In this document: piece by piece, positions 1-64,000 of the stretch
Numbering within the stretch: the first letter of the stretch is position 1
Layout: the number at the start of each line of letters is the position of its first letter
DNA from: Leeuwenhoekiella aestuarii
Lineage (GTDB): Bacteria > Bacteroidota > Bacteroidia > Flavobacteriales > Flavobacteriaceae
NCBI RefSeq assembly: GCF_004104055.1
Contig: NZ_QOVJ01000001.1
Location: forward strand, 124,001 to 188,000
Length of the DNA stretch: 64,000 bases
Direction of reading: 5' to 3'
The notes under the pieces: generated by a model
Told to the model about the DNA's origin: nothing
Seen by the model: only the letters and a program-made list of their open reading frames with translations
The model's database searches: none
Program-made: the position numbers and the translations under genes

Positions 1-309
1 ATTATCATAATCTGTGAAAATCATTTTTTGCTCTTTACGCAAATAGGAGATAGATTCATTAACCATTATGCGGCGTACCCAACCTTCAAAACTACCTTCG
101 TCTCTAAAGCGATCCAGATTTTTAAATACTTTTAAAAACCCATTGCACATCGCTTCTTCTGCTTGCATGCTATCTTTTAAATATCTTCTGCAAACACTTA
201 ACATTTTAGGTGAATGTAATTCATACAATCTTCGCTGCGCTTCCCGGTCTCCCTTTGCCGCCTTTTTAATAAGCTGTTTTTCGTTATTGAAGAATGTAAT
301 GACTTTCAC
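1..309 (-). CDS. ECF-family RNA polymerase sigma factor (partial, 3' end beyond window)
   Basis: The reverse strand translates from a GTG at 309 for 103 codons to the window edge without a stop. The protein starts VKVITFFNNEKQLIKKA and carries a sigma-70 region 2 pattern: an acidic/aromatic stretch (LYELHSPKMLSVCRRY), then VFKNLDRFRDEGSFEGW and VRRIMVNESISYLRK. This matches short ECF sigma factors common in Flavobacteriia. Region 4 (promoter -35 binding) lies outside the window. The GTG start is chosen because no in-frame ATG lies near and because homologues I recall start with MKVI. The gene is co-directional with the upstream polyprenyl synthetase, 207 bases away. The family assignment is firm; the regulon cannot be told from here. 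Confidence 0.8.
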   Translation of the reverse strand, partial: MKVITFFNNEKQLIKKAAKGDREAQRRLYELHSPKMLSVCRRYLKDSMQAEEAMCNGFLKVFKNLDRFRDEGSFEGWVRRIMVNESISYLRKEQKMIFTDYDN

Positions 310-516
310 AAAACCTATTTTACAAAGTTGCTTTAATCTGATTTATTGTTTCCTGTTTTCAATCAAATTGAATTCGCTTTAAAACAAAAAATTAAATCAA
401 ACTGTTTTAAAAACTCACTTCATATATAAAGACGCAGCATTTTTTAAAATGGTTGCCTGGTAGAAAAATATTTTTTGAAATAAATTTTAGCTTACCGTAT
501 TTCAGTATCTTAAAAT

Positions 517-1494
517 TTATTTTTTCCGCTCAATCACATAATTCACCATCAAGACCAAAGCATCTTTATACTTAGATTCCGGATATTTTTTGAGTAATTG
601 AAGCGCTTCTTGCTGAAGTGCTTTCATTTTAGACACGGCATAATCCAACCCACCCGATTGCTTTACGTAAGCGATTACTTCGTTTACACGCTTTTTGTCT
701 TTATTGTGATTCTTAACCGAATTGATGAGCCACTTTCGCTGTTTGTCATTGCTGTTATTCACCGCGTAGATAAGCGGTAAAGTCATTTTTTGCTCTTTAA
801 TATCAATCCCGGTAGGCTTGCCTATTTTTTGAGAGCCGTAGTCAAAAAGATCGTCTTTAATTTGGAAAGCAAGACCTATAAGTTCACCAAATTTACGCAT
901 CGTCTCGATATCTTTCTTACCGGCATGCACCGCACAGGCACCCATAGCACAGCAAGCCGCAATAAGGGTTGCTGTTTTCTGCCGAATGATTTCAAAGTAA
1001 ATTTCTTCGGTGATGTCAAGGTTTCTAGCTTTTTCAATTTGCAATAATTCACCCTCACTCATCTCTCTCACAGCTACAGAAATGATCTGAAGCAAATCAA
1101 AATCTTCATTATCTATAGAAAGTAAAAGACCTTTAGACAATAAAAAATCACCTACGAGAACGGCGATTTTATTTTTCCAAAGTGCATTAAGACTAAAGAA
1201 GCCACGCCTGCGGTAACTGTCGTCTACCACATCATCATGAACCAATGTAGCGGTATGTATCAACTCAATTACAGATGCTCCTCTATAGGTACGGTCATTG
1301 AGGCGCTCATCTCCAAGCATTTTTGCAACGAGAAAGACAAACATCGGCCGCATCTGTTTCCCCTTGCGGTTCACAATATAATGCGTGATACGATTGAGAA
1401 GCGGAACTTTAGATTTCATTGAAAGCGAAAACTTCTGCTCAAAGAGTTCCATCTCGTGAGCAATAGGCTGCTTAATTTGTTCGGCTACTTTCAA
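517..1494 (-). CDS. Polyprenyl synthetase family protein (long-chain trans-prenyl diphosphate synthase)
   Basis: This 325-residue protein condenses isopentenyl diphosphate onto an allylic diphosphate to make the side chain of menaquinone. Both aspartate-rich motifs are present: the first, HDDVVDDSYRRR, near residue 90, and the second, KDDLFDYG, near residue 215. The length is normal for the IspB/HepS family. Product chain length is set by residues before the first motif and cannot be read with certainty here; flavobacteria usually make MK-6. It lies 27 bases downstream of rlmN on the same strand, so the two are probably co-transcribed. Confidence 0.92.
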   Translation of the reverse strand: MKVAEQIKQPIAHEMELFEQKFSLSMKSKVPLLNRITHYIVNRKGKQMRPMFVFLVAKMLGDERLNDRTYRGASVIELIHTATLVHDDVVDDSYRRRGFFSLNALWKNKIAVLVGDFLLSKGLLLSIDNEDFDLLQIISVAVREMSEGELLQIEKARNLDITEEIYFEIIRQKTATLIAACCAMGACAVHAGKKDIETMRKFGELIGLAFQIKDDLFDYGSQKIGKPTGIDIKEQKMTLPLIYAVNNSNDKQRKWLINSVKNHNKDKKRVNEVIAYVKQSGGLDYAVSKMKALQQEALQLLKKYPESKYKDALVLMVNYVIERKK

Positions 1495-1521
1495 TGTTCT
1501 GTTAAATCTTTTTTATACTAT

Positions 1522-2565
1522 TCAGGCTTCTTTGTTAGCGAGTTGACCGCAAGCAGCATCAATATCTTTTCCGCGAGAGCGACGCACGGTAACAGTAATA
1601 CCATGATCTTCAAGCTTGGCTACATATCTGTTTATTGCCTCAGGGTCTGCCTGCTGAAACTGACCATCATCAATAGGATTGTATTCGATCAAATTCACCT
1701 TACTGGGTACCGCCAAACAAAAATCTATTAACGCTTCGATATCTTTATCCTGATCATTTATACCTCGCCACACCACATATTCGTAGGTTATGCGCTTTTT
1801 AGTTTTAACATACCAATACTGCAATGCATCTTTCAATTCTTGAAGCGGCATCTGCTCATTAAACGGCATAATATCGGTACGCACATCATCTAGAGCTGAG
1901 TGTAAAGAAACCGCCAGATTGAATTTAACCTCATCATCTGCCATTTTCTTTATGATCTTGGGAACACCAGAAGTTGAAACCGTAATGCGCTTAGGAGACA
2001 TCCCTAAACCATCAGGAGCGGTGATTTTTTCAATAGATTTAACTACATTATTGTAATTCATCAACGGCTCTCCCATTCCCATAAAAACGATATTAGAAAG
2101 CGGTCTGTTGTGATACAATCGACTTTGCTGATCTATCGCCACAACCTGATCAAAAATCTCATCAGGATTGAGATTACGCATGCGCTTTAAACGAGCAGTA
2201 GCACAAAATTTACAATTTAGACTACACCCTACCTGTGAAGAAACACAAGCTGTAGTTCTTGAAGAAGTCGGGATCAAAACAGATTCTACGGTAAGACCAT
2301 CATGCAATTTCACTGCATTTTTAATTGTACCGTCATTACTACGCTGCATCTGATCAACCTTAATGTGATTGATCACAAAATGCTCATCCAGAAAGCTTCG
2401 GGTTTCTTTAGAGAGATTAGTCATGTCTTCAAAAGCGTGTGCGCCTTTGCTCCATAACCACCCATAAACCTGGTTTCCTCGAAAAGCTTTTTCGCCTTGA
2501 GCGACAAAGTAATCCCGTAACTCATCACGCGTAAGTGCCCGTATGTCTTTTTTAGTTTTTATCAC
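1522..2565 (-). CDS. rlmN: 23S rRNA (adenine2503-C2)/tRNA methyltransferase RlmN
   Basis: This radical SAM enzyme methylates C2 of A2503 in 23S rRNA and A37 of some tRNAs. The 347-residue protein has the cluster-binding CxxxCxxC motif (CSLNCKFC), the family signature MGMGEPLMNY, and a C-terminal region with RRSRGKDIDAACGQL that holds the second methyl-carrying cysteine. Length and motif order fit RlmN and not the resistance enzyme Cfr. It is separated from queA by a 114-base gap that contains a terminator, so it probably has its own promoter and leads into the polyprenyl synthetase gene. Confidence 0.97.
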   Translation of the reverse strand: MIKTKKDIRALTRDELRDYFVAQGEKAFRGNQVYGWLWSKGAHAFEDMTNLSKETRSFLDEHFVINHIKVDQMQRSNDGTIKNAVKLHDGLTVESVLIPTSSRTTACVSSQVGCSLNCKFCATARLKRMRNLNPDEIFDQVVAIDQQSRLYHNRPLSNIVFMGMGEPLMNYNNVVKSIEKITAPDGLGMSPKRITVSTSGVPKIIKKMADDEVKFNLAVSLHSALDDVRTDIMPFNEQMPLQELKDALQYWYVKTKKRITYEYVVWRGINDQDKDIEALIDFCLAVPSKVNLIEYNPIDDGQFQQADPEAINRYVAKLEDHGITVTVRRSRGKDIDAACGQLANKEA

Positions 2566-2625
2566 GGTGCAAAGATACCAATTAGCAGCGTGTTAGCTAT
2601 AACAGGTTTCTTAACTTTTAAGCAT

Positions 2626-2659
2626 AAAAAATCCCCGATAAAATTACCGAGGATTTTTT
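2626..2659 (-). terminator. Rho-independent terminator after queA
   Basis: On the minus strand an AAAAAATCC arm pairs with GGATTTTTT through a long, partly wobble-paired stem around a TCGGTAA/TTATCGG core. A U-run closes the 3' side. It lies just after the queA stop and before rlmN. Confidence 0.8.
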
Positions 2660-2679
2660 ATAATAATAGCTCTTTAGAA

Positions 2680-3735
2680 TTAGATGATCAACATCGCATC
2701 ACCGTAGCTGTAGAATTTATATTTCTCTTTCACTGCTTCTTCATATGCTTCTTTCATAAAATCGTGACCCGCAAAAGCAGATACCATCATCATCAAGGTT
2801 GACTTAGGCGTATGAAAGTTTGTTATCATACAATTTGCAATACTAAAATCATAAGGAGGGAAAATAAACTTATTAGTCCATCCACTGAATTCATTAAGTG
2901 TATGATTAGAACTTACCGAGCTTTCCAGCGCGCGCATTACCGTAGTACCTACTGCACAAATTCTTCGGTTTTCTTTAATCGCATTGTTTATAGTAGCAGT
3001 TGCAGGAGCGTGTATATACGCCTCTTCACTATCCATTTTATGCTTAGATAGGTCTTCTACCTCAACCGGGCTAAAAGTTCCCAAACCAACGTGAAGCGTT
3101 ACTTCAGCAAAATTAAGACCTTTAATTTCCAGACGTTTTAACAAATGCTTGCTAAAGTGTAAACCTGCAGTAGGAGCAGCAACTGCACCCTCTTCTTTTG
3201 CAAAAATCGTTTGGTAACGCTCTGCATCTTCTGGCTCAACTTCTCTTTTAATGTATTTAGGAAGTGGTGTCTCACCAAGTTCTGTCAATTTATTTCTAAA
3301 CTCCTGATATGAACCGTCATAAAGGAAACGCAAGGTTCTACCGCGAGAAGTTGTATTATCTATAACCTCAGCTACCAGACTCTCATCATCTCCAAAATAC
3401 AATTTGTTACCAATACGTATTTTACGGGCCGGGTCTACAAGAACATCCCAAAGACGCGTTTCTGAATTTAGTTCTCTTAATAAGAACACTTCAATACGTG
3501 CTCCGGTTTTTTCTTTATTACCATAAAGACGCGCCGGAAAAACCTTAGTGTTGTTCAACACCATCACATCATCTGCATCAAAATAATCAATAAGATCTTT
3601 AAATAGCTTGTGCTCGATGGTTTGGGTTTTGCGGTTAAGAACCATTAATCTGGCTTCATCCCGATTTTCTGCAGGGTATTCAGCAAGAAGCTCTTTTGGC
3701 AAATCAAAGTTAAAATGTGAAAGTTTCATTCCCAT
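2680..3735 (-). CDS. queA: S-adenosylmethionine:tRNA ribosyltransferase-isomerase QueA
   Basis: QueA transfers the ribosyl part of SAM to preQ1 in tRNA, making epoxyqueuosine in the queuosine pathway. The 351-residue protein begins [21 protein letters not shown] and contains the family blocks [37 protein letters not shown] and [19 protein letters not shown]. The second Met (start at 3729) matches flavobacterial homologues and may be the true start. No other queuosine genes lie nearby. A terminator hairpin follows the stop codon. Confidence 0.97.
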
Positions 3736-3994
3736 GGGACGTCTGTTTTTAGGTATTTAAAATAGCGTGCAAATATACAACCTCAGGGTAGGGGTTGTCA
3801 AGTAAAACAGCGTTTAATTTATAAAGCCGCTTCCACACTAAGAAACGGAAGGTTTAATAGGCCAATAACCGAACATTTTACCTCAATCCCACCTATTGCA
3901 AATTGATTAAAGAACCGAATAGCAAGCACAAAAGATCTTTTTATCTTTTAGTACAAGTATAGGAAAAATTGAACCCTTGGCTATAGCCCTACGA

Positions 3995-5218
3995 TTAAAC
4001 CTCTTTGATCTTAAATCCTAGCGTTTTAAAATCATTCCAGAAATCAGGATATGATTTGTTTACCACTTCTGCATCTTCAAAAAGAATAGGTGCTCGCAAA
4101 GCGAAAGGTGCAAAAGCCATTGCCATGCGGTGATCTTGATACGTTTTTATGGTGACTTCAGACTGAAAATTAGTCACTCCTTCTAAATGAAGACTTTTAT
4201 CGGTTACTGAAATATTTGCTCCAAGTTTAGACAACTCTGCTTTTAAAGCCTCTAAACGATCTGTCTCTTTAATTTTTAAGGTATGTAAGCCGGTTAAATC
4301 ACAAGCAACACCCATCCCATAACAGGTAACCGCAATGGTCTGTGCAATATCCGGACTGTTTGCTAGATCAAACGCTACGCGTTGTGGTTTTGGTTTATTT
4401 TCTTTCTCAAGTAAAACTGCATTTTCTAAGAAAGTGGTTTTAACGCCAAGCTTGGTGTATAATTCTGCCAATACAGAATCTCCTTGCAAGCTGTTTTCTT
4501 TATAGCTTGATATCTTCAGCTTTGCACTATCACATAGCGCAGCAAGACTATAAAAATAAGAAGCACTACTCCAGTCTGACTCTACCGTCATTTCTGGAAT
4601 TGTACTCTTTCCGGCAGGAGCAATTTTTATCAATTGACCTTTAAAGCTACTTTCAATCCCCAATTGCGTTAATAACGAACGTGTCATTTCGATATAAGGC
4701 ACGGAAGTAATCTGACCCAAAAGTTCAATTTCTAAACCGTTAGGCATAGACGCTCCTACCATCATCAACGCAGAAATATATTGACTACTCACATTAGCGG
4801 CTAGTGATACTTTATTTTTCTCTAGTTTTTTTCCTTTAATGTAAAGCGGAGCATAACCTTCGTTTTTTAGATACGTGATGTCAGCTCCCAGATCGCGTAA
4901 GGCATCAACCAGTAATTTTATAGGACGTTCCTGCATGCGTGAGCTTCCTGTGAGTATGGTTTCACGACCTTCAAAAGCTGCAAAATACGCAGTCAAAAAG
5001 CGCATTGCTGTACCGGCGTGATGTATATCTACCGTTTTCTCTTTTGAGGCTAGTGCTTTTTGCATCACCTCGCTATCATTACTGTTGGAAAGGTTTTTTA
5101 TTTTAAAATTTCCAAAGAGTGCCTGAAGTAATAATAATCTGTTGCTTTCACTTTTTGAACCGGTAATTTTTATATCACCAGAAAGTTTGGGTTCTTTTTG
5201 TTCTAATAGTAGTATCAA
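3995..5218 (-). CDS. aroA: 3-phosphoshikimate 1-carboxyvinyltransferase (EPSP synthase)
   Basis: This is the sixth step of the shikimate pathway, joining PEP and shikimate 3-phosphate. The 407-residue protein has the N-terminal substrate loop GSKSESNRLLLLQ (the canonical Lys-Ser and Arg), HHAGTAMRFL and the C-terminal KETDRLEAL and DHRMAMAFAPFAL blocks. It is shorter than the E. coli enzyme (427), as usual in Bacteroidota. It starts 25 bases after a MazG-like gene. The 259-base stretch after it (3736-3994) holds only a weak AT-rich hairpin near 3930-3949 and no convincing gene. Confidence 0.96.
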   Translation of the reverse strand: MILLLEQKEPKLSGDIKITGSKSESNRLLLLQALFGNFKIKNLSNSNDSEVMQKALASKEKTVDIHHAGTAMRFLTAYFAAFEGRETILTGSSRMQERPIKLLVDALRDLGADITYLKNEGYAPLYIKGKKLEKNKVSLAANVSSQYISALMMVGASMPNGLEIELLGQITSVPYIEMTRSLLTQLGIESSFKGQLIKIAPAGKSTIPEMTVESDWSSASYFYSLAALCDSAKLKISSYKENSLQGDSVLAELYTKLGVKTTFLENAVLLEKENKPKPQRVAFDLANSPDIAQTIAVTCYGMGVACDLTGLHTLKIKETDRLEALKAELSKLGANISVTDKSLHLEGVTNFQSEVTIKTYQDHRMAMAFAPFALRAPILFEDAEVVNKSYPDFWNDFKTLGFKIKEV

Positions 5219-5243
5219 AATAGTAGCTTAAAGGTAGAAACCG

Positions 5244-5570
5244 TTATTGAAGTTTTTTGTTGTTGTGGTGGCGATCGTGATCACGCTTAGTTTTTAAATC
5301 GAGCTTTTTATCAAAAGCCTCCTGAAGGTCAATTCCGGTTTGATTGGCAAGGCATAAAACTACAAACAGTACATCTGCCAACTCCTCGCCAAGATCTTTA
5401 TTCTTATCGCTCTCTTTTTCGCTTTGCTCTCCATATCGGCGCGCAATAATACGGGCAACTTCGCCTACTTCTTCGGTGAGTTGTGCCATATTGGTTAGTT
5501 CGTTAAAATAACGAACCCCGTGTTCTTTTATCCAATGATCAACAGCTTGCTGCGCATTATCAATTTTCAT
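5244..5570 (-). CDS. MazG-like nucleotide pyrophosphohydrolase
   Basis: A 108-residue all-alpha NTP pyrophosphohydrolase of the MazG-like superfamily, probably removing non-canonical or excess (d)NTPs. The metal-binding helices are visible as TEEVGEVARIIARRYGE (residues about 31-47) and DLGEELADVLFVVLCLANQTG (about 60-80), giving the ExxE and ExxD acidic sets of the fold. It lies directly upstream of aroA and 90 bases downstream of the transglutaminase-like genes, so it could be read through from either. The exact substrate cannot be told from sequence. Confidence 0.88.
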   Translation of the reverse strand: MKIDNAQQAVDHWIKEHGVRYFNELTNMAQLTEEVGEVARIIARRYGEQSEKESDKNKDLGEELADVLFVVLCLANQTGIDLQEAFDKKLDLKTKRDHDRHHNNKKLQ

Positions 5571-5660
5571 AAACCTTAATCTTTGCTAAAGTGCTAAATT
5601 AAGGTAAAGCAGAAAATCTAAGTCGTGATTATCCTAAAAAAGAAAAGTTGTCTTTAAAAA

Positions 5661-7649
5661 TTAAATACTTTTTTTAAGAATCACTTTTTCGTTCTCTTTG
5701 TCTATACGTATTTTAAAGAATTCTTTTAACGTCTGATAATAATCGGCCGGCATAAAAGTACTATTCAGATTGATGCGCGTCATAACCTGCAATATATTAT
5801 TCTGTTCATGTATCGTATAGAGAAAAATACCCATATCATCGGGCAACGCTATTTTTGTAGATTCAGGAAGGGAAGCTACTGCATATCCAGCAGGTAGCTC
5901 TATTGAAATATTAGTATTATGTGTGAACGGATAATCAAAATCTATAGGTGAGATGCGCTCGTCTGACTTAAAAGGCGACTCTCTTTCCCTGAAGAACAAT
6001 AACGGATTTAAGAAAATCTGTCCCGGAACCTGATCTACAGCCTGATCAATTTTAAACTGAAAAGATTCAACAATTGGTTTTTCGAGTTTGTTCAAATCTT
6101 TTAATTGATGTGCTGTCAACTCATCTAAACCAAAATAATCCAACCGTTTTTCGCCCCAATTTTTCACATCCTGAGTGCCTACACTGTGTCGTATTTTAAG
6201 AGCTTCTAAACTAGAAAAACGTTGCTTGAGTTCGCCCTCAAGACTACCATCTTCATTTAAAACAGCTTTTACATACCTATCTATCTGGGGTTTTATAGTC
6301 TCAAAAAGATCAATCTCTTGAGAAACCCCCTTTTCATTCACCATTCTTCCTTTCCAGTTGTAAACGCGTGTTGGTAAAATATTTGGAGCGCTCCACTTGT
6401 CTGTGGCATCAAGTAGAATCGTCTGCATTTCAGATCGAATACCTACGACTACATAATTGTAACCTTCTAAAGTAGGAAAATGTGGTATTCCAAAACGTTT
6501 TGTACCCAATAACACAGGGTGAGCCGAAACTCCACACTCCCTTAAAAGGGCTGTAAGCAACAGATTTATTTCTGAAACATTACCGCTTCCATTTTTGTAG
6601 GCCTTATCTATGCCTTCATCTGTATATTTTCCATAATTACCGTTCCAGGAAATTTTAGATTTAACAAAGCGCAGAGCTGCTTTAATTTTAGCATCCTGCG
6701 TTTTATTTGCTGCTAAAATCTCGGCCGCTGCTTCTTCAAGAAAACGAGTACTCTTGAGCTCACCACCAAAATCATCGTGTTTAAAAATTGTTCGTGCTAC
6801 CTCTTCCCAGGTTGTAGAATATTCCCTTTTGTTATCATTAAAATTGGTGGAGATCAATTCATAAATTATGCTGCGACGGTAGTTGTCAGGATTTATTATA
6901 TAAACCTCTTTCTTGAGCGCGGGAACATCTTTTTGCTCATATTCTGCAACGAGTTCTTGATAATTGAAGTAATTACTTTGATTAAAATCACCATTAACTG
7001 TTATCCCACCTCGTTGTACAGATTCTTTGGGCATAATATCAAAATAACCTTTTTTTATTCTGCGAAACTGAAACATTCCGGGAGTTCTGATTTTTGCATA
7101 ATAATCAATTACCGGAATATCTTCCTGAATAATAAGATCATCTATTTTATAGAATGGGGAAACCATTTTATAGCTCCATTCTACAACACTTCCCACTTGA
7201 GCAGCTGGCATTGTAAAGGCAGTCTCGTCCCATCTTTCTGATCTTTCGGTTTTAAAAATCGCATCTTTATCCAGCTTACTCTTTTCTATTTGACCTGAAT
7301 TGAAATTATAGGTAACTCCTTTAATATCATCTACTAATTCTTTGCCAGAATCACCATTGTATAATCTGATTTTTTTAGTAGCATAATTTAAACCTTCCTT
7401 ATTGAGAATTTTTATGCGCTCTGTAACCTCTGTAACGATGATCCACCCGTCATCATTAGAATCATAATCAAAATATGTTTCTCTTACTTTGTTAAGATAA
7501 GCTGCCGGTGCTGTAGAATCCTTCGCATAAACTTCTAAGGTAAGTTCTGCTTCTGATACATCTTCTAATTCATAATCCTGAGCGCTTAAAACAGTACAAC
7601 TAAAAATAAGGTACAGTATGCTATAAAAGGTTACACGTAATGATTTCAA
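5661..7649 (-). CDS. Exported DUF3857/transglutaminase-like protein, catalytic residues lost (third of three)
   Basis: A 662-residue protein with a signal peptide (MKSLRVTFYSILYLIFSC...LSAQ), an N-terminal DUF3857 beta domain, a transglutaminase-like core in the middle and a DUF3858-like C-terminal domain. In the core, the position of the catalytic Cys is Val358 (GNVSEIN instead of GDCKAL) and that of the His is Tyr399 (YNYVVVG); only the third residue, Asp414 (LLDATDK), remains. It is therefore probably not a peptidase or transglutaminase and may bind a partner or glycan. It is preceded by a paralogue only 7 bases away. The function of the family is unknown; the signal peptide places it in the periplasm or outside. 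Confidence 0.85.
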   Translation of the reverse strand: MKSLRVTFYSILYLIFSCTVLSAQDYELEDVSEAELTLEVYAKDSTAPAAYLNKVRETYFDYDSNDDGWIIVTEVTERIKILNKEGLNYATKKIRLYNGDSGKELVDDIKGVTYNFNSGQIEKSKLDKDAIFKTERSERWDETAFTMPAAQVGSVVEWSYKMVSPFYKIDDLIIQEDIPVIDYYAKIRTPGMFQFRRIKKGYFDIMPKESVQRGGITVNGDFNQSNYFNYQELVAEYEQKDVPALKKEVYIINPDNYRRSIIYELISTNFNDNKREYSTTWEEVARTIFKHDDFGGELKSTRFLEEAAAEILAANKTQDAKIKAALRFVKSKISWNGNYGKYTDEGIDKAYKNGSGNVSEINLLLTALLRECGVSAHPVLLGTKRFGIPHFPTLEGYNYVVVGIRSEMQTILLDATDKWSAPNILPTRVYNWKGRMVNEKGVSQEIDLFETIKPQIDRYVKAVLNEDGSLEGELKQRFSSLEALKIRHSVGTQDVKNWGEKRLDYFGLDELTAHQLKDLNKLEKPIVESFQFKIDQAVDQVPGQIFLNPLLFFRERESPFKSDERISPIDFDYPFTHNTNISIELPAGYAVASLPESTKIALPDDMGIFLYTIHEQNNILQVMTRINLNSTFMPADYYQTLKEFFKIRIDKENEKVILKKSI

Positions 7650-7656
7650 AATACTC

Positions 7657-9696
7657 TTAAATTTTAGATAGTACTATTTTCTCATTCTGTTTAGAGACAA
7701 TCATCTCATAGAATTTTTTTAAATCGAGATACAATTCTGCAGGAATTAAAGAACTGTTCAATGAAAACTCCGTTGAAACACTAATACCCGTAGCACTTTC
7801 AGAAATCATATATCTAAAAGAACCCAAATTATCTATCAGGCTCATCGCTCCACTTTTTGGCAAACTTTCTACTGCATAACCTTCAGGAACTTTAATTTTA
7901 AGAACATATCGGTCTTTCCAAGGAAATCTAAAATCTATAGGATGGTTACGCTCTTCAGATTTAAATGGATTTTCTGCTTGTGTTAAATAAAACAAGGGCG
8001 AAACGTAAATTTTACCTGCCACCTCTTCCACCCCTCCATTGAGCATTTCAAAATCATAAGAGACTTCTACTGGCTCATAAACATTGTCTAAATTTTTAAA
8101 TTCAAAATCATTTATTTCAACTCCAGTATGAATTTCCTCTAAATTTTCTAGATGTTCCTGCTCAGTTTTTCCTTTAAATTTTCTTCTATATGACAATCCA
8201 TAATGCCCGGTATACCTACTTTTTGCTGTGCCAGTGGTCATCAAATCATCACTAATTTCAAAATTAACCAAGGTACTTTCAATAGCGTGAGTGGTAGGGT
8301 ATAAATCTACCCAGTCTGAAATCCCGTCTTTACGAATCAACCTTCCCTGCCAGTTGAGTAAACCCTCTTCTAAAAGATTTACAGCTCCCAGCTTATTAGT
8401 AGCATCCATCAACATGGTATTACCATCTATAGTAACTCCTGCAATAACATCGTTAAAACCATCACGGGTAGGAAAAATCGGTATGCCATTATCTCTGGTG
8501 CTTAAAATGACCGGGTTTGCATCAAGACCGGCATACTGCAGCATACTCACCAGCAATAGATTTATATCCGCACTGTTTCCGGTTCCTGTTTTATACGCTT
8601 CTTTAACGCCTTGATCTGCATAAATACCTAAAAAGTTATTCCAGGTCATACGCCGCTTCACAAATTCAAAAATGCGAACCACTTTCTCTTCTGAAGAAAC
8701 AGCTCCTTCTAACACAGCATCCACATCATCATCAAAAAAGCGTTGATTTTTTAATTGACCCCCAAAATTTTCTGAATCATAAATGGTTTTAGAAACGGCT
8801 TCCCAATTACTAGTTATTTTTTCAAAAGGCTCACCGGGATATTGTGTATACGAAAGCTCAAAGCTAATTGCCGAACGGAAATTATCTATATTAGAAGAAA
8901 ACACTTCTTCTTTTAGGCTAGGTACATCACTCGCTTCAATTATATATTTTTTACGCTGAAAATCTATTGTTCTGTTCTGAACTGCTGCTCTTGTACCTCC
9001 TCTTAGCGAACCACCACTTGAAATTCCCGGCCTAACGGTATAATTAACCTTATCTGCAGTTGTAGTCTCATTAACATCAAGAGGTAAAAGTCCCTTTCTG
9101 TGCATTTGATAGATTAACCATTCCGGACTTGTAAATGTGATTTTGGCTTTATTTAAAGGAATCTCTTCTTGAAGTTTCACCTCATCAATAGTTGAAATAA
9201 ATGGAGACATCACTTCATATTTAAATTCTATCACACAACCTTTTTGAAGGTTGGGTAACGTGAATTTTTCTATATCATAATATTTATTACGCTCTTCAGA
9301 AAAAATACCATCCTTGCGTAATTTAGTTTCTTCAATATTAGAACCTTCCAATGTATAGGTTACACCTCTTAAACCACTTATAGTTTCTTCACTTGAAGAG
9401 CCTTGATAAAGTGCAACTTGTTGTGTCGCCCATTTAAATCCTTCTGGATTGTAAATTTTAATACGCTCATAAACTTCAGTTTTAAGAATGAAACCACTAT
9501 TCTGTAAATAATCAAGATGGGAATATTTCTCCCGGTATAAAATTGCAGCGTCCGCTTCGGGATCAAGAGGATGTGCCTCTTCTTGCAATTCTTCTAAAGA
9601 AACTTTACTAAACCTAAAATCCTGAGCAAAGCAAATTGAACTCACTAACAAAAAAATGATACACGTAATTTTATGCATAAGCTTATATTTTTTCAA
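7657..9696 (-). CDS. Exported DUF3857/transglutaminase-like protein, catalytic residues lost (second of three)
   Basis: A 679-residue paralogue of the next gene with the same order: signal peptide ending CFAQ, DUF3857 domain, transglutaminase-like core, DUF3858-like tail. The catalytic Cys site is Ser375 (TGNSADIN) and the His site is Asp416 (FNDVIAG), with Asp431 (LMDATNK) kept, so the classical Cys-His-Asp triad is broken. The start at 9696 overlaps the stop of the upstream gene by 14 bases. The Met at residue 7 (start 9678) gives a more compact signal peptide and no overlap, and may be the real start. Confidence 0.85.
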   Translation of the reverse strand: MKKYKLMHKITCIIFLLVSSICFAQDFRFSKVSLEELQEEAHPLDPEADAAILYREKYSHLDYLQNSGFILKTEVYERIKIYNPEGFKWATQQVALYQGSSSEETISGLRGVTYTLEGSNIEETKLRKDGIFSEERNKYYDIEKFTLPNLQKGCVIEFKYEVMSPFISTIDEVKLQEEIPLNKAKITFTSPEWLIYQMHRKGLLPLDVNETTTADKVNYTVRPGISSGGSLRGGTRAAVQNRTIDFQRKKYIIEASDVPSLKEEVFSSNIDNFRSAISFELSYTQYPGEPFEKITSNWEAVSKTIYDSENFGGQLKNQRFFDDDVDAVLEGAVSSEEKVVRIFEFVKRRMTWNNFLGIYADQGVKEAYKTGTGNSADINLLLVSMLQYAGLDANPVILSTRDNGIPIFPTRDGFNDVIAGVTIDGNTMLMDATNKLGAVNLLEEGLLNWQGRLIRKDGISDWVDLYPTTHAIESTLVNFEISDDLMTTGTAKSRYTGHYGLSYRRKFKGKTEQEHLENLEEIHTGVEINDFEFKNLDNVYEPVEVSYDFEMLNGGVEEVAGKIYVSPLFYLTQAENPFKSEERNHPIDFRFPWKDRYVLKIKVPEGYAVESLPKSGAMSLIDNLGSFRYMISESATGISVSTEFSLNSSLIPAELYLDLKKFYEMIVSKQNEKIVLSKI

Positions 9697-11584
9697 TTAA
9701 TAGTTTTTGATTGTCGTGCTTCACAATCGTTTTATAAAAATCCCGGTATTTCTCGTAAGCTTCTACAGTAAAGTCTCCTTCATTAAATTTCAACATACGC
9801 TTACAGGTTAACTTGTCACCCTCAAGTTTATAAGACACTTGATACGTGCCAAATTCTTCAGTATACTCAACAGATTCAGGTAATGCATTTACTACATAAC
9901 CTTCAGGGATTATGATTTCGATATTTTGCTTCTCTATGGTTCCGCGAAGATTTACAAACCCGGTTTTTCTGTCTCTATATCGCGGTGGAATTGCTTCGCG
10001 TGAAAGCGCAAAGGGATTTGCTCTAACAAGCATATTATCACTTACCGAAGTTGTATAGCCAGTTATATCACAATTCAGTTTTTCATCATAAACCACATCA
10101 AGTCTGTTGTTATTCAGTTTAATATCTGAAACGGAAAGACTGTTAATACCACTCCATGTCTCGTAATAATAATCACTCAAATCTTTATCATCTTTTCGAT
10201 CAAGATTCATTCGGTCTGCATAAAATATACCTTTAGCCTCTCGAGCAACTTCACCCGAAAGATTACCAGTCTCATCTAAAACCAGGTTGGCATTAAGGAT
10301 ATCTGTATTATCTTCCTGATCGTATTTTGTAGTTTTTACAATCCTACCGCCATCTTCAGTAAGCAAAAGCACTTCTCTATCATCTGTAAACCTACCCATA
10401 TAACCAAAAGGGGTTTCCTGACTGGTACATTCTAAAAACTTAATCTCATCGCCCAGCTGCACGCCAAGAATGGCGTGATTACCCTGCATAGCAACCACAT
10501 CGGTCTCGAGAGATTCTTTACCCCGATCTCCATACAAAACTGTGTAATAGGATTTGACTCCAACTGCATTTAAAAGACTTTGTGTATAATTACTAAGCGC
10601 TTTACAATCGCCATAACTCAGGCGTTGTACATCAGAAGCCAGCATAGGTTTCCACCCACCAATCTCTACCTGCACACTTATATACCGCACTTTATCCTGA
10701 ACAAATTGATATACTGCTCTGGCTTTTGCTTCATCATTAGGCAAGTCTTTGGTTAGCTCTTGAATCTCAGCAATAGTAACAGCGTCTAGATCCTGAGTAT
10801 CTTTAACCAACTTTTCATTCATCCATTTTCCAAAATCTTTCCAGTTACCCGCAATACCGGGGACTCCTGCCAGATAAAATTTATCAAAAAAACACTTTAC
10901 CCGCGGCACACGTTCATCAAGCCCTTTTGATCGATATTCAAACGTAACCGGCTCAAGATTTTTAGCTACCCAGGTTGTTTTACCGGGTGTTTCCTCTTTG
11001 GTAATACCAAATTTTTCTAGATTGGTTTCTTTAATATGCAGGGTATCTTCTGGATTGTGAATGATAGTGAATTTAGAATATTCGGTTCCGCTCGCATATC
11101 GCGAAACAGGCATCCACGGCCATAAAAAAGCAGTGGTCTCACTAACCCTTTCTGAATTAAATTGAATGGTAAATGGATACGATGTAGGCGTATAATCCAA
11201 GTAAAGAACTCTGCTGTCTGCGTACAAAGTTCCACCGGAAACCGCGCTAACATCTTTGAAGTCTCGTTTTTTGAATTTGTCTTTTTCTACGCCTGTAACA
11301 GTATAAATAACCGCTTCGATACCTGAAACTTTAGAGTTGTTATCATAACCAGCGTAAGCTTTTACGTCAGATAAACCGGCTTTATTGTAAACCGTAACAA
11401 GTCTCGAGATGGTAGTCCTCAATTTGCCTTCATCAGAAAGATCAAAGGTAATTTCTTCGTGACGCAAAACGCTGTCTGCGCCATCTGAAAGCTCAGGATC
11501 TACAGTAAGTGCAGAGAGCTCTAGTTGTTGACTATGTGTTAGTAAGGGGATAACAAATAGCAGGAATATTAATTTTCTTGCCAT
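9683..11584 (-). CDS. Exported DUF3857 and transglutaminase-like protein (first of three, Cys and His kept)
   Basis: A 633-residue exported protein (signal peptide MARKLIFLLFVIPLLTHSQ) with DUF3857, a transglutaminase-like core and a C-terminal DUF3858-like region. The core keeps the family Cys (Cys327 in YGDCKAL) and His (His370 in GNHAIL). The third position is Glu385 (FLECTSQ) in place of the usual Asp. This is the only one of the three tandem paralogues with a plausible active site. It lies 47 bases after dtd on the same strand. Related proteins are widespread in Bacteroidota, but I know of no assigned substrate. Confidence 0.87.
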   Translation of the reverse strand: MARKLIFLLFVIPLLTHSQQLELSALTVDPELSDGADSVLRHEEITFDLSDEGKLRTTISRLVTVYNKAGLSDVKAYAGYDNNSKVSGIEAVIYTVTGVEKDKFKKRDFKDVSAVSGGTLYADSRVLYLDYTPTSYPFTIQFNSERVSETTAFLWPWMPVSRYASGTEYSKFTIIHNPEDTLHIKETNLEKFGITKEETPGKTTWVAKNLEPVTFEYRSKGLDERVPRVKCFFDKFYLAGVPGIAGNWKDFGKWMNEKLVKDTQDLDAVTIAEIQELTKDLPNDEAKARAVYQFVQDKVRYISVQVEIGGWKPMLASDVQRLSYGDCKALSNYTQSLLNAVGVKSYYTVLYGDRGKESLETDVVAMQGNHAILGVQLGDEIKFLECTSQETPFGYMGRFTDDREVLLLTEDGGRIVKTTKYDQEDNTDILNANLVLDETGNLSGEVAREAKGIFYADRMNLDRKDDKDLSDYYYETWSGINSLSVSDIKLNNNRLDVVYDEKLNCDITGYTTSVSDNMLVRANPFALSREAIPPRYRDRKTGFVNLRGTIEKQNIEIIIPEGYVVNALPESVEYTEEFGTYQVSYKLEGDKLTCKRMLKFNEGDFTVEAYEKYRDFYKTIVKHDNQKLLIEKI

Positions 11585-11631
11585 ATATCTTAAAAAATGG
11601 CAATATACTAAAATCTTAATATAATCTTAAA

Positions 11632-12084
11632 TTATTCTCTATTTTTGGAATCAAGCGTGATGGTAACAGGACCATCATTCACTAAAGAAACCTTCATGTC
11701 AGCGCCAAAAACTCCGGTTTTAACTTGTTTTTTAAGTTTTTGAGAAAGTGTTCCTACAAATTTTTCATAGAGCGGAATTGCTACATTTGGTTTAGCTGCT
11801 TTTACAAAAGAAGGGCGGTTTCCTTTTTTTGTAGAGGCATGTAGTGTGAACTGACTAATCAAAAGAATTTCTCCTTCCTGATCTAAAATGCTTTCGTTCA
11901 TCAGACCTTCTGAATCGCTAAAAACACGTAAACCGCAAATTTTTGAAGTAAGCCATTCTATATCTTCCTGCGTATCTTCAGTCTCTATACCTAGTAGAAT
12001 CATAAAGCCACGACCTATCCTACCTTTTATGACATTTTCTATAGTAACTGAAGCTTCACTCACTCGCTGAATAACTAGTCTCAT
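11632..12084 (-). CDS. dtd: D-aminoacyl-tRNA deacylase
   Basis: Dtd hydrolyses D-aminoacyl-tRNAs (and glycyl-tRNA-Ala), a proofreading step of translation. The 150-residue protein has both signature motifs of the dimeric active site: SQFTLHAST (residues about 77-85) and NDGPVTITLD (about 136-145), with the cross-subunit GP dipeptide. The length is standard. It begins 9 bases after rsgA and is almost certainly co-transcribed with it. Confidence 0.96.
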   Translation of the reverse strand: MRLVIQRVSEASVTIENVIKGRIGRGFMILLGIETEDTQEDIEWLTSKICGLRVFSDSEGLMNESILDQEGEILLISQFTLHASTKKGNRPSFVKAAKPNVAIPLYEKFVGTLSQKLKKQVKTGVFGADMKVSLVNDGPVTITLDSKNRE

Positions 12085-12093
12085 AATAATTAA

Positions 12094-13047
12094 TTAAGGC
12101 TGTTGATCATAAACATTTCTTCTATAATTTTCTTCGTCACCTTCAATGATCTGTTTGTAACTCTGATATCTGGACCAGTGCAATTCGTCATGCTCCAAAG
12201 CTTCTTTAACTGCACATTTAGGCTCTTCCAGGTGTAAGCAATTATTAAATTTACATTGATCTTTCAGTGCAAAAAATTCAGGAAAATAATTACCTAGTTC
12301 TTCTCGCTCGATGTCTACAACTCCAAAACCTTTTATTCCCGGCGTGTCTATAATACGCGCATCAAAACTGAGATCAAACATTTCTGCAAAAGTCGTAGTA
12401 TGCTGCCCTTGCATATGCTGATCGCTGATCGCTTTTGTTTTTAGGTCTAAAGTAGCCTCTATTGCATTTACGAGGGTAGATTTACCAACGCCACTATGTC
12501 CCGAAAACATACTGGTTTTACCCAACATCAAATCTTTAACCTGTTCTACATTTTTTCCGGTTTTTGCTGAAACACCAATACAGGTGTATCCTATTTCACG
12601 GTACATTTCTGCGAGATATTTCACTTCTCCAAACTCTTCATCACTCAAGGTATCTACTTTATTAAAAAGTAAAATTGCCTCGATGTGATAGGCTTCACAA
12701 GTAACCAAAAAGCGATCTATAAAAGCAGTAAAAGTAGGGGGGTTATTTAACGTGATGACTAGGAAACAGCGATCTATATTAGCAGCAATAATATGTGTCT
12801 GTTTAGATAAGTTAACAGATTTACGAATGATGTAATTGTCACGAGGTTCAATATCTTTTATCACTCCAGTAACCGCATCGCCCGTTTGCTCCAGTTCAAA
12901 AATAACACGGTCACCTACGGCAACAGGGTTTGTACTCTTAATACCCTGTATTCTAAAGCGTCCTTTAATTCGGCAATCGTAAAATTTGCTTGACTCACTT
13001 TTAACGCTATACCAGCTTCCGGTTGATTTGTAAACAGTTCCTTTCAA
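12094..13047 (-). CDS. rsgA: Ribosome small-subunit-dependent GTPase A
   Basis: RsgA is a circularly permuted GTPase that helps late maturation of the 30S subunit. The 317-residue protein has an N-terminal OB fold (about 1-70), then the permuted G motifs: G4 NKVD, G1 SGHSGVGKSTLVNAI and G3 DTPGIKGFG. It ends in a zinc-binding knuckle around CKFNNCLHLEEPKCAVKEAL (Cys, Cys, His, Cys). It heads a minus-strand run rsgA-dtd-DUF3857 genes and is divergent from the small exported gene at 13126, with a 78-base shared promoter gap. Confidence 0.96.
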   Translation of the reverse strand: MKGTVYKSTGSWYSVKSESSKFYDCRIKGRFRIQGIKSTNPVAVGDRVIFELEQTGDAVTGVIKDIEPRDNYIIRKSVNLSKQTHIIAANIDRCFLVITLNNPPTFTAFIDRFLVTCEAYHIEAILLFNKVDTLSDEEFGEVKYLAEMYREIGYTCIGVSAKTGKNVEQVKDLMLGKTSMFSGHSGVGKSTLVNAIEATLDLKTKAISDQHMQGQHTTTFAEMFDLSFDARIIDTPGIKGFGVVDIEREELGNYFPEFFALKDQCKFNNCLHLEEPKCAVKEALEHDELHWSRYQSYKQIIEGDEENYRRNVYDQQP

Positions 13048-13125
13048 AAATATTATTACTAATTTAGATTGTAAAACTACTTTATTTTAGAGTAACCTTA
13101 ATCTTTATCCTACAAAATCAGTCTT

Positions 13126-13587
13126 ATGAAAATTTCTTTTTATTTATTTTTATTCTTAGTATCAGGAAGCGCTTCTCTTTTTTCGCAGGTTATGGAATAT
13201 CAAACCGTAACTGTTATTGAATCTATTGTACCTAATGGCTTAGGCAGGTCAAGAATGATTTCTACTTTGGAAAGCAGAGATTATAAAGATTTTACTTCAA
13301 CGCGTTCCGAGGAAGACGACTCCCGTAACACTGCAGACCGAAGCTCCATTAGGCTCAAGAATTTTGAAGAAACCAAATTGCTTAATTTTTTTAATATTGG
13401 AGGAATTCGTTTTCAGAACATTGCGTCTAATGATGCGGTAGTAACTTCTAAAATTAATGAAATGGCCGAGGAAGGTTGGGAACTTGCTTTTGTAAATAGT
13501 GGTGTTGAAAGCTATGGAGGCGATGGTGACGACAATGGCATTTATGTTACCCGATATATTTTCAAAAGACCAAAACAGCAAGAGTAA
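13126..13587 (+). CDS. Small exported protein with a DUF4177-like C-terminus
   Basis: A 153-residue protein with a clear signal peptide (MKISFYLFLFLVSGSASLFSQ). The last 50 residues, INEMAEEGWELAFVN followed by GIYVTRYIFKRPK, resemble the small DUF4177 fold in which a GWEL strand is followed by a hydrophobic strand. The middle is acidic and Ser/Arg-rich and looks disordered. It is divergent from rsgA and followed by a strong bidirectional terminator. I do not recognise a function; a periplasmic location is inferred from the signal peptide. Confidence 0.75.
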   Translation: MKISFYLFLFLVSGSASLFSQVMEYQTVTVIESIVPNGLGRSRMISTLESRDYKDFTSTRSEEDDSRNTADRSSIRLKNFEETKLLNFFNIGGIRFQNIASNDAVVTSKINEMAEEGWELAFVNSGVESYGGDGDDNGIYVTRYIFKRPKQQE

Positions 13588-13606
13588 CGTATTTAAAAAC
13601 CCATAG

Positions 13607-13655
13607 TTTTAGATGTAAAAAAGGCGCTCATTGAGCGCCTTTTTTACATCTAAAA
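13607..13655. terminator. Bidirectional Rho-independent terminator
   Basis: A perfect 23-base-pair inverted repeat with a 3-base loop (ATT). The core is GGCGCTC/GAGCGCC, flanked by A6 and T6 runs so that it works in both directions. It separates the convergent genes ending at 13587 and 13663. Confidence 0.95.
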
Positions 13656-13662
13656 CTTATTT

Positions 13663-14763
13663 CTAAGCTTCTTCCATTCTAGAAATTTTCTTCTGATGGT
13701 TGATCGACTCTTGGTGGATTGCTTTAAACACACGCAAGATAAATTCTTCACTTAAGTTATGCTTTTCGCCTTCAAGAATCATTGCTCCCAAGATCTCATT
13801 CCACCGCTTAGACTGAAGAATAGCAACGTTATTTTCAGTTTTAAGTTCACCTATAGAGTCGGCTATTTTCATACGCTTCCCTAAACTTTCAATAAGCTGG
13901 TGATCTACCACATCGATCTGAGTACGTAGTGTATTCAATTTATTGTTGAATTCGGCTGCAGTACCTTCCTCTTTACGAATCTTAAGGTCCTTCATAATCT
14001 GAACAAGTTGCGAAGGTGTAATTTGCTGTTTAGCATCACTCCAGGCATTGTCTGGATCGTAATGTGTTTCAACCATAATACCGTCGTAATTTAAATCAAG
14101 ACCGGTCTGGCATAGATCAAAAATAATATCACGACGTCCTGCAATATGTGATGGATCTAAAATTAAGGGAAGATCTGGAAACTCGTTCTGAAGATCTACA
14201 GCAACTTGCCACTCTGGGTTGTTACGGTAACGGGTCTTCTCATATGTTGAGAATCCTCTATGAATAACACCCAGGTTTTTAACATCCTGAGTATAAAAAC
14301 GCTCTACAGCTCCTAACCATAATGCTAAATCAGGGTTTACCGGGTTTTTGATAAGAACGGTCTTATCTGTTCCTTTAAGAGCTTCAGCAATTTCCTGAAT
14401 ATTGAAAGGAGAAACCGTTGTACGCGCACCAATCCAAAGGATATCTACATCATGTTTTAAAGCAAGTTCTACGTGGTTAGGGTTTGCAACTTCAGTAGTA
14501 GTAAGCATCCCAGTCTCTTCTTTAGCCTTCTGAAGCCATTTAAGACCTAATGCTCCTACACCTTCAAACATTCCCGGACGGGTACGTGGTTTCCAGATAC
14601 CTGCTCTAAAAACAGTAGCATCTGTATCTTTTAGCTCGTGAGCAATTTTCAATACTTGCTCTTCAGTTTCTGCGCTACAAGGACCTGCGATTACAAGCGG
14701 GTGATCTAAATTGAAAGCGTCTAACCAGTTTCTAAGTTCTTTCTTATTTTCCATATTCAACAA
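13663..14763 (-). CDS. Bifunctional DAHP synthase / chorismate mutase (type II)
   Basis: The first enzyme of the shikimate pathway fused to chorismate mutase. Residues about 1-255 are a type I-beta (KDO8P-like) DAHP synthase with LVIAGPCSAETEEQ, the KPRTRPG block and the metal site region DPSHIAGRRD. Residues about 265-360 are an AroQ helical mutase (LNTLRTQIDVVDHQLIESL, then KRMKIADSIGELK). The domain order, synthase first, is usual in Bacteroidota. A start at 14754 (MENKKEL) is equally possible. It is the last gene of the pheA-aminotransferase-tyrA operon, so chorismate is drawn directly to prephenate for Phe and Tyr. Confidence 0.95.
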   Translation of the reverse strand: MLNMENKKELRNWLDAFNLDHPLVIAGPCSAETEEQVLKIAHELKDTDATVFRAGIWKPRTRPGMFEGVGALGLKWLQKAKEETGMLTTTEVANPNHVELALKHDVDILWIGARTTVSPFNIQEIAEALKGTDKTVLIKNPVNPDLALWLGAVERFYTQDVKNLGVIHRGFSTYEKTRYRNNPEWQVAVDLQNEFPDLPLILDPSHIAGRRDIIFDLCQTGLDLNYDGIMVETHYDPDNAWSDAKQQITPSQLVQIMKDLKIRKEEGTAAEFNNKLNTLRTQIDVVDHQLIESLGKRMKIADSIGELKTENNVAILQSKRWNEILGAMILEGEKHNLSEEFILRVFKAIHQESINHQKKISRMEEA

Positions 14764-14782
14764 ATTTACGGCAATTAACCGA

Positions 14783-15643
14783 TTACGATAATCCTTTAAG
14801 TATTGATTTTATGTGATTTGTATTGTGCATCTCGTTAAAAACTTCCTCATAATCTTCTGCTTCAAGAACGTTTTTAAAATGCGTTAAATTATTTATGTAC
14901 TCTGTTAAGCTCTCTAATACGTTAGCTTTATTCTCTTTAAATATTGGTGTCCACGTTGCAGGATTACTTTTTGCAAGACGCACTGTAGAGGCAAAACCAC
15001 TACCCGCCATATCAAAAATATCTTTCTCGTTTTTCTCTTTCTCAATTACCGTTTTTCCCAGCATAAAACTACTAATATGCGACAAATGAGACACATAAGC
15101 AATGTGTTTGTCGTGCGAATGCGGATTCATATATCTAATCTGCATGGGTAGTGCTTTAAATATTTGCATTGCTTTGTCTAATAGATCTTCACGGGTTTGT
15201 TCTACCTCACACAGAATCATCGTTTTATCTTTAAACAAATTTTCAATCGCAGCAGATGGTCCTGAAAATTCAGTACCGGCAATGGGATGTGCTGCTAAAA
15301 ACTGATTGCGTTTAGGATGATTTCTTACTGCATCACAAACACTTCCCTTTGTTGAACCTACATCTATTACCAATGCGTTTTCTGCAACTGCATCTAAAAC
15401 TGCAGGTAAAAACAAATTTGCCTGATCTACAGGAATTGACAAGATCACAAGATCAGCCTGACTCAAGGCTTCAAAACGAGATGAGTGATCTATCACACCC
15501 AAACCAATCGCTTCATCAAGATGGTCTGCATTGCTATCAACACCATATACTGTACTTCCTGGTAAAATGCGTTTTAAATCCCGTGAAAGCGAACCACCTA
15601 TTAGTCCTATTCCTAAAATGAATATATTTTTAAAATCTTCCAA
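14783..15643 (-). CDS. tyrA: Prephenate dehydrogenase
   Basis: TyrA oxidatively decarboxylates prephenate to 4-hydroxyphenylpyruvate for tyrosine. The 286-residue protein starts with an NAD(P)-binding Rossmann motif (IFILGIGLIGGSLSRDL) and has the conserved AAHPIAGTEFSGP and HDKHIAYVSHLSH (catalytic His) blocks. There is no fused mutase or ACT domain. That fits the downstream DAHP synthase-mutase fusion and suggests feedback acts elsewhere, or through the leader attenuator. Its start overlaps the aminotransferase stop by 14 bases, so translation is probably coupled. Confidence 0.95.
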   Translation of the reverse strand: MEDFKNIFILGIGLIGGSLSRDLKRILPGSTVYGVDSNADHLDEAIGLGVIDHSSRFEALSQADLVILSIPVDQANLFLPAVLDAVAENALVIDVGSTKGSVCDAVRNHPKRNQFLAAHPIAGTEFSGPSAAIENLFKDKTMILCEVEQTREDLLDKAMQIFKALPMQIRYMNPHSHDKHIAYVSHLSHISSFMLGKTVIEKEKNEKDIFDMAGSGFASTVRLAKSNPATWTPIFKENKANVLESLTEYINNLTHFKNVLEAEDYEEVFNEMHNTNHIKSILKGLS

Positions 15644-16778
15644 TGGCTTCTTTGATTTTATCTTCGGTTACACACAGTGAAAAACGAATATATCCTGCTC
15701 CCTGAGAGCCAAAAATACTTCCCGGGGTTAAAAACACGCTTTTATTTAATAAAATATCATCTATAAATGCTTCTGCATCACCGGCGCCTTCGGGTAATTT
15801 CGCCCAGATAAACATTCCGGCTGCATTTTTATCATATGTACACCCCAGCAAATCAGCCAGCTTCCACATGTGTTCTCTTCGGCTTTTATAAACCTGATTG
15901 AGTTCATTAAACCATTTTTCGCCTTCTTTTAAAACAGCGGCAGCTCCTTTTTGAATTCCATAGAACATACCACTATCCATATTGCTTTTTACAGTTAAAA
16001 CGGTGTTTATGTATTCTGAAGAACCCAACAACATCCCCACTCTCCAGCCACTCATATTGAATGATTTGCTCAGAGAATTTAATTCTATAGCTACTTCTTT
16101 TGCTCCCGGAATACTTAAAATACTCTGCGGATTTTCATTTAAAATGAAACTATATGGGTTATCATTTACTAATAGTATTGAGTTTGCTTTCGCAAAAGCC
16201 ACAAGGTCTTCAAAATCTTTTGTAGTAGCTTTTGCTCCCGTTGGCATATGTGGATAATTAACCCACATCAACTTCACCTTACTCAGATCTTTTTTAGATA
16301 AAGCTTCATAATCTGGCATCCAGTTATTGGAAGCATCCAGATTATAATAAACCGGCTCTGCTTCAACCAGACGTGTTACCGAAGTATACGTTGGGTAGCC
16401 CGGGTTAGGAATCAACACCTCATCGCCGGGATTTAAGAAAGCCATACTGATATGCATGATTCCTTCTTTTGATCCCATTAAAGGCAAAATTTCGTTCTCA
16501 TTATCTAGACGCACACCATAACGCGCTTCATAAAAATCAGCCATTGCCTTAGTCAATTCTGGCAAACCTTTGTAACTCTGATATTGATGCGCAGGACCAT
16601 CTACCAGAGACTTGGTCAATGCATCGATAACATGAGGAGGTGGCGGTAAATCTGGACTACCTATCCCCATGTTGATTATAGGCTTACCTGCCGCTGCAAG
16701 TGCACGCACTTCTTTTAGCTTTCGCGAAAAGTAGTACTCTGAGGTCTGGTTTAACCGCTTAGCCGATTCTATAATCAT
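15630..16778 (-). CDS. PLP-dependent class I/II aminotransferase (probable aromatic aminotransferase)
   Basis: A 382-residue fold-type I aminotransferase. It has the N-terminal INMGIGSPDLPPPPHV block, NPGYPTY, the cofactor-binding Asn/Tyr region (VNDNPYSF) and the PLP lysine in SLSKSFNMSGWRVG. Its place between pheA and tyrA, with overlaps of 4 and 14 bases, argues that it transaminates phenylpyruvate and 4-hydroxyphenylpyruvate. Homologues are often called aspartate or LL-DAP aminotransferase-like, so the substrate rests on context. Confidence 0.92.
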   Translation of the reverse strand: MIIESAKRLNQTSEYYFSRKLKEVRALAAAGKPIINMGIGSPDLPPPPHVIDALTKSLVDGPAHQYQSYKGLPELTKAMADFYEARYGVRLDNENEILPLMGSKEGIMHISMAFLNPGDEVLIPNPGYPTYTSVTRLVEAEPVYYNLDASNNWMPDYEALSKKDLSKVKLMWVNYPHMPTGAKATTKDFEDLVAFAKANSILLVNDNPYSFILNENPQSILSIPGAKEVAIELNSLSKSFNMSGWRVGMLLGSSEYINTVLTVKSNMDSGMFYGIQKGAAAVLKEGEKWFNELNQVYKSRREHMWKLADLLGCTYDKNAAGMFIWAKLPEGAGDAEAFIDDILLNKSVFLTPGSIFGSQGAGYIRFSLCVTEDKIKEAIGRF

Positions 16779-17599
16779 CCTTTTCTATTTTTATATTCAC
16801 CTAAAACTTTAAATTCAAGCGCCATTATATTCAACAATTTTTTTGCTTTCTCGAAGTCTGTATAATTATCAAAAGTAACATCTACAAAAAACGAGTACTT
16901 CCATGGTGTCTCTATAACTGGTAAAGACTGAATTTTTGTAAGGTTCAATCTACAATCGCTCATTACATTAAGTACTGCTGCAAGACTTCCCCGTTTGTGG
17001 TCTGCCAGAAATTTAACCGAAGCCTTATCTGGCACCTCTGCCTCTGTCCTTCCGTTTGTATTCAGAATAAAGAAACGTGTTGAATTCTCTTTTATAGTCT
17101 GAATATCTTCAGCAATAACATCTAAACCATAAATCTGTGCAGCTGTTACTCCGGCAATTGCACCAATCCCTTTAAGATTTCCATCGGCAATACGCTTTGC
17201 GGCCCCGGCAGTATCATCATCTTCAACCAGCCTAATATGCTCTTTGTCTTTAAAAAATTCCTTGCACTGTAACAAAGCCATAGGGTGAGACCATACTTCT
17301 TCAATATCCTTTAAATGCTGCCCAGGTAAAACCATCAAATTTTGACTTATTCCCAGATAGCGCTCCCCTTCAATATTAAGCTTGTGATTATCAATCAATG
17401 CGTAGTTAGGGATTATGCTTCCTGCTATAGAATTTTCAATAGCCATTACTGCATCTGTCGCCTCACCTTTAATCAGACAATTCACCAACTCTTGAAAACT
17501 ACGGCAAGCTATAACTTCCACGTCTTCAGCAAAAAAATCCTGAGCGACTTTATGGTGAAAAGAACCTTTAATTCCCTGTATGGCTACTTTATGTTTCAA
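16775..17599 (-). CDS. pheA: Prephenate dehydratase
   Basis: PheA converts prephenate to phenylpyruvate. The 274-residue monofunctional protein begins VAIQGIKGSFHHKVAQ and has AIENSIAGSI and, at the end of the catalytic part, ENSTRFFIL (the TRF motif). A C-terminal ACT domain (about 190-270) contains KRGSLAAVLNVM and SLPVIETPWKYSFFVD, where phenylalanine normally binds. It is the first structural gene of the operon and starts 24 bases after the attenuator hairpin. Control is thus expected at two levels: ACT-domain feedback and leader attenuation. Confidence 0.96.
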   Translation of the reverse strand: MKHKVAIQGIKGSFHHKVAQDFFAEDVEVIACRSFQELVNCLIKGEATDAVMAIENSIAGSIIPNYALIDNHKLNIEGERYLGISQNLMVLPGQHLKDIEEVWSHPMALLQCKEFFKDKEHIRLVEDDDTAGAAKRIADGNLKGIGAIAGVTAAQIYGLDVIAEDIQTIKENSTRFFILNTNGRTEAEVPDKASVKFLADHKRGSLAAVLNVMSDCRLNLTKIQSLPVIETPWKYSFFVDVTFDNYTDFEKAKKLLNIMALEFKVLGEYKNRKG

Positions 17600-17622
17600 T
17601 TATCTCTAGTTCAGTTTATAAC

Positions 17623-17651
17623 AAAAAAAATCCCGATTTTTTAAATCGGGA
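17623..17651 (-). terminator. Attenuator terminator hairpin before pheA
   Basis: On the minus strand TCCCGATTT pairs with AAATCGGGA around an AAA loop (17631-17651), followed by eight U residues (17630-17623). It stands between the Phe/Tyr-rich leader peptide and pheA. The 5' arm GGTCCC (17653-17648) can instead pair with GGGACC (17694-17689) inside the end of the leader coding region, giving an antiterminator. Confidence 0.88.
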
Positions 17652-17681
17652 CCCTATGATATTGTATTACTACACGATACT

Positions 17682-17762
17682 CTATAGCGGTCCCATCTCT
17701 CTCCAGAAGAAAAAGAAATAATAACGGTTAAAAAAGTAAGGTACGTAAGACATGTGATTCAT
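17682..17762 (-). CDS. Phe/Tyr-rich leader peptide of the aromatic operon (attenuator)
   Basis: A 26-codon reading frame, ATG at 17762 to TAG at 17682, too short for ordinary gene callers. It encodes MNHMSYVPYFFNRYY, then FFFFW, then REMGPL. That is 6 Phe, 4 Tyr and 1 Trp in 26 residues. It lies immediately upstream of a terminator hairpin and pheA, matching the design of the enterobacterial pheA leader. The logic fits: a ribosome stalled at the Phe/Tyr codons leaves GGGACC (codons 23-25) free to pair with the terminator arm, whereas a ribosome reaching the stop covers it and lets the terminator form. A start at Met4 is also possible. A TACTTTAG box at 17780-17773 may be the -7 element, giving a very short 5' end. 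Confidence 0.85.
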   Translation of the reverse strand: MNHMSYVPYFFNRYYFFFFWREMGPL

Positions 17763-18025
17763 TAATTATGCTGCTAAAGTACTTAAATAAATAAGAAGAA
17801 TTTTAAAAGGGAGTAATTTTTACACATTTCAAAAAAAAAGGATGAATTGTTTGAAGAAAACAAAATAGAACCTCGTATTTAAACTGCTTTGTTAGAAGAT
17901 ATTTTTCAAATAGCCTAATCTGTCAACTTTATTTTATAATGAACTAATTTTAAGGTTTTGAAAACAGCCACCTCACTGCTATTTGTTTACTTTTAACTTT
18001 TAAAGTTTCCTTATTTTAAGCCAAC

Positions 18026-18919
18026 ATGTCTATAACTGTAGAGGCCATAACAAAAATCTACGGTGCTCAAAAAGCACTTGATGATTTATCTTTTTCGGTC
18101 AAAAAAGGTGAAATCACCGGTTTTTTAGGTCCTAACGGAGCTGGTAAAAGCACGATGATGAAAATATTAACGACCTACCTAAAACAATCATCAGGGACTG
18201 CTTTTATAGCTGGTTTTTCTACAGAAAAAGAAGCTTTAGAGGTTCAAAAACGAGTGGGATATCTTGCAGAGAACAATCCGTTATATCCGGAAATGTACAT
18301 TAAAGAATATCTTAAACTTCACGCTGATCTCAATCACACTTCAAAAGATCGCATAGCTGAAGTTATCTCTCTTACCGGCTTGCAACCTGAAGTAACCAAA
18401 AAGATCAAACAATTAAGTAAAGGATACAAACAACGTGTAGGCCTGGCTACTGCCTTAATACACGATCCTGAAGTTCTAATTCTTGACGAACCCACAACGG
18501 GTCTTGACCCCAATCAACTGAAAGAAATACGCGAGCTCATCAAGACTATAGGCAAAACCAAAACCGTTTTGCTTTCTACACACATTATGCAAGAGGTTGA
18601 AGCTATTTGTGACCGAGTTATAATCATTAATAAGGGGAAAATTGTTGCAGACAGACTATTAGAAGAACTTAAAGCGGGTAGTGAACAAATCATAAAAGTA
18701 GAATTTAATTATCGTGTAGAGGAAGTAGCTCTAAAAAATTTACCTCAAGTTAATCATGTGAATAACATAGAAGGTTTTAGTTATGAAATCAGTTTTGATA
18801 CGCAAAAAGATATGCGTCCCGTTCTGTTTGATTTTGCACATGATAACGGACTAAAAACACTCCAGCTTTCTCGCATAAATACTTCTTTAGAAGAACTTTT
18901 TCATCAACTCACCCGCTAA
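18026..18919 (+). CDS. gldA: Gliding-motility ABC transporter ATP-binding subunit GldA
   Basis: A 297-residue ABC ATPase. It has Walker A GPNGAGKST (about 36-44), the signature LSKGYKQR, Walker B VLILDEPTTGLDP and the H-loop STHIMQE, plus a C-terminal extension as in GldA. Sequence and length match GldA of Flavobacteriia, which works with GldF and GldG in gliding motility and secretion-linked processes. gldF/gldG are not adjacent, which is common. The 263-base region upstream of its start and beyond the leader peptide shows only AT-rich promoter-like DNA. Confidence 0.88.
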   Translation: MSITVEAITKIYGAQKALDDLSFSVKKGEITGFLGPNGAGKSTMMKILTTYLKQSSGTAFIAGFSTEKEALEVQKRVGYLAENNPLYPEMYIKEYLKLHADLNHTSKDRIAEVISLTGLQPEVTKKIKQLSKGYKQRVGLATALIHDPEVLILDEPTTGLDPNQLKEIRELIKTIGKTKTVLLSTHIMQEVEAICDRVIIINKGKIVADRLLEELKAGSEQIIKVEFNYRVEEVALKNLPQVNHVNNIEGFSYEISFDTQKDMRPVLFDFAHDNGLKTLQLSRINTSLEELFHQLTR

Positions 18920-18929
18920 ACTCACCCTA

Positions 18930-19985
18930 ATGGTTTTATACGGATTCGCCTTATTTCTGATAATAATTGCTCTTTTACCGCTCACTCAAGGCACCCATTG
19001 GATCATTAGAGGCTGGGATTTTATAAGAGTTCAAACCTGTTTTCTTCAAGCATTAATTCTTGCATTAATAGCGATTTTTAAATTTCCCGTAGATGAGTGG
19101 GAATATGTTGTGGCCATAACCTTATTGGCTGCTTTTATTTTTCAATTATATGTAGTGTTCCCCTATTCACATTATTATCCAATACGGGATTCAAAGCCTG
19201 ATGACCCCGCATCTCTGAGACAAATAAGTTTGCTCAGTTCTAATGTTTTACAAACCAATGAAGAATACCATAAACTCATAGAGCAAGTCAACATATATAC
19301 TCCAGATATTTTACTTGTTATGGAAACTGACAAGAACTGGGAAAATGGTTTAAAAGAATTAGAAAAAGAGTATCCTAATATCGTACGAGTTCCTTTAGAT
19401 AATTTCTACGGAATGCATTTGTATAGCAAATATGAGTTGGCAGAAACTCAGGTAAATTATCTGGTAGAGAAAGATGTACCTTCCATTTTCACTAAAGTTT
19501 ACTTCGGAAGCGATAAACCTCTGGAGCTAATTTGTGTTCATCCGGCACCTCCCAGCCCTACTGAAAATGAAACTTCAGAAGAACGTGATGCAGAACTTCT
19601 AATTGTAGGCAAAGCAGTACGTGAGCTCGACCCTGACCATCCTATTCTGGTATGTGGCGACCTTAACGATGTGGTTTGGTCTCGGGTAAGTAGATTGTTT
19701 GCAAAAATCACTGGACTCATAGACCCCAGAATTGGCAGAGGTTTATTTCCTACCTTTCATGCAGACTACTGGTATTTACGTTTCCCTATAGATCATTTAT
19801 TTCATTCAAAAAATATTGTGGTAGATCGTATGCTGAGACTTCCTAATATAGGCTCTGACCACTACCCCATGTTTTTCACATTTTGGTTAGAAAACGGGGA
19901 AAAAGTTGAAAAACCAGAAATTGATTCTGAAACCAATGAGGAGGTTGAAGAGCGCATAGATGAAGGTCTGGATCGCGCTGAGTAA
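18930..19985 (+). CDS. Membrane-anchored endonuclease/exonuclease/phosphatase family protein
   Basis: A 351-residue protein. Residues 1-85 hold two or three hydrophobic segments; the rest is an EEP-fold hydrolase domain. Visible fold motifs are LLSSNVLQTNEEY (N-site), ILLVMETDKNW (metal Glu), LICVHPAPPSP, VCGDLNDVVWS (Asp/Asn pair) and GSDHYPM (catalytic His). The topology suggests the domain faces the periplasm. Substrates of this DNase I-like group range from nucleic acids to phospholipids and inositol phosphates, so none can be named. It begins 10 bases after gldA and is probably co-transcribed. The C-terminus is strongly acidic. Confidence 0.87.
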   Translation: MVLYGFALFLIIIALLPLTQGTHWIIRGWDFIRVQTCFLQALILALIAIFKFPVDEWEYVVAITLLAAFIFQLYVVFPYSHYYPIRDSKPDDPASLRQISLLSSNVLQTNEEYHKLIEQVNIYTPDILLVMETDKNWENGLKELEKEYPNIVRVPLDNFYGMHLYSKYELAETQVNYLVEKDVPSIFTKVYFGSDKPLELICVHPAPPSPTENETSEERDAELLIVGKAVRELDPDHPILVCGDLNDVVWSRVSRLFAKITGLIDPRIGRGLFPTFHADYWYLRFPIDHLFHSKNIVVDRMLRLPNIGSDHYPMFFTFWLENGEKVEKPEIDSETNEEVEERIDEGLDRAE

Positions 19986-20024
19986 TGTTAAGATGAAATA
20001 ACCCAGTAAGCCTCGAGTAAACTA

Positions 20025-20086
20025 CCTCGGGGCAAGCCCACGAGGCATTCGTTAGAAACAAATTTTCAATTTCGAGGCAAGCCTCG
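20025..20086. repeat. Paired GC-rich palindromes (REP/BIME-like element)
   Basis: Two short GC-rich hairpins stand in AT-rich DNA downstream of the EEP-fold gene. The first (20025-20045) pairs CCTCGGGGC with GCCC-CGAGG around AA. The second (20073-20086) is the perfect palindrome CGAGGC-AA-GCCTCG. They share the same GAGGC/GCAAGCC words, with about 27 bases of AT-rich spacer between them. A further palindrome, TTGGCG-G-CGCCAA, is at 20101-20113. The organisation resembles interspersed palindromic repeats, but copy number cannot be judged from one window. Confidence 0.55.
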
Positions 20087-20114
20087 GGGTATTAAACCCT
20101 TTGGCGGCGCCAAT

Positions 20115-20138
20115 AAAAAAGCCTCCTTTCGGAGGCCC
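20115..20138 (-). terminator. Rho-independent terminator (minus strand) of the candidate small RNA
   Basis: GCCTCC and GGAGGC pair around a GAAA tetraloop, followed by a U6 tract on the minus strand. There is no U tract on the plus strand, so it does not serve the upstream plus-strand gene. Confidence 0.85.
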
Positions 20139-20205
20139 CAACTAGTCAGGTCTAATGTTCATAATAAACGAGTCCCTAAACCCAACCTGACATACTTTTA
20201 GCTTA
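20115..20205 (-). ncRNA. Candidate structured small RNA with its own terminator
   Basis: On the minus strand, a promoter-like TAGACTTG (20215-20208) with a TTG 15 bases upstream precedes about 90 bases with no reading frame. Inside, GTCAGGT (20191-20185) can pair with ACCTGAC (20151-20145), enclosing a 33-base loop. A GCCTCC-GAAA-GGAGGC hairpin followed by six U residues then ends it (20136-20115). nhaP upstream has a separate terminator at 20326-20297, so this unit is independent of it. Family unknown to me. Confidence 0.45.
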
Positions 20206-20296
20206 GTCAAGTCTATATTTTATACTTGTTCAAAAATAAACATATTTATTATTTTGAGTAATCAATATTGAAAAAAATAATTATTGAAAAGCCATA

Positions 20297-20326
20297 AAAA
20301 AACCATTAGTTTCCTAACGGTTTTTT
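20297..20326 (-). terminator. Rho-independent terminator after the NhaP-type antiporter
   Basis: AAAAAACC and GGTTTTTT form the base of the stem, with an inner TTAG/CTAA after one mismatch. The minus strand ends in a U run. It lies 42 bases after the antiporter stop. Confidence 0.75.
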
Positions 20327-20367
20327 AAACTTTTACTTTTATCTAATCAAATCACACAATACAATTC

Positions 20368-21618
20368 TCACATTTCAGCCTTATTGACACCAAGTTTTTT
20401 AATCACAGAGCCTACGGTAAGCCCCTGTACAAGAATTGAAAAGATCACGATAATATAAGTTATGACTAAGAAAAGCTCACGATGCATATCTTGAGTGAGA
20501 CTAAGCGCTAACGCGATTGAAATTCCTCCTCGAAGGCCACCCCACGTCATGATAACATCAGTACGCGGTACAAAATTGAGATGTTTTTCAAAAAAGTTGA
20601 TAGGGATTAATAATGAAATATATCTACAAACCAGCACCACTGGGATCGCGATTAGACCTGCAATAATCGTCGGCACTTCAAAGCTTATGATCAGCATTTC
20701 CATACCTATCAATACAAACAGGATCGTATTTAATAAGATATCTATTAACTCCCAGAATTTATCTACATAAGTTTCTGTAAGCTCAGACATAGTGTGTTTA
20801 CGTGCTGTATCGTTTCCTACTACAAGTCCTGCAGTTACCATTGCTAGCGGCGCAGACATATGAAGCTTTTGAGCTGCTACTGTACCGCACATAACTGCGG
20901 CAAGTGTGATGATCACTTCAATATCATAATCATCTATAGATTTTAATAATTTGTAAGTCAAATATCCTATTCCTAAACCCAATCCTATTCCCCCTAAAAC
21001 TTCAAGACCAAATAACTCTAAAATATCACCAGGAGTAACCGGCTCTGACGACCCGGCTATTTTAAAAATGGTAAGAAATACCACTACACCAACTCCGTCA
21101 TTAAATAGAGATTCTCCTACTATTTTGGTTTCTAAATTTTTAGGTGCACCTGCTTTTTTGAGAATTCCTAATACTGCAATTGGGTCTGTAGGCGAGATCA
21201 ACGCTCCAAACAACAGGCAGTAAATAAAATCAACACCCAGTCCTAGCACCATTAATAGATAATACAAGGCTCCACCAACAAGAAATGTTGAAGTTAAAAC
21301 GCCTACTGTTGCAAATACGATTACCGGCCAGCGCTGTACTTTGAGTTGTTCAAAATTAGTATGTAGCGCCCCTGCAAAAAGTAAGAAACTCAACATACCT
21401 TCAAGTAATACTTTCTCAAAATCTATACTGCTAATAATCTCCTTCTCTGCCTCTAGCAAGGTATCATCATAATAGGCGATACCTAAAACTCCCAATGTAA
21501 AGAGAAGCGTAATCAACATCAAACCTATGGTATTGGGCAGCTTAAGAAAACGTACGTTTATATAACCAAAAACTGCGGCAAGACCTACTAAAATTGCTGT
21601 GATTAGATAAAAATCCAT
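20368..21618 (-). CDS. NhaP-type sodium(cation):proton antiporter
   Basis: A 416-residue integral membrane protein of the CPA1 family, hydrophobic throughout with about a dozen membrane segments. Key blocks are FLLFAGALHTNFEQL, ALISPTDPIAVLGIL (the TDP motif of the unwound helix), VGESLFNDGVGVVVFL (the ND motif with the ion-binding Asp) and the C-terminal TWGGLRGGISIALAL. It exports Na+ or K+ in exchange for protons at the inner membrane. Ion preference cannot be read from sequence. The VOC gene lies 9 bases upstream on the same strand. Confidence 0.93.
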   Translation of the reverse strand: MDFYLITAILVGLAAVFGYINVRFLKLPNTIGLMLITLLFTLGVLGIAYYDDTLLEAEKEIISSIDFEKVLLEGMLSFLLFAGALHTNFEQLKVQRWPVIVFATVGVLTSTFLVGGALYYLLMVLGLGVDFIYCLLFGALISPTDPIAVLGILKKAGAPKNLETKIVGESLFNDGVGVVVFLTIFKIAGSSEPVTPGDILELFGLEVLGGIGLGLGIGYLTYKLLKSIDDYDIEVIITLAAVMCGTVAAQKLHMSAPLAMVTAGLVVGNDTARKHTMSELTETYVDKFWELIDILLNTILFVLIGMEMLIISFEVPTIIAGLIAIPVVLVCRYISLLIPINFFEKHLNFVPRTDVIMTWGGLRGGISIALALSLTQDMHRELFLVITYIIVIFSILVQGLTVGSVIKKLGVNKAEM

Positions 21619-21627
21619 AGATTCTTT

Positions 21628-22071
21628 TTAGAGCTTATTGGTGTTGATTTCTATCCAATACCCATCTGGATCTGTAAGATATATTTGTCGTACACCATCA
21701 GGTCTTGTGTTTGTAGTACCGGCTTCGCCTGGCCAATTCTCAAAAGGAATATTTTTAGATTTCAAAAACTTCATAAAACCATCAAGATCATCAATATTCA
21801 AAGCCAAATGCACTCCTTTATGAGGCTTGAAGGCTTCTTCACTTTCTATCAAATGAATCTGAACGTTGTTATTTAAAGCAAACCATCTGAATTTTGGCCC
21901 TAAACCTGCATTATCAATCTCAGGTAATCCTAAAATATCACTGTAAAAAGCTGCGGCTTTATCTAAATCTTTAACCAAAAGGGCATCGTGATCTTTAGTA
22001 AGTTTAAAATCTTGCGCTGTCATCACGTGTAAAAAGAATAAATTAATAAGAAGAATATAGGCGATTTTCAT
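21628..22071 (-). CDS. Exported VOC-superfamily (glyoxalase-like) protein
   Basis: A 147-residue protein with a cleavable signal peptide (MKIAYILLINLFFLHVMTAQ), followed by one VOC (glyoxalase/dioxygenase) domain of two beta-alpha-beta modules. Likely metal ligands are the His of DHDALLVKDL, the His of GVHLALNIDD and the Glu of GYWIEIN; IYLTDPDGYWIEI is the family C-terminal signature. An exported VOC protein is uncommon, since most are cytosolic. It sits between the GH63/SDR pair and the antiporter. Substrate unknown. Confidence 0.87.
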   Translation of the reverse strand: MKIAYILLINLFFLHVMTAQDFKLTKDHDALLVKDLDKAAAFYSDILGLPEIDNAGLGPKFRWFALNNNVQIHLIESEEAFKPHKGVHLALNIDDLDGFMKFLKSKNIPFENWPGEAGTTNTRPDGVRQIYLTDPDGYWIEINTNKL

Positions 22072-22092
22072 GATTTTGAGATTGAATTACTA

Positions 22093-24732
22093 TTAATATA
22101 TTTCATGGATCATGTTTGCAATAAGAGCAGTCCAACCTGTTTGATGTGAAGCTCCTACTCCTCGACCAGTATCTCCATGAAAATACTCATAAAACAAAAC
22201 TAGGTCTTTAAAATGAGGATCTTTATAAATCTCCTTGTGTTGCTCATTTATCGGTCGGTCTCCATTTTCGTCGGTATGAAAAAGAGTTAGCAGGCGCTTC
22301 ATCAAATCATTCCTAATGTCATTAAGACTTAAGATCTCTCCACTTCCCTTAGGATATTCTACCTCAAGATCTTTACCGTAATAATCTCTAAATTCTTTAA
22401 TTGCTGTAACAAAAAGATAGTTAAATGGCATCCACACAGGGCCTCTCCAGTTAGAATTTCCTCCAAACATAGAAGACTCAGATTCTGCCGGCTCGTACTT
22501 TATCTCATAATTAGATCCGTCAATATCTATTTTATAGGTTTTTTCATGAATTTTAGACAATGAACGCAAACCGTGCTCACTCAAAAATTCTTTCTCATCA
22601 AAAACTGCACTTAACATGATCTCAACACGTTCTTTAGGAACAAGAGCCAAGAGTAAATCTGAATCATCAGAGAATTCCTGAATAACCATATACTTCAGGT
22701 TTGCCATTCGGTATTTTCTAAACCAGTTGACACTGTATTTAAAATTAGGCAGACGATCTAAAGTCTCTCTCTTAATATGTAAAACAGCGATTAGAGACAT
22801 AATCCCAACTATAGATCGTACTTTTATAGGCTGAAAGCTTCCGTCTTCAAAAACCAATTTATCATAAAAGAAACCTTCTTCTTCATCCCAGGTCCCTTCA
22901 TAATCTTCATTGAGTTTATTTAAAGCTTCAGCAATAAATATAAAGTGACCAAAAAATTTGGTCGCCATATCTTCATAAGAAGGATCTACTAACGCTATTT
23001 TAATTGAAATCTCAAGCATATTCAGGCAATAAAGTGCCATCCAGGAGGTACCGTCTACTTGTTCTAATGTCGCGTTACCGGGGATACCACTACTGCGATC
23101 AAAAACTCCAATATTATCAAGACCTAAAAAGCCACCTTGAAAAACATTATTCTGCCTACGGTCTTCCTGATTTACCCACCAGTTGAAGTTGAGCGATAGC
23201 TTGTTGAAAATTCGCTTAAGAAAATCTATATCTTCTTTCCCGGCCGTATCCCGTTCTATCTTATAAATCTGTAGCGCTGCAAAAGCTTGTGTAGGCGGAT
23301 TAACATCACTGAAATTCCACTCGTAAGCAGGTATCTGACCGTTAGGAGCCATATACCATTCTTTAGTAAAAAGCAGCAACTGCTTTTTTGCAAATTCGGG
23401 GTCTATATAAGCCATTGTAATGCAATGAAACGCACTATCCCAGGCAGCATACCAAGGGTATTCCCAAGCATCTGGCATGAGATGAATATCATGATTCCGC
23501 AATGTTTTCCAATTGCTGTTACGGCCGTGATAGCGTTCTTGCGGTGGTGTAGAAACTTTAGGGTCTCCTTTGAGCCACTGTTCTACTTCGTAGTTATAAT
23601 ACTGCTTAGACCATAATAAACCTGCAAAAGCCTGACGCTGAATTTCTTTAGCCTCATCATCTTTTATTTGATTAACACCTTCATAAAAGTCTAAACACTC
23701 TTGAACTCGTTTTTCAAAAAGGGCGTCAAACTCTAAATCAAATGCTTCATCTTTTAAATCAGCATTGGTTAATCTTAGTTTGAAAACTACCGTTTCTCCA
23801 GCCTTTACATTGCGCTCATAATGCGGTGCAAACTTGGTCCCTTCCTGTTTCTTTTTTGCTAAACTGTAGTCGTTGTTGACTACTGTTTTATGAAAGAAAT
23901 CTTTTTTATAAGGATGATCGTTTGTTTGTAAATATAAACGCTCATCGTTAGTTTCATTTTCGGTAAAAAGCTGGTGATCGGGCTTTTCAAAATATAAATT
24001 ATAATCTCCCGTATACGGATGCTTTATGTGTACCGAAGGTGATTTGCTATTTTTATTCTTCACTATGGAAGGCTTAAAAGGCATATCTCTAATACTCCAG
24101 AAATTACGAATCCACAATGTAGGCAATACATGTAATTCTGCAGTTTTAGCGTTTCGGTTTGTCACTGAAATTTTAATGCAAATATCATCAGGTCCCGCCT
24201 TTGCATATTCGGTAACCACGTCAAAATATTCGTTTTTATCAAACAGACCAGTATCTAAAATCTCATACTCGTCGTCTTTTCGATTTCTACTGCGGTTTTT
24301 AGTCACCAGATCCCCATATGGATATTCATTTTGAGGGTATTTATAAAGGTGCTTCATATAAGAATGCGTAGGCGTATTCTCTAAATAATAATAGAGTTCC
24401 TTTACATCTTCACCGTGATTGCCTTCCGGACCCGTTAAACCAAATAAACGTTCTTTTAATATAGAATCTTTTCCATTCCATAAAGCAAGGCCAAAACACA
24501 CGTTACAATAACGATCTGTAAAACCTGCCAAACCATCCTCTCCCCATCTGTAAACCCGACTTCTCGCATGATCGTGCGGAAAATACCCCCAGGCATTACC
24601 GTGTGCACTGTAGTCTTCACGCACGGTCCCCCATTGTCTCTCGCTTAAATAAGGCCCCCAATGTAACCAGTCTTCTTTACCTGAATAATGTGAATCTAAT
24701 CTTTTTTGTTCTTCTGTATTTTTTTTAACCAT
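22093..24732 (-). CDS. GH63-type glucosidase (MGH1-like (alpha/alpha)6 barrel)
   Basis: An 879-residue protein without a signal peptide, so probably cytosolic. It begins with the block LDSHYSGKEDWLHWGPYLSERQ seen in a bacterial family annotated as glucosidase and related to GH63 mannosyl-oligosaccharide glucosidases. The C-terminal half is an (alpha/alpha)6 barrel with WEYPWYAAWDSAFHCIT, EWNFSDVNPPTQAFAAL and NWRGPVWMPFNYL. The acidic residues of these blocks are the likely catalytic ones. Its start overlaps the SDR stop by 8 bases, so glycoside hydrolysis and sugar oxidation may be coupled. The true substrate is not known. Confidence 0.85.
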   Translation of the reverse strand: MVKKNTEEQKRLDSHYSGKEDWLHWGPYLSERQWGTVREDYSAHGNAWGYFPHDHARSRVYRWGEDGLAGFTDRYCNVCFGLALWNGKDSILKERLFGLTGPEGNHGEDVKELYYYLENTPTHSYMKHLYKYPQNEYPYGDLVTKNRSRNRKDDEYEILDTGLFDKNEYFDVVTEYAKAGPDDICIKISVTNRNAKTAELHVLPTLWIRNFWSIRDMPFKPSIVKNKNSKSPSVHIKHPYTGDYNLYFEKPDHQLFTENETNDERLYLQTNDHPYKKDFFHKTVVNNDYSLAKKKQEGTKFAPHYERNVKAGETVVFKLRLTNADLKDEAFDLEFDALFEKRVQECLDFYEGVNQIKDDEAKEIQRQAFAGLLWSKQYYNYEVEQWLKGDPKVSTPPQERYHGRNSNWKTLRNHDIHLMPDAWEYPWYAAWDSAFHCITMAYIDPEFAKKQLLLFTKEWYMAPNGQIPAYEWNFSDVNPPTQAFAALQIYKIERDTAGKEDIDFLKRIFNKLSLNFNWWVNQEDRRQNNVFQGGFLGLDNIGVFDRSSGIPGNATLEQVDGTSWMALYCLNMLEISIKIALVDPSYEDMATKFFGHFIFIAEALNKLNEDYEGTWDEEEGFFYDKLVFEDGSFQPIKVRSIVGIMSLIAVLHIKRETLDRLPNFKYSVNWFRKYRMANLKYMVIQEFSDDSDLLLALVPKERVEIMLSAVFDEKEFLSEHGLRSLSKIHEKTYKIDIDGSNYEIKYEPAESESSMFGGNSNWRGPVWMPFNYLFVTAIKEFRDYYGKDLEVEYPKGSGEILSLNDIRNDLMKRLLTLFHTDENGDRPINEQHKEIYKDPHFKDLVLFYEYFHGDTGRGVGASHQTGWTALIANMIHEIY

Positions 24733-25543
24733 TTGTTGTAAATCCTGGATAGCACGTCATTCCCCCATCAACGAATAAGGTGGTGCCATTAATATATTCT
24801 GATTCATCTGATGCCAACCAAGCAGCCGTACTGCCTATGTCTTCTGGAATTCCTATACGTTTATACGGAATCAGTTTATTTAATTTGTTGAGTGCACTTT
24901 CGGTTTCCCAAGCATCTCTATTAATATCTGTTTTTATAGCTCCGGGAGCAATGCTGTTACATCGTATTTTAAGAGGCGCATACTCCTGACAAATACTTTC
25001 CATAAGCATATTTACCCCACCTTTTGAGGCCGCATAATTAGTATGACCTGCCCACGGAATAATCTGATGTACAGAACTCATATGAATAATCTTGCCTAAT
25101 GACTTAGATACTCCTTCTCTTATTCCTCTACGCATAAACTCTCGCAATGCTTCACGTGCACACAAAAACTGACCGGTTAAATTGACATCTATAACCAGTT
25201 GCCAGTCTTTTAAGGTCATCTCATGTAAAGGTGCGTCTTTTTGTAAACCAGAATTTGCAACTAGAATATCTACGGTTCCAAATTTCTCTATTGTTTCTTT
25301 GAACATAGCCTGAACCTGATCTTCTTTACTAACGTCGCATTGTATTACTATGGCCTCCCCACAGGTTCTATCTTTATTTATTTTATCTGCTACCTTATTT
25401 GCTTCTTCTTTTGAAGAGTTATAATTAACCACCACATTAGCACCACCTCTTCCTAAAGCAAGCGCTATGGCAGCACCTATACCCGAACTTGAACCAGTAA
25501 CAATTGCGGTTTGACCTTTTAGACGTTCATTTGGTTTTTGCAT
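24725..25543 (-). CDS. SDR-family oxidoreductase, glucose 1-dehydrogenase-like
   Basis: A 272-residue classical short-chain dehydrogenase with cofactor motif VTGSSSGIGAAIA, NSG (LVANSGLQ), catalytic Ser in IIHMSSVHQ and YxxxK in YAASKGG. The C-terminal YINGTTLFVDGGMTCYP block is typical of glucose 1-dehydrogenase-like SDRs. It overlaps the GH63 gene by 8 bases and is the first gene of that pair. This supports a role in oxidising the released glucose, which is inference from context. It has no visible signal peptide. Confidence 0.88.
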   Translation of the reverse strand: MQKPNERLKGQTAIVTGSSSGIGAAIALALGRGGANVVVNYNSSKEEANKVADKINKDRTCGEAIVIQCDVSKEDQVQAMFKETIEKFGTVDILVANSGLQKDAPLHEMTLKDWQLVIDVNLTGQFLCAREALREFMRRGIREGVSKSLGKIIHMSSVHQIIPWAGHTNYAASKGGVNMLMESICQEYAPLKIRCNSIAPGAIKTDINRDAWETESALNKLNKLIPYKRIGIPEDIGSTAAWLASDESEYINGTTLFVDGGMTCYPGFTTNG

Positions 25544-25728
25544 TTTAGTTGGTTTTAAATGTTAAGTTATAAATAAGTTTTTAGATTCTAATTTAAGCCA
25601 ACTTACTGAGGTAAAACCAGCTCTTAACGTTATTTAATAAAGTACTAGTGCAAAATGCAAATTATCTAGTAAAGTCCTTTTTTTTATTGTAATTCTTAGA
25701 AGTAGCAAGCATTTTTTGAAAATGACAT

Positions 25729-25758
25729 AAAAAAAAAGAGTCTGATTTCTAAAGACTC
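25729..25758 (-). terminator. Rho-independent terminator after the serine hydrolase
   Basis: GAGTCT and AGACTC pair around a 9-base loop on the minus strand, and a run of U residues follows. It lies 54 bases after the stop at 25812. The rest of the 268-base gap 25544-25811 is AT-rich with no gene seen. Confidence 0.75.
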
Positions 25759-25811
25759 CCTTCGCCATTTTTTATTTTATTTATAGTACAACTGAATATT
25801 CCGTACTTCGT

Positions 25812-27107
25812 CTATTCGGTTGTAGCGAACTTTCCTAATTCTAATTTATCAATCGGCATATTCATCACCTCATTTACAATCTCGTGTAATTCTGGAATTA
25901 CAGAACTTGCCAATGGAGTAAGACTGTTAAACAGTACTGAAATGCCCAAATCTTCGCTCGGAAACAATGCAATTTCATTTCTAAAATCACTAACGCTTCC
26001 TCCGTGATGTATCATTTTACTTTGAATACCGGTTTCTGCATCAACAAATTCATGTATGCGCCACCCGTAAGCATATGAAGATCTCAAATGCCCCTTCCAA
26101 CGCTGGTAATATTTATGCGCATCAGGAATTTCAACCTGAGGCTTAAACACTCTTGATATACTTTCTGAATCTAAAACACGCTCGTTATGGCCTAATAAAA
26201 AACGCATCCATTTCCCCATATCATCTGCACTTGCATTTATTCCTCCTGCTGCAACTGCATTAAAATACTTTTTATTAACGAGCAGACGCTTCCATCCTTT
26301 CCAAGTACTTTTATGCGGAAATGCATAATTATTGGTTTTGATCATTGCTTCATAATCTGTAGAAGCTGTTTGCATATTTAAAGGCGTGAAGATTTTATTT
26401 TGAAGTAATTGCTGGATGGTTTGCCCGGTTACCGTGTGCATCATTTCACCACTCAGTGCGAACATGGCATTTTGATAACTATACATTTTACCGGGCTTTG
26501 CTATCGTGTTAATTATATTAAATCTTGAAGCAATCTCCGAAAGCTTTACTCCGTCTTCAACTAAATTTGTGTAGCAATGATAAGGCACACCCGTTGTATG
26601 AGAAAGCACATTTGATAAGGTTAGTTTTTCTGCGTTGAGTTTGTTTTTTAATTGAAATTGAGGCACTAGATCTACAACTTTATCCTCCCAATTCAATACA
26701 CCTTCTTTAACCTCAATTCCTGCTAAAATACCGGCAAAACCCTTAGACAAAGAGCCTAACCTAAAAACAGTTTGATCATCTACAGTATCGTTCTTAAAAA
26801 CGTTGCGATTACCAAAGCCCTCTTTAAAAAGAATAGAATCTCCCTGAACGATACTTACACCTGCTCCAATGATCAACCTCTTATTAATTGCATTTTCAAA
26901 ATACGCAGCGATCTCTTTTGCCAGAGCAGCCTTTCTGCTTCTGTAAATATAGCTTGCTTCTTTTTGAGCCTGAATTTTTAACGGATTAACAAATTCAATA
27001 GCGTGAGTTTTTTTTGATTGGGGCTCTTTAAAATCTGGAGATGATAGTGCAAAAAAAGAAATGAGCACCAAAAAAGTACCTAAAACAAGGGGTTTGCGAA
27101 TAATCAT
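25812..27107 (-). CDS. Exported serine hydrolase (class C beta-lactamase/DD-peptidase family)
   Basis: A 431-residue protein with an N-terminal hydrophobic export segment. The penicillin-binding fold motifs are the SxxK nucleophile in LGSLSKGFAG, YxN as SYQNAMFAL, and HGGS (MIHHGGSVSDF) in place of KTG. This family contains beta-lactamases, DD-peptidases and esterases, and the sequence does not decide between them; there is no sign of a resistance context. It is a single-gene unit with a terminator after it and a TATCTTTA -7-like box at 27175-27168 upstream. Confidence 0.88.
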   Translation of the reverse strand: MIIRKPLVLGTFLVLISFFALSSPDFKEPQSKKTHAIEFVNPLKIQAQKEASYIYRSRKAALAKEIAAYFENAINKRLIIGAGVSIVQGDSILFKEGFGNRNVFKNDTVDDQTVFRLGSLSKGFAGILAGIEVKEGVLNWEDKVVDLVPQFQLKNKLNAEKLTLSNVLSHTTGVPYHCYTNLVEDGVKLSEIASRFNIINTIAKPGKMYSYQNAMFALSGEMMHTVTGQTIQQLLQNKIFTPLNMQTASTDYEAMIKTNNYAFPHKSTWKGWKRLLVNKKYFNAVAAGGINASADDMGKWMRFLLGHNERVLDSESISRVFKPQVEIPDAHKYYQRWKGHLRSSYAYGWRIHEFVDAETGIQSKMIHHGGSVSDFRNEIALFPSEDLGISVLFNSLTPLASSVIPELHEIVNEVMNMPIDKLELGKFATTE

Positions 27108-27654
27108 TGAATATTGGGGTTTAATCTATTTGGTTAAAATTGTCGTTTATTAACCAATAACAACGTTTAAAGATAAAAATTATTTTAACAAAACTTTTAG
27201 TTTTTACTATGAAAGTCAGATTTTATATTCTCTTTTACCCTATTCAGATCTGATGCAATAAGAAATCAGCTAAAATTGTTGATTAAACGTTTTACTATAT
27301 GCTGTCTAAAGTTTTTCAATTTGATGGAAAAAATAATCGCTGTGCTTTTTATCGTAAACTAAAACGGTACTGCATTTACAATGGACTTCAGTACACCTGA
27401 AAATGCTGAATTAAAAAGCCTTTTGAATCATTTTGACAAAGTAGTTTACAACTACATTATTGAGAACAGAGTTAGTATAATCTTTTAATCCAAAAAATAA
27501 GTCACGCTTTTTTTAGAATCAAAAAAGTATTGGTAATAAAATATCAAAAGTGATGAGTTTTTAATTAATCTATACAGCTTCAGCAATTTATATTTACAGA
27601 ATAATCAAACATTTATATACACTCTAAAGTTCTAAAAACATTATTTTTCAGTCT
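27108..27654. other. Gene-poor divergent intergenic region
   Basis: A 547-base AT-rich stretch between the divergent serine hydrolase and GH127 genes. It holds a TATCTTTA box for the minus-strand gene (27175-27168) and a TATATTTA box for the plus-strand gene (27589-27596). A 35-codon frame at 27381-27488 shows no recognisable feature. No tRNA, repeat or strong hairpin is seen. Its length suggests a decayed gene or an unrecognised regulatory region. Confidence 0.5.
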
Positions 27655-30600
27655 ATGAACGTTTCTTTTGCAAAAGTTTTACTCAGCTTAACCACCCTTT
27701 TTCTTTTTTACAACCCAATTGTGTATGCTCAAAATGGAGATCAGATTTTAGACGGTATAGGAGAAACCGGTTTGATCGCACGTTATATTTTTGATGGAAA
27801 CGCAAAAGATTGGTCACGAAATAATTTACACGCAAACCATCAAAAAAATGAGGCTTCTTATGTTTTAGACGAAGAGTTTGAAAAGGTTTTAAACTTATCT
27901 AATGGCTCGTATTTATCCCTTCCGGAAGAAACATTAAATGGTATTGAATCCTTAAGCATTACCACTTGGATTTACTTAAATACTGCAGAAAAAAATCAAT
28001 ACCTTATTGATTTTGGCACCTCTGAAGACTCACACCTCTTTGTTGATCTAACTGGAAATTACACCAAGAATCTTGAAGCTGCATTGGCAAAAAACGGGAA
28101 AGCGGATGTAAAAATACAACTACCTAGCCCGGAAGCTCAAAAATGGGTACATCTTGTAATGGTTATTGATTTCCCTTCACAAAGCTTCAGCACATATTTA
28201 GATGGCAAGCTTGCTGCAACCACAGAAGCTACAGATCTGGATTTGAGTACGATTTTTAGTACTGAATCTAACACCCTTTTACTTGGTAACTCATTATCTA
28301 AAAATGATTCAAACTTAGATGCTCGACTACACGACTTTAGATTGTATCGCATTCCACTAAGTAAAACTCAAGTTGCCCGCATTTATCAGAATTCGTCTAA
28401 AACCGGAAAAAGTGTGGTCAATGAGCGTGCTGAGCCAGAAGATAACCTTCCTGTTTTTGAAGACACAATCCCCCAACTTTACAATCAATATTTAACTGCT
28501 GTTTCAGATGTTACTGTTAAAACAGTTGTAGGTCAGCTTCCGCGCTTACCCAGATTTGTAAAAGGCAGTTATAAGCTTCCGGTAGGAACTATTCAAGTAC
28601 GTGTGCTCTGGCCTGCTCCAGAAGATAACAGTAGTGTTTTAACACCTGGCACATATACCATTACCGGGCGAGTTTCAGGAACAGATTTTAAACCTACAGC
28701 AAAAGTAATTGTAAAAGAGAACGATGCAAATGCTACACCTGATCGTACGCTGGAACCCTTTCAATTGAATGAGGTGTCTCTTGATGCAAATGCTTTAGGA
28801 CACGATTCAAAGTTTATTGAGAACCGCGATAAATTCATCAATACACTTGCTGAGACTAATCCAGATTCTTTTCTGTATATGTTTAGAAATGCTTTTGGAC
28901 AAAAGCAGCCTGAAGGTGCAGAACCCCTAGGTGTCTGGGACACTCAGGAAACTAAATTGAGAGGTCACGCAACCGGACATTATTTAACAGCAATTGCACA
29001 GGCATACTCGAGCACTACTTATGATAAAGAACTACACCAGAAGTTTGAGGACAAAATGAATTATATGGTGGAAACTTTATACGACCTTTCTCAACTTTCA
29101 GGCACCGCTAGAAATGCAGGCGAAGATTTTGTTTCAGACCCTTCTGCTGTGCCAACGGGGCCAGAGAAATCTTTTTATAATTCTGATTTGAGCGAAACCG
29201 GTATCAGAACCGATTACTGGAATTGGGGCGTGGGTTACATCAGCGCTTACCCTCCAGATCAATTTATTATGCTTGAAAAAGGAGCGAAATATGGTGGGCA
29301 AGAAGACAGAGTTTGGGCACCGTATTATACACTACATAAAATATTAGCTGGACTTATTGATGTTTATGAAGTAAGTGGCAATGAAAAAGCTCTTAGCGTT
29401 GCCGAAGGAATGGCAAAATGGGTCTACATACGACTAAGCAAGCTTCCTACAGAGACCTTGATTACAATGTGGAATACGTACATCGCCGGTGAATTTGGCG
29501 GTATTAATGAATCACTGGCGCATCTGTATCGTATTACCGAAAAACCGGAATATTTAAAGACTGCTCAATTATTTGACAACATAAAAGTATTTTATGGTGA
29601 TGCAGAACACTCTCATGGGTTGGCTAAAAACGTAGACACCTATCGCGGTTTGCATGCCAATCAACATATTCCGCAAATTATGGGAGCTCTTGAGCTGTAC
29701 CGTAATTCTGAATCTCCGGAATATTATCATATTGCAGATAACTTCTGGTACAAGACCAAAAACGATTATATGTACAGCATCGGCGGTGTAGCGGGAGCGA
29801 GAGACCCTGCAAATGCTGAATGCTTTGTGGCACAACCAGCTACGCTTTATGAAAACGGTTTATCTGCCGGCGGACAAAACGAAACCTGCGGAACCTATAA
29901 TATGCTCAAGTTGACCCGCGGACTTTTCTTCTACAGTCAACAACCGGAATTGATGGATTATTATGAGCGTGCCTTGTACAATCAGATTTTAGCTTCAGTG
30001 GCAGAAGATAGTCCGGCGAACACCTATCACATCCCCTTAAGACCGGGATCAAAAAAGCAGTTTAGCAATGCTGATATGAGTGGTTTTACCTGCTGTAACG
30101 GGACTGCATTAGAAAGCAGCACCAAACTTCAAAATTCAATCTACTTTAAAAATGTTGATAACAAAGCACTGTTTGTAAATCTCTTCGTGCCTTCAACCCT
30201 AAACTGGACGGAAAAAGATATTACAATCAAACAAGAAACAGCCTTCCCGCACAAGGACCATAGTACATTCACTATTGAAGGGAAAGGGAAATTCAGTCTC
30301 AACATTAGAATACCCGGTTGGGCTAAAAACGGAGTTGAACTTAAAATTAACGGAAAGATTCAGAATATTTCTATTGAGCCCGGCACCTATTTAAACGTAG
30401 AGCGCAAGTGGAAAAATGGCGATACTGTCGAACTCAAAATGCCTTTTAGTTTTCATCTGGATCCGATTATGGATCAGGAAAACATTGCCAGTTTATTCTA
30501 CGGTCCGGTATTATTAGCAGCTCAGGAATCTGAACCGCGTACAGATTTTAGAAAGATTACGCTAGACGCTTCTGATCTCGGAAAAACCATCAGCGGAAAT

Positions 30601-30699
30601 CCTGAAAAGTTAGAATTCAAAATTGATGGAGTTGTATACAAGCCTTTTTACGAGACGTATGACCGGCACTCTGTTTATCTGGACGTAACCTTGAAATAA
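27655..30699 (+). CDS. Secreted GH127 (beta-L-arabinofuranosidase-like) glycosidase with LamG and Ig-like domains
   Basis: A 1014-residue exported protein. In order: signal peptide (to about 25), a LamG/concanavalin-like domain (about 40-255, with a SLSITTWIYLN core), an Ig-like domain (about 285-355) and a DUF1680/GH127 (alpha/alpha)6 barrel (about 375-1010). The zinc-thiolate centre known in GH127 is intact: Glu743 and Cys745 (NETCGTYN) and the Cys pair Cys813-Cys814 (FTCCNGT), one of which is the nucleophile. The family cleaves terminal beta-L-arabinofuranosides and related sugars. No SusCD or other glycosidase lies next to it, so it is not in a standard PUL. A strong terminator follows. 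Confidence 0.9.
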   Translation: MNVSFAKVLLSLTTLFLFYNPIVYAQNGDQILDGIGETGLIARYIFDGNAKDWSRNNLHANHQKNEASYVLDEEFEKVLNLSNGSYLSLPEETLNGIESLSITTWIYLNTAEKNQYLIDFGTSEDSHLFVDLTGNYTKNLEAALAKNGKADVKIQLPSPEAQKWVHLVMVIDFPSQSFSTYLDGKLAATTEATDLDLSTIFSTESNTLLLGNSLSKNDSNLDARLHDFRLYRIPLSKTQVARIYQNSSKTGKSVVNERAEPEDNLPVFEDTIPQLYNQYLTAVSDVTVKTVVGQLPRLPRFVKGSYKLPVGTIQVRVLWPAPEDNSSVLTPGTYTITGRVSGTDFKPTAKVIVKENDANATPDRTLEPFQLNEVSLDANALGHDSKFIENRDKFINTLAETNPDSFLYMFRNAFGQKQPEGAEPLGVWDTQETKLRGHATGHYLTAIAQAYSSTTYDKELHQKFEDKMNYMVETLYDLSQLSGTARNAGEDFVSDPSAVPTGPEKSFYNSDLSETGIRTDYWNWGVGYISAYPPDQFIMLEKGAKYGGQEDRVWAPYYTLHKILAGLIDVYEVSGNEKALSVAEGMAKWVYIRLSKLPTETLITMWNTYIAGEFGGINESLAHLYRITEKPEYLKTAQLFDNIKVFYGDAEHSHGLAKNVDTYRGLHANQHIPQIMGALELYRNSESPEYYHIADNFWYKTKNDYMYSIGGVAGARDPANAECFVAQPATLYENGLSAGGQNETCGTYNMLKLTRGLFFYSQQPELMDYYERALYNQILASVAEDSPANTYHIPLRPGSKKQFSNADMSGFTCCNGTALESSTKLQNSIYFKNVDNKALFVNLFVPSTLNWTEKDITIKQETAFPHKDHSTFTIEGKGKFSLNIRIPGWAKNGVELKINGKIQNISIEPGTYLNVERKWKNGDTVELKMPFSFHLDPIMDQENIASLFYGPVLLAAQESEPRTDFRKITLDASDLGKTISGNPEKLEFKIDGVVYKPFYETYDRHSVYLDVTLK

Positions 30700-30754
30700 A
30701 AGCTGCTAAAACGAAGGAAAAAGACCTCAATTGATTACACCAAGCAAACAACAC

Positions 30755-30799
30755 AAAAAGAAAAACCCGCTAAATTAAGTTTAGCGGGTTTTTCTTTTT
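30755..30799 (+). terminator. Rho-independent terminator after the GH127 gene
   Basis: A 20-base-pair perfect inverted repeat with core ACCCGCTAAA/TTTAGCGGGT and a TTAAG loop. A and T runs on the two sides make it usable in both directions. Confidence 0.92.
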
Positions 30800-30841
30800 A
30801 TTACCCTTATTTAATATAGCTAGGTCAATATATCTTTAAAT

Positions 30842-30872
30842 AAAAAAGGCTTCACATTTCTGTGAAGCCTTT
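30842..30872 (-). terminator. Terminator after tRNA-Val
   Basis: AAAGGCTTCACA and TGTGAAGCCTTT form a perfect 12-base-pair stem around a GAAA loop on the minus strand, followed by U residues. It begins 2 bases after the tRNA 3' end. Confidence 0.9.
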
Positions 30873-30873
30873 G

Positions 30874-30948
30874 TGGGCAATGAGGGATTCGAACCCCCGA
30901 CCCCCTCGGTGTAAACGAGGTGCTCTGAACCAACTGAGCTAATTGCCC
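30874..30948 (-). tRNA. tRNA-Val (anticodon UAC)
   Basis: The reverse strand folds as a cloverleaf. The acceptor stem is GGGCAAT/ATTGCCC, the D-arm is around AGCTCAGTTGGTTCAGAGC, the anticodon stem CCTCG/CGAGG encloses TTTACAC with anticodon TAC, and the T-arm contains GGTTCGAATCC. The discriminator is A. CCA is not encoded. It stands alone between the GH127 and folC genes. Confidence 0.95.
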
Positions 30949-31012
30949 TTCTCGTTAGCGGATGCAAATATAAACCAATATTTAAGACTGCAAAACACTT
31001 TTTTGAAAATAA

Positions 31013-32236
31013 TTAAATTATTTCTGCGACTACAAAAGTACTCCCCCCTATAAATATCAGATCCTCAGCATTTGCCGCTTTTTTTGCAGCCTCAAAAGCT
31101 TCTGAAATTTTTTTAAATTTTTTTCCTTTGAGATTAAAAGCAGCCGCTTTTTGCTGCAATTCATCAGAATTTAGCCCTCGAGGAACATCCGGTTTGCTGA
31201 AGTAATAAATGGCATGTTTAGGAAATAACGGAAGAACACTATTTAAGTCTTTATCAGAAACTACTCCTAATACTATATGAAGTTCTTTATAGCGCTCTTC
31301 AGCAAGCTGATTCATCACATAAGCAAGTCCTTCTTTATTGTGCCCTGTATCGCAAACTATTTTAGGACTGCTCTCCTGAATAACTTGCCAGCGTCCTAAA
31401 AGTCCGGTATTAGTGATCACTTTTTCAACTCCTTTTATTAAAGCTTCTTTAGAAATGCTTAGCGCTGTATTTTCATTTAAAACTTCAACCGCTCTTTGAA
31501 CCGTTTTTTTGTTTTTATGCTGGTAGCTTCCTTTTAACTCACTTTCTAATTCAGGATAGTCAAAATCTGAAGCATAACTTATTTTGGCTTCTACCCCTTT
31601 TGCTTTAGCATCAAAAACACAAGTAGTTTGATGCTGACGCTCACCTATGACAACCGGAATATTTGCCTTTATGATTCCCGCTTTTTCTAAAGCAATCTCT
31701 TCAAGCGTGTCCCCTAAAATAGCTGTATGATCGAGACCTATATTGGTGATAACAGAAAGAATTGGCGTGATAATATTAGTAGAATCCAATCTTCCGCCAA
31801 GACCAACTTCTATCACTGCAATGTCCACTTTTTGCTCTTTAAAATATTGAAAAGCCATACCTACGGTGAGCTCAAAAAACGAGAGCTGATTTTGCGCTAT
31901 AAAAGCCTTATGCTGCTCGATAAATTGAACAACGAATGATTCGTAAGCTAGCTGCCCATCTATGCGTATACGCTCTCTAAAGTCTTTTAAATGCGGAGAA
32001 GTGTGTAATCCTGTTTTATAACCTTGCTCTTGCAAAACCGAGGCCAGCATATGACTGGTAGAGCCTTTACCGTTTGTGCCTCCCACGTGAATGGTTTTAT
32101 AAGCCATTTGAGGATTTCCCAAGCGATCACAAAGCAAAATGATATTGTCTAGATTTTTTTTGAATGCGGAAGCGCCTTGTCGCTGAAACATAGGCAAACG
32201 TTCAAACATCCAGTGCAGCGTTTGCTGATAGGTCAT
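31013..32236 (-). CDS. folC: Folylpolyglutamate synthase / dihydrofolate synthase
   Basis: A 407-residue Mur-ligase-family enzyme that adds glutamates to folates and, in most bacteria, also makes dihydrofolate from dihydropteroate. It has the P-loop VGGTNGKGSTSHML (about 47-60), the DIAVIEVGLGGRLDSTN block and TNIGLDHTAILGDTLEEIA. The ATG shares one base with the tonB stop (32236), so translation is probably coupled. A short terminal region IFIGGSTFVVAEI is typical of the family. Confidence 0.95.
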   Translation of the reverse strand: MTYQQTLHWMFERLPMFQRQGASAFKKNLDNIILLCDRLGNPQMAYKTIHVGGTNGKGSTSHMLASVLQEQGYKTGLHTSPHLKDFRERIRIDGQLAYESFVVQFIEQHKAFIAQNQLSFFELTVGMAFQYFKEQKVDIAVIEVGLGGRLDSTNIITPILSVITNIGLDHTAILGDTLEEIALEKAGIIKANIPVVIGERQHQTTCVFDAKAKGVEAKISYASDFDYPELESELKGSYQHKNKKTVQRAVEVLNENTALSISKEALIKGVEKVITNTGLLGRWQVIQESSPKIVCDTGHNKEGLAYVMNQLAEERYKELHIVLGVVSDKDLNSVLPLFPKHAIYYFSKPDVPRGLNSDELQQKAAAFNLKGKKFKKISEAFEAAKKAANAEDLIFIGGSTFVVAEII

Positions 32237-33066
32237 TATTCTGAAAGACTAAACTTGTACACTATTTTACCAATCTGACGCGAAGGTGCATCAGTGTCCG
32301 GGTTAAATTTTGTTGCCAGCGCTGCTGCTTTTGCAGGGTCAAGTAAACAACGGCTGTTGTTTGTAGTACCACGTACTCCAGGCGTCGCTTTGATCACATT
32401 TCCATTACGATCTACTTCGATACTTACAACAACGATACCAGCTTCATTGCAATCTTGCACACGCTTAGGCTTGCTGAGTGCTTTACGGCCACCTAACTGA
32501 TAATTACCATCACCATCAAGACCTTTACCATTACCGTAATAACTCGATGCGTTAGGATCTCCATTAGGATCACCTTTATCGCCGGCTTGATTATCATTCC
32601 CTTCATCGCCGGTTGCAGTTCCGTTGCTTTTAGGTCCGTTTAAAATGCTTGATAACGCATCTGTGGTAGACTTGTCTGGCTTAGGATCTGGTTTCTTAGC
32701 TTCTACAGGTTTTGTAGTAGCTTTTTTAGGCTGCTCAGTTACGGTTTTTTTTACTTCCTTTTTAGGCTCATTTTTAATAACAGGTGCTTCTTCTACTTCT
32801 TGCGTCACCACTTCTTCTTTCACTTCGGAAGTTTTCTCTACCTGAGGTTCTGGAGTTGTGTTACGGGGAGCAGATTGTACAGCGGTCTGAGGCTGAATAT
32901 TACCTGACCCTACATCTGAAGTACCGAAATTAATAGCGATACCACTCTCTGGAGGTGGATCAAGATAGTTTAATCCGGCAAAAAATAAGATCACCAACAA
33001 CAAGGCATACAAAATGCTTGTTAAGGTGAACGATTTTCGTTTATGTTTTGTGTCTAAAAAGCTCAA
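32236..33066 (-). CDS. TonB-family energy transducer
   Basis: A 276-residue protein with a single N-terminal membrane helix (LTSILYALLLVILFFAGLNY), a long Pro/Lys/Glu-rich periplasm-spanning stretch (about 60-140), a Gly/Asp/Asn-rich low-complexity stretch (about 150-190), and a C-terminal domain with VVSIEVDRNGNV and KIVYKFSLSE. It passes proton-motive energy from ExbB/ExbD to outer-membrane TonB-dependent receptors. It stands in one minus-strand run with exbB and exbD. A 146-base gap with a repeat-like element separates it from exbD. Confidence 0.88.
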   Translation of the reverse strand: MSFLDTKHKRKSFTLTSILYALLLVILFFAGLNYLDPPPESGIAINFGTSDVGSGNIQPQTAVQSAPRNTTPEPQVEKTSEVKEEVVTQEVEEAPVIKNEPKKEVKKTVTEQPKKATTKPVEAKKPDPKPDKSTTDALSSILNGPKSNGTATGDEGNDNQAGDKGDPNGDPNASSYYGNGKGLDGDGNYQLGGRKALSKPKRVQDCNEAGIVVVSIEVDRNGNVIKATPGVRGTTNNSRCLLDPAKAAALATKFNPDTDAPSRQIGKIVYKFSLSE

Positions 33067-33128
33067 GACCGAATTATTGTTAAATGTATATATTCTGGTA
33101 ATTCAAAAACCAAACCACTTTAAAAACA

Positions 33129-33210
33129 GCGCTAAGGATTGAAGCGACATCCCCCAATTGCAATTGGGGATATAGCTGAAAGCCTGACGGCGATAGCCGG
33201 AGCGCCCCAA
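33129..33210. repeat. Structured intergenic element resembling a dispersed flavobacterial repeat
   Basis: Between exbD and tonB lies a non-coding block with the word order AGGATTGAAGCGACATCC, a hairpin (ATCCCCC-AATTG/CAATT-GGGGAT), then ATAGCTGAAAGCCTGACGG, a second small hairpin (GGC-GATA-GCC) and GAGCGCCCC. From memory, very similar blocks recur between genes in many Flavobacteriaceae genomes. Only one copy is in this window. Function unknown to me. Confidence 0.5.
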
Positions 33211-33212
33211 TA

Positions 33213-33605
33213 CTAATTAGGCCTTACAGCCAATACGATTTTGTATTTATTTCGGTTTGCAATATCCATCACGGTAACAGCTTCTTCGATAGGCACACCT
33301 TCTTCTGCACGTAAAATAATGGTAGGATCTTCAACACCTGTTAGCTCGCTGTTTATAAATGCCTCCAGATTATTTGAGGTCACCCGTTCTTTATTCACAT
33401 AGATATCGAGATCTTTAGTAATACTTACTGAAAGGTTTTGTTGATTACTGGTTTTCCCTTTTGCTTTGGGCAGAATAAGATCTAGCGCATCTGGAGTGAT
33501 AGCCGGTGAGGTCAGCAAGAAGAAAACCAATAACAGAAACACAATGTCTGTCATGGAACTCATACTAAACTCCGGACTTACTTTATTTCTTCCGCGTAAG
33601 TTCAT
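33213..33605 (-). CDS. exbD: Biopolymer transport protein ExbD/TolR
   Basis: A 130-residue inner-membrane protein with a short N-terminal tail, one membrane helix (MTDIVFLLLVFFLLTSP, containing the conserved proton-carrying Asp) and a periplasmic domain. It works with ExbB as the proton channel that energises TonB. It starts 1 base after the exbB stop. The length is at the short end of the family and normal for Bacteroidota. Confidence 0.94.
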   Translation of the reverse strand: MNLRGRNKVSPEFSMSSMTDIVFLLLVFFLLTSPAITPDALDLILPKAKGKTSNQQNLSVSITKDLDIYVNKERVTSNNLEAFINSELTGVEDPTIILRAEEGVPIEEAVTVMDIANRNKYKIVLAVRPN

Positions 33606-33606
33606 C

Positions 33607-34311
33607 TTAAGCCGGTTCGTTTAATAAATCTAGAAAGTCTACCGCAGTTGCTTCCATTTGGTGTACTACTTTATCTGTTCTCACTACGAGGTGGTTATAA
33701 CCTATATAAGCTACAATACCTACTATAAGACCCGCTACTGTTGTGGTCATCGCTGTATAAATACCTTCGGCAAGATTACCCATCTCAGCCTGACCACTAC
33801 TGGTCGCCAACTGATGAAAGGCCAAAACCATACCTATAACCGTACCCAGGAAACCAATCATAGGACCAGCACCAGCAATAGTCGCCAATACACTTACATT
33901 TTTTTCCAGACGATAAACTTCTAATCGACCTGAGTTCTCAATCGCCGTGTTGATGTCTTCTAACGGACTACCAATACGACTGATTCCTTTTGCTGTAAGT
34001 CTTGAAACCGGACTGTTTTGCTGTGCGCATAATACTTTTGCGCTTTCTAAATTTCCATTAGCGATATGATCTTTAATTTGATTCATAAAGTTACTGTCCA
34101 TATCAGAAGCAGCTTTGATCGCAAAAAGGCGCTCAAAGTATATGTAAATCGCCACAAAAAGGAGTACAAAAAGTACAACAATGATAATCTGACCGGGCAA
34201 ACCGCCACTCATCAAAAGATCAAAAAGTGAAAGCGTCTTCTCTACCGGTTCTTCTTCGGCAGCAAGAGAAGGAAGTGTTTCTGCACTTTCCTGCAACAAG
34301 AGTGTAAGCAT
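33607..34311 (-). CDS. exbB: MotA/TolQ/ExbB proton channel protein
   Basis: A 234-residue protein with three membrane segments: IIIVVLFVLLFVAIYIYFE (about 40-60), a second near 130-150 (ATIAGAGPMIGFLGTVIGM), and TTTVAGLIVGIVAYIGYN (about 190-207). GAGPMIGFLGTVIGM is the ExbB/TolQ signature. It is the first gene of exbB-exbD-(repeat)-tonB-folC. Its partners supply energy for TonB-dependent receptors such as the SusC protein at 56.4 kb. Confidence 0.94.
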   Translation of the reverse strand: MLTLLLQESAETLPSLAAEEEPVEKTLSLFDLLMSGGLPGQIIIVVLFVLLFVAIYIYFERLFAIKAASDMDSNFMNQIKDHIANGNLESAKVLCAQQNSPVSRLTAKGISRIGSPLEDINTAIENSGRLEVYRLEKNVSVLATIAGAGPMIGFLGTVIGMVLAFHQLATSSGQAEMGNLAEGIYTAMTTTVAGLIVGIVAYIGYNHLVVRTDKVVHQMEATAVDFLDLLNEPA

Positions 34312-34387
34312 AGTTTATTTTAATTAGTTATGAGATAAACGTGCAAAGTTGTTTAAAATTATATACACCCTTGCACGTTTTAGTTTT

Positions 34388-35860
34388 TTATAAGAACATA
34401 TAAACTCCAAGTAAACCAACACCTCCTAAAACAAGCGTATAAGGAAGCGCCATTTTTACCATTTTACCGTAAGAAAGATTGATTAATGGAGCTAAGGATG
34501 AGGTAAGCAAAAATAAGAAGGCAGCTTGTCCATTAGGAGTTGCAACACTAGGAAGGTTTGTCCCTGTATTAATAGCTACCGCTAAATGGTTGAATTGCTC
34601 TCTGGTAATATTACCCGCATCAAACGCTACCTGAACTTCATTAATATATACCGTAGCTACAAAGACATTATCACTAATCATAGAGAGAATACCATTTGCT
34701 AAATAAAACATGGAAGGTTGTGTTTCTACCGGAAGCGTCAACACATAATCAATAATAGGGGTAAACAAATGCTGATCGTGAATCATCGCAACGATCACAA
34801 AGAAAACAACTAATAATGCTGTAAAAGGAAGTGCTTCTTCAAAAGCTTTACCTAAACTGTGCTCGTCTGTAATACCCATAAATGCAGTTTGAACTACAAT
34901 TAAGAATAAACCGATAAATCCTACCGGAGCTAAGTGCAAGGCTAAACTTAAAATTAAAAGAATCGCGGAAACACCTTGAATCCAAAGACCGAAAGTTTCT
35001 TTCTTTGTTCGTTTCTCATCAACTTCAGTAGTGTAATTTTCGATAATAGTACGAGCTACTTCTGGTAATTTATCACCAAAGCCGAAAAGTTTGGTTTTCT
35101 CAAGAATAAACGTAGTTATAATACCACACACAAGAACAGGGATCGTGATAGGCATCATTCGCTGGAAAAATTCAATAAAATCCCAACCCATTTTCTCGCC
35201 AATCAATAAGTTTTGAGGCTCCCCTACCAATGTACAAACACCTCCAAGAGCAGTACCTACAACACCGTGCATAATCAAACTACGTAAAAAACCTCTAAAC
35301 TGCTCTAGTGTTTCACCACTTAAAGCCTTGCGATCAGGAACCTTATCAGCATCATAATCTGCATCTTCCATAGAGTGTATTTTGTGATATACTCCATAGA
35401 AACCTACAGAAACACTTATCAGTACTGCAGTTACGGTTAATGCATCAAGAAAAGCTGATAGGATCGCTGCCAGAAAAACAAAGAGCATAGAGAGCACGAC
35501 CTTAGATTTGATCTTAGTAAATACTTTAGAGAAGATATACATCAGCATCGGCTTCATAAAGTAAATACCAGCAACCATAAACACTAAAAGTAATACTACT
35601 TCAAGGTTTTGATCTACTTCTTCATATGCTGCTTCAGGACTGGTAAGCCCTAAAATAAGCGCTTCTAAGGCCAGAATACCTCCAGATTGCAACGGATAAC
35701 ATTTTAAAGCCATCGCTAAAGTGAAAATAAATTCACCAATAAAGATCCAAGCTGTAACCATAGGACCTAAAAGATAATATGCGAACACATTAAAAAATAA
35801 GAAAGCTATCATCGCTAACTTGAACCAGCGCGGGCTACTACCCAAAAAATATTTTAACAT
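34388..35860 (-). CDS. nhaD: NhaD-type sodium:proton antiporter
   Basis: A 490-residue polytopic protein of the ion transporter superfamily. Recognisable regions are LSMLFVFLAAILSAFLDALTV, GVVGTALGGVCTLVGEPQNLLIG (the GEPQN substrate loop), ISDNVFVATVYINE, and TNLPSVATPNGQAAFLFLL near the end. These match NhaD, the Na+(Li+)/H+ antiporter typical of marine and halotolerant bacteria. It stands alone between the exb operon and the amino-acid dehydrogenase, 76 bases from exbB. Confidence 0.93.
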   Translation of the reverse strand: MLKYFLGSSPRWFKLAMIAFLFFNVFAYYLLGPMVTAWIFIGEFIFTLAMALKCYPLQSGGILALEALILGLTSPEAAYEEVDQNLEVVLLLVFMVAGIYFMKPMLMYIFSKVFTKIKSKVVLSMLFVFLAAILSAFLDALTVTAVLISVSVGFYGVYHKIHSMEDADYDADKVPDRKALSGETLEQFRGFLRSLIMHGVVGTALGGVCTLVGEPQNLLIGEKMGWDFIEFFQRMMPITIPVLVCGIITTFILEKTKLFGFGDKLPEVARTIIENYTTEVDEKRTKKETFGLWIQGVSAILLILSLALHLAPVGFIGLFLIVVQTAFMGITDEHSLGKAFEEALPFTALLVVFFVIVAMIHDQHLFTPIIDYVLTLPVETQPSMFYLANGILSMISDNVFVATVYINEVQVAFDAGNITREQFNHLAVAINTGTNLPSVATPNGQAAFLFLLTSSLAPLINLSYGKMVKMALPYTLVLGGVGLLGVYMFL

Positions 35861-35896
35861 TTGTATTTGTTTGTTGGTTAATTTTTCATTCTAAAG

Positions 35897-37123
35897 TTAA
35901 ACCAGCTGTTGCAATGCTATTTCAAAAGCTGTTTTACTGATGTTATTTTTACTGCTATTGTGATTGTATGTATTCTGAATGGCATTTTTGATAGTTTGAG
36001 AAGTATCGTTAAAAATAGCTTCATCAGTCATCTGCACCCGACGCTCCATAAAATAAGCAAAAACGCGAGCCATACCGCAATTTGATATAAAATCTGGAAT
36101 TACCGAAACACGTTCGTCAGTATGTTCCATAATAGGACCGAAGAAAATTTCCTTATCGGCAAAAGGAACATTTGCCCCACACGAAATCACTTCGAGCCCG
36201 GCCGTTATCATGGTATCTATTTGTGCCTGAGTAACCAATCTTGAAGCTGCACATGGTGCAAAAATTTCAGTTTTGATTTCCCAGATCTTTTTATTCACTT
36301 CTTCAAACGGAATTAGATTAGACGCTACTAATGTATTTCCCTTTTTAGTCAAGAACAAATCTTTTATTTCTTCAAAAGAAAAACCTTCTTCGTTGATCAG
36401 GCCCCCGGCTGCATCAATAATTCCTACAATTTTAGCACCTTGTTGAGCTAAGTAGTACGCTGCTGCCGCACCCACATTACCAAAACCCTGAATAACAGCT
36501 CGTTTCCCAGTTATACTTCCTCCATAAATATCATAAAAATGACGCGCAGCTTCTGCAACACCATAACCGGTGATCATATCTGCAACCGTATATTTTCTGG
36601 AAACATCTGGGGAATAGGCCGTGTTCTCTAAAACTTTGATCACACCTTGACGCAGCTGTCCAATGCGGTTTATCTTATCTGCTTCAGTTGGTCTGAAGTG
36701 GCCGTTAAACACCCCTTCTTGTGGATGCCAAACACCGCTTTCTTCTGTAATGGGAATAACTTCGTGAATCTCATCTACATTGAGATCTCCTCCCGTTCCA
36801 TAATAACTTTTAAGCAAAGGAGATACTGCAGCATACCAGCGTTCTAAAACGCCTTTTTTACGGGGATCAGCAGGATCAAAATTGATTCCGCTTTTCGCTC
36901 CACCAATTGCAGGGCCCGAAACTGTAAACTTTACTTCCATGGTTTTCGCCAATGAAAGTACCTCATTACGGTCTAGCCCTTTACGCATACGAGTACCGCC
37001 TCCGGCAGCACCACCTCTCAACGAATTAATCACCGTCCAGCCTTCTGCTTCGGTCTCGGGATCATTCCAGTGAAATACAATTTCAGGTTCTTTAGTTTCG
37101 TAACGATTTAATAAATCTTTCAT
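35897..37123 (-). CDS. Glu/Leu/Phe/Val dehydrogenase
   Basis: A 408-residue oxidative deaminase. It has an N-terminal catalytic domain with GGAAGGGTRMRKG and the lysine-containing AIGGAKSGINFDP, and a Rossmann domain with AVIQGFGNVGAAAAYYL (about 205-225). Length and sequence place it nearer the leucine/valine/phenylalanine dehydrogenases than hexameric glutamate dehydrogenases, but the preferred amino acid is not certain. It is a single gene with a 66-base gap to anmK. Confidence 0.92.
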   Translation of the reverse strand: MKDLLNRYETKEPEIVFHWNDPETEAEGWTVINSLRGGAAGGGTRMRKGLDRNEVLSLAKTMEVKFTVSGPAIGGAKSGINFDPADPRKKGVLERWYAAVSPLLKSYYGTGGDLNVDEIHEVIPITEESGVWHPQEGVFNGHFRPTEADKINRIGQLRQGVIKVLENTAYSPDVSRKYTVADMITGYGVAEAARHFYDIYGGSITGKRAVIQGFGNVGAAAAYYLAQQGAKIVGIIDAAGGLINEEGFSFEEIKDLFLTKKGNTLVASNLIPFEEVNKKIWEIKTEIFAPCAASRLVTQAQIDTMITAGLEVISCGANVPFADKEIFFGPIMEHTDERVSVIPDFISNCGMARVFAYFMERRVQMTDEAIFNDTSQTIKNAIQNTYNHNSSKNNISKTAFEIALQQLV

Positions 37124-37189
37124 GAATTTATTTAGAGGGTTGACAAATATAACGACTTAGGTGGTTTTCCCTATCGTTTTCGTATTAAT

Positions 37190-38263
37190 TTAAGGTGAAC
37201 ATACTATACCTGCGCAATGATTTTTTGAAGCACCTGTAATAGAATTCAATACATTTATAGAATTGCGTAAACGCAAAACACCCATAAAAGCAAAAATTAA
37301 AGCTTCTTTAAATTCGATGGTTTTTGCATCGGGTATTTCAAGCTTAATTTGAGACAATTGCTGCGTGCGTTTTATTAAAAATTTATTGTAAGCTCCGCCA
37401 CCAGTTACCAAAACGCGATTTTCACCCTTTCCATTTGCTAGCAAATTTATATTTGCTGCCAGCTGCACAGCCATATGCTCAGTAAAAGTCGCGATCTTAT
37501 CTTCAATAGTGGCTTTAGATTGATTGAGTATAGGAAAAATTTCACGTTTTACCCACTCTAGCCCTAAGGATTTTGGAAAAGGCTCTTTATAAAATATCAA
37601 ATTATCAAGCCGATTGAGCAATGAACCATCAACAGCTGCTGAAGCTGCTATTGCTCCATCTTTGTCAAAACCAAAACCCAATTGACGTGTCAAATGATTC
37701 AACACAATATTAGTTGGACAAATATCATAAGCGATGCGCTTCTGATTCTGCTCAAAAGAAATATTAGCAAAACCACCTATATTCAAACAAGCTTTAAAAT
37801 CTTTAAACAGCAACCTGTCTCCTATGGGAACCAAAGGTGCACCTTGCCCGCCAAGCGCAACATCCTCAATCCTAAAATCACAAACAACTAAAATTTTACA
37901 AATCTTCGCAAGTTCAGGTTTGTTCCCTATTTGGTAGGTCACTCCCTGATCTGGTCGATGAAGTATTGTATGACCGTGAGATGCAATCGCATCAATTTTT
38001 AATGGGTTTCGGTCTCGAAAAGTATTGATTGTCTTAGCGAGGTATGCTGTATACTCAATATCCAGCGATTTTAATTCTTCAGGAGATAAATCTACCGCAT
38101 CTTGTAAACGAACTACCCAGGCTTCAGGGTAAGGAATAGTCTCACATACCAACAACTCGTAACTCCACCTTGCTTCTCTTTTAAATCTCACATAAGCGAG
38201 GTCTACCCCATCTAAAGAAGTGCCACTCATCACGCCTAAAACAGTATAAGAAGTGCTATGCAT
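37190..38263 (-). CDS. anmK: Anhydro-N-acetylmuramic acid kinase
   Basis: A 357-residue ASKHA-fold kinase that opens and phosphorylates 1,6-anhydro-MurNAc recovered from peptidoglycan turnover, giving MurNAc-6-phosphate. It has the N-terminal phosphate loop GVMSGTSLDGVDLAYV, SHGHTILHRP, GGFANISF and the C-terminal VTGGGAYNKFLIKR. The other recycling genes (murQ and others) are not in the window. The gene is divergent from the acyl-CoA dehydrogenase, with about 236 bases between the start codons. Confidence 0.95.
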   Translation of the reverse strand: MHSTSYTVLGVMSGTSLDGVDLAYVRFKREARWSYELLVCETIPYPEAWVVRLQDAVDLSPEELKSLDIEYTAYLAKTINTFRDRNPLKIDAIASHGHTILHRPDQGVTYQIGNKPELAKICKILVVCDFRIEDVALGGQGAPLVPIGDRLLFKDFKACLNIGGFANISFEQNQKRIAYDICPTNIVLNHLTRQLGFGFDKDGAIAASAAVDGSLLNRLDNLIFYKEPFPKSLGLEWVKREIFPILNQSKATIEDKIATFTEHMAVQLAANINLLANGKGENRVLVTGGGAYNKFLIKRTQQLSQIKLEIPDAKTIEFKEALIFAFMGVLRLRNSINVLNSITGASKNHCAGIVCSP

Positions 38264-38500
38264 AACAGCTTAAATTATGATAATCCTTAAATTTTTGCGT
38301 GAAAACTATTAAATATTTAAATTTCAGCATATTTATTATTACTTTTTGAATTTTCAATAAAATAATTGATTTATTTTGCAAAGTATTATGCAAGCATAGT
38401 AAAACAGTGTCTTTAAGATGCTGTTCAAATATCTAAACCTATTCACTGGGTGAAAGGTATTAAGAAAACGATATATTTTAATCTAAAACTGAAATTAGAT

Positions 38501-39643
38501 ATGGATTTTAGCCTGAGTGAAGAGCACATTATGATACGTGATGCAGCTCGTGAATTTGCACAAACCGAATTGCTTCCGGGAGTTATAGAGCGTGATGAAA
38601 AACAACATTTCCCAAAAGAATTGATTCAAAAAATGGGAGACATGGGCTTTCTGGGAATGATGGCTCCTACAGAATTTGGCGGCGGAGGAATGGACAGCAT
38701 CTCTTATGTGCTGGTAATGGAAGAACTGAGCAAAGTTGACGCTTCTGCATCTGTTATCGTTTCAGTAAATAACAGTCTTGTGAATTATGGCCTGGCTGCT
38801 TATGGAAATCAGGCTCAAAAAGAAAAATACTTATCAAAATTGACTACCGGTGAAAAACTAGGTGCTTTTTGCTTAAGTGAGCCCGAGGCTGGAAGCGATG
38901 CTACTTCTCAAAAAACTACCGCAATCGATAAAGGAGACCATTATATTTTAAACGGAACCAAAAATTGGATTACCAATGGTAGTTCTGCAGACTATTATCT
39001 AGTTATTGCTCAAACTGATAAAGAAAAGAAACACCGCGGTATAAATGCATTTATCGTAGAGAAAGGATGGGAAGGTTTTGAAATAGGCCCTAAAGAACAA
39101 AAATTAGGCATACGAGGTAGTGACACACATTCTTTAATCTTTAATGATGTAAAAGTGCCTAAAGAAAACCGTATCGGTGAAGATGGATTCGGATTTAAGT
39201 TCGCAATGAAAACACTTAGTGGCGGGCGCATAGGTATTGCGGCACAAGCACTGGGGATTGCCTCAGGTGCTTTTGAACTAGCTAAAGATTACTCTAAAGT
39301 ACGTAAAGCTTTTGGTACCGAAATTTGCAACCACCAGGCAATTGCATTCAAACTAGCAGATATGGATGTTGAAATTGAAGCAGCACGTCATCTGGTTATG
39401 AAAGCTGCCTGGGATAAAGATCAGGGGAACAACTACGATATCTCAAGTTCTAGAGCAAAGCTTTATGCTTCAAAAGTAGCTATGGATGTTACTGTTGAAG
39501 CTGTACAGATTCATGGCGGAAACGGTTTTGTAAAAGAATACCACGTAGAACGCTTAATGCGTGATGCAAAAATCACGCAGATCTACGAAGGAACCTCCGA
39601 AATTCAAAAAATTGTTATCTCTAGAGGATTGCTAGACAACTAA
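38501..39643 (+). CDS. Acyl-CoA dehydrogenase (short-chain type)
   Basis: A 380-residue flavoprotein of fatty-acid and branched amino-acid oxidation. It has AFCLSEPEAGSDA (FAD/substrate site), NGTKNWITNGSSADYYLV, and the catalytic Glu in QIYEGTSEIQKIVISR. The start is taken at the ATG at 38501 (MDFSLSEEHIM), where family members begin. The frame stays open upstream to a GTG at 38450, but those 17 residues are Lys-rich and unlike the family. It is followed by a bidirectional terminator. Confidence 0.95.
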   Translation: MDFSLSEEHIMIRDAAREFAQTELLPGVIERDEKQHFPKELIQKMGDMGFLGMMAPTEFGGGGMDSISYVLVMEELSKVDASASVIVSVNNSLVNYGLAAYGNQAQKEKYLSKLTTGEKLGAFCLSEPEAGSDATSQKTTAIDKGDHYILNGTKNWITNGSSADYYLVIAQTDKEKKHRGINAFIVEKGWEGFEIGPKEQKLGIRGSDTHSLIFNDVKVPKENRIGEDGFGFKFAMKTLSGGRIGIAAQALGIASGAFELAKDYSKVRKAFGTEICNHQAIAFKLADMDVEIEAARHLVMKAAWDKDQGNNYDISSSRAKLYASKVAMDVTVEAVQIHGGNGFVKEYHVERLMRDAKITQIYEGTSEIQKIVISRGLLDN

Positions 39644-39659
39644 AAGTCTCATTTTAAAT

Positions 39660-39700
39660 AAAGAAAGCACCAATTTTAAAAAGAAAATGGTGCTTTCTTT
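39660..39700. terminator. Bidirectional terminator between convergent genes
   Basis: AAAGAAAGCACCA and TGGTGCTTTCTTT form a 13-base-pair stem with a 15-base A/T-rich loop. A/T runs stand on both sides. It lies between the acyl-CoA dehydrogenase and the small outer-membrane-like gene. Confidence 0.85.
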
Positions 39701-39715
39701 ATCTAAAATCTTCTC

Positions 39716-40288
39716 TTAAAACGAATAACTCAGAAGAAAATGAAAATCAGGAAACAGGAAAAAATCATCTGCGTTTTGATCTTCTAAATCATAAGCAACT
39801 CCTACTCCTGCTGCCAGTTCAAAACTAAAATTATTCCAGATTTCTCTGCGCATACCTGCATTACCCGCAAGTGCGAGTGACGAAATAACATCATCTTTAT
39901 GATCATTTCCTATTGTAAACCAATCGGGTTGAAAGGTAGTTTTCAAACTCACATAGTCTGCAGAGTTATTGGAGGTATGTCTACCTTTTTCAGCTCTGCT
40001 TTTAATGCTATGATACCAGCGTGGTTCAATCTCAATTTCTGGGATAAGCATATACAAATAATTGTAATCTGTCACATAGCCTTGTGTGTAACCACCGGTA
40101 AGACCTACTTGACTCCTAAGCACAACCTCATCAGAAAATTTTGCTTCATTAGTGAACCAAACACCAAATAACGTTCCTTGCAGACTCCATAGAGATTGCT
40201 CTACTGATGCTGCAGCCGAAATTTCTTCTTGTGCAAAACTTTGAAATTGCGCACAGACAATTGTAAATACGAGTAGTAATTTTCTCAT
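39716..40288 (-). CDS. Small outer-membrane beta-barrel-like protein
   Basis: A 190-residue exported protein (signal peptide MRKLLLVFTIVCAQFQSFAQ). The mature part alternates hydrophobic and polar residues in about eight possible strands and ends in ...FLLSYSF, a terminal aromatic as in beta-barrels. There are no domain motifs I recognise. It resembles the many small uncharacterised outer-membrane proteins of Flavobacteriia. It is bounded by terminators on both sides, so it is a single-gene unit. Confidence 0.78.
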   Translation of the reverse strand: MRKLLLVFTIVCAQFQSFAQEEISAAASVEQSLWSLQGTLFGVWFTNEAKFSDEVVLRSQVGLTGGYTQGYVTDYNYLYMLIPEIEIEPRWYHSIKSRAEKGRHTSNNSADYVSLKTTFQPDWFTIGNDHKDDVISSLALAGNAGMRREIWNNFSFELAAGVGVAYDLEDQNADDFFLFPDFHFLLSYSF

Positions 40289-40366
40289 AATAATGAATTT
40301 GGGTTTAAAAAATTCAAAATTAATATTTCAAAAAAGAAACTTCATTTTTTTTTTAAATACAAGCAT

Positions 40367-40396
40367 AAAAAAAGCCCTTCGGTGAAGGGCTTTTTA
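40367..40396 (-). terminator. Rho-independent terminator after the sugar symporter
   Basis: AAAAAGCCCTTC and GAAGGGCTTTTT pair around a 3-base loop, with A and T runs on both sides. It lies just after the symporter stop at 40412. Confidence 0.9.
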
Positions 40397-40411
40397 TTTT
40401 TTTCTTAATGA

Positions 40412-42061
40412 CTATCGCGCAAAATACACGTAAATACCTATAACAATAAGGCATATAACCGCTCCCACTTGTTTTACATATTTAAAAGGTTCTATAGAAA
40501 CCTGCTTGGTATATTCTAATACAAATGGTTCTTTTCTAGGATAAAACTTACCAATAATTAACATGATAGCAATGTTTAATACAAACAAGATCGCCATAAT
40601 ATGCAAGTAGTGAGGATAAGCCTCTGCCTCAACCATTCGCAATGCTTCAACATCTGTTATCCCACTCGCCTTAGCTGTATCTAATGCATCATTAATAAAT
40701 TTAGGCTTCAATAAAAATTGACTTACGATATACATTAACGAACCTAAAATAATACCAATTTTTGCTGCTATAGCCGGTACACGCTTAGTTAAATACCCAA
40801 CAACAATTATTGTAAAAATTGGAATACTGTAAATACCGTTGATCTCCTGCAAGTAACTGAATAAACTTCCTGCATTTGCAATTAAGGGAGCAATAAACAT
40901 TGCCGCAAGTGCCAGACAAACTCCAAAGATTTTACCGTATTTGACAACAGTACGCTCTGAAGCATCTTTATTGATGTGTTCTTTATAAATATCTATACCA
41001 AATAAGGTCACCGAACTATTAAGAACGCTATTAAAAGAACTCAGGATCGCACCAAATAATACTGCCGCAAAAAAGCCCATTAAAGGTTTTGGTAAAACAG
41101 CTCTTACTAACTCAGGATAAGCCAAATCACTACTAGCTAAGCCACCTTCAAAATAATAGAACGCAATCATACCGGGTAATACTAAAATCACCGGACCTAA
41201 TATCTTTAAAAATGCAGCTAACATAAGTCCTTTTTGACCTTCTGCAAGACTCTTTGCTCCAAGACCCCGCTGAATGATTTGCTGGTTTGTTCCCCAGTAA
41301 AACAACTGCACGAGCATCATTCCTGTAAAAATTGTAGAGAAAGGCACTTCTTGACCAGGCTCACCAGTAGAATCAAAACGCTCAGGATTTGCATCAACAA
41401 GTACTTTTAATCCATCTAAAACACCACCATCTCCAATAGCCATTAAACCAAAAACAGGAATTAACACCCCTCCAATGATCAGACCTATTGCATTGATACT
41501 GTCTGAAACAGCTACAGCTTTAAGCCCTCCAAAAACCGCGTAAATAGATCCTATTATTCCTATTCCCCAAATACAGATCACTAAAGCCGTAGTATCAGAA
41601 ACACCTAATAATTCAGGAACATCAAACATACCACTTATCGCAACGGACCCTGAGTATAAAATCACCGGTAATAACACCACGACATATCCCGTGAGGAACA
41701 GTCCAGAAGTTATTGTTTTTGTAGCCTTATCAAATCGTTTAGACAAAAACTGCGGCACCGTTGTAAGCCCACCCTTTAAATAACGTGGTAACAGAAAAAC
41801 AGCTGTTACTACTATAGAAAGTGCAGCTAGTGTTTCCCAGGCCATCACAGAAAGACCATCTTTGTAGGCACTTCCGTTAAGCCCAACTATCTGTTCCGTA
41901 GATAGATTGGTAAGAAGCATCGAACCCGCTATTACACCAAAGGTTAAACTTCGCCCTCCTAAAAAATAACCATCAGAGGTTGATTCATCAGATTTTCTGA
42001 CTGACCACCAGGATATGAGAGCCACGAGAATTGTAAATGCTAAAAAAGATATTAATGCCAT
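40412..42061 (-). CDS. Sodium/solute symporter, SglT-like sugar transporter
   Basis: A 549-residue SSS-family transporter with many membrane segments. Family features include GYFLGGRSLTFGVIAGSMLLTNLSTEQIVGLNG (a long first-helix/Na+-site region), GGLKAVAVSDSINAIGLIIGG and FYWGTNQQIIQRGLGAKSLAEGQKG. The last is the sugar-symporter signature seen in SglT and YidK-type proteins. It is divergent from galK across a shared 434-base region, so galactose or a galactoside is a reasonable substrate guess. Its 5' untranslated region contains a potential hairpin (42082-42120). Confidence 0.9.
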   Translation of the reverse strand: MALISFLAFTILVALISWWSVRKSDESTSDGYFLGGRSLTFGVIAGSMLLTNLSTEQIVGLNGSAYKDGLSVMAWETLAALSIVVTAVFLLPRYLKGGLTTVPQFLSKRFDKATKTITSGLFLTGYVVVLLPVILYSGSVAISGMFDVPELLGVSDTTALVICIWGIGIIGSIYAVFGGLKAVAVSDSINAIGLIIGGVLIPVFGLMAIGDGGVLDGLKVLVDANPERFDSTGEPGQEVPFSTIFTGMMLVQLFYWGTNQQIIQRGLGAKSLAEGQKGLMLAAFLKILGPVILVLPGMIAFYYFEGGLASSDLAYPELVRAVLPKPLMGFFAAVLFGAILSSFNSVLNSSVTLFGIDIYKEHINKDASERTVVKYGKIFGVCLALAAMFIAPLIANAGSLFSYLQEINGIYSIPIFTIIVVGYLTKRVPAIAAKIGIILGSLMYIVSQFLLKPKFINDALDTAKASGITDVEALRMVEAEAYPHYLHIMAILFVLNIAIMLIIGKFYPRKEPFVLEYTKQVSIEPFKYVKQVGAVICLIVIGIYVYFAR

Positions 42062-42496
42062 AATCTACATAGTATAAAAACAACCTCAACGAAACCGTTG
42101 TAGTAAGCAACTCTGAGGTTATAAAATTTTCAGGCGCTAAAGTAATGTAATTATCGTGTTTTGCTCACTGAATTTTATCTAAAAACGAGCATTAATAATA
42201 AAAAAACCTGAGATTTTAGCAAAATATAGATTTTATACCCGTGTTTTTACAAATGTTTCAAAAACATTGTTGAAAGCGTGTATAACAAAGAGTAGCACTA
42301 ACTGTAGAACAACTTAAGTTTTTAAGGTCAACTTTCAACTACCTGAAAAATTAAAGAAAAAATCATTATTTTTAAACGTAAAAATTACATTTAATATTAT
42401 ATATGTATCTTTACAAAAAAAATTCTAGGAGGCATCTCAAAGAATTTAAAGCTCGGTAATCGAGTATAGTAAACTTAACTTAAACCAAACGGTATT
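42062..42496. promoter_or_regulatory. Divergent control region between sugar symporter and galK
   Basis: This 435-base gene-free stretch has several symmetric elements. A hairpin AACCTCA/TGAGGTT (42082-42120) lies in the symporter leader. A TACTTTAG box (42144-42137) could be the symporter -7 element. A 7-base inverted repeat AATGTTT-CAA-AAACATT (42252-42268) has no other explanation. ATTTTTA-AACG-TAAAAAT (42368-42385) lies just upstream of TATCTTTA (42405-42412), the likely galK -7 box. The last palindrome is the best candidate operator for the LacI-type regulator encoded downstream. Confidence 0.45.
42368..42385. promoter_or_regulatory. Candidate LacI-family operator at the galK promoter
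   Basis: A perfect 7-base inverted repeat, ATTTTTA...TAAAAAT, with a 4-base AACG centre, 19 bases before the TATCTTTA box. A repressor here would cover the -33 region. Assigned by position and symmetry only. Confidence 0.35.
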
Positions 42497-43666
42497 TTGG
42501 CAAATCAAATCACACGCGCTCAATCTCCTGAGCAACTTGCTCAATTGGGCCATTTTAATGCTGAAGTCATTATAAATTCTCCCGGAAGAGTGAATCTGAT
42601 CGGGGAACATACAGATTACAACAATGGCTTTGTTATGCCCACAGCGATAGACAAAACCATCCAGTTTCATTTAAAGAAAAACGGCAAAGCATCACATTGT
42701 AGCGTTAGCAGTTTAAACTACGATAGCTTTTTTGAGTTTGATTTAGCTGTTGAAGATCATAATGAAGCAGAATGGACCAAATACATTGTAGGTGTTACCG
42801 AAGAAATAAAAAAACTAGGTCACAAACTTGAAGGTTTTGATTGTATGATGCTGAGCAATCTACCTATGGGAGCAGGTATCAGCTCGTCTGCAGCACTTGA
42901 ATGTGGTTTGGCTAGAGGGTTGAGTGAATTATTTAACCTCAACTTGAGCAATCTGGAGATTGTTAAGCTTTCTCAAATGGCAGAGCACAATTATGTAGGC
43001 ACTAAATGTGGAATAATGGATCAATTCGCATCTGTTATGAGCGAAGAAAACCACGTGATCAAATTAGATTGCAAAAGCTTGGAATATGACTTACTCCCTT
43101 TTGCCATTGAGCCTTATAAACTTTTATTGCTGAATACTAATGTTTCTCACAGTTTATCTACCAGTGAGTATAATGTGCGTAGACAAGAGTGTGAAACCGG
43201 TGTCGCCTTATTGCAAAAATGGTATCCGGAAGTTCGGTCTTTACGAGATGTAAATCTAAAACAGCTTGAAGCTCATAAGGCAGATTTTGATCCAGTAGTT
43301 TACAACAGATGCTCTTATGTAATCGAAGAAAATGAGCGTGTAAATAAAGCCGCAAAAGCATTAAAAGCTGAAGACCTAGAGACCTTTGGCAAATTGATGT
43401 ACGCCTCTCACGAGGGACTTCAGCATAAATATGAAGTGAGTTGCAAAGAATTAGATTTCTTAACCGAATTTTCTAAAGATCACGAGGGCATTTTAGGATG
43501 CAGAATGATGGGCGGTGGTTTTGGGGGCTGCACGATTAATTTAATTCATCAGGATGCTGCAGAAGATTATATAGAAGCTGCAAAAAAAGCTTACTTTAAA
43601 GAATTTAACCGCAACCTTACCGCTTTTACAGCAATGCCAGCAAATGGTGGGGAACGCTTACACTAA
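42497..43666 (+). CDS. galK: Galactokinase
   Basis: A 389-residue GHMP kinase that phosphorylates galactose at C1, the entry to the Leloir pathway. It has the galactokinase signature GRVNLIGEHTDYNNGFVMP (about 29-47), the ATP loop LPMGAGISSSAALE and the C-terminal GCRMMGGGFGGC. There is no in-frame ATG in the right place: the frame opens after a TAA at 42476 and the best start is TTG at 42497, with ATT at 42494 the alternative. The weak start may limit its expression. It heads galK-galT-lacI, with a 15-base gap to galT. Confidence 0.95.
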   Translation: MANQITRAQSPEQLAQLGHFNAEVIINSPGRVNLIGEHTDYNNGFVMPTAIDKTIQFHLKKNGKASHCSVSSLNYDSFFEFDLAVEDHNEAEWTKYIVGVTEEIKKLGHKLEGFDCMMLSNLPMGAGISSSAALECGLARGLSELFNLNLSNLEIVKLSQMAEHNYVGTKCGIMDQFASVMSEENHVIKLDCKSLEYDLLPFAIEPYKLLLLNTNVSHSLSTSEYNVRRQECETGVALLQKWYPEVRSLRDVNLKQLEAHKADFDPVVYNRCSYVIEENERVNKAAKALKAEDLETFGKLMYASHEGLQHKYEVSCKELDFLTEFSKDHEGILGCRMMGGGFGGCTINLIHQDAAEDYIEAAKKAYFKEFNRNLTAFTAMPANGGERLH

Positions 43667-43681
43667 TAAAAATAAAAATCC

Positions 43682-44719
43682 ATGGTAGATTTTAATGATA
43701 ATTCGCACAGACGTTATAACATATTAACCGGAGAATGGGTTTTAGTTTCTCCACATAGAACCAAGCGCCCGTGGCAGGGTAAAGAAGAAGACGTGGTTGT
43801 AGAAGAGCGCCCGTCTTATGACCCTAGCTGTTATTTATGTCCGGGAAATGAGCGTGCCGGCGGGCACACAAACGAAAACTACAAAGAGCCCTGGTCTTTT
43901 GTAAATGATTTTGCTGCTCTCAAAAACGATGTTCCTCAAGCAAAATTTAAATCCGGACTATTAAAAGCCGAGTCGGAAAGTGGAATTTGTAAGGTAGTTT
44001 GTTTTTCTCCAGACCATTCGCTTACGCTTCCGGTTATGGAAGTTTCTGAAATTGAAAAAGTAATCGCTTTATGGCAACACGAGTTTAGAGAACTGGGCAA
44101 AAAACCCGATATCAATCAAGTTCAAATCTTTGAAAATAAAGGAGCAACGATGGGTTGTAGCAATCCGCACCCCCATGGGCAAATCTGGGCACAGCGCACC
44201 ATTCCACAGGAAGTTTCAAAAAAGAATAAACAGCTTCGCGAGTATTGGAACAATAATAAATCAAGCTTACTTGGTGATTATATCAATGAAGAATTAGAAT
44301 TAAAAGAACGTCTTATTGTAGATACTGAATTCTTTGTCGCGTTAGTTCCCTACTGGGCTGTTTGGCCTTACGAAGTAATGATCTCACCTAAAAAGCAACA
44401 CCGTACTATTTTAACGCTTTCTGCCGAAGAACGTCTGGACTACGCTAAGATCATTAAAGCAGTAACTATAAAATACGATAACCTGTTTAAGATCTCTTTC
44501 CCTTATAGTTCAGGAATTCATCAGGCACCTACAGATGGTCAGGATTGGGACTCATGGCATTTTCATATGTCATTTTACCCGCCATTGCTGCGCTCAGCGA
44601 CGGTAAAGAAATTTATGGTAGGCTATGAAATGTTTGCAACTCCACAAAGAGATATAACTGCTGAGATGGCTGCAAAAACTTTACGTAATTTAGCAGACGA
44701 ACATTACACGAAAAAATAA
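43682..44719 (+). CDS. galT: Galactose-1-phosphate uridylyltransferase
   Basis: A 345-residue histidine-triad-superfamily enzyme that exchanges UMP between UDP-glucose and galactose-1-phosphate. It has the N-terminal RRYNILTGEWVLVSPHR, the zinc site SYDPSCYLCPGNERAGG (CxxC), and the active-site CSNPHPHGQIWA in which the middle His forms the uridylyl intermediate. A second His-rich region, HFHMSFYPP, is near residue 290. It lies between galK and a LacI-type regulator with very short gaps. Confidence 0.96.
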   Translation: MVDFNDNSHRRYNILTGEWVLVSPHRTKRPWQGKEEDVVVEERPSYDPSCYLCPGNERAGGHTNENYKEPWSFVNDFAALKNDVPQAKFKSGLLKAESESGICKVVCFSPDHSLTLPVMEVSEIEKVIALWQHEFRELGKKPDINQVQIFENKGATMGCSNPHPHGQIWAQRTIPQEVSKKNKQLREYWNNNKSSLLGDYINEELELKERLIVDTEFFVALVPYWAVWPYEVMISPKKQHRTILTLSAEERLDYAKIIKAVTIKYDNLFKISFPYSSGIHQAPTDGQDWDSWHFHMSFYPPLLRSATVKKFMVGYEMFATPQRDITAEMAAKTLRNLADEHYTKK

Positions 44720-44720
44720 A

Positions 44721-45734
44721 ATGTCTACTAAAACCACTCTTAAGGGAATTGCTGAACACTTAAACCTCTCTATATCTACAGTTTCTAAAGCGCTCGCAGA
44801 TAGTCCGGAGATAAGTGACTCAACAAAATTATTGGTAAAAACTGCAGCTAGACAACTTAAATACCGGCCTAATGCAATGGCACGTGGTTTAAAAAGTAGC
44901 CGCACCAATACTCTTGGAGTTGTTATACCTAATATCATGCATAATTTTTTTGCTAAGGTTATTGTAGGTATGGAAGAAGAGGCTACAAAAAACGGTTACA
45001 GTCTGGTGACTTGCATTTCTAATGAGTCTCTAGAGAAGGAAAAGCAAAGCCTCCATATGCTAAGCGATGTTTCGGTTGATGCAATTATCATAAGCCTTAC
45101 TTCTGAAACTCAGGAAACAAATGAAATAGAGCATCTTAAAGATATTCTGCACTATGATATTCCATTAGTTATGTTTGATCGTGCAAATAGCGATTTGGCT
45201 TGTGATAGTGTGGTCATCAATGATTACAAAGGTGCTTATGATGCTGCAGCTTATTTGTTGAAAACTGGATGTAGAAACATTGCATTTCTTTCTACGCTTA
45301 ACAACACTTCCGTAGGCAACAAACGTTTATCTGGATATCAAGCCGCATTAAGCGATTACGACAATACGCTAGTTCCAAAAGTAGTATATACTAAGCTGAC
45401 AAGCCTAGAAAATGACCTGGGTACTTTTATCGAAAACAATGATATCGACGGGCTCATAACTACAGATGAGTCTAGTGCTATTTATTCCATGAACACACTT
45501 CGAATTAAAGGAAAACAAGTTCCGGAAGATGTAAGTGTAATTGGTTTTACAGATGGAAATCTAGCTCGTAATTATTTCCCCTCTGTGACTACTGTTAAGC
45601 AACAAGCTGAAATTATGGGAAAAAAGGCAGTGCAAATTGCATTGAAAAACCTCAACAACAAAGATCAGCACGAGCCAGTACAAGAAATCATTGAGACAGA
45701 ATTAGTAATTAGAAACAGCACCAAAACAATTTAG
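44721..45734 (+). CDS. LacI-family transcriptional regulator of the gal genes
   Basis: A 337-residue repressor-type protein. The N-terminal helix-turn-helix and hinge are clear: TLKGIAEHLNLSISTVSKAL, then KYRPNAMARGLKSSRTNTLGVVIP. The periplasmic-binding-protein-like effector domain follows, ending near residue 335. It starts 1 base after the galT stop, so it is co-transcribed with the genes it most likely controls. The effector is probably galactose or a metabolite of it (inference). Confidence 0.93.
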   Translation: MSTKTTLKGIAEHLNLSISTVSKALADSPEISDSTKLLVKTAARQLKYRPNAMARGLKSSRTNTLGVVIPNIMHNFFAKVIVGMEEEATKNGYSLVTCISNESLEKEKQSLHMLSDVSVDAIIISLTSETQETNEIEHLKDILHYDIPLVMFDRANSDLACDSVVINDYKGAYDAAAYLLKTGCRNIAFLSTLNNTSVGNKRLSGYQAALSDYDNTLVPKVVYTKLTSLENDLGTFIENNDIDGLITTDESSAIYSMNTLRIKGKQVPEDVSVIGFTDGNLARNYFPSVTTVKQQAEIMGKKAVQIALKNLNNKDQHEPVQEIIETELVIRNSTKTI

Positions 45735-45753
45735 ATTCAATACTATTCTTCTA

Positions 45754-45804
45754 AAAAAGCGAGAAGCCGGTTCTAACTTAATTAGAACCGGCTTCTCGCT
45801 TTTT
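45754..45804. terminator. Bidirectional terminator between lacI-type gene and galE
   Basis: A perfect 23-base-pair inverted repeat with the core GCGAGAAGCCGG/CCGGCTTCTCGC, an extension TTCTAA/TTAGAA and a 5-base loop, flanked by A and T runs. Confidence 0.95.
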
Positions 45805-45818
45805 ATCAGGAAAATAAA

Positions 45819-46841
45819 CTATTCTATTCCGCGAACTTTCTTCTCCCAATCCCAAGCAGATCTTAATGCATCTGCTAAAGACAATTGTGATTTCCAGCCC
45901 AATTCACTATTTGCTTTATCGGTATCTGCGTATGCAGCGACAACGTCTCCTTCGCGGCGATCTACTATTTTATAATTTAATTTTTGACCCGAAACTTGTT
46001 CAAAAGTTTCAATTACTTCCAGAACTGAACTACCAGTACCCGTACCTAAATTAAACACTTCGTAATTGGTTTTATTTTTATCTTCTACCAATCGCGTAAG
46101 TGCCATAACATGCGCCTTAGCCAAATCTACTACGTGAATATAATCGCGTACACAAGTCCCATCAGCGGTAGGATAATCATTTCCAAAAACAGAGAGCTGC
46201 TCTCTTAAACCGGCAGCAGTCTGTGTAATAAACGGCACTAAATTTTGTGGAACTCCAAGAGGTAACTCCCCAATTTCAACACTAGGATGCGCACCTATTG
46301 GGTTAAAGTAACGTAAAGCAATCGCTTTGAATTTATCGTAAACTTTAGTCGTATCTCTTATAATTTCCTCCCCTATTTGCTTAGTGTTTCCATAAGGAGA
46401 TTCAGCCGGTTTCACCGGTGCGTTTTCAGTTATAGGAAGTTCATCTGCCTGACCATAAACTGTACACGAAGAACTAAAAATAAAGTTAGCCGAATCTTTT
46501 GCTGTGAGTTCTTGCAATAAATAAACTAAAGAACTCAGGTTATTCTCATAATACAATAAAGGTTTATGCACGCTTTCACCCACTGCTTTAGATGCAGCAA
46601 AATGAATTGCTCCGACTATATCTGCGTATTTTTTAAAAAAAGCTGAAACTGCATTTTTATCACGAAGGTCTAATTTTTCAAAATCCGGCTTTTTTCCGGT
46701 TATAGCTTCTATCCCGTCTAAAACTGCTTCTGAAGCATTAGACAAATCATCTATAATAACAACCTCATAGCCCGCATTTTGCAATTCTACTACGGTATGC
46801 GATCCTATAAAACCTAAGCCTCCTGTTACTAATACTCTCAA
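45819..46841 (-). CDS. galE: UDP-glucose 4-epimerase
   Basis: A 340-residue extended SDR that interconverts UDP-galactose and UDP-glucose. It has the NAD motif VTGGLGFIGSHTV, the Ser-rich FSSSCTVYG and the catalytic YxxxK in SPYGNTKQIGEE, then ALRYFNPIGAHPS and RDYIHVVDLA. Its start overlaps the HAD-phosphatase stop by 4 bases. It is the last gene of the galM-glpKD-HAD-galE run and convergent with galKT, so the Leloir pathway is complete within 10 kb. Confidence 0.96.
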   Translation of the reverse strand: MRVLVTGGLGFIGSHTVVELQNAGYEVVIIDDLSNASEAVLDGIEAITGKKPDFEKLDLRDKNAVSAFFKKYADIVGAIHFAASKAVGESVHKPLLYYENNLSSLVYLLQELTAKDSANFIFSSSCTVYGQADELPITENAPVKPAESPYGNTKQIGEEIIRDTTKVYDKFKAIALRYFNPIGAHPSVEIGELPLGVPQNLVPFITQTAAGLREQLSVFGNDYPTADGTCVRDYIHVVDLAKAHVMALTRLVEDKNKTNYEVFNLGTGTGSSVLEVIETFEQVSGQKLNYKIVDRREGDVVAAYADTDKANSELGWKSQLSLADALRSAWDWEKKVRGIE

Positions 46842-47644
46842 AATTCTGCTTTATTATTTTCAACGGAAAGCTTTTCTAAAGCCGCGTCAATATTAAAATC
46901 TTTTAATGAATCTATAATCATATCCGGCCCAAAAGCATAGTTATCAATGTGTTTTGCTTTTGAAACACCAGATAAAGTAAGTATGGTTTTATAACCCATT
47001 TGTATAGAGCCTAAAATATCAGTATCCATCGTATCACCTATGACGATGGTCTGGTCTGTGGTAAGTCCTAATTTCTTTCGTGCAGCACGCATCATAACCG
47101 GGCTGGGCTTTCCTACTGAAAATGCCTTGCGACCAGTAGCTTCTTCAATCATTTTAACAATCGCCTTGATTCCCAGGTTAGACCAACCTATTTTCATCGG
47201 AGAAGGGTCTAAGTTAGTCGCGATAAGTTTGGCTCCGCCTAAGATCATATCCACAGCATTGTTTGCCATTTCTAACGTGAAGTTTCTTCCTTCACCCACT
47301 ACTACATAATCAGGATCTTGCGTCACAAGACTATAACCGTTTTCATGTAAGCTAGTAAGAAGTCCACCTTCTCCTAAAACATAGGCTGTTCCGTTAGGCT
47401 TTGTAAAACCTAAGAACCACGCGGTAGCCATTGCGCTGGTATAAACATTTTCTTCTTCAATGCTTATACCCATAGGCTTGAGTTTATTTACAACATCAAT
47501 AGGGCTGCGCTGACTGTTATTAGTCATAAACAAAAACGGTATTCCACGCTCTTGCAATGTTTTTATAAATGTATCTGCTCCTGGAATTAGGTCATTACCA
47601 CTGTAAATAACCCCGTCCATATCTATTAAAAATCCTTTATCCAT
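46838..47644 (-). CDS. HAD-IIA (NagD-like) phosphatase
   Basis: A 268-residue HAD hydrolase with a type IIA cap. Motif I is LIDMDGVIYSG, motif II is in FLFMTNNSQRSP, motif III is around GKPSPVM, and motif IV is VIGDTMDTDILGS. Related enzymes act on nucleotides, p-nitrophenyl phosphate, phosphoglycolate or glycerol 3-phosphate. Lying 67 bases after the glpK-glpD fusion and overlapping galE, it may control glycerol 3-phosphate; this is inference from position. Confidence 0.9.
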   Translation of the reverse strand: MDKGFLIDMDGVIYSGNDLIPGADTFIKTLQERGIPFLFMTNNSQRSPIDVVNKLKPMGISIEEENVYTSAMATAWFLGFTKPNGTAYVLGEGGLLTSLHENGYSLVTQDPDYVVVGEGRNFTLEMANNAVDMILGGAKLIATNLDPSPMKIGWSNLGIKAIVKMIEEATGRKAFSVGKPSPVMMRAARKKLGLTTDQTIVIGDTMDTDILGSIQMGYKTILTLSGVSKAKHIDNYAFGPDMIIDSLKDFNIDAALEKLSVENNKAEF

Positions 47645-47711
47645 CGGGTAATTTGCTTTAAATGTAAAATTAACTTTTAAAGTTAAGCATGTTGTACTTT
47701 TTGAACAAAAA

Positions 47712-50700
47712 TTAAGCTTCTATCTCGTTGTCGTAAAAGTGAGTAGCATCGTAAAGCAACTCATCTAATTTTGCATTTTCGAAGCTTACACGCGCTTCAT
47801 CCCAATCGAGATAATTGATAAAATCTTCAACAGCTATTTGCTGATACTGATTGATGGTGTTGATATCAAAATAAAGCCTTCCGGTTCTTCTTACAAAAAA
47901 ATCAGCTAAGCTATTTGTCATCTCATAATGCACACTATACCAAAGCTCTGCACGCAATAAACGATCATTTACATCAGTATTTCTAAAATAATTGATCTTG
48001 TTCTTTATAATCTCGGTTTGCTTACCATAAGTCGAAGTTAAATACCAAGCTTTATACTCAGCATTCTCAATATTCAGAAATTCTAAAACCTCTTGCAATT
48101 GCGCCTGATACTGTTCTACTTCGGTTGAATTACGCATCGCATGAGACGTTAGAGCGATATGCTGTGTACGGGACTCGTCAAAAGTCTTATCGTATTTTTC
48201 TTTAAGACGTTTACTAACGGTTTCATTAACCCGTTGTGCCATTTTTCGGTATCCGGTTAACTTTCCGCCAGCGATTGAAATCAAGCCGCTTTTACTGATG
48301 AACGTTTCATCTTTTCGCGACAGCTCAGAAGGATCTTTTTCTTCTTCGTGAATAAGCGGTCGCAAACCTGCCCAACTTGATTCTACATCTGCTTCGGTTA
48401 AATTGATATCGGGAAATGTACCATTAACCGCATCAAGCAAATACTTAATATCATCTTTTGTAGCTACGACGCGATCTAAATTTCCCGAATAATTGGTATC
48501 TGTCGTACCCACATAAGTAACTCTACCGCGCGGAATCGCAAAAATCATACGCCCGTCTGACACATCAAAATACAGTGACTGATGTACGGGTAATTTTTCC
48601 TTCGAAAAAACCAAGTGCACCCCTTTTGTGAGGTGCAAATGTTTATTATTCATCGACTCATCTTTCGCCCGAAGCTTATCTACCCAAGGTCCGGCTGCCG
48701 AGACAAAAGTTCGACCTTCTATCTCAAAAGATTGACCGGTATTGTGATCCAAACAATTTACGCTCGTAATCTTGCCTTTATAGTTGTAGACAAAATCACT
48801 CATCTCACAGTAATTGAGACAAACCGCACCAAACCCGGCGGCTTTTTTCATCAATTCTATAGTGAGACGTGCATCGTCTGTGCGATACTCGGCATAATAC
48901 CCACCTCCCAAAACTTTAGATTCATCCAGAATAGGTTCGCGCTCCAGCGTTTCTTCTTTAGTAAGCATCTGGCGTTTATCATCGCCTTCAACACTAGCGA
49001 GCAAATCATAGACTTTTAGACCTATTGAAGTCAACGTTTTACCATATTGCCCACCTTCAATTAACGGAAGCAACATCTTTTCCGGAACTACCAAATGCGG
49101 AGCCAGTTTATGAACAATCGCCCGCTCTGTACCCGATTCTTTTACCAGACCGATTTCCATCTGTTTAAGATAGCGCAAGCCACCGTGAACCAACTTGGTA
49201 CTTTTATTACTCGTTCCCGAAGCAAAATCATTTTTCTCTACGAGGCACACACTCATTCCACGGGTCGCAGCATCTAGAGCAATCCCAGCTCCGGTAACAC
49301 CACCCCCTATGATTACCAAATCAAATTTTTTCTTCTTGGCTTTTTTAATGTAGCGTTTACGGTCTATAATACTAAAACGCAGCGGCGTTTTTTCTTTTTC
49401 TAAACTTTCGGCATAGCCAGAACGGGTTCGCATCACTGCCAGATCCCATCCTTCTTGTTTGTGATTACGCTCACGAACACCCATTTTTGTTTCAAAAATA
49501 AGTTCTATTTTACGCAAGGAGGCGATATCTTTTTGTGTCCAGATTTCTGCTTTTATACCTGCGAGTAGCGCTGCTCCCATTGCAGTTACCTCTAACATCT
49601 CTGGGCGATCTACCTTAGCATCAAGCAAATCTGCCTGAAACTGCATCAGATAATCATTTGCACAAGCGCCACCATCAACTTTTAATGTTTTGATCTGCTT
49701 ACCGCTGTCTTGTTCCATCGCTTTGATCAGATCACTCACCTGGTAAGCCATAGCTTCAACAGTAGCTTTTACAAGTTCTTTTCTACCGGTACTAAAGGTT
49801 AAACCTTGAATACTTCCTTTTGCGTTTCCATCCCAATAAGGAGCACCTAAGCCGTTAAAAGCAGGGACAAAAAACAAATCTTTAAGCGGCGGAATACTTT
49901 GACAAATTGCGTTAGTTTCTTCGGCATTCTCAATAATCCCAACCTGGTCACGCAACCATTGTATAGAAGCTCCTCCAACAAAAACACTTCCTTCTAAAGC
50001 ATATTTAGGTTTCTTATCTTCAAGTGTGCAACAAAGTGTGGTAATAAGTCCATTCTTTGAGAAAGAAGGTTTTTTACCGGTATTGAGCAACATAAAACAT
50101 CCGTTACCGTAGGTGTTCTTTGCCATCCCAGATTTATAACCACCCTGACCAAAAAGTGCCGCTTGCTGATCTCCCGCAACTCCGTAAATAGGAAATGAAG
50201 TATTCTGATAGGTAATGCTTCCAAAATCTGATGAAGAAGGTTGTACTTTAGGCAGCATATTTTTTGGGATACCCAACTCTTCAAGCAAGTCATCATCCCA
50301 GTCCATCTCTTTAATATTATAAAGCATGGTCCTGCTCGCATTGGTGTGGTCTGTGCGGTGTTTTCCCGTAAATTTAAAAATTAACCAACTGTCTACTGTT
50401 CCGAATAGCAGGTCCCCGGCTTCTGCTTTTTCACGAGCATCTTCAATATGATCCAGAATCCATTTAATCTTTGTTGCCGAAAAATAACTGTCTATTACAA
50501 GTCCTGTATTTTTAGCTATATAGCGAGAGAGACCACGTTCACGCAGTCCCTCACAAATATCTTCAGTTCGTTTATCAAGCCAGCAAATCGCATTGTAAAC
50601 AGGTTCTCCTGTATGCTTATCCCAAACGATCGTCGTTTCTCGTTGATTGGTAATACCTATAGCTTTTATAGCTTTAAGAGGAACATTTGCTTTTGCAATC

Positions 50701-50888
50701 ACATCTTCAAAAGTCTCCTGCTGATCTCTAAATAGCTGCATAGGGTCGTGCTCAACCCATCCCGATTGTGGGTAATGCTGTGTCAGTTCTTTTTGAGATA
50801 CTGCAACAATCCCACCTTTCTCATCAAATAAGATGGCTCGGGTACTGGTTGTTCCCTGATCAAAAGCTATGATATATGAAGTGTTCAT
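47712..50888 (-). CDS. Fused glycerol kinase - glycerol-3-phosphate dehydrogenase
   Basis: One uninterrupted 1058-residue frame holds two complete enzymes. Residues about 1-500 are glycerol kinase: FDQGTTSTRAI, ITNQRETTIVWDK, then GVAGDQQAALFGQ and KVDGGACANDYLMQFQ. After a basic linker (KKAKKKK, about 516-522), residues 523-1058 are a GlpA/GlpD-type FAD dehydrogenase: dinucleotide loop IIGGGVTGAG (Gly528-530), NKSTKLVHGGLRYL, AAGPWVD and a C-terminal helical domain. The kinase product is the substrate of the dehydrogenase, so the fusion would pass glycerol 3-phosphate to DHAP inside one protein. It starts directly after the galM stop. No glpF is adjacent. Confidence 0.93.
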   Translation of the reverse strand: MNTSYIIAFDQGTTSTRAILFDEKGGIVAVSQKELTQHYPQSGWVEHDPMQLFRDQQETFEDVIAKANVPLKAIKAIGITNQRETTIVWDKHTGEPVYNAICWLDKRTEDICEGLRERGLSRYIAKNTGLVIDSYFSATKIKWILDHIEDAREKAEAGDLLFGTVDSWLIFKFTGKHRTDHTNASRTMLYNIKEMDWDDDLLEELGIPKNMLPKVQPSSSDFGSITYQNTSFPIYGVAGDQQAALFGQGGYKSGMAKNTYGNGCFMLLNTGKKPSFSKNGLITTLCCTLEDKKPKYALEGSVFVGGASIQWLRDQVGIIENAEETNAICQSIPPLKDLFFVPAFNGLGAPYWDGNAKGSIQGLTFSTGRKELVKATVEAMAYQVSDLIKAMEQDSGKQIKTLKVDGGACANDYLMQFQADLLDAKVDRPEMLEVTAMGAALLAGIKAEIWTQKDIASLRKIELIFETKMGVRERNHKQEGWDLAVMRTRSGYAESLEKEKTPLRFSIIDRKRYIKKAKKKKFDLVIIGGGVTGAGIALDAATRGMSVCLVEKNDFASGTSNKSTKLVHGGLRYLKQMEIGLVKESGTERAIVHKLAPHLVVPEKMLLPLIEGGQYGKTLTSIGLKVYDLLASVEGDDKRQMLTKEETLEREPILDESKVLGGGYYAEYRTDDARLTIELMKKAAGFGAVCLNYCEMSDFVYNYKGKITSVNCLDHNTGQSFEIEGRTFVSAAGPWVDKLRAKDESMNNKHLHLTKGVHLVFSKEKLPVHQSLYFDVSDGRMIFAIPRGRVTYVGTTDTNYSGNLDRVVATKDDIKYLLDAVNGTFPDINLTEADVESSWAGLRPLIHEEEKDPSELSRKDETFISKSGLISIAGGKLTGYRKMAQRVNETVSKRLKEKYDKTFDESRTQHIALTSHAMRNSTEVEQYQAQLQEVLEFLNIENAEYKAWYLTSTYGKQTEIIKNKINYFRNTDVNDRLLRAELWYSVHYEMTNSLADFFVRRTGRLYFDINTINQYQQIAVEDFINYLDWDEARVSFENAKLDELLYDATHFYDNEIEA

Positions 50889-51899
50889 CTATAAGAATTT
50901 ATATCGTATTTCGTGACGGTAAACGGCATCAGGTCTTAAAACCGTTGACGGGAAGTTAGGATGGTTAGGAGAATCGGGGAAATATTGAGGCTCTAAACAC
51001 AGCGCCGGAGACGGTCCTTGTATTGCTCCGTATTTATTAGGCACAGCACCTATACCAGCTGCACTGTAAAACTGAAGACCAGGCTGTGTGCAATGCACTT
51101 CCAGCTTAGGAGAACCGCCAGGTGCGACTAAAATAGCTGCCGGAACCTCATCACTGTATTTTTCCAGCACATAATTATGATCAAAACCTCCATCAAGTTT
51201 TGATAGCGATCCTGCTAATGCTTTTGATTTTTGAAGATCAAAAGGCGTACCTTCTATCTGTAAGACTTCTCCAGTTGGTACGTTATTTTCGTTTTTAGGT
51301 AATATGCCGCCACCATTTATTTGCAGGGTATGTTCAGCAATACCTTTTCCGCTGTTTGGGTTGAGATTAAAATACTCGTGACGCGTCAAGTTAACTATAG
51401 TCTCTTGGTCTGTAGTAGCTTCTAAACGCATAACAAGCTCGTTAGCATCGGTCAGTTTTACAAACATTTTAGTCAACAGATTCCCCGGAAAACCTTCTTC
51501 TCCATCTTTACTCATATAACTAAAAACGACCTCGTCATCCAGTTCGGCAACATTCCAGATTTTTTTTCCAAAACCTTCAAAGCCCCCATGCAATTGGTTA
51601 GTGCCTTCATTGGCACTTAACGCTACTTTTTTTCCATCTAAAACAACTTCGGCGTGCGCAATTCTATTTGCGTTTCTCCCTATCAATTGCCCCAAAAAAT
51701 ACGTGTCATTTTCGTAAGTAATGAGATCATTATAGCCCAAAACCACATCGGTATAATCACCGGCATCCGGCACAATTAAACGTTGTAAAATAGCACCATA
51801 CGTGATAAAATGTGCTTCCATCCCAGATGGATTTTTTAAAATTACTAAAGAAACGGAGCGCCCGTCTTGCGTGGTATCAAAAGGTTGAATTGTTATCAA
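50889..51899 (-). CDS. galM: Aldose 1-epimerase (galactose mutarotase)
   Basis: GalM interconverts alpha- and beta-galactose, feeding galactokinase. Core blocks are LIGRNANRIAHAEV, NEGTNQLHGGFEGFGKKIWN (catalytic His), NLTRHEYFNLN and CLEPQYFPDSPNHPNFP with the catalytic Glu. The TTG at 51899 is chosen because homologues align from ITIQPFDTTQDG, giving 336 residues. An ATG at 51974 would add 25 atypical residues and run through a TAACTTTA promoter-like box (51922-51915). Its stop abuts the glpK-glpD ATG, so it leads that operon. Confidence 0.9.
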   Translation of the reverse strand: MITIQPFDTTQDGRSVSLVILKNPSGMEAHFITYGAILQRLIVPDAGDYTDVVLGYNDLITYENDTYFLGQLIGRNANRIAHAEVVLDGKKVALSANEGTNQLHGGFEGFGKKIWNVAELDDEVVFSYMSKDGEEGFPGNLLTKMFVKLTDANELVMRLEATTDQETIVNLTRHEYFNLNPNSGKGIAEHTLQINGGGILPKNENNVPTGEVLQIEGTPFDLQKSKALAGSLSKLDGGFDHNYVLEKYSDEVPAAILVAPGGSPKLEVHCTQPGLQFYSAAGIGAVPNKYGAIQGPSPALCLEPQYFPDSPNHPNFPSTVLRPDAVYRHEIRYKFL

Positions 51900-52075
51900 T
51901 GGAAAGTTTTTTATAAAGTTAAATATATAAAATACTGAAGGGATACTAGCCGAATTTGCACGCTCTTTTGTCACTATGACCCAAAACAGACATTATAGAG
52001 ATTTATTTATAAAACAAACCACAAAAGGTTTTTCTTCGTAGGTTTTACAGCAACCTATAACAACTCAAACCCTTA

Positions 52076-52561
52076 ATGAGATTCGCACTAATTTTCATAC
52101 TATTGATTCCAATTTGTGGCTTCGGTCAGAAAAAAACTATAGACAAATTACTCGATGTTTATAACACGCGCAGTGTGCCTTATATTTCGGTGCAAGAACT
52201 CAAAATGCAACCGGAAGCCTATATCATTCTAGACACACGTAAAAGAGCGGAATTTAATGTGAGTCATCTTCCTAATGCGGTTTGGGTGGGAGAAAAACCT
52301 GATGAAGAATTGTTTGATTCTATCCTGAATTCAAAAAAAACAGTAGTAGTCTATTGTACAGTTGGCATTCGCAGTGAAGACTATGGCGAAAAATTGAATC
52401 GGACGAACAACAAGCAACTCTACAACCTTTACGGCGGCATCTTCGCCTGGAAGGATGCTGGTTATGAAGTGCTTGATCTCAAAGGCAAACCCACTGAAAA
52501 AATCCACACATTTTCAAAAAATTGGCAAGATTATTTAAAAACCGGGATCGCAGTTTATTAA
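52076..52561 (+). CDS. Exported rhodanese-like sulfurtransferase
   Basis: A 161-residue protein with a signal peptide (MRFALIFILLIPICGFGQ) and one rhodanese domain: YIILDTRKRAEFNVSHLPNAV, then the active-site loop YCTVGIRSE with Cys94, and LYGGIFAWKDAGYEV. The six-residue loop after Cys is rhodanese-like and not phosphatase-like. It is the first plus-strand gene of the arsenosugar block and lies 27 bases before the first DUF2064 gene, which suggests a linked role, perhaps in sulfur or redox chemistry at the envelope. A TAGGTTTT box at about 52040 may be its promoter. Confidence 0.88.
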   Translation: MRFALIFILLIPICGFGQKKTIDKLLDVYNTRSVPYISVQELKMQPEAYIILDTRKRAEFNVSHLPNAVWVGEKPDEELFDSILNSKKTVVVYCTVGIRSEDYGEKLNRTNNKQLYNLYGGIFAWKDAGYEVLDLKGKPTEKIHTFSKNWQDYLKTGIAVY

Positions 52562-52588
52562 TTTTGGTTATTTAATTAAAAACGTGCA

Positions 52589-53269
52589 ATGGGTTTATTA
52601 AGCAAAAAAGACACAGACGAAGAAAAAGACTTCGAAGCAGAATTTCATTTCCCCACATCAGACAAAACCCTTTTAATTTTTACCCGAAATCCAGAATTGG
52701 GTAAAGTAAAAACACGTCTTGCCGGCGGAGTGGGTGACCAAGCTGCCCTGGAAATCTATACATTTTTACTGAAGCACACGGTAAGCATAACGCAGAGCTT
52801 AACGGCCGACAAGCAGGTGTTTTATTCTGAGAAAATACGCTCTGGTGATTTTTGGGATGAAGAAAAATTCACTAAAAAACTACAACACGGGGAAGATCTG
52901 GGCTTACGCATGCAACGTGCATTTCAAGACGCTTTTAAAAGCGGCTATCAAAAAGCAATAATAATAGGCAGTGATATGTATGACCTGTCGCAAAAAGACC
53001 TCGAGCAGGCTTTTAATGCACTGGATGATCACGATTTTGTAATAGGGCCCGCAGAAGATGGCGGCTACTATTTACTGGGAATGAACGAACTTAAAGCTGA
53101 ACTCTTTCAGCATAAAAAATGGGGTACAGAAACCGTTCTTAAAGACACACTTGCCGATTTGAAAGAAGAATCTGTTAAATTGCTGGAAACCCGTAATGAT
53201 GTAGATTACTACGAAGACATAAAAGGTATTGAGGCGTTTTTCCCTTTTTTACCACAACATTTGAAATAA
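52589..53269 (+). CDS. DUF2064/TIGR04282-type arsenosugar glycosyltransferase (first copy)
   Basis: A 226-residue GT-A-like nucleotidyl/glycosyl transferase of the family found beside radical SAM ArsS genes. The nucleotide-binding signature is intact: IFTRNPELGKVKTRLAGGVG (about 31-50). The acidic motif IIGSDMYDLS and GPAEDGGYYLLGM follow, as does W..ETVLKDTL. In arsenosugar loci it is proposed to join a sugar part or aglycone to the dimethylarsinoyl ribose. It has no signal peptide. Gaps are 27 bases before and 7 bases after, so it is in an operon with the phosphorylase. Confidence 0.87.
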   Translation: MGLLSKKDTDEEKDFEAEFHFPTSDKTLLIFTRNPELGKVKTRLAGGVGDQAALEIYTFLLKHTVSITQSLTADKQVFYSEKIRSGDFWDEEKFTKKLQHGEDLGLRMQRAFQDAFKSGYQKAIIIGSDMYDLSQKDLEQAFNALDDHDFVIGPAEDGGYYLLGMNELKAELFQHKKWGTETVLKDTLADLKEESVKLLETRNDVDYYEDIKGIEAFFPFLPQHLK

Positions 53270-53276
53270 ACAACCT

Positions 53277-54089
53277 ATGAAAAAATTTATTGAAGAATCT
53301 GCGCAATTCTTAAAAGAGCGTGGCTTTGAAGCTCCCGAGATCGGTATCATTTTAGGAACCGGCCTTGGGCAGTTTGTTGACAAAGTTGAAATCATCAGCT
53401 CGGTAAGTTATAATCACATTCCAAATTTCCCTACAGCCACCGTAGAATTCCATACCGGAAAATTGATTTACGGTACGCTGGGCGGAAAAAAAGTGATCGT
53501 AATGCAGGGGCGTTTTCATATTTACGAGGGCTACACCTTACGTGATGTAAGTTACCCGGTACGCGTTATGAATGAACTGGGCATCAAAAAACTCCTCATA
53601 AGTAATGCGGCAGGCGCCATCAACCTCAACTTTAAGAAGGGCGAAATTATGCTCATTGAAGACCACATCAATTTGCAGGGCGGCTCTCCTTTAGCGTTTA
53701 AAGGTGTTGAGCAATTAGGTTCTCGTTTCACTGATATGAGCGAACCCTATGATGTACCTATGCGGAATATTTTAAAAGAAATCGCTGCAGAAAATAACAT
53801 CACGTTGCACGAAGGTGTTTATACATCAGTGGTAGGACCTCAGCTTGAAACCCGCGCTGAATATCGCTTCTTAAAGATTATAGGTTCTGACACAGTGGGA
53901 ATGAGTACCGTTCCCGAAGTTATTGTAGCCAATCACCTCGATCTGCCTGTTGCTGCTGTTTCGGTAATCACAGACGAGTGTGACCCTGAGAATCTGGAGC
54001 CGGTAAACATTCAGGATATTATGGATGCTGCTGCACTAGCCGAACCGAATATGGTACTGCTTTTTACACAACTCATCGAAAAACTTTAG
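53277..54089 (+). CDS. Purine nucleoside phosphorylase (PNP-I family)
   Basis: A 270-residue trimeric-type phosphorylase splitting purine nucleosides to base and ribose 1-phosphate. Motifs are GIILGTGLGQFVDK, MQGRFHIYEGY, SNAAGAINLNFKKGEIMLI and the base-pocket run TVGMSTVPEVIVANHLD. It lies 7 bases after the first DUF2064 gene, inside the arsenosugar block. There it could remove adenine from the arsenic-deoxyadenosine made by ArsS (inference); a plain salvage role is the alternative. The PNP-I family usually prefers hypoxanthine or guanine, so substrate use needs testing. Confidence 0.92.
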   Translation: MKKFIEESAQFLKERGFEAPEIGIILGTGLGQFVDKVEIISSVSYNHIPNFPTATVEFHTGKLIYGTLGGKKVIVMQGRFHIYEGYTLRDVSYPVRVMNELGIKKLLISNAAGAINLNFKKGEIMLIEDHINLQGGSPLAFKGVEQLGSRFTDMSEPYDVPMRNILKEIAAENNITLHEGVYTSVVGPQLETRAEYRFLKIIGSDTVGMSTVPEVIVANHLDLPVAAVSVITDECDPENLEPVNIQDIMDAAALAEPNMVLLFTQLIEKL

Positions 54090-54179
54090 GATTTTCGGTC
54101 TTATAAAAACCATACTTTACAAATCTCCGTAACTACTCATGTAGTTATGAATATTGAATAACTCGAAACAAAAAACAAA

Positions 54180-54515
54180 ATGGCTAATAATTATTACGAT
54201 CCCGCAGACCTTAGAAAATTTGGTAAAATCACCGAATGGAGTGAAGAACTAGGCACAAAATTCTTTGATTACTATGGAAAAGTTTTTGAAGAAGGAGCCC
54301 TTACCGCTCGCGAGAAAGCGCTTATTGCACTCGCTGTTGCACATACCGAGCAATGTCCCTATTGCATCGATGCCTATACCAAAGACAACTTACAACGCGG
54401 GGTTACAAAAAAGCAAATGATGGAAGCCATTCACGTAGGAGCTGCTATTAAAAGCGGTGCGACTTTAGTACATGGTACCATGATGATGAATAAGGTTAAT
54501 AAGTTAGAAATGTAA
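54180..54515 (+). CDS. Arsenosugar-associated peroxidase-like (AhpD/CMD) protein
   Basis: A 111-residue carboxymuconolactone decarboxylase/AhpD-fold protein with the redox motif CPYC (Cys59 and Cys62, in HTEQCPYCIDAYTKD). Its neighbours and sequence match the small peroxidase-like proteins found directly before arsS in many bacteria. The fold suggests alkylhydroperoxidase-like thiol chemistry, perhaps reducing arsenic or thiols needed for transfer, which is inference. A 90-base gap separates it from the phosphorylase gene and 67 bases separate it from arsS. Confidence 0.88.
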   Translation: MANNYYDPADLRKFGKITEWSEELGTKFFDYYGKVFEEGALTAREKALIALAVAHTEQCPYCIDAYTKDNLQRGVTKKQMMEAIHVGAAIKSGATLVHGTMMMNKVNKLEM

Positions 54516-54582
54516 GCCTTGGCTAATTATTTCATTAACTAAACCTTATCTTAGTCATTGCTGAAAAAGAAAAAAATACTGT

Positions 54583-55650
54583 ATGTCTGTAACTAAATCA
54601 AAAAAATCCCTTCACAAACGTCATGATGATCTGGCTCAGGCGAATAAACAGCTTGAGATTTTATCGGGTGGTATTTTTGCTGATGGAGAATTACCCACGT
54701 TTGCAAAAAAAATAAAGGAAACCAATCAGTTTCCCTTACGTCCTAAAAAGCTAGAGATCCTGCAAATCAATGTGGGTTATATGTGCAACCAGGTTTGTGA
54801 GCATTGTCACGTAGATGCCGGTCCAGATCGTAAAGAGATCATGACCTGGGAGACGATGGAACAATGTCTCGAAGTGATTAAAAACACAGGTGCACACACG
54901 CTTGATTTAACCGGTGGCGCTCCTGAGATGAATCCGCATTTTAGACGTTTTGTTGAAGAAGCCAGCAAAGCCGGCATCAAAGATTTTATCGTGCGCAGTA
55001 ACCTTACCATTATTCGTGCGAATAAAAAATATTACGACTTGCCTGATTTTTTCAAAAAACACAACGTTCACGTGGTGAGTTCTATGCCGCACTGGACACG
55101 AGGAAAAACCGATAAGCAACGCGGCGAAGGTGTTTTTGATCTTTCTATAAAAGCCTTGCAGGAATTGAATGAAAGAGGCTACGGAATGCCCGATAGCGAT
55201 TTGCGCTTAGACTTGGTTTACAATCCCAATGGTGCGTATTTACCTTCTGATCAGGCCGGAATGGAAAAAGATTTCAAAAAAGCCCTGATGGAAGATTTTG
55301 GGATTCAATTTCACAACCTGTTTGCCATAACCAATTTACCTATCGCCCGTTTTCTGGATTACTTAATCGCTTCAGAAAATTATGAAGATTATATGTATCA
55401 ACTCGTAGATGCCTACAATCCGGCTGCAGTTGCAAATGTGATGTGTACCAATACGATTTCAATCAGTTGGGACGGGTGGTTGTATGATTGTGATTTCAAC
55501 CAAATGTTAGATTTAAAAGTCAACAGTAAGGTGAAGCATATTTCTGATTACAACGAAGATTTGCTTAACGATCGTGACATCATCATCTCACAACATTGCT
55601 ACGGTTGTACTGCGGGCGCAGGAAGCAGCTGCCAGGGAACAGTTGCTTAA
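54583..55650 (+). CDS. arsS: Arsenosugar biosynthesis radical SAM protein ArsS
   Basis: A 355-residue radical SAM enzyme with a Cys-rich C-terminal domain. The 4Fe-4S motif is CNQVCEHC (Cys68, Cys72, Cys75), followed by LDLTGGAPEMNPHFR. The C-terminal domain has MCTNTISISWDGWLYDCDF and QHCYGCTAGAGSSCQG. In characterised systems this family transfers a 5'-deoxyadenosyl group from SAM to dimethylarsenite, giving a dimethylarsinoyl deoxyadenosine. The family was earlier annotated as a rSAM/selenodomain protein. It ends 20 bases before a second DUF2064 gene and works with ArsM at the end of the window. Confidence 0.94.
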   Translation: MSVTKSKKSLHKRHDDLAQANKQLEILSGGIFADGELPTFAKKIKETNQFPLRPKKLEILQINVGYMCNQVCEHCHVDAGPDRKEIMTWETMEQCLEVIKNTGAHTLDLTGGAPEMNPHFRRFVEEASKAGIKDFIVRSNLTIIRANKKYYDLPDFFKKHNVHVVSSMPHWTRGKTDKQRGEGVFDLSIKALQELNERGYGMPDSDLRLDLVYNPNGAYLPSDQAGMEKDFKKALMEDFGIQFHNLFAITNLPIARFLDYLIASENYEDYMYQLVDAYNPAAVANVMCTNTISISWDGWLYDCDFNQMLDLKVNSKVKHISDYNEDLLNDRDIIISQHCYGCTAGAGSSCQGTVA

Positions 55651-55670
55651 CTCAATAGCACGCATTTTTA

Positions 55671-56354
55671 TTGAAGACGAAAACTGCCATATTAATTTTT
55701 GCCCGTTCGGCGCAGCAAGAAGCATTAGATAAAGGGTTTCGCAATGCGATCTCTGTTTTTGAAGTGCTTAATGCTCAGGTTTTAAAGACGGTTAAACAAA
55801 CCGGACTGCCGTATTTTTTATATTCGGAAGAAAAACAGCGAGGAGCTACATTTGGCGAGCGGTTTACTCATGCAATACAGGACATTTACAATCTGGGGTT
55901 TGACCAGATCATCTGTGTAGGTAATGACAGTCCGCATCTTACTAAAAAGCATTTCATCGCGGCTGAAGAACATTTGAAAACCTGCCCGTTAGTTTTAGGG
56001 CCTTCAGTTGATGGTGGTTTTTACTTAATGGGGCTAAGAAAGTCACATTTCAACCCGGTATCCTTTTTAAAATTACCGTGGCAGACTCAAGGTTTAATGA
56101 CCAGCATTATTCGCCTGGTACATTCAAAAAAGATTGAAGCTGCATTTCTCGAAACGCTTCAGGATCTGGACACCGCTTCAGACATTTCGCAACTTTTACA
56201 AGTCAAAAAAAGCCTTCCGTTCAAGATTCAACACCTTTTAAAGAAGTACGTTCAGAAAGCCTTTCAAACTTCCTATTATCAAGACCTCTTTTTTCAAAAG
56301 GTCTGTTCGCTTACTTATTACAATAAAGGTTCTCCGGCTAGTTTAAGTATTTAA
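55671..56354 (+). CDS. Divergent DUF2064 protein (second copy, nucleotide loop not conserved)
   Basis: A 227-residue GT-A-like protein starting at TTG (55671) with KTKTAILIFARSAQQEA. The family's GKVKTRL loop is missing and is replaced by AQQEALDKGFRNA. The acidic motifs VGNDSPHLTKKHF and GPSVDGGFYLMGL remain. The C-terminal 40 residues are basic and unlike the first copy. It may be a partner subunit or have a different donor. It lies 20 bases after arsS. Assignment to the family is by fold motifs; function is unknown. Confidence 0.82.
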   Translation: MKTKTAILIFARSAQQEALDKGFRNAISVFEVLNAQVLKTVKQTGLPYFLYSEEKQRGATFGERFTHAIQDIYNLGFDQIICVGNDSPHLTKKHFIAAEEHLKTCPLVLGPSVDGGFYLMGLRKSHFNPVSFLKLPWQTQGLMTSIIRLVHSKKIEAAFLETLQDLDTASDISQLLQVKKSLPFKIQHLLKKYVQKAFQTSYYQDLFFQKVCSLTYYNKGSPASLSI

Positions 56355-56424
56355 GACACATTCTCTTTGTCTTGCTGCTCGCTGTACATCTGGCAGCTTT
56401 CTTTTACTAATCTGAAACAAAAAA

Positions 56425-59400
56425 ATGAAACACCTTTATTTTGGGCTTATGCTCTTGCTTTGTGCATTTGCAAACGGCCAGACTACCATTACGGGTACGG
56501 TAACCACATCTAGTGATGACTCAACCGTTCCGTTCGTAAACGTTATTGCTGTGGGCACAGATGCTGCAACAATCACCGATGAAAATGGAAACTATCAAAT
56601 TGAAGTGCCTGAAGCAGGATCTCAACTGCGTTTTTCAGCAATAGGATTTAGTACCCAGACTATTGCGATTAACGGGCAAACTACCATCAATATCAGCTTA
56701 CAAGAATCGACTACAGATTTAGATGAAGTCGTCATCACAGCTTTAGGTCTCGAACGCGAAACCAAAGAGCTGGGCTATGTGGTGCAAACCATAGAAGCCG
56801 AAGAAGTTTCGGAGGTAAAAGCTCCCAACTTTCTGGATAATCTTGCCGGAAAGCTTGCCGGTGTAACGGTGTCTCAAGGTGCGACCGGAGTGGGATCTTC
56901 TTCAAAAATCACCATACGTGGAGAAGCTTCTTTTTCTAATAACAATCCGTTGTTTATCGTTGATGGAACGCCCATTAACAACAACACCGTTTTTAATGAA
57001 AGTAATGAAGCTGCGGCCGGTTTTCAAGAGATCGATTTTGGTAACGGCGCGATGGAAGTGAATCCTGATGATATCGCTTCGGTAAGTGTTTTAAAAGGAC
57101 CAAGTGCTGCTGCACTATACGGTACGCGTGCCTCAAATGGGGTTATTATTATTGAAACCAAAAACGGAAGTCAACGTAAAGGATTGGGCATCAGCATCAA
57201 CACTTCACTGTTTATAGATACACCTTTTAAACTGCCGGAATTTCAAAATCAATACGGTCAGGGAAATTCGGGGCAATTTGAATTTGTTGACGGTTTAGGC
57301 GGCGGGATTAATGATCTTATCTCCTATTCATGGGGACCGCGTTTAGATCAGGGCACCTTGATCGCTCAGTTTGATTCCCCGGTAACCTTAGCCGATGGAA
57401 CTGTTGCTCGCGGCGGTGATACTTCGTTATACTCAGGGAACACCATCACCCCAACGGCCTTCAATTCACATCCCGATAATCTGAAGGATTTTTACGAGAC
57501 CGGAGTCACCACAATAAACAATGTGGCTATCGGCAGCAGTTTTGACAAAGGAAACTACCGCATTTCATTTACCGATCTGCGCAGTGAAGCTATCATTCCC
57601 GGCGTCAATCTCGATCGACAGACTGTAGCTACAAAACTGAACTTTAAACCTACCGACAAAACAACATTTAATGCCTCTATAAGCTATGTAAATTCGGGGA
57701 GCGACAACCGCCCTTCTAATGGGTACGGTAGTGAAAATGTGAATTATGCACTAGTGGCCTGGGGACCGCGCTCGCTAGACATAAACAGTTTGCGCCAATA
57801 CTGGCAACCGGGTCTTGAAGGTGTACAGCACTATTCTTTTAATTACACGTATTTCGATAATCCGTTTTTTACGATGTACGAAAACCGCAACTCGTTTAAC
57901 CGGGATCGTGTTTTCGGGAATATGTCGATTAAACAACAGATTACAGATAACCTGAGCATATCGCTTCGTTCGGGGATGGATTATTCTAGTGAAACCCGCA
58001 AATTACGCCGGGCTTTCAGTTCAAATCGTTTTAAAAATGGAGGTTACGCTGAGCACGATGTGTTTTACCGAGAGATCAACACCGATTTCCTGATCAATTA
58101 CAAAACTATTTTTGGTGCTATTTCTTTAGATGTTTCGCTGGGCGGAAACCGTCTGGATCAAAAAGCATCAACAAAACAATCGCAAACCGTTAATCTTGCG
58201 CAACCGGGTATTTTCAATCTGAATAATGCTGCATCGCCTATTGATGTGTTTCAATTTGAATCAAACAAACGTATCAATTCGCTCTACGGAATTGCAAAGC
58301 TAGGCTACCGCGGATTTCTATTTCTGGATATAACCGGCCGTAACGATTGGTCGAGTGCACTGGCTACACCATTTTCGGTTGACGGGACTTCCTTCTTTTA
58401 CCCTTCGGCTTCTGCTAGTTTTATTCTTTCTGAAGTTGCAAAATTGCCCGAAGCACTCTCCTATGTACAACTTCGTGCGAGTGTGGCACAAGTAGGTAAC
58501 GACACGCAACCCTATCAAACCAGCGGTGCGTTTATTTCGCAGACGCCTTATATTGGTCAACCTACGTTTAGTGATCAAAATTTCATACCAAATGCCAATT
58601 TAAAACCCGAGCAAACAACGTCCTATGAAGTGGGAGCAGATATTCGCTTTTTAAAAGATCGCATTCGTCTGGATGCGACCTATTACAATGCGTTGACTAA
58701 AGATCAGATCATCTCCCTGCCTATCGCGATTTCTTCAGGTTACAATCAGCAGGTGGTAAATGGCGGTGAAGTTCGTACCCAGGGGGTTGAGCTAATCGCA
58801 GCTATCACACCGGTTTTGACCGGTAATTTCAAATGGAATACCACCTTTAATTTCAGCACCAGTACTTCACGGGTAGAAAGCTTACCACAGTCTGACGGAA
58901 GACTGACTCTGGCTTACAGCCGAATCTATGATAGTGCCAATCAAACGGTTTGGTTTCAGGTTGAAGAAGGCGGAAAAATTGGGGATATCTACGGAACCGG
59001 GTATCAAAAAACCGAAGACGGTCAATTCATTTTAACCGCAGACGGAAGCTATATCGCAGATAATAATCTAAAGAAAATAGGGAATTACACCCCCGATTTT
59101 ATGTTGGGCTGGAACAACAGTTTTAATTATAAAAACTGGAATTTGAGTTTCTTATTCGACTGGAGACAAGGTGGCGAACTCGTTTCGCGTACGCGTGCAT
59201 TAGGAACCGTTGGCGGCCAGCTTGCAGAAACCGCTAATCGCCCTGCAGAAGGTATAATTCCGCAAGGAGTTGTAAATGTAGGTACAGCTGCAAATCCGCA
59301 ATACGAACCCAATACTACGGCAGTTTCAGCAGAAACCTATTACCGTCAGTTTTACGATCGCAACCACGAAGAAAATAATATTTATGACGCTTCCTTTTTG

Positions 59401-59640
59401 AAGCTGCGTCAATTTTCTTTGGGCTACACCTTCAATCTAAAAGATGGCTTTTTAGGCTTATCTAACGGCATGGACATCGATCTGGCGCTTGTGGGTCGCA
59501 ATCTGTTTGCATTATCAGAGATTCCACATTTTGATCCTGAGCAACTCGCGGTTCAGGGAACCGGTTTTGTTAGCGGTGTTGAAGATATGAGTTATGCGAC
59601 CACGCGTAGCATTGGTTTAAAAGCGGGCTTTAATTTCTAA
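56425..59640 (+). CDS. SusC/RagA-family TonB-dependent outer-membrane receptor
   Basis: A 1071-residue outer-membrane transporter: signal peptide (to about 18), a carboxypeptidase-like beta-sandwich (about 19-95), the SusC signature VVITALGLERETKELGYVV, a plug domain with IRGEASFSNNNPLFIVDGTP and NGVIIIETK, and a 22-strand barrel ending SIGLKAGFNF. It imports a bulky substrate with TonB energy and its SusD partner 31 bases downstream. Its place inside the arsenosugar block is unusual, and the substrate is unknown. A 70-base gap separates it from the second DUF2064 gene. Confidence 0.93.
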   Translation: MKHLYFGLMLLLCAFANGQTTITGTVTTSSDDSTVPFVNVIAVGTDAATITDENGNYQIEVPEAGSQLRFSAIGFSTQTIAINGQTTINISLQESTTDLDEVVITALGLERETKELGYVVQTIEAEEVSEVKAPNFLDNLAGKLAGVTVSQGATGVGSSSKITIRGEASFSNNNPLFIVDGTPINNNTVFNESNEAAAGFQEIDFGNGAMEVNPDDIASVSVLKGPSAAALYGTRASNGVIIIETKNGSQRKGLGISINTSLFIDTPFKLPEFQNQYGQGNSGQFEFVDGLGGGINDLISYSWGPRLDQGTLIAQFDSPVTLADGTVARGGDTSLYSGNTITPTAFNSHPDNLKDFYETGVTTINNVAIGSSFDKGNYRISFTDLRSEAIIPGVNLDRQTVATKLNFKPTDKTTFNASISYVNSGSDNRPSNGYGSENVNYALVAWGPRSLDINSLRQYWQPGLEGVQHYSFNYTYFDNPFFTMYENRNSFNRDRVFGNMSIKQQITDNLSISLRSGMDYSSETRKLRRAFSSNRFKNGGYAEHDVFYREINTDFLINYKTIFGAISLDVSLGGNRLDQKASTKQSQTVNLAQPGIFNLNNAASPIDVFQFESNKRINSLYGIAKLGYRGFLFLDITGRNDWSSALATPFSVDGTSFFYPSASASFILSEVAKLPEALSYVQLRASVAQVGNDTQPYQTSGAFISQTPYIGQPTFSDQNFIPNANLKPEQTTSYEVGADIRFLKDRIRLDATYYNALTKDQIISLPIAISSGYNQQVVNGGEVRTQGVELIAAITPVLTGNFKWNTTFNFSTSTSRVESLPQSDGRLTLAYSRIYDSANQTVWFQVEEGGKIGDIYGTGYQKTEDGQFILTADGSYIADNNLKKIGNYTPDFMLGWNNSFNYKNWNLSFLFDWRQGGELVSRTRALGTVGGQLAETANRPAEGIIPQGVVNVGTAANPQYEPNTTAVSAETYYRQFYDRNHEENNIYDASFLKLRQFSLGYTFNLKDGFLGLSNGMDIDLALVGRNLFALSEIPHFDPEQLAVQGTGFVSGVEDMSYATTRSIGLKAGFNF

Positions 59641-59671
59641 AGCCTTAAAGGCTATCTAAACGTTTAAAAAG

Positions 59672-61114
59672 ATGAAAAATACACTATATAAAATACTGAT
59701 GGTAACGCTGGTTGTTTTTACCGGATGCACAGCAGATTTTGAAGAATTAAATACCAATCCCAATGCGCCGGTAAGCGTACAGCCGGGATTGTTGCTTCGG
59801 CAGGTGATTTATGATTTTGGCGAGCAAATGAGTTATGAAGGTTTTGCCGCCGGTGATTTGTTATCACAACACCGCACCGCATTAGATTTCAATTTATTTG
59901 ATCGTCACGCGCTAAAATCTCCACAATTGGGCGGAAATCCCTGGCCGATATTTTACACCAATCTTAGAGATAACGAATTGTTATTACAACAAGCTCAGAG
60001 CAGCGAGACCTTTAAAGTTTATGAAGGCCCCGCCTTGATTTTAAAAGCCTATATGGCACAAGGCCTAACGGATCTTTTTGGCGACGTTCCCTATTTTGAA
60101 GCTTTTGATGGTATTAACGGAACGGTAACAGCCACCTACGATGCTCAGGAAGACATCTATCTCACCGAAGGCGGCATTCTGGATAATCTGGATCAAGGTA
60201 TAGCTGCGCTCAACGCATACGACGGTGCCGTAGCTTTAGAAGGAGATTTGCTTTTTTCGGGAGACTTAGACAATTGGGTTCAGTTTGCAAATTCGTTAAA
60301 ACTGAAAGCTTTGATGCGCATTTCAAGCCGGGAAGATGTGGCAGGTGAAATCGCTTCCATTTTTGCTGCCGGAAATTACATCGGTAACAATTCAGACAAT
60401 GCGGTTTTTGATTTTACAAATTCGGCTCCTAATAGTTTCCGCTTTGCGCAATTAAGGGCAGGAGATTTCAACAACTTTGTACTTTCTGAAACCATGGAAG
60501 AAATCTTAACTGATCTTGATGACCCGCGTATCGCTGTTTTCTTCAGGCCATTTGCAAATTCAACTTCAGGAGCATTTAACGGATTGATCAACGGGATTAA
60601 CGCCTCGCAAACTTCTATTGAACCCGCAAACTATTCCCTTGCGGGAACGCTTTTTAGAGAGAACACCGCTCAACTAGACGCTAATTTTATGACGGCGTGG
60701 GAAACACAGTTTATTCTTGCAGAAGCAGCAGCAAAAAGATATATCTCAGCAGACGCAGAAACCATATACAATACAGGTGTTCAACTGGCTTTTGAGTATT
60801 GGCTCACCGAATTACCGGCTGATTATTTGTCTGGTGCTGCAGCTTATGATGCGCCCGGCACCACGCCTCTAGAACAAATTATCACCCAGAAATGGATTGC
60901 CAATATCATCAACGGCTATGAGGGTTGGGTAGAATGGCGCCGCACGGGCTTCCCGGAATTTAAACCGGTTGCTGCGAGTTTGAATGATGGACTTATCCCT
61001 GTACGTATGCCTTATCCTGCAGAAGAACAAGCGCTGAATGCAGACAACTATCAAGCTGCGGCAGCAGCGACAAATGACAACAGTCTGAATGCACCGGTAT
61101 GGTGGGATAATTAA
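59672..61114 (+). CDS. SusD/RagB-family nutrient-binding outer-membrane lipoprotein
   Basis: A 480-residue lipoprotein with a type II signal: hydrophobic MVTLVVFTGC, with the lipobox Cys near residue 19 followed by TADFEELNTNPNAP. The mature protein is helical with TPR-like pairs and resembles the SusD-like subfamily that starts with the DFEELNTNPN block. Further blocks are AYMAQGLTDLFGDVPYFEA and INGYEGWVEWRRTGFPEF. With SusC it forms the lid of an outer-membrane importer. Its presence between SusC and a symporter suggests one uptake route from the outside to the cytosol. Confidence 0.93.
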   Translation: MKNTLYKILMVTLVVFTGCTADFEELNTNPNAPVSVQPGLLLRQVIYDFGEQMSYEGFAAGDLLSQHRTALDFNLFDRHALKSPQLGGNPWPIFYTNLRDNELLLQQAQSSETFKVYEGPALILKAYMAQGLTDLFGDVPYFEAFDGINGTVTATYDAQEDIYLTEGGILDNLDQGIAALNAYDGAVALEGDLLFSGDLDNWVQFANSLKLKALMRISSREDVAGEIASIFAAGNYIGNNSDNAVFDFTNSAPNSFRFAQLRAGDFNNFVLSETMEEILTDLDDPRIAVFFRPFANSTSGAFNGLINGINASQTSIEPANYSLAGTLFRENTAQLDANFMTAWETQFILAEAAAKRYISADAETIYNTGVQLAFEYWLTELPADYLSGAAAYDAPGTTPLEQIITQKWIANIINGYEGWVEWRRTGFPEFKPVAASLNDGLIPVRMPYPAEEQALNADNYQAAAAATNDNSLNAPVWWDN

Positions 61115-61139
61115 TTTTTGAATTTATAAACAACTAACA

Positions 61140-62477
61140 TTGAATATAGCAATCTGGCAATGGGGTTTAATAAGCGTATCAAGTTTGGTACTGTTTGTTA
61201 TTTCGCCACTGGCCAAAACTAAAAGTGACTTCTTCAAAGCTACACACCGTAAAAAAGCACCCAATGTGTTTATGCTTACGGGTAGTCTCATTATCTCCTG
61301 GATTTTTGCAAAAAGCATCACCAATGCTGCAAATTTAGGATTAGAATTTGGTATCGTAGGTGGGGTTGCTTATGCAGGCTATTACCTGTCTTTTGCCATC
61401 GCCGGGATCTTGATTTATAACATTCGTACGCGGGGTGGTTATGAAAGTTTACATGAGTTTTTTACCTCACGATTTGGTAAAAACGCGATGCGCATCTTCT
61501 CCGTTTTAATCGCAATACGACTCTTTAACGAGGTTTGGAGTAACACGATGGTAATCGGTAGTTATTTTGGAGATCTGGGCAGCACACCCTATTATGCTTC
61601 CATAATCGTGTTTACATTACTTACCCTGGCATACTCTTTAAAAGGTGGGCTCGGCAGTTCGATCTTTACCGATGTAATTCAGATGGGGTTATTCGGGATT
61701 TTGCTATTTGTGGTTTTAGCGAGTATTTATTCAACAACAAATTTCACCGTTGCAGAAACTGTAACCAGTGGGGTTTGGAGTTTTGATATGGGCTTGAATC
61801 TGCTTTTTGCAGCGCTTTTGCAATCCTTTAGCTATCCCTTTCACGACCCGGTTTTGACAGATCGGGCATTTTTAAGTTCGCCAAAAGTCACCTTAAGCAG
61901 CTTTCTTCTAGCCACTGTTATCGGTGGGGCTTGTATTATTTTATTTAGTATGATTGGCGTGTATGCTAAAACTATGGGAATGCAGGGACAGGCGGCTGTA
62001 GAAGTGGGCAAAGCCTTTGGAACCGTTATATTACTCATCATTAATTTTATTATGATCACCTCAGCGGCTTCTACCCTGGACTCTACGTTCTCATCGTTCT
62101 CAAAGTTGGCTGCTATCGATTTAAAGCTGGGCGAAAGCATTTCTGTTGGAAGATTAGCAATGTGTGTGCTGGTGGTTTTAGGAACCATACCTATTTTTCT
62201 GGATGCTGAAATCTTATCAGCAACCACCATCTCGGGGACTATGGTTATTGGCCTCACCCCCATTTTCTTTTTCTGGAAATTACCGGCGCCAAAAATCAGT
62301 TTTTATCTGAGTATTTTCTGTGGAATCGCTTTTGGTTTTTTATTGATTTTTGACCTCATCCCAGGTTCCTGGATTTTAACCAGCGGCCCTTATGCTGACT
62401 TGCTTTGGGTGAATATTTGGGGAGTCTTTTCGTGTTTAATTTTATATATGATTCCGGCATGGATAAAACTGTGGTAA
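61140..62477 (+). CDS. Sodium/solute symporter (SSS family) of the arsenosugar block
   Basis: A 445-residue polytopic transporter starting at TTG (61140). It has SSS features: FMLTGSLIISWIFAKSITNAA, GGYESLHEFFTSRFG, SLKGGLGSSIFTDVIQMGLFG and the Na+ site region SAASTLDSTFSSFSKLAAIDL. It differs clearly from the sugar symporter at 40.4 kb (about 100 residues shorter, no WGTNQQ block). The gap to susD is 25 bases. It overlaps the phosphoesterase start by 19 bases. The transported compound could be a nucleoside, sugar or arsenical; the sequence does not tell. Confidence 0.88.
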   Translation: MNIAIWQWGLISVSSLVLFVISPLAKTKSDFFKATHRKKAPNVFMLTGSLIISWIFAKSITNAANLGLEFGIVGGVAYAGYYLSFAIAGILIYNIRTRGGYESLHEFFTSRFGKNAMRIFSVLIAIRLFNEVWSNTMVIGSYFGDLGSTPYYASIIVFTLLTLAYSLKGGLGSSIFTDVIQMGLFGILLFVVLASIYSTTNFTVAETVTSGVWSFDMGLNLLFAALLQSFSYPFHDPVLTDRAFLSSPKVTLSSFLLATVIGGACIILFSMIGVYAKTMGMQGQAAVEVGKAFGTVILLIINFIMITSAASTLDSTFSSFSKLAAIDLKLGESISVGRLAMCVLVVLGTIPIFLDAEILSATTISGTMVIGLTPIFFFWKLPAPKISFYLSIFCGIAFGFLLIFDLIPGSWILTSGPYADLLWVNIWGVFSCLILYMIPAWIKLW

Positions 62478-63340
62478 ATAACCTTGAGACAAGCCAGACC
62501 TCTAAAGATTCCAATGGCGATAATCGAGTACATTTGGGTTCCTTAACAGGAAAAGTGTTATTGTTTGGTGGCGTGTATAGCAATCTTCAGGCATTAGAAC
62601 AACTCAAGCGTATAGCCGAAGAACAAGGCATTCCGCCCGAAAATTGTATCTGTACGGGTGATATTGTGGGCTATTGTGCGCAGCCTGAAGAAGCGGTTCA
62701 GCTCTTTAAAATCTGGGGAGCAAAAAGCATTTTGGGGAATGTGGAAATCCAGCTGCGGGACGGGGCTGAAGATTGCGGCTGTGACTTTAGAAAAGGTTCA
62801 CGATGCGATGGGTTTTCGCAGCTGTGGTTTCCGTATGCACAGAGTAAGCTGAGTAAAAGTTCACTTGATTTTATCTCGACACTGCCCGATCATATTGATT
62901 TCCAATATGCAGGAAAAGAGGTCACAGTCGTTCACGGTGATTATTTCAACGTTTCCGAATTTATATACAAGTCAACCGAGTGGCAAATCAAACAAAAAAA
63001 CTTTGATGCAACCGGTGCCGATGTGATTATCGCCGGCCATTGCGGATTGCCCTTCCATCAGGAAAAGGAAGAAAAAATCTGGCTCAATCCCGGCGTGATC
63101 GGGATGCCGGCAAATGATGGTTCGCCTCAGGTTTGGTACGCAGTTCTTGATGATTCGATGGCAACCTTCCATTTTAAACATCATCAGATGGAGTACAATT
63201 ACAAACTGGCAAATGCCAGAATGCAAACCGACTTTTTACCACAAGAATATGCCCGTACGCTAATCACAGGAATATGGGATAATACCGAGATTTTGCCCCC
63301 TTACGAGAGTGGACTGCAGGGCTTCGGTATTCAATTATAA
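62459..63340 (+). CDS. Metallophosphoesterase-like protein with altered metal motifs
   Basis: A 293-residue calcineurin-like fold protein. The start at 62459 (MDKTVVNNLE) is preferred over 62405, which lies deep in the symporter gene. The order of family motifs is kept but residues differ: the first block is FGGVYSN and not GDxHGN, so Asp and His are lost; GDIVGY is normal; GNVE replaces GNHD/E; VHGDYF keeps its His; and GHCGLP replaces GHTH. C-terminal blocks WLNPGVIGMPANDG and IWDNTEILPP are typical of a subfamily I associate with arsenosugar loci. It may dephosphorylate a ribose phosphate intermediate (inference). Confidence 0.87.
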   Translation: MDKTVVNNLETSQTSKDSNGDNRVHLGSLTGKVLLFGGVYSNLQALEQLKRIAEEQGIPPENCICTGDIVGYCAQPEEAVQLFKIWGAKSILGNVEIQLRDGAEDCGCDFRKGSRCDGFSQLWFPYAQSKLSKSSLDFISTLPDHIDFQYAGKEVTVVHGDYFNVSEFIYKSTEWQIKQKNFDATGADVIIAGHCGLPFHQEKEEKIWLNPGVIGMPANDGSPQVWYAVLDDSMATFHFKHHQMEYNYKLANARMQTDFLPQEYARTLITGIWDNTEILPPYESGLQGFGIQL

Positions 63341-63390
63341 AAAAATTTTAACCCGGGATGGTTTCGGCCGTTTCCTTAAAACATGTATTT

Positions 63391-64000
63391 ATGAGCTATT
63401 TAGAGACTACCAAAAATGTGTATCGCGATGCCGCTTTAACTCCAGATGTAGGATTATGCTGCACCACCAACCCGATCTGGGAATTACCGGGTTTAAAAAT
63501 CCCAAAAATTATGCAGGAGATGAATTACGGTTGCGGAAGCACCGTAAATGCCCGTGACCTTACTAACAATCCTAGGGTTCTCTACGTAGGTGTAGGTGGC
63601 GGAATGGAATTGCTGCAGTTTGCCTATTTCTCCCGTCAAAAAAGTGGTGTGGTAGGAGTTGATGTCGTAGATGAAATGCTGGAAGCTTCGCGTAAAAACT
63701 TCATCGAGGCCGAAGCTCAAAACTCCTGGTTTAAAAGTGAATTTGTAGACCTCAAAAAAGGAGACGCCTTAAACCTTCCTGTTGAAGACAACAGTATTGA
63801 TGTGGCTGCACAAAATTGCCTGTTCAATATTTTTAAGACCGAAGAACTCAAGAAAGCTATTGATGAAATGTACCGTGTTTTAAAACCCCACGGAAGGCTG
63901 GTTATGAGCGATCCTACCTGTGAGCAGGAGATGAACGAAACGCTGCGTAACGATGAGCGTTTGCGTGCCCTGTGCCTTAGCGGAAGCTTACCCATCAAAG
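63391..64000 (+). CDS. arsM: Arsenosugar biosynthesis arsenite methyltransferase ArsM (partial, 3' end beyond window)
   Basis: An open frame from ATG 63391 to the window end, 203 codons. It begins MSYLETTKNVYRDAALTPDV and has GLCCTTNPIWELPG with Cys23 and Cys24, MNYGCGST with Cys48, the SAM loop VLYVGVGGGMELLQF, and IDVAAQNCLFNIF. These features identify the ArsM subtype of arsenosugar loci, which methylates As(III) to dimethylarsenite for ArsS. The cysteines are the expected arsenic ligands. It follows the phosphoesterase by 50 bases. Its C-terminus and any downstream ars genes lie outside the window. Confidence 0.93.
   Translation, partial: MSYLETTKNVYRDAALTPDVGLCCTTNPIWELPGLKIPKIMQEMNYGCGSTVNARDLTNNPRVLYVGVGGGMELLQFAYFSRQKSGVVGVDVVDEMLEASRKNFIEAEAQNSWFKSEFVDLKKGDALNLPVEDNSIDVAAQNCLFNIFKTEELKKAIDEMYRVLKPHGRLVMSDPTCEQEMNETLRNDERLRALCLSGSLPIK

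Follow-up and report, generated by a model that had tools for sequence, protein, structure and literature searches.

The SusC/SusD transporter pair and the symporter found at this locus are a conserved part of the arsenosugar locus in a minority of ArsS genomes. In the window, by which we mean the whole stretch of 64,000 nucleotides analysed from Leeuwenhoekiella aestuarii, the genes lie on one strand in the order rhodanese (RHO), DUF2064 (D1), purine nucleoside phosphorylase (PNP), CMD, ArsS, D2, SusC, SusD, SSS, MPE and ArsM. The explanation that we favour, at a little under an even chance, is that the locus is an arsenosugar operon together with a five-gene uptake cassette (D2-SusC-SusD-SSS-MPE) for exogenous organoarsenicals, which feeds the pathway. 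The substrate is probably a dimethylarsinoyl riboside of the arsenosugar type or another dimethylated arsenical related to it. We infer the direction of transport, the substrate and the roles of MPE and D2 from the sequences. The exogenous organoarsenical would be carried across the outer membrane by SusC/SusD and through the inner membrane by the symporter, with predicted sodium coupling. MPE, with half a metal site and conserved cysteines, may pass the arsenical to CMD or process it jointly with CMD, and the arsenic would then enter the ArsS/PNP/D1 pathway.

All core genes of the known arsenosugar set (ArsM, ArsS, TIGR04282 and TIGR04169) are present with scores above the NCBIfam cut-offs, which bears out the arsenosugar locus of the preliminary description; the genes it named are also found where it placed them, on the plus strand. 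The rhodanese (52076..52561) matches NF045521 with 183.1 bits (cut-off 145), and its N-terminus resembles a secretion signal by eye. D1 (52589..53269) scores 223.9 bits (cut-off 134) with TIGR04282, a family named by NCBI 'arsenosugar biosynthesis glycosyltransferase', and PNP (53277..54089) scores 335 bits with NF006054 (cut-off 218). CMD, an AhpD-like CxxC protein (54180..54515), and the radical SAM enzyme ArsS (54583..55650) match TIGR04169 (188.4 bits, cut-off 120) and TIGR04167 (434.6 bits, cut-off 300), respectively. The arsenite methyltransferase ArsM starts at 63358 and runs past the window end at 64000, ending 359 bases beyond it (G000:C1:188359); read at full length it scores 574 bits with NF038099 (cut-off 400). 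Adenosylation of arsenic by ArsS is described in PMC12159101.

The locus differs from the known gene set in the five further genes inserted. ArsM and ArsS had been described as bracketing the other genes, which holds for D2-SusC-SusD-SSS-MPE, the only genes in the ArsS-to-ArsM interval, and fails for the rhodanese, the first DUF2064, PNP and CMD, all of which precede ArsS. D2, a second DUF2064 protein (55671..56354), matches PF09837 with 69.9 bits (cut-off 25.8). It is followed by a SusC-type TonB-dependent outer-membrane transporter (56425..59640) with plug, barrel and carboxypeptidase-like domains, a SusD-type lipoprotein (59672..61114; PF12771, 306.1 bits, cut-off 27) and SSS, a divergent sodium/solute symporter (61140..62477). 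MPE (62459..63340) combines a phosphoesterase fold with conserved cysteines and a metal site that has degenerated; it matches PF12850 with 40 bits (cut-off 27). Its reading frame is open from 62405, but the likely start is a conserved methionine (MDK) at 62459, which makes the gene overlap that of the symporter.

ArsS was found above the cut-off in 288 of 397 genomes of the family and the symporter in 52, representing 37 of 237 genera. The symporter occurs in 51 of the 288 ArsS genomes and in one of the 109 others; the 109 include G292, which has an ArsM but matches ArsS only in part and was classed as ArsS-less. ArsS lies within the 20-kb stretch of the symporter in 50 of the 52 loci, and SusC/SusD adjoin the symporter in 48. 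One genome (G242) has a symporter of 58% identity without ArsS, and in another (G087) the block lies away from ArsS. The inner order D2-SusC-SusD-SSS-MPE is found in 47 of the 52 symporter loci and in 73 of the 80 named loci (the two sets overlap). At each of the 52 symporter loci, whichever of the block, CMD and ArsS genes were detected lie on a single strand. This recurrence shows that the order of the cassette is not due to chance. The preliminary description had let its reading depend on SusCD and the symporter being conserved next to arsS/arsM in relatives, and among the 397 genomes they keep their place beside ArsS in nearly all that carry the symporter. The alternative that a nutrient importer unrelated to arsenic has come into the operon by chance agrees with the lack of a known biochemical link, but is highly improbable given the spread over genera, the constant order and strand, the fusion of MPE to CMD in nine of the 52 symporter loci (16 of the 80 named loci) and at least 13 changes of state on the ArsS tree, where many forks are open.

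The SusC and SusD genes are neighbours and carry the TonB plug, barrel and SusD (PF12771) domains of SusC/SusD uptake pairs; the closest solved SusC is that of BT2263/BT2264 (PDB 5fq6; E 4.9e-116). Such systems usually take up solutes larger than small arsenicals, which counts against the uptake reading. The cassette differs from them in the absence of a glycoside hydrolase, lyase or peptidase and in its partners, a divergent SSS symporter and a radical-SAM arsenical pathway. No glycoside hydrolases or lyases were found among the eleven genes at 52076-64359, which sets the locus apart from a polysaccharide utilisation locus. The symporter falls below the cut-offs of the family models (PF00474, 18.8 of 22.8 bits; TIGR00813, 39.7 of 184 bits). 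A profile match nevertheless indicates homology to the solved SSS proteins CHT1 (E 4.2e-8) and SGLT1 (E 4.5e-4), covering only about the first 190 residues, and compared with SLC5/CHT1/SGLT1 symporters the cassette symporters form a separate group, 58-100% identical in 52 genomes. The alignments behind the models and profiles comprised 34 of 51 MPE, 40 of 48 D2 and 34 of 52 SSS sequences.

Because the nearest solved relative, CHT1, is a choline transporter, the substrate could be a solute resembling choline or betaine, such as arsenobetaine, arsenocholine or glycine betaine. In one symporter-less ArsS locus (L109), CMD-ArsS is preceded by a different SusCD pair and a BCCT (betaine/choline) transporter, in line with this alternative. 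We nevertheless regard it as very unlikely; the symporter resembles CHT1 weakly and over part of its length, the BCCT transporter was seen at one of the 63 symporter-less loci read, and the sister system described below points to ribosides.

MPE has the calcineurin-like fold (Foldseek matches to 1nnw, 3rqz and 3qfm, E about 1e-13 to 1e-15) and shares the GD, GN, HG and first GH motifs with metallophosphoesterases of the YfcE/SapH/3rqz type. Unlike these enzymes it has GxY in place of DxH, GNV in place of GNH and GHCG in place of GHxH as its conserved pattern, and is fused to CMD in some genomes. Five cysteines are invariant and two more are kept in 45 and 48 of 51 sequences. The ligand set of a two-metal metallophosphoesterase is D,H / D,N,H,H / H, and by these roles three of the seven ligands are changed in MPE, together with the GNH histidine. 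MPE was found in none of the 63 symporter-less ArsS loci read, of which some are short (one 3.6 kb) and 49 were chosen from the best-scoring ArsS matches listed rather than at random. The protein is thus not a step of the core pathway; it travels with the importer. The order of steps proposed earlier, with phosphorolysis by PNP followed by dephosphorylation and transfer by DUF2064, is not supported, and dephosphorylation by MPE is rejected as a core step.

D2 has the fold of nucleotide-sugar and nucleotidyl transferases, scores 96.1 of 134 bits with TIGR04282 and lacks the N-terminal motif NPxLGKxKTRLA that is conserved in D1. In 47 of 52 loci D2 is the first gene of the import block, though 10 of the 63 symporter-less loci have it as well. 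Its C-terminal part has a conserved NKGSP. A TPP riboswitch at this site (AAY AAR GGN TCN CCN) was considered and rejected, as Rfam gave no such match and the wobble bases vary; since the peptide is constant, selection acts on the protein. The fold and leading position of D2 agree with import of a non-arsenical acceptor (aglycone), for instance a polyol or a glycerophospho-compound, to be joined to dimethylarsinoyl ribose by D2 or D1. Among six more distant SusCD relatives without D2 that were read, three, including one from the genome of the window, lie beside type I phosphodiesterase and purple acid phosphatase genes, which also favours such an acceptor. The missing D1 motif counts against it, and it would leave unexplained both the frequent absence of ArsM in cassette carriers and the nucleoside hydrolase and S-methylthioribose-kinase-like genes of the sister set in ArsS-less genomes; on balance we find it unlikely.

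ArsM is missing from 30 of the 51 genomes with both symporter and ArsS and from 33 of the 237 ArsS genomes without the symporter (p 1e-10, relatedness ignored). Another ArsM above the cut-off is present in one of the 30 (G121). In a tree of ArsS from 113 loci, deliberately enriched with 14 ArsM-less symporter-less loci and omitting L057 and L085, two symporter loci whose stretches contain no ArsS, the association between cassette and ArsM rests on five well-supported independent pairs, with a median p of 0.25. ArsM differs in the opposite direction to the cassette in 2.7 of these pairs, in the same direction in 0.1 and not at all in 2.2. With an uptake cassette, a carrier could hold the arsenosugar pathway without having to make all the dimethylarsenic itself, in line with how often ArsM is absent; the 21 of 51 carriers that keep ArsM count against the uptake reading. 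The cassette is not claimed to cause loss of ArsM, as the 33 symporter-less genomes lack it too, and no SusCD-SSS cassette was seen in the 17 ArsS loci read from these (the 16 with listed coordinates, and G225). The loss of ArsM must thus have other routes. The absence of ArsM in many carriers, together with a sister system whose genomes mostly lack ArsS, makes uptake of an organoarsenical or riboside the best guess from the sequences, in keeping with the import suggested in the preliminary description.

An arsenosugar importer is not named by any NCBIfam model matching the window genes. No article in the open PubMed Central full text, which excludes subscription journals and preprints, contains 'arsenosugar' and 'TonB' together, and 'arsenosugar' occurs with 'Flavobacteri' in one, a review of algae as food. 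Some marine flavobacteria may take up organic arsenic compounds, possibly of algal origin, besides making them from inorganic arsenic, and a conserved, genetically defined candidate importer would make uptake testable in culturable bacteria. If the reading is true, some of the arsenosugar 'producers' identified only through ArsS may be recyclers, and the reading of genomes for the marine arsenic cycle would change.

The sister system, a distantly related D2-SusC-SusD set, occurs in 10 genomes from six genera; ArsS is present in one of the 10 and the arsenosugar ArsM in none. The one with ArsS, G225, is symporter-less and lacks ArsM, and has the sister set elsewhere in the genome. In seven of the 10 the set occupies a chromosomal site that holds ArsS in other lineages. 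A nucleoside hydrolase adjoins it in nine of 10 loci and ABC importer genes lie at five. An S-methylthioribose-kinase-like gene is found inside the cassette in four and somewhere in the genome in all 10 (0 of 3 controls), and in seven sister genomes such a gene and D1 lie close together on one strand, 2.0-3.8 kb apart in six of them and 6.3 kb apart in G225. Among the matches listed, 16 loci with weaker SusD relatives were read. D1 itself was found in 66 of 66 genomes searched and in 23 of 80 ArsS-less genomes (low-completeness G003, G048, G081, G192 and G375 and 24 others were left out); it is kept in all nine ArsS-less sister genomes versus 14 of the 71 other ArsS-less genomes, with relatedness ignored.

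Salvage of S-methylthioadenosine and S-methylthioribose (MTR) consists of a nucleosidase and an MTR kinase. The sister system likewise pairs a nucleoside hydrolase with kinases that best match the NCBIfam MTR kinase, at 104-130 bits in the four tested and thus under the cut-off of 275, and differs in that these kinases are coupled to D2-SusC-SusD or lie near D1. The kinase-like gene is absent from the window, and none was found in the genome of the window at E<=1e-15. The nucleoside hydrolase could also speak for import of ordinary nucleosides or phosphoribosides as nutrients, with the cassette placed in the operon because PNP uses them; no second PNP reached E<=1e-40 in any of 66 genomes searched. 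Such import is rather improbable, since the symporter hardly occurs outside ArsS genomes and D1, a gene tied to ArsS, is retained in the sister-set genomes. In Maribacter-type loci, moreover, the cassette adjoins or is fused to CMD-ArsS and no PNP was found within the 20-kb stretch.

Returning to uptake of organoarsenicals, it is possible, though we would put it only tentatively, that D2-SusC-SusD marks dedicated arsenosugar uptake and salvage in two versions. In the first, that of the window, the importer would feed the ArsS operon, and many carriers would manage without ArsM. In the second, found in flavobacteria mostly without ArsS and all without the arsenosugar ArsM, arsenosugars would be imported and the riboside split by the nucleoside hydrolase, after which the S-methylthioribose-kinase-like enzyme may phosphorylate 5-dimethylarsinoyl ribose for the same DUF2064 step. 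No carbon-arsenic bond would ever be formed in this version. A kinase-RHO-D1-PNP operon in sister genomes was also considered and is weakened, as RHO directly follows the kinase and its neighbour only in G001. In the other three sister stretches read, the kinase and RHO are separated by an opposite-strand gene (three genes in G225), which in the one typed belongs to the GH32 family.

The arsenosugar locus is encoded throughout on the plus strand. Reading frames and profile searches place a rhodanese (RHO, 52076-52561), a first DUF2064 protein (D1, 52589-53269), a purine nucleoside phosphorylase (PNP, 53277-54089), an AhpD-like CxxC protein (CMD, 54180-54515) and the radical SAM enzyme ArsS (54583-55650) ahead of a block of five genes: a second DUF2064 protein (D2, 55671-56354), the TonB-dependent transporter SusC (56425-59640), the lipoprotein SusD (59672-61114), an SSS symporter (61140-62477) and a phosphoesterase-like protein (MPE, 62459-63340). 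The arsenite methyltransferase gene arsM starts at 63358 and ends 359 bases beyond the window.

That the arsenosugar operon contains an integrated uptake cassette is well supported. With the window symporter protein as query (E<=1e-30), symporters were found in 52 of the 397 family genomes, all with 58-100% identity and E<=1e-158. The 20-kb stretches around these genes contain ArsS in 50 cases, MPE in 51, SusC and SusD in 48 and D2 in 47; the linkage of SusCD and symporter to ArsS proposed in the preliminary description thus holds in relatives. An independent search with SusD gave 48 genomes (64-100% identity), every one with both symporter and ArsS, and the next SusD relatives have at most 41% identity. 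A second sample, drawn from a separate collection that overlaps the 397-genome set in part, comprised 80 named loci; of these, 78 contain ArsS (in the remaining two the contig stops short of it), 77 SusC and SusD, and 73 all five block genes. The detected block, CMD and ArsS genes share a strand in all 52 symporter loci, with median neighbour gaps of -58 to 117 bases when frames are counted from the first start codon.

Leeuwenhoekiella has the gene order RHO-D1-PNP-CMD-ArsS-[block]-ArsM, most loci have CMD-ArsS-[block]-RHO-D1-PNP(-ArsM), and Maribacter-type genomes have [block]-CMD-ArsS; in the last group MPE and CMD can be fused (9/52 symporter loci, 16/80 named loci). Some loci are incomplete: L067, L073 and L078 retain SSS-MPE and are missing D2 and SusCD, L072 is missing D2 alone, L057 (G087) has the block and no ArsS within its stretch, and G242 has a lone symporter (58%) in a genome without ArsS. 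The ArsS proteins of L078 (G002) and L088 (G389), 57% and 54% identical to that of the window, form a long separate branch and have no CMD neighbour; in L078, SSS-MPE immediately follows this divergent ArsS.

The controls were 63 symporter-less ArsS loci (49 plus 14 more), some of them short, and neither MPE nor SSS was found in any of them. They typically have the core CMD-ArsS-RHO-D1-PNP-ArsM, in many cases with fatty-acid-hydroxylase-like, DUF547 and family-2 glycosyltransferase genes after it. Ten of the 49, and none of the additional 14, have D2 next to CMD-ArsS, so D2 is not strictly tied to the importer. Co-directional SusCD genes near CMD-ArsS occur in one control, L109, and are of a different type (36% and 32%). 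Here SusC-SusD (10945-13057 and neighbours, G343) stand before CMD-ArsS together with genes for a glutathione peroxidase and a BCCT betaine/choline transporter, so that ArsS loci can have an importer of another kind. Opposite-strand SusC-like genes lie further away in L133 and L219, and two further loci, L086 and L100, gave matches of about 50 bits.

The arsenosugar ArsM family scored above cut-off in 226 of the 397 genomes. Among the 288 genomes with ArsS, the symporter carriers divide into 21 with ArsM and 30 without it, and the non-carriers into 204 and 33 (Fisher p 1.2e-10, a count that ignores phylogeny). Of the 30 ArsM-less carriers, only G121 has another arsenite methyltransferase above cut-off; the best matches of the others are about 71 bits or below (cut-off 263), true arsenosugar ArsM proteins scoring 108-132 with the same model. 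Three carrier genera each have one member with and one without ArsM. On an ArsS tree of 113 rows, in which 38 of the 110 inner forks are open, at least 13 state changes were counted for the cassette and 26 for ArsM. Well-supported branches give only five independent pairs; averaged, ArsM differs in the direction opposite to the cassette in 2.7 of them and in the same direction in 0.1 (median p 0.25). The association of cassette and ArsM absence is clear in the counts, and a causal tie is suggestive. The 33 symporter-less ArsS genomes lacking ArsM had no cassette beside ArsS in the 17 loci examined (among these loci without a window-type importer, L087, L117 and L215-L228).

Following up the next-nearest SusD proteins (33-41%) led to 16 loci that were examined, ten of which have D2-SusC-SusD in the same order (31-36%, 41-44% and 36-38% identity to the window, respectively). 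These sister sets belong to ten genomes of six genera, with ArsS in one (G225) and arsenosugar ArsM in none. Nine of the ten loci contain a nucleoside hydrolase, five ABC importer genes and four (G203, G370, G129, G225) an APH-type kinase; the two cassette kinases tested have S-methyl-5-thioribose kinase as their sole NCBIfam match, at 118 and 104 bits against a cut-off of 275. An S-methylthioribose-kinase-like type is found in 10/10 sister genomes vs 0/3 controls. On the strand of D1 it lies 2.0-3.8 kb from D1 in six sister genomes and 6.3 kb in G225. The four such sites examined read kinase, ORF (ADP-ribosylglycohydrolase-family in the two typed), RHO-D1-PNP, without CMD-ArsS-ArsM; in G001 RHO-D1-PNP follows directly, and in the other three an opposite-strand gene intervenes (three such genes in G225). 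Seven of the ten sister cassettes are flanked on both sides by the genes that surround ArsS in other lineages. D1 was present in 66/66 genomes of a first set (65 with ArsS) and in 23/80 ArsS-less genomes: 9/9 with a sister cassette vs 14/71 others (p 3.5e-6, phylogeny ignored). Among the six SusCD relatives examined that are without D2, three (L230, L240, L239) have genes for a purple acid phosphatase and a type I phosphodiesterase as neighbours. Taken together, these features suggest that D2-SusCD serves the chemistry of (phospho)ribosides, and especially of 5-substituted ribose.

The cargo of the window cassette has about an even chance of being an organoarsenical, probably an arsenosugar-type riboside; such a cargo best explains both the sister system and the pattern of ArsM. 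Rival cargoes are ordinary nucleosides, a choline-like solute and an acceptor molecule, and a further rival is that the cassette is hitch-hiking. The component genes are of known kinds; their combination was not found in the open full-text literature searched, a scope too narrow to prove absence from print.

The predicted MPE model (mean pLDDT 88) matches phosphoesterases of the 3rqz/1nnw/SapH type. The conserved pattern is altered from DxH to GxY, GNH to GNV and GHxH to GHCG, and the second metal site retains an aspartate, an asparagine and two histidines as ligands. Cysteines 68, 78, 111, 113 and 121 (protein numbered from 62444) are invariant in 51/51 sequences, and 70 and 200 are conserved in 45/51 and 48/51; the DCGCDFxxGSRCD stretch may recall thiolate arsenic sites. 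The D2 model (mean pLDDT 88) falls on 3cgx and CofC-type guanylyltransferases and is without the N-terminal motif conserved in D1. Its C-terminal motif is NKGSP in the window and in nearly all arsenosugar-locus proteins, whereas the eight aligned proteins of the sister system have xRxPP. The C-terminus (56316-56354) is variable save for this pentapeptide close to its end; GSP is kept in 48/48 aligned sequences while wobble bases vary, and L096 has NKAPP.

L239 (C13:32000-51999), which belongs to the same genome as the window, contains another SusC-SusD pair (44%/35%); downstream of it are genes for a PA14-domain type I phosphodiesterase, a class-III aminotransferase and a purple acid phosphatase. 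On the minus strand of the window, 47712-50888 is a single frame of 1058 residues, by eye a glycerol kinase followed by a glycerol-3-phosphate dehydrogenase and thus a GlpK-GlpD fusion; members of its family (protein cluster c58) also adjoin the locus in L035, L036 and L038.
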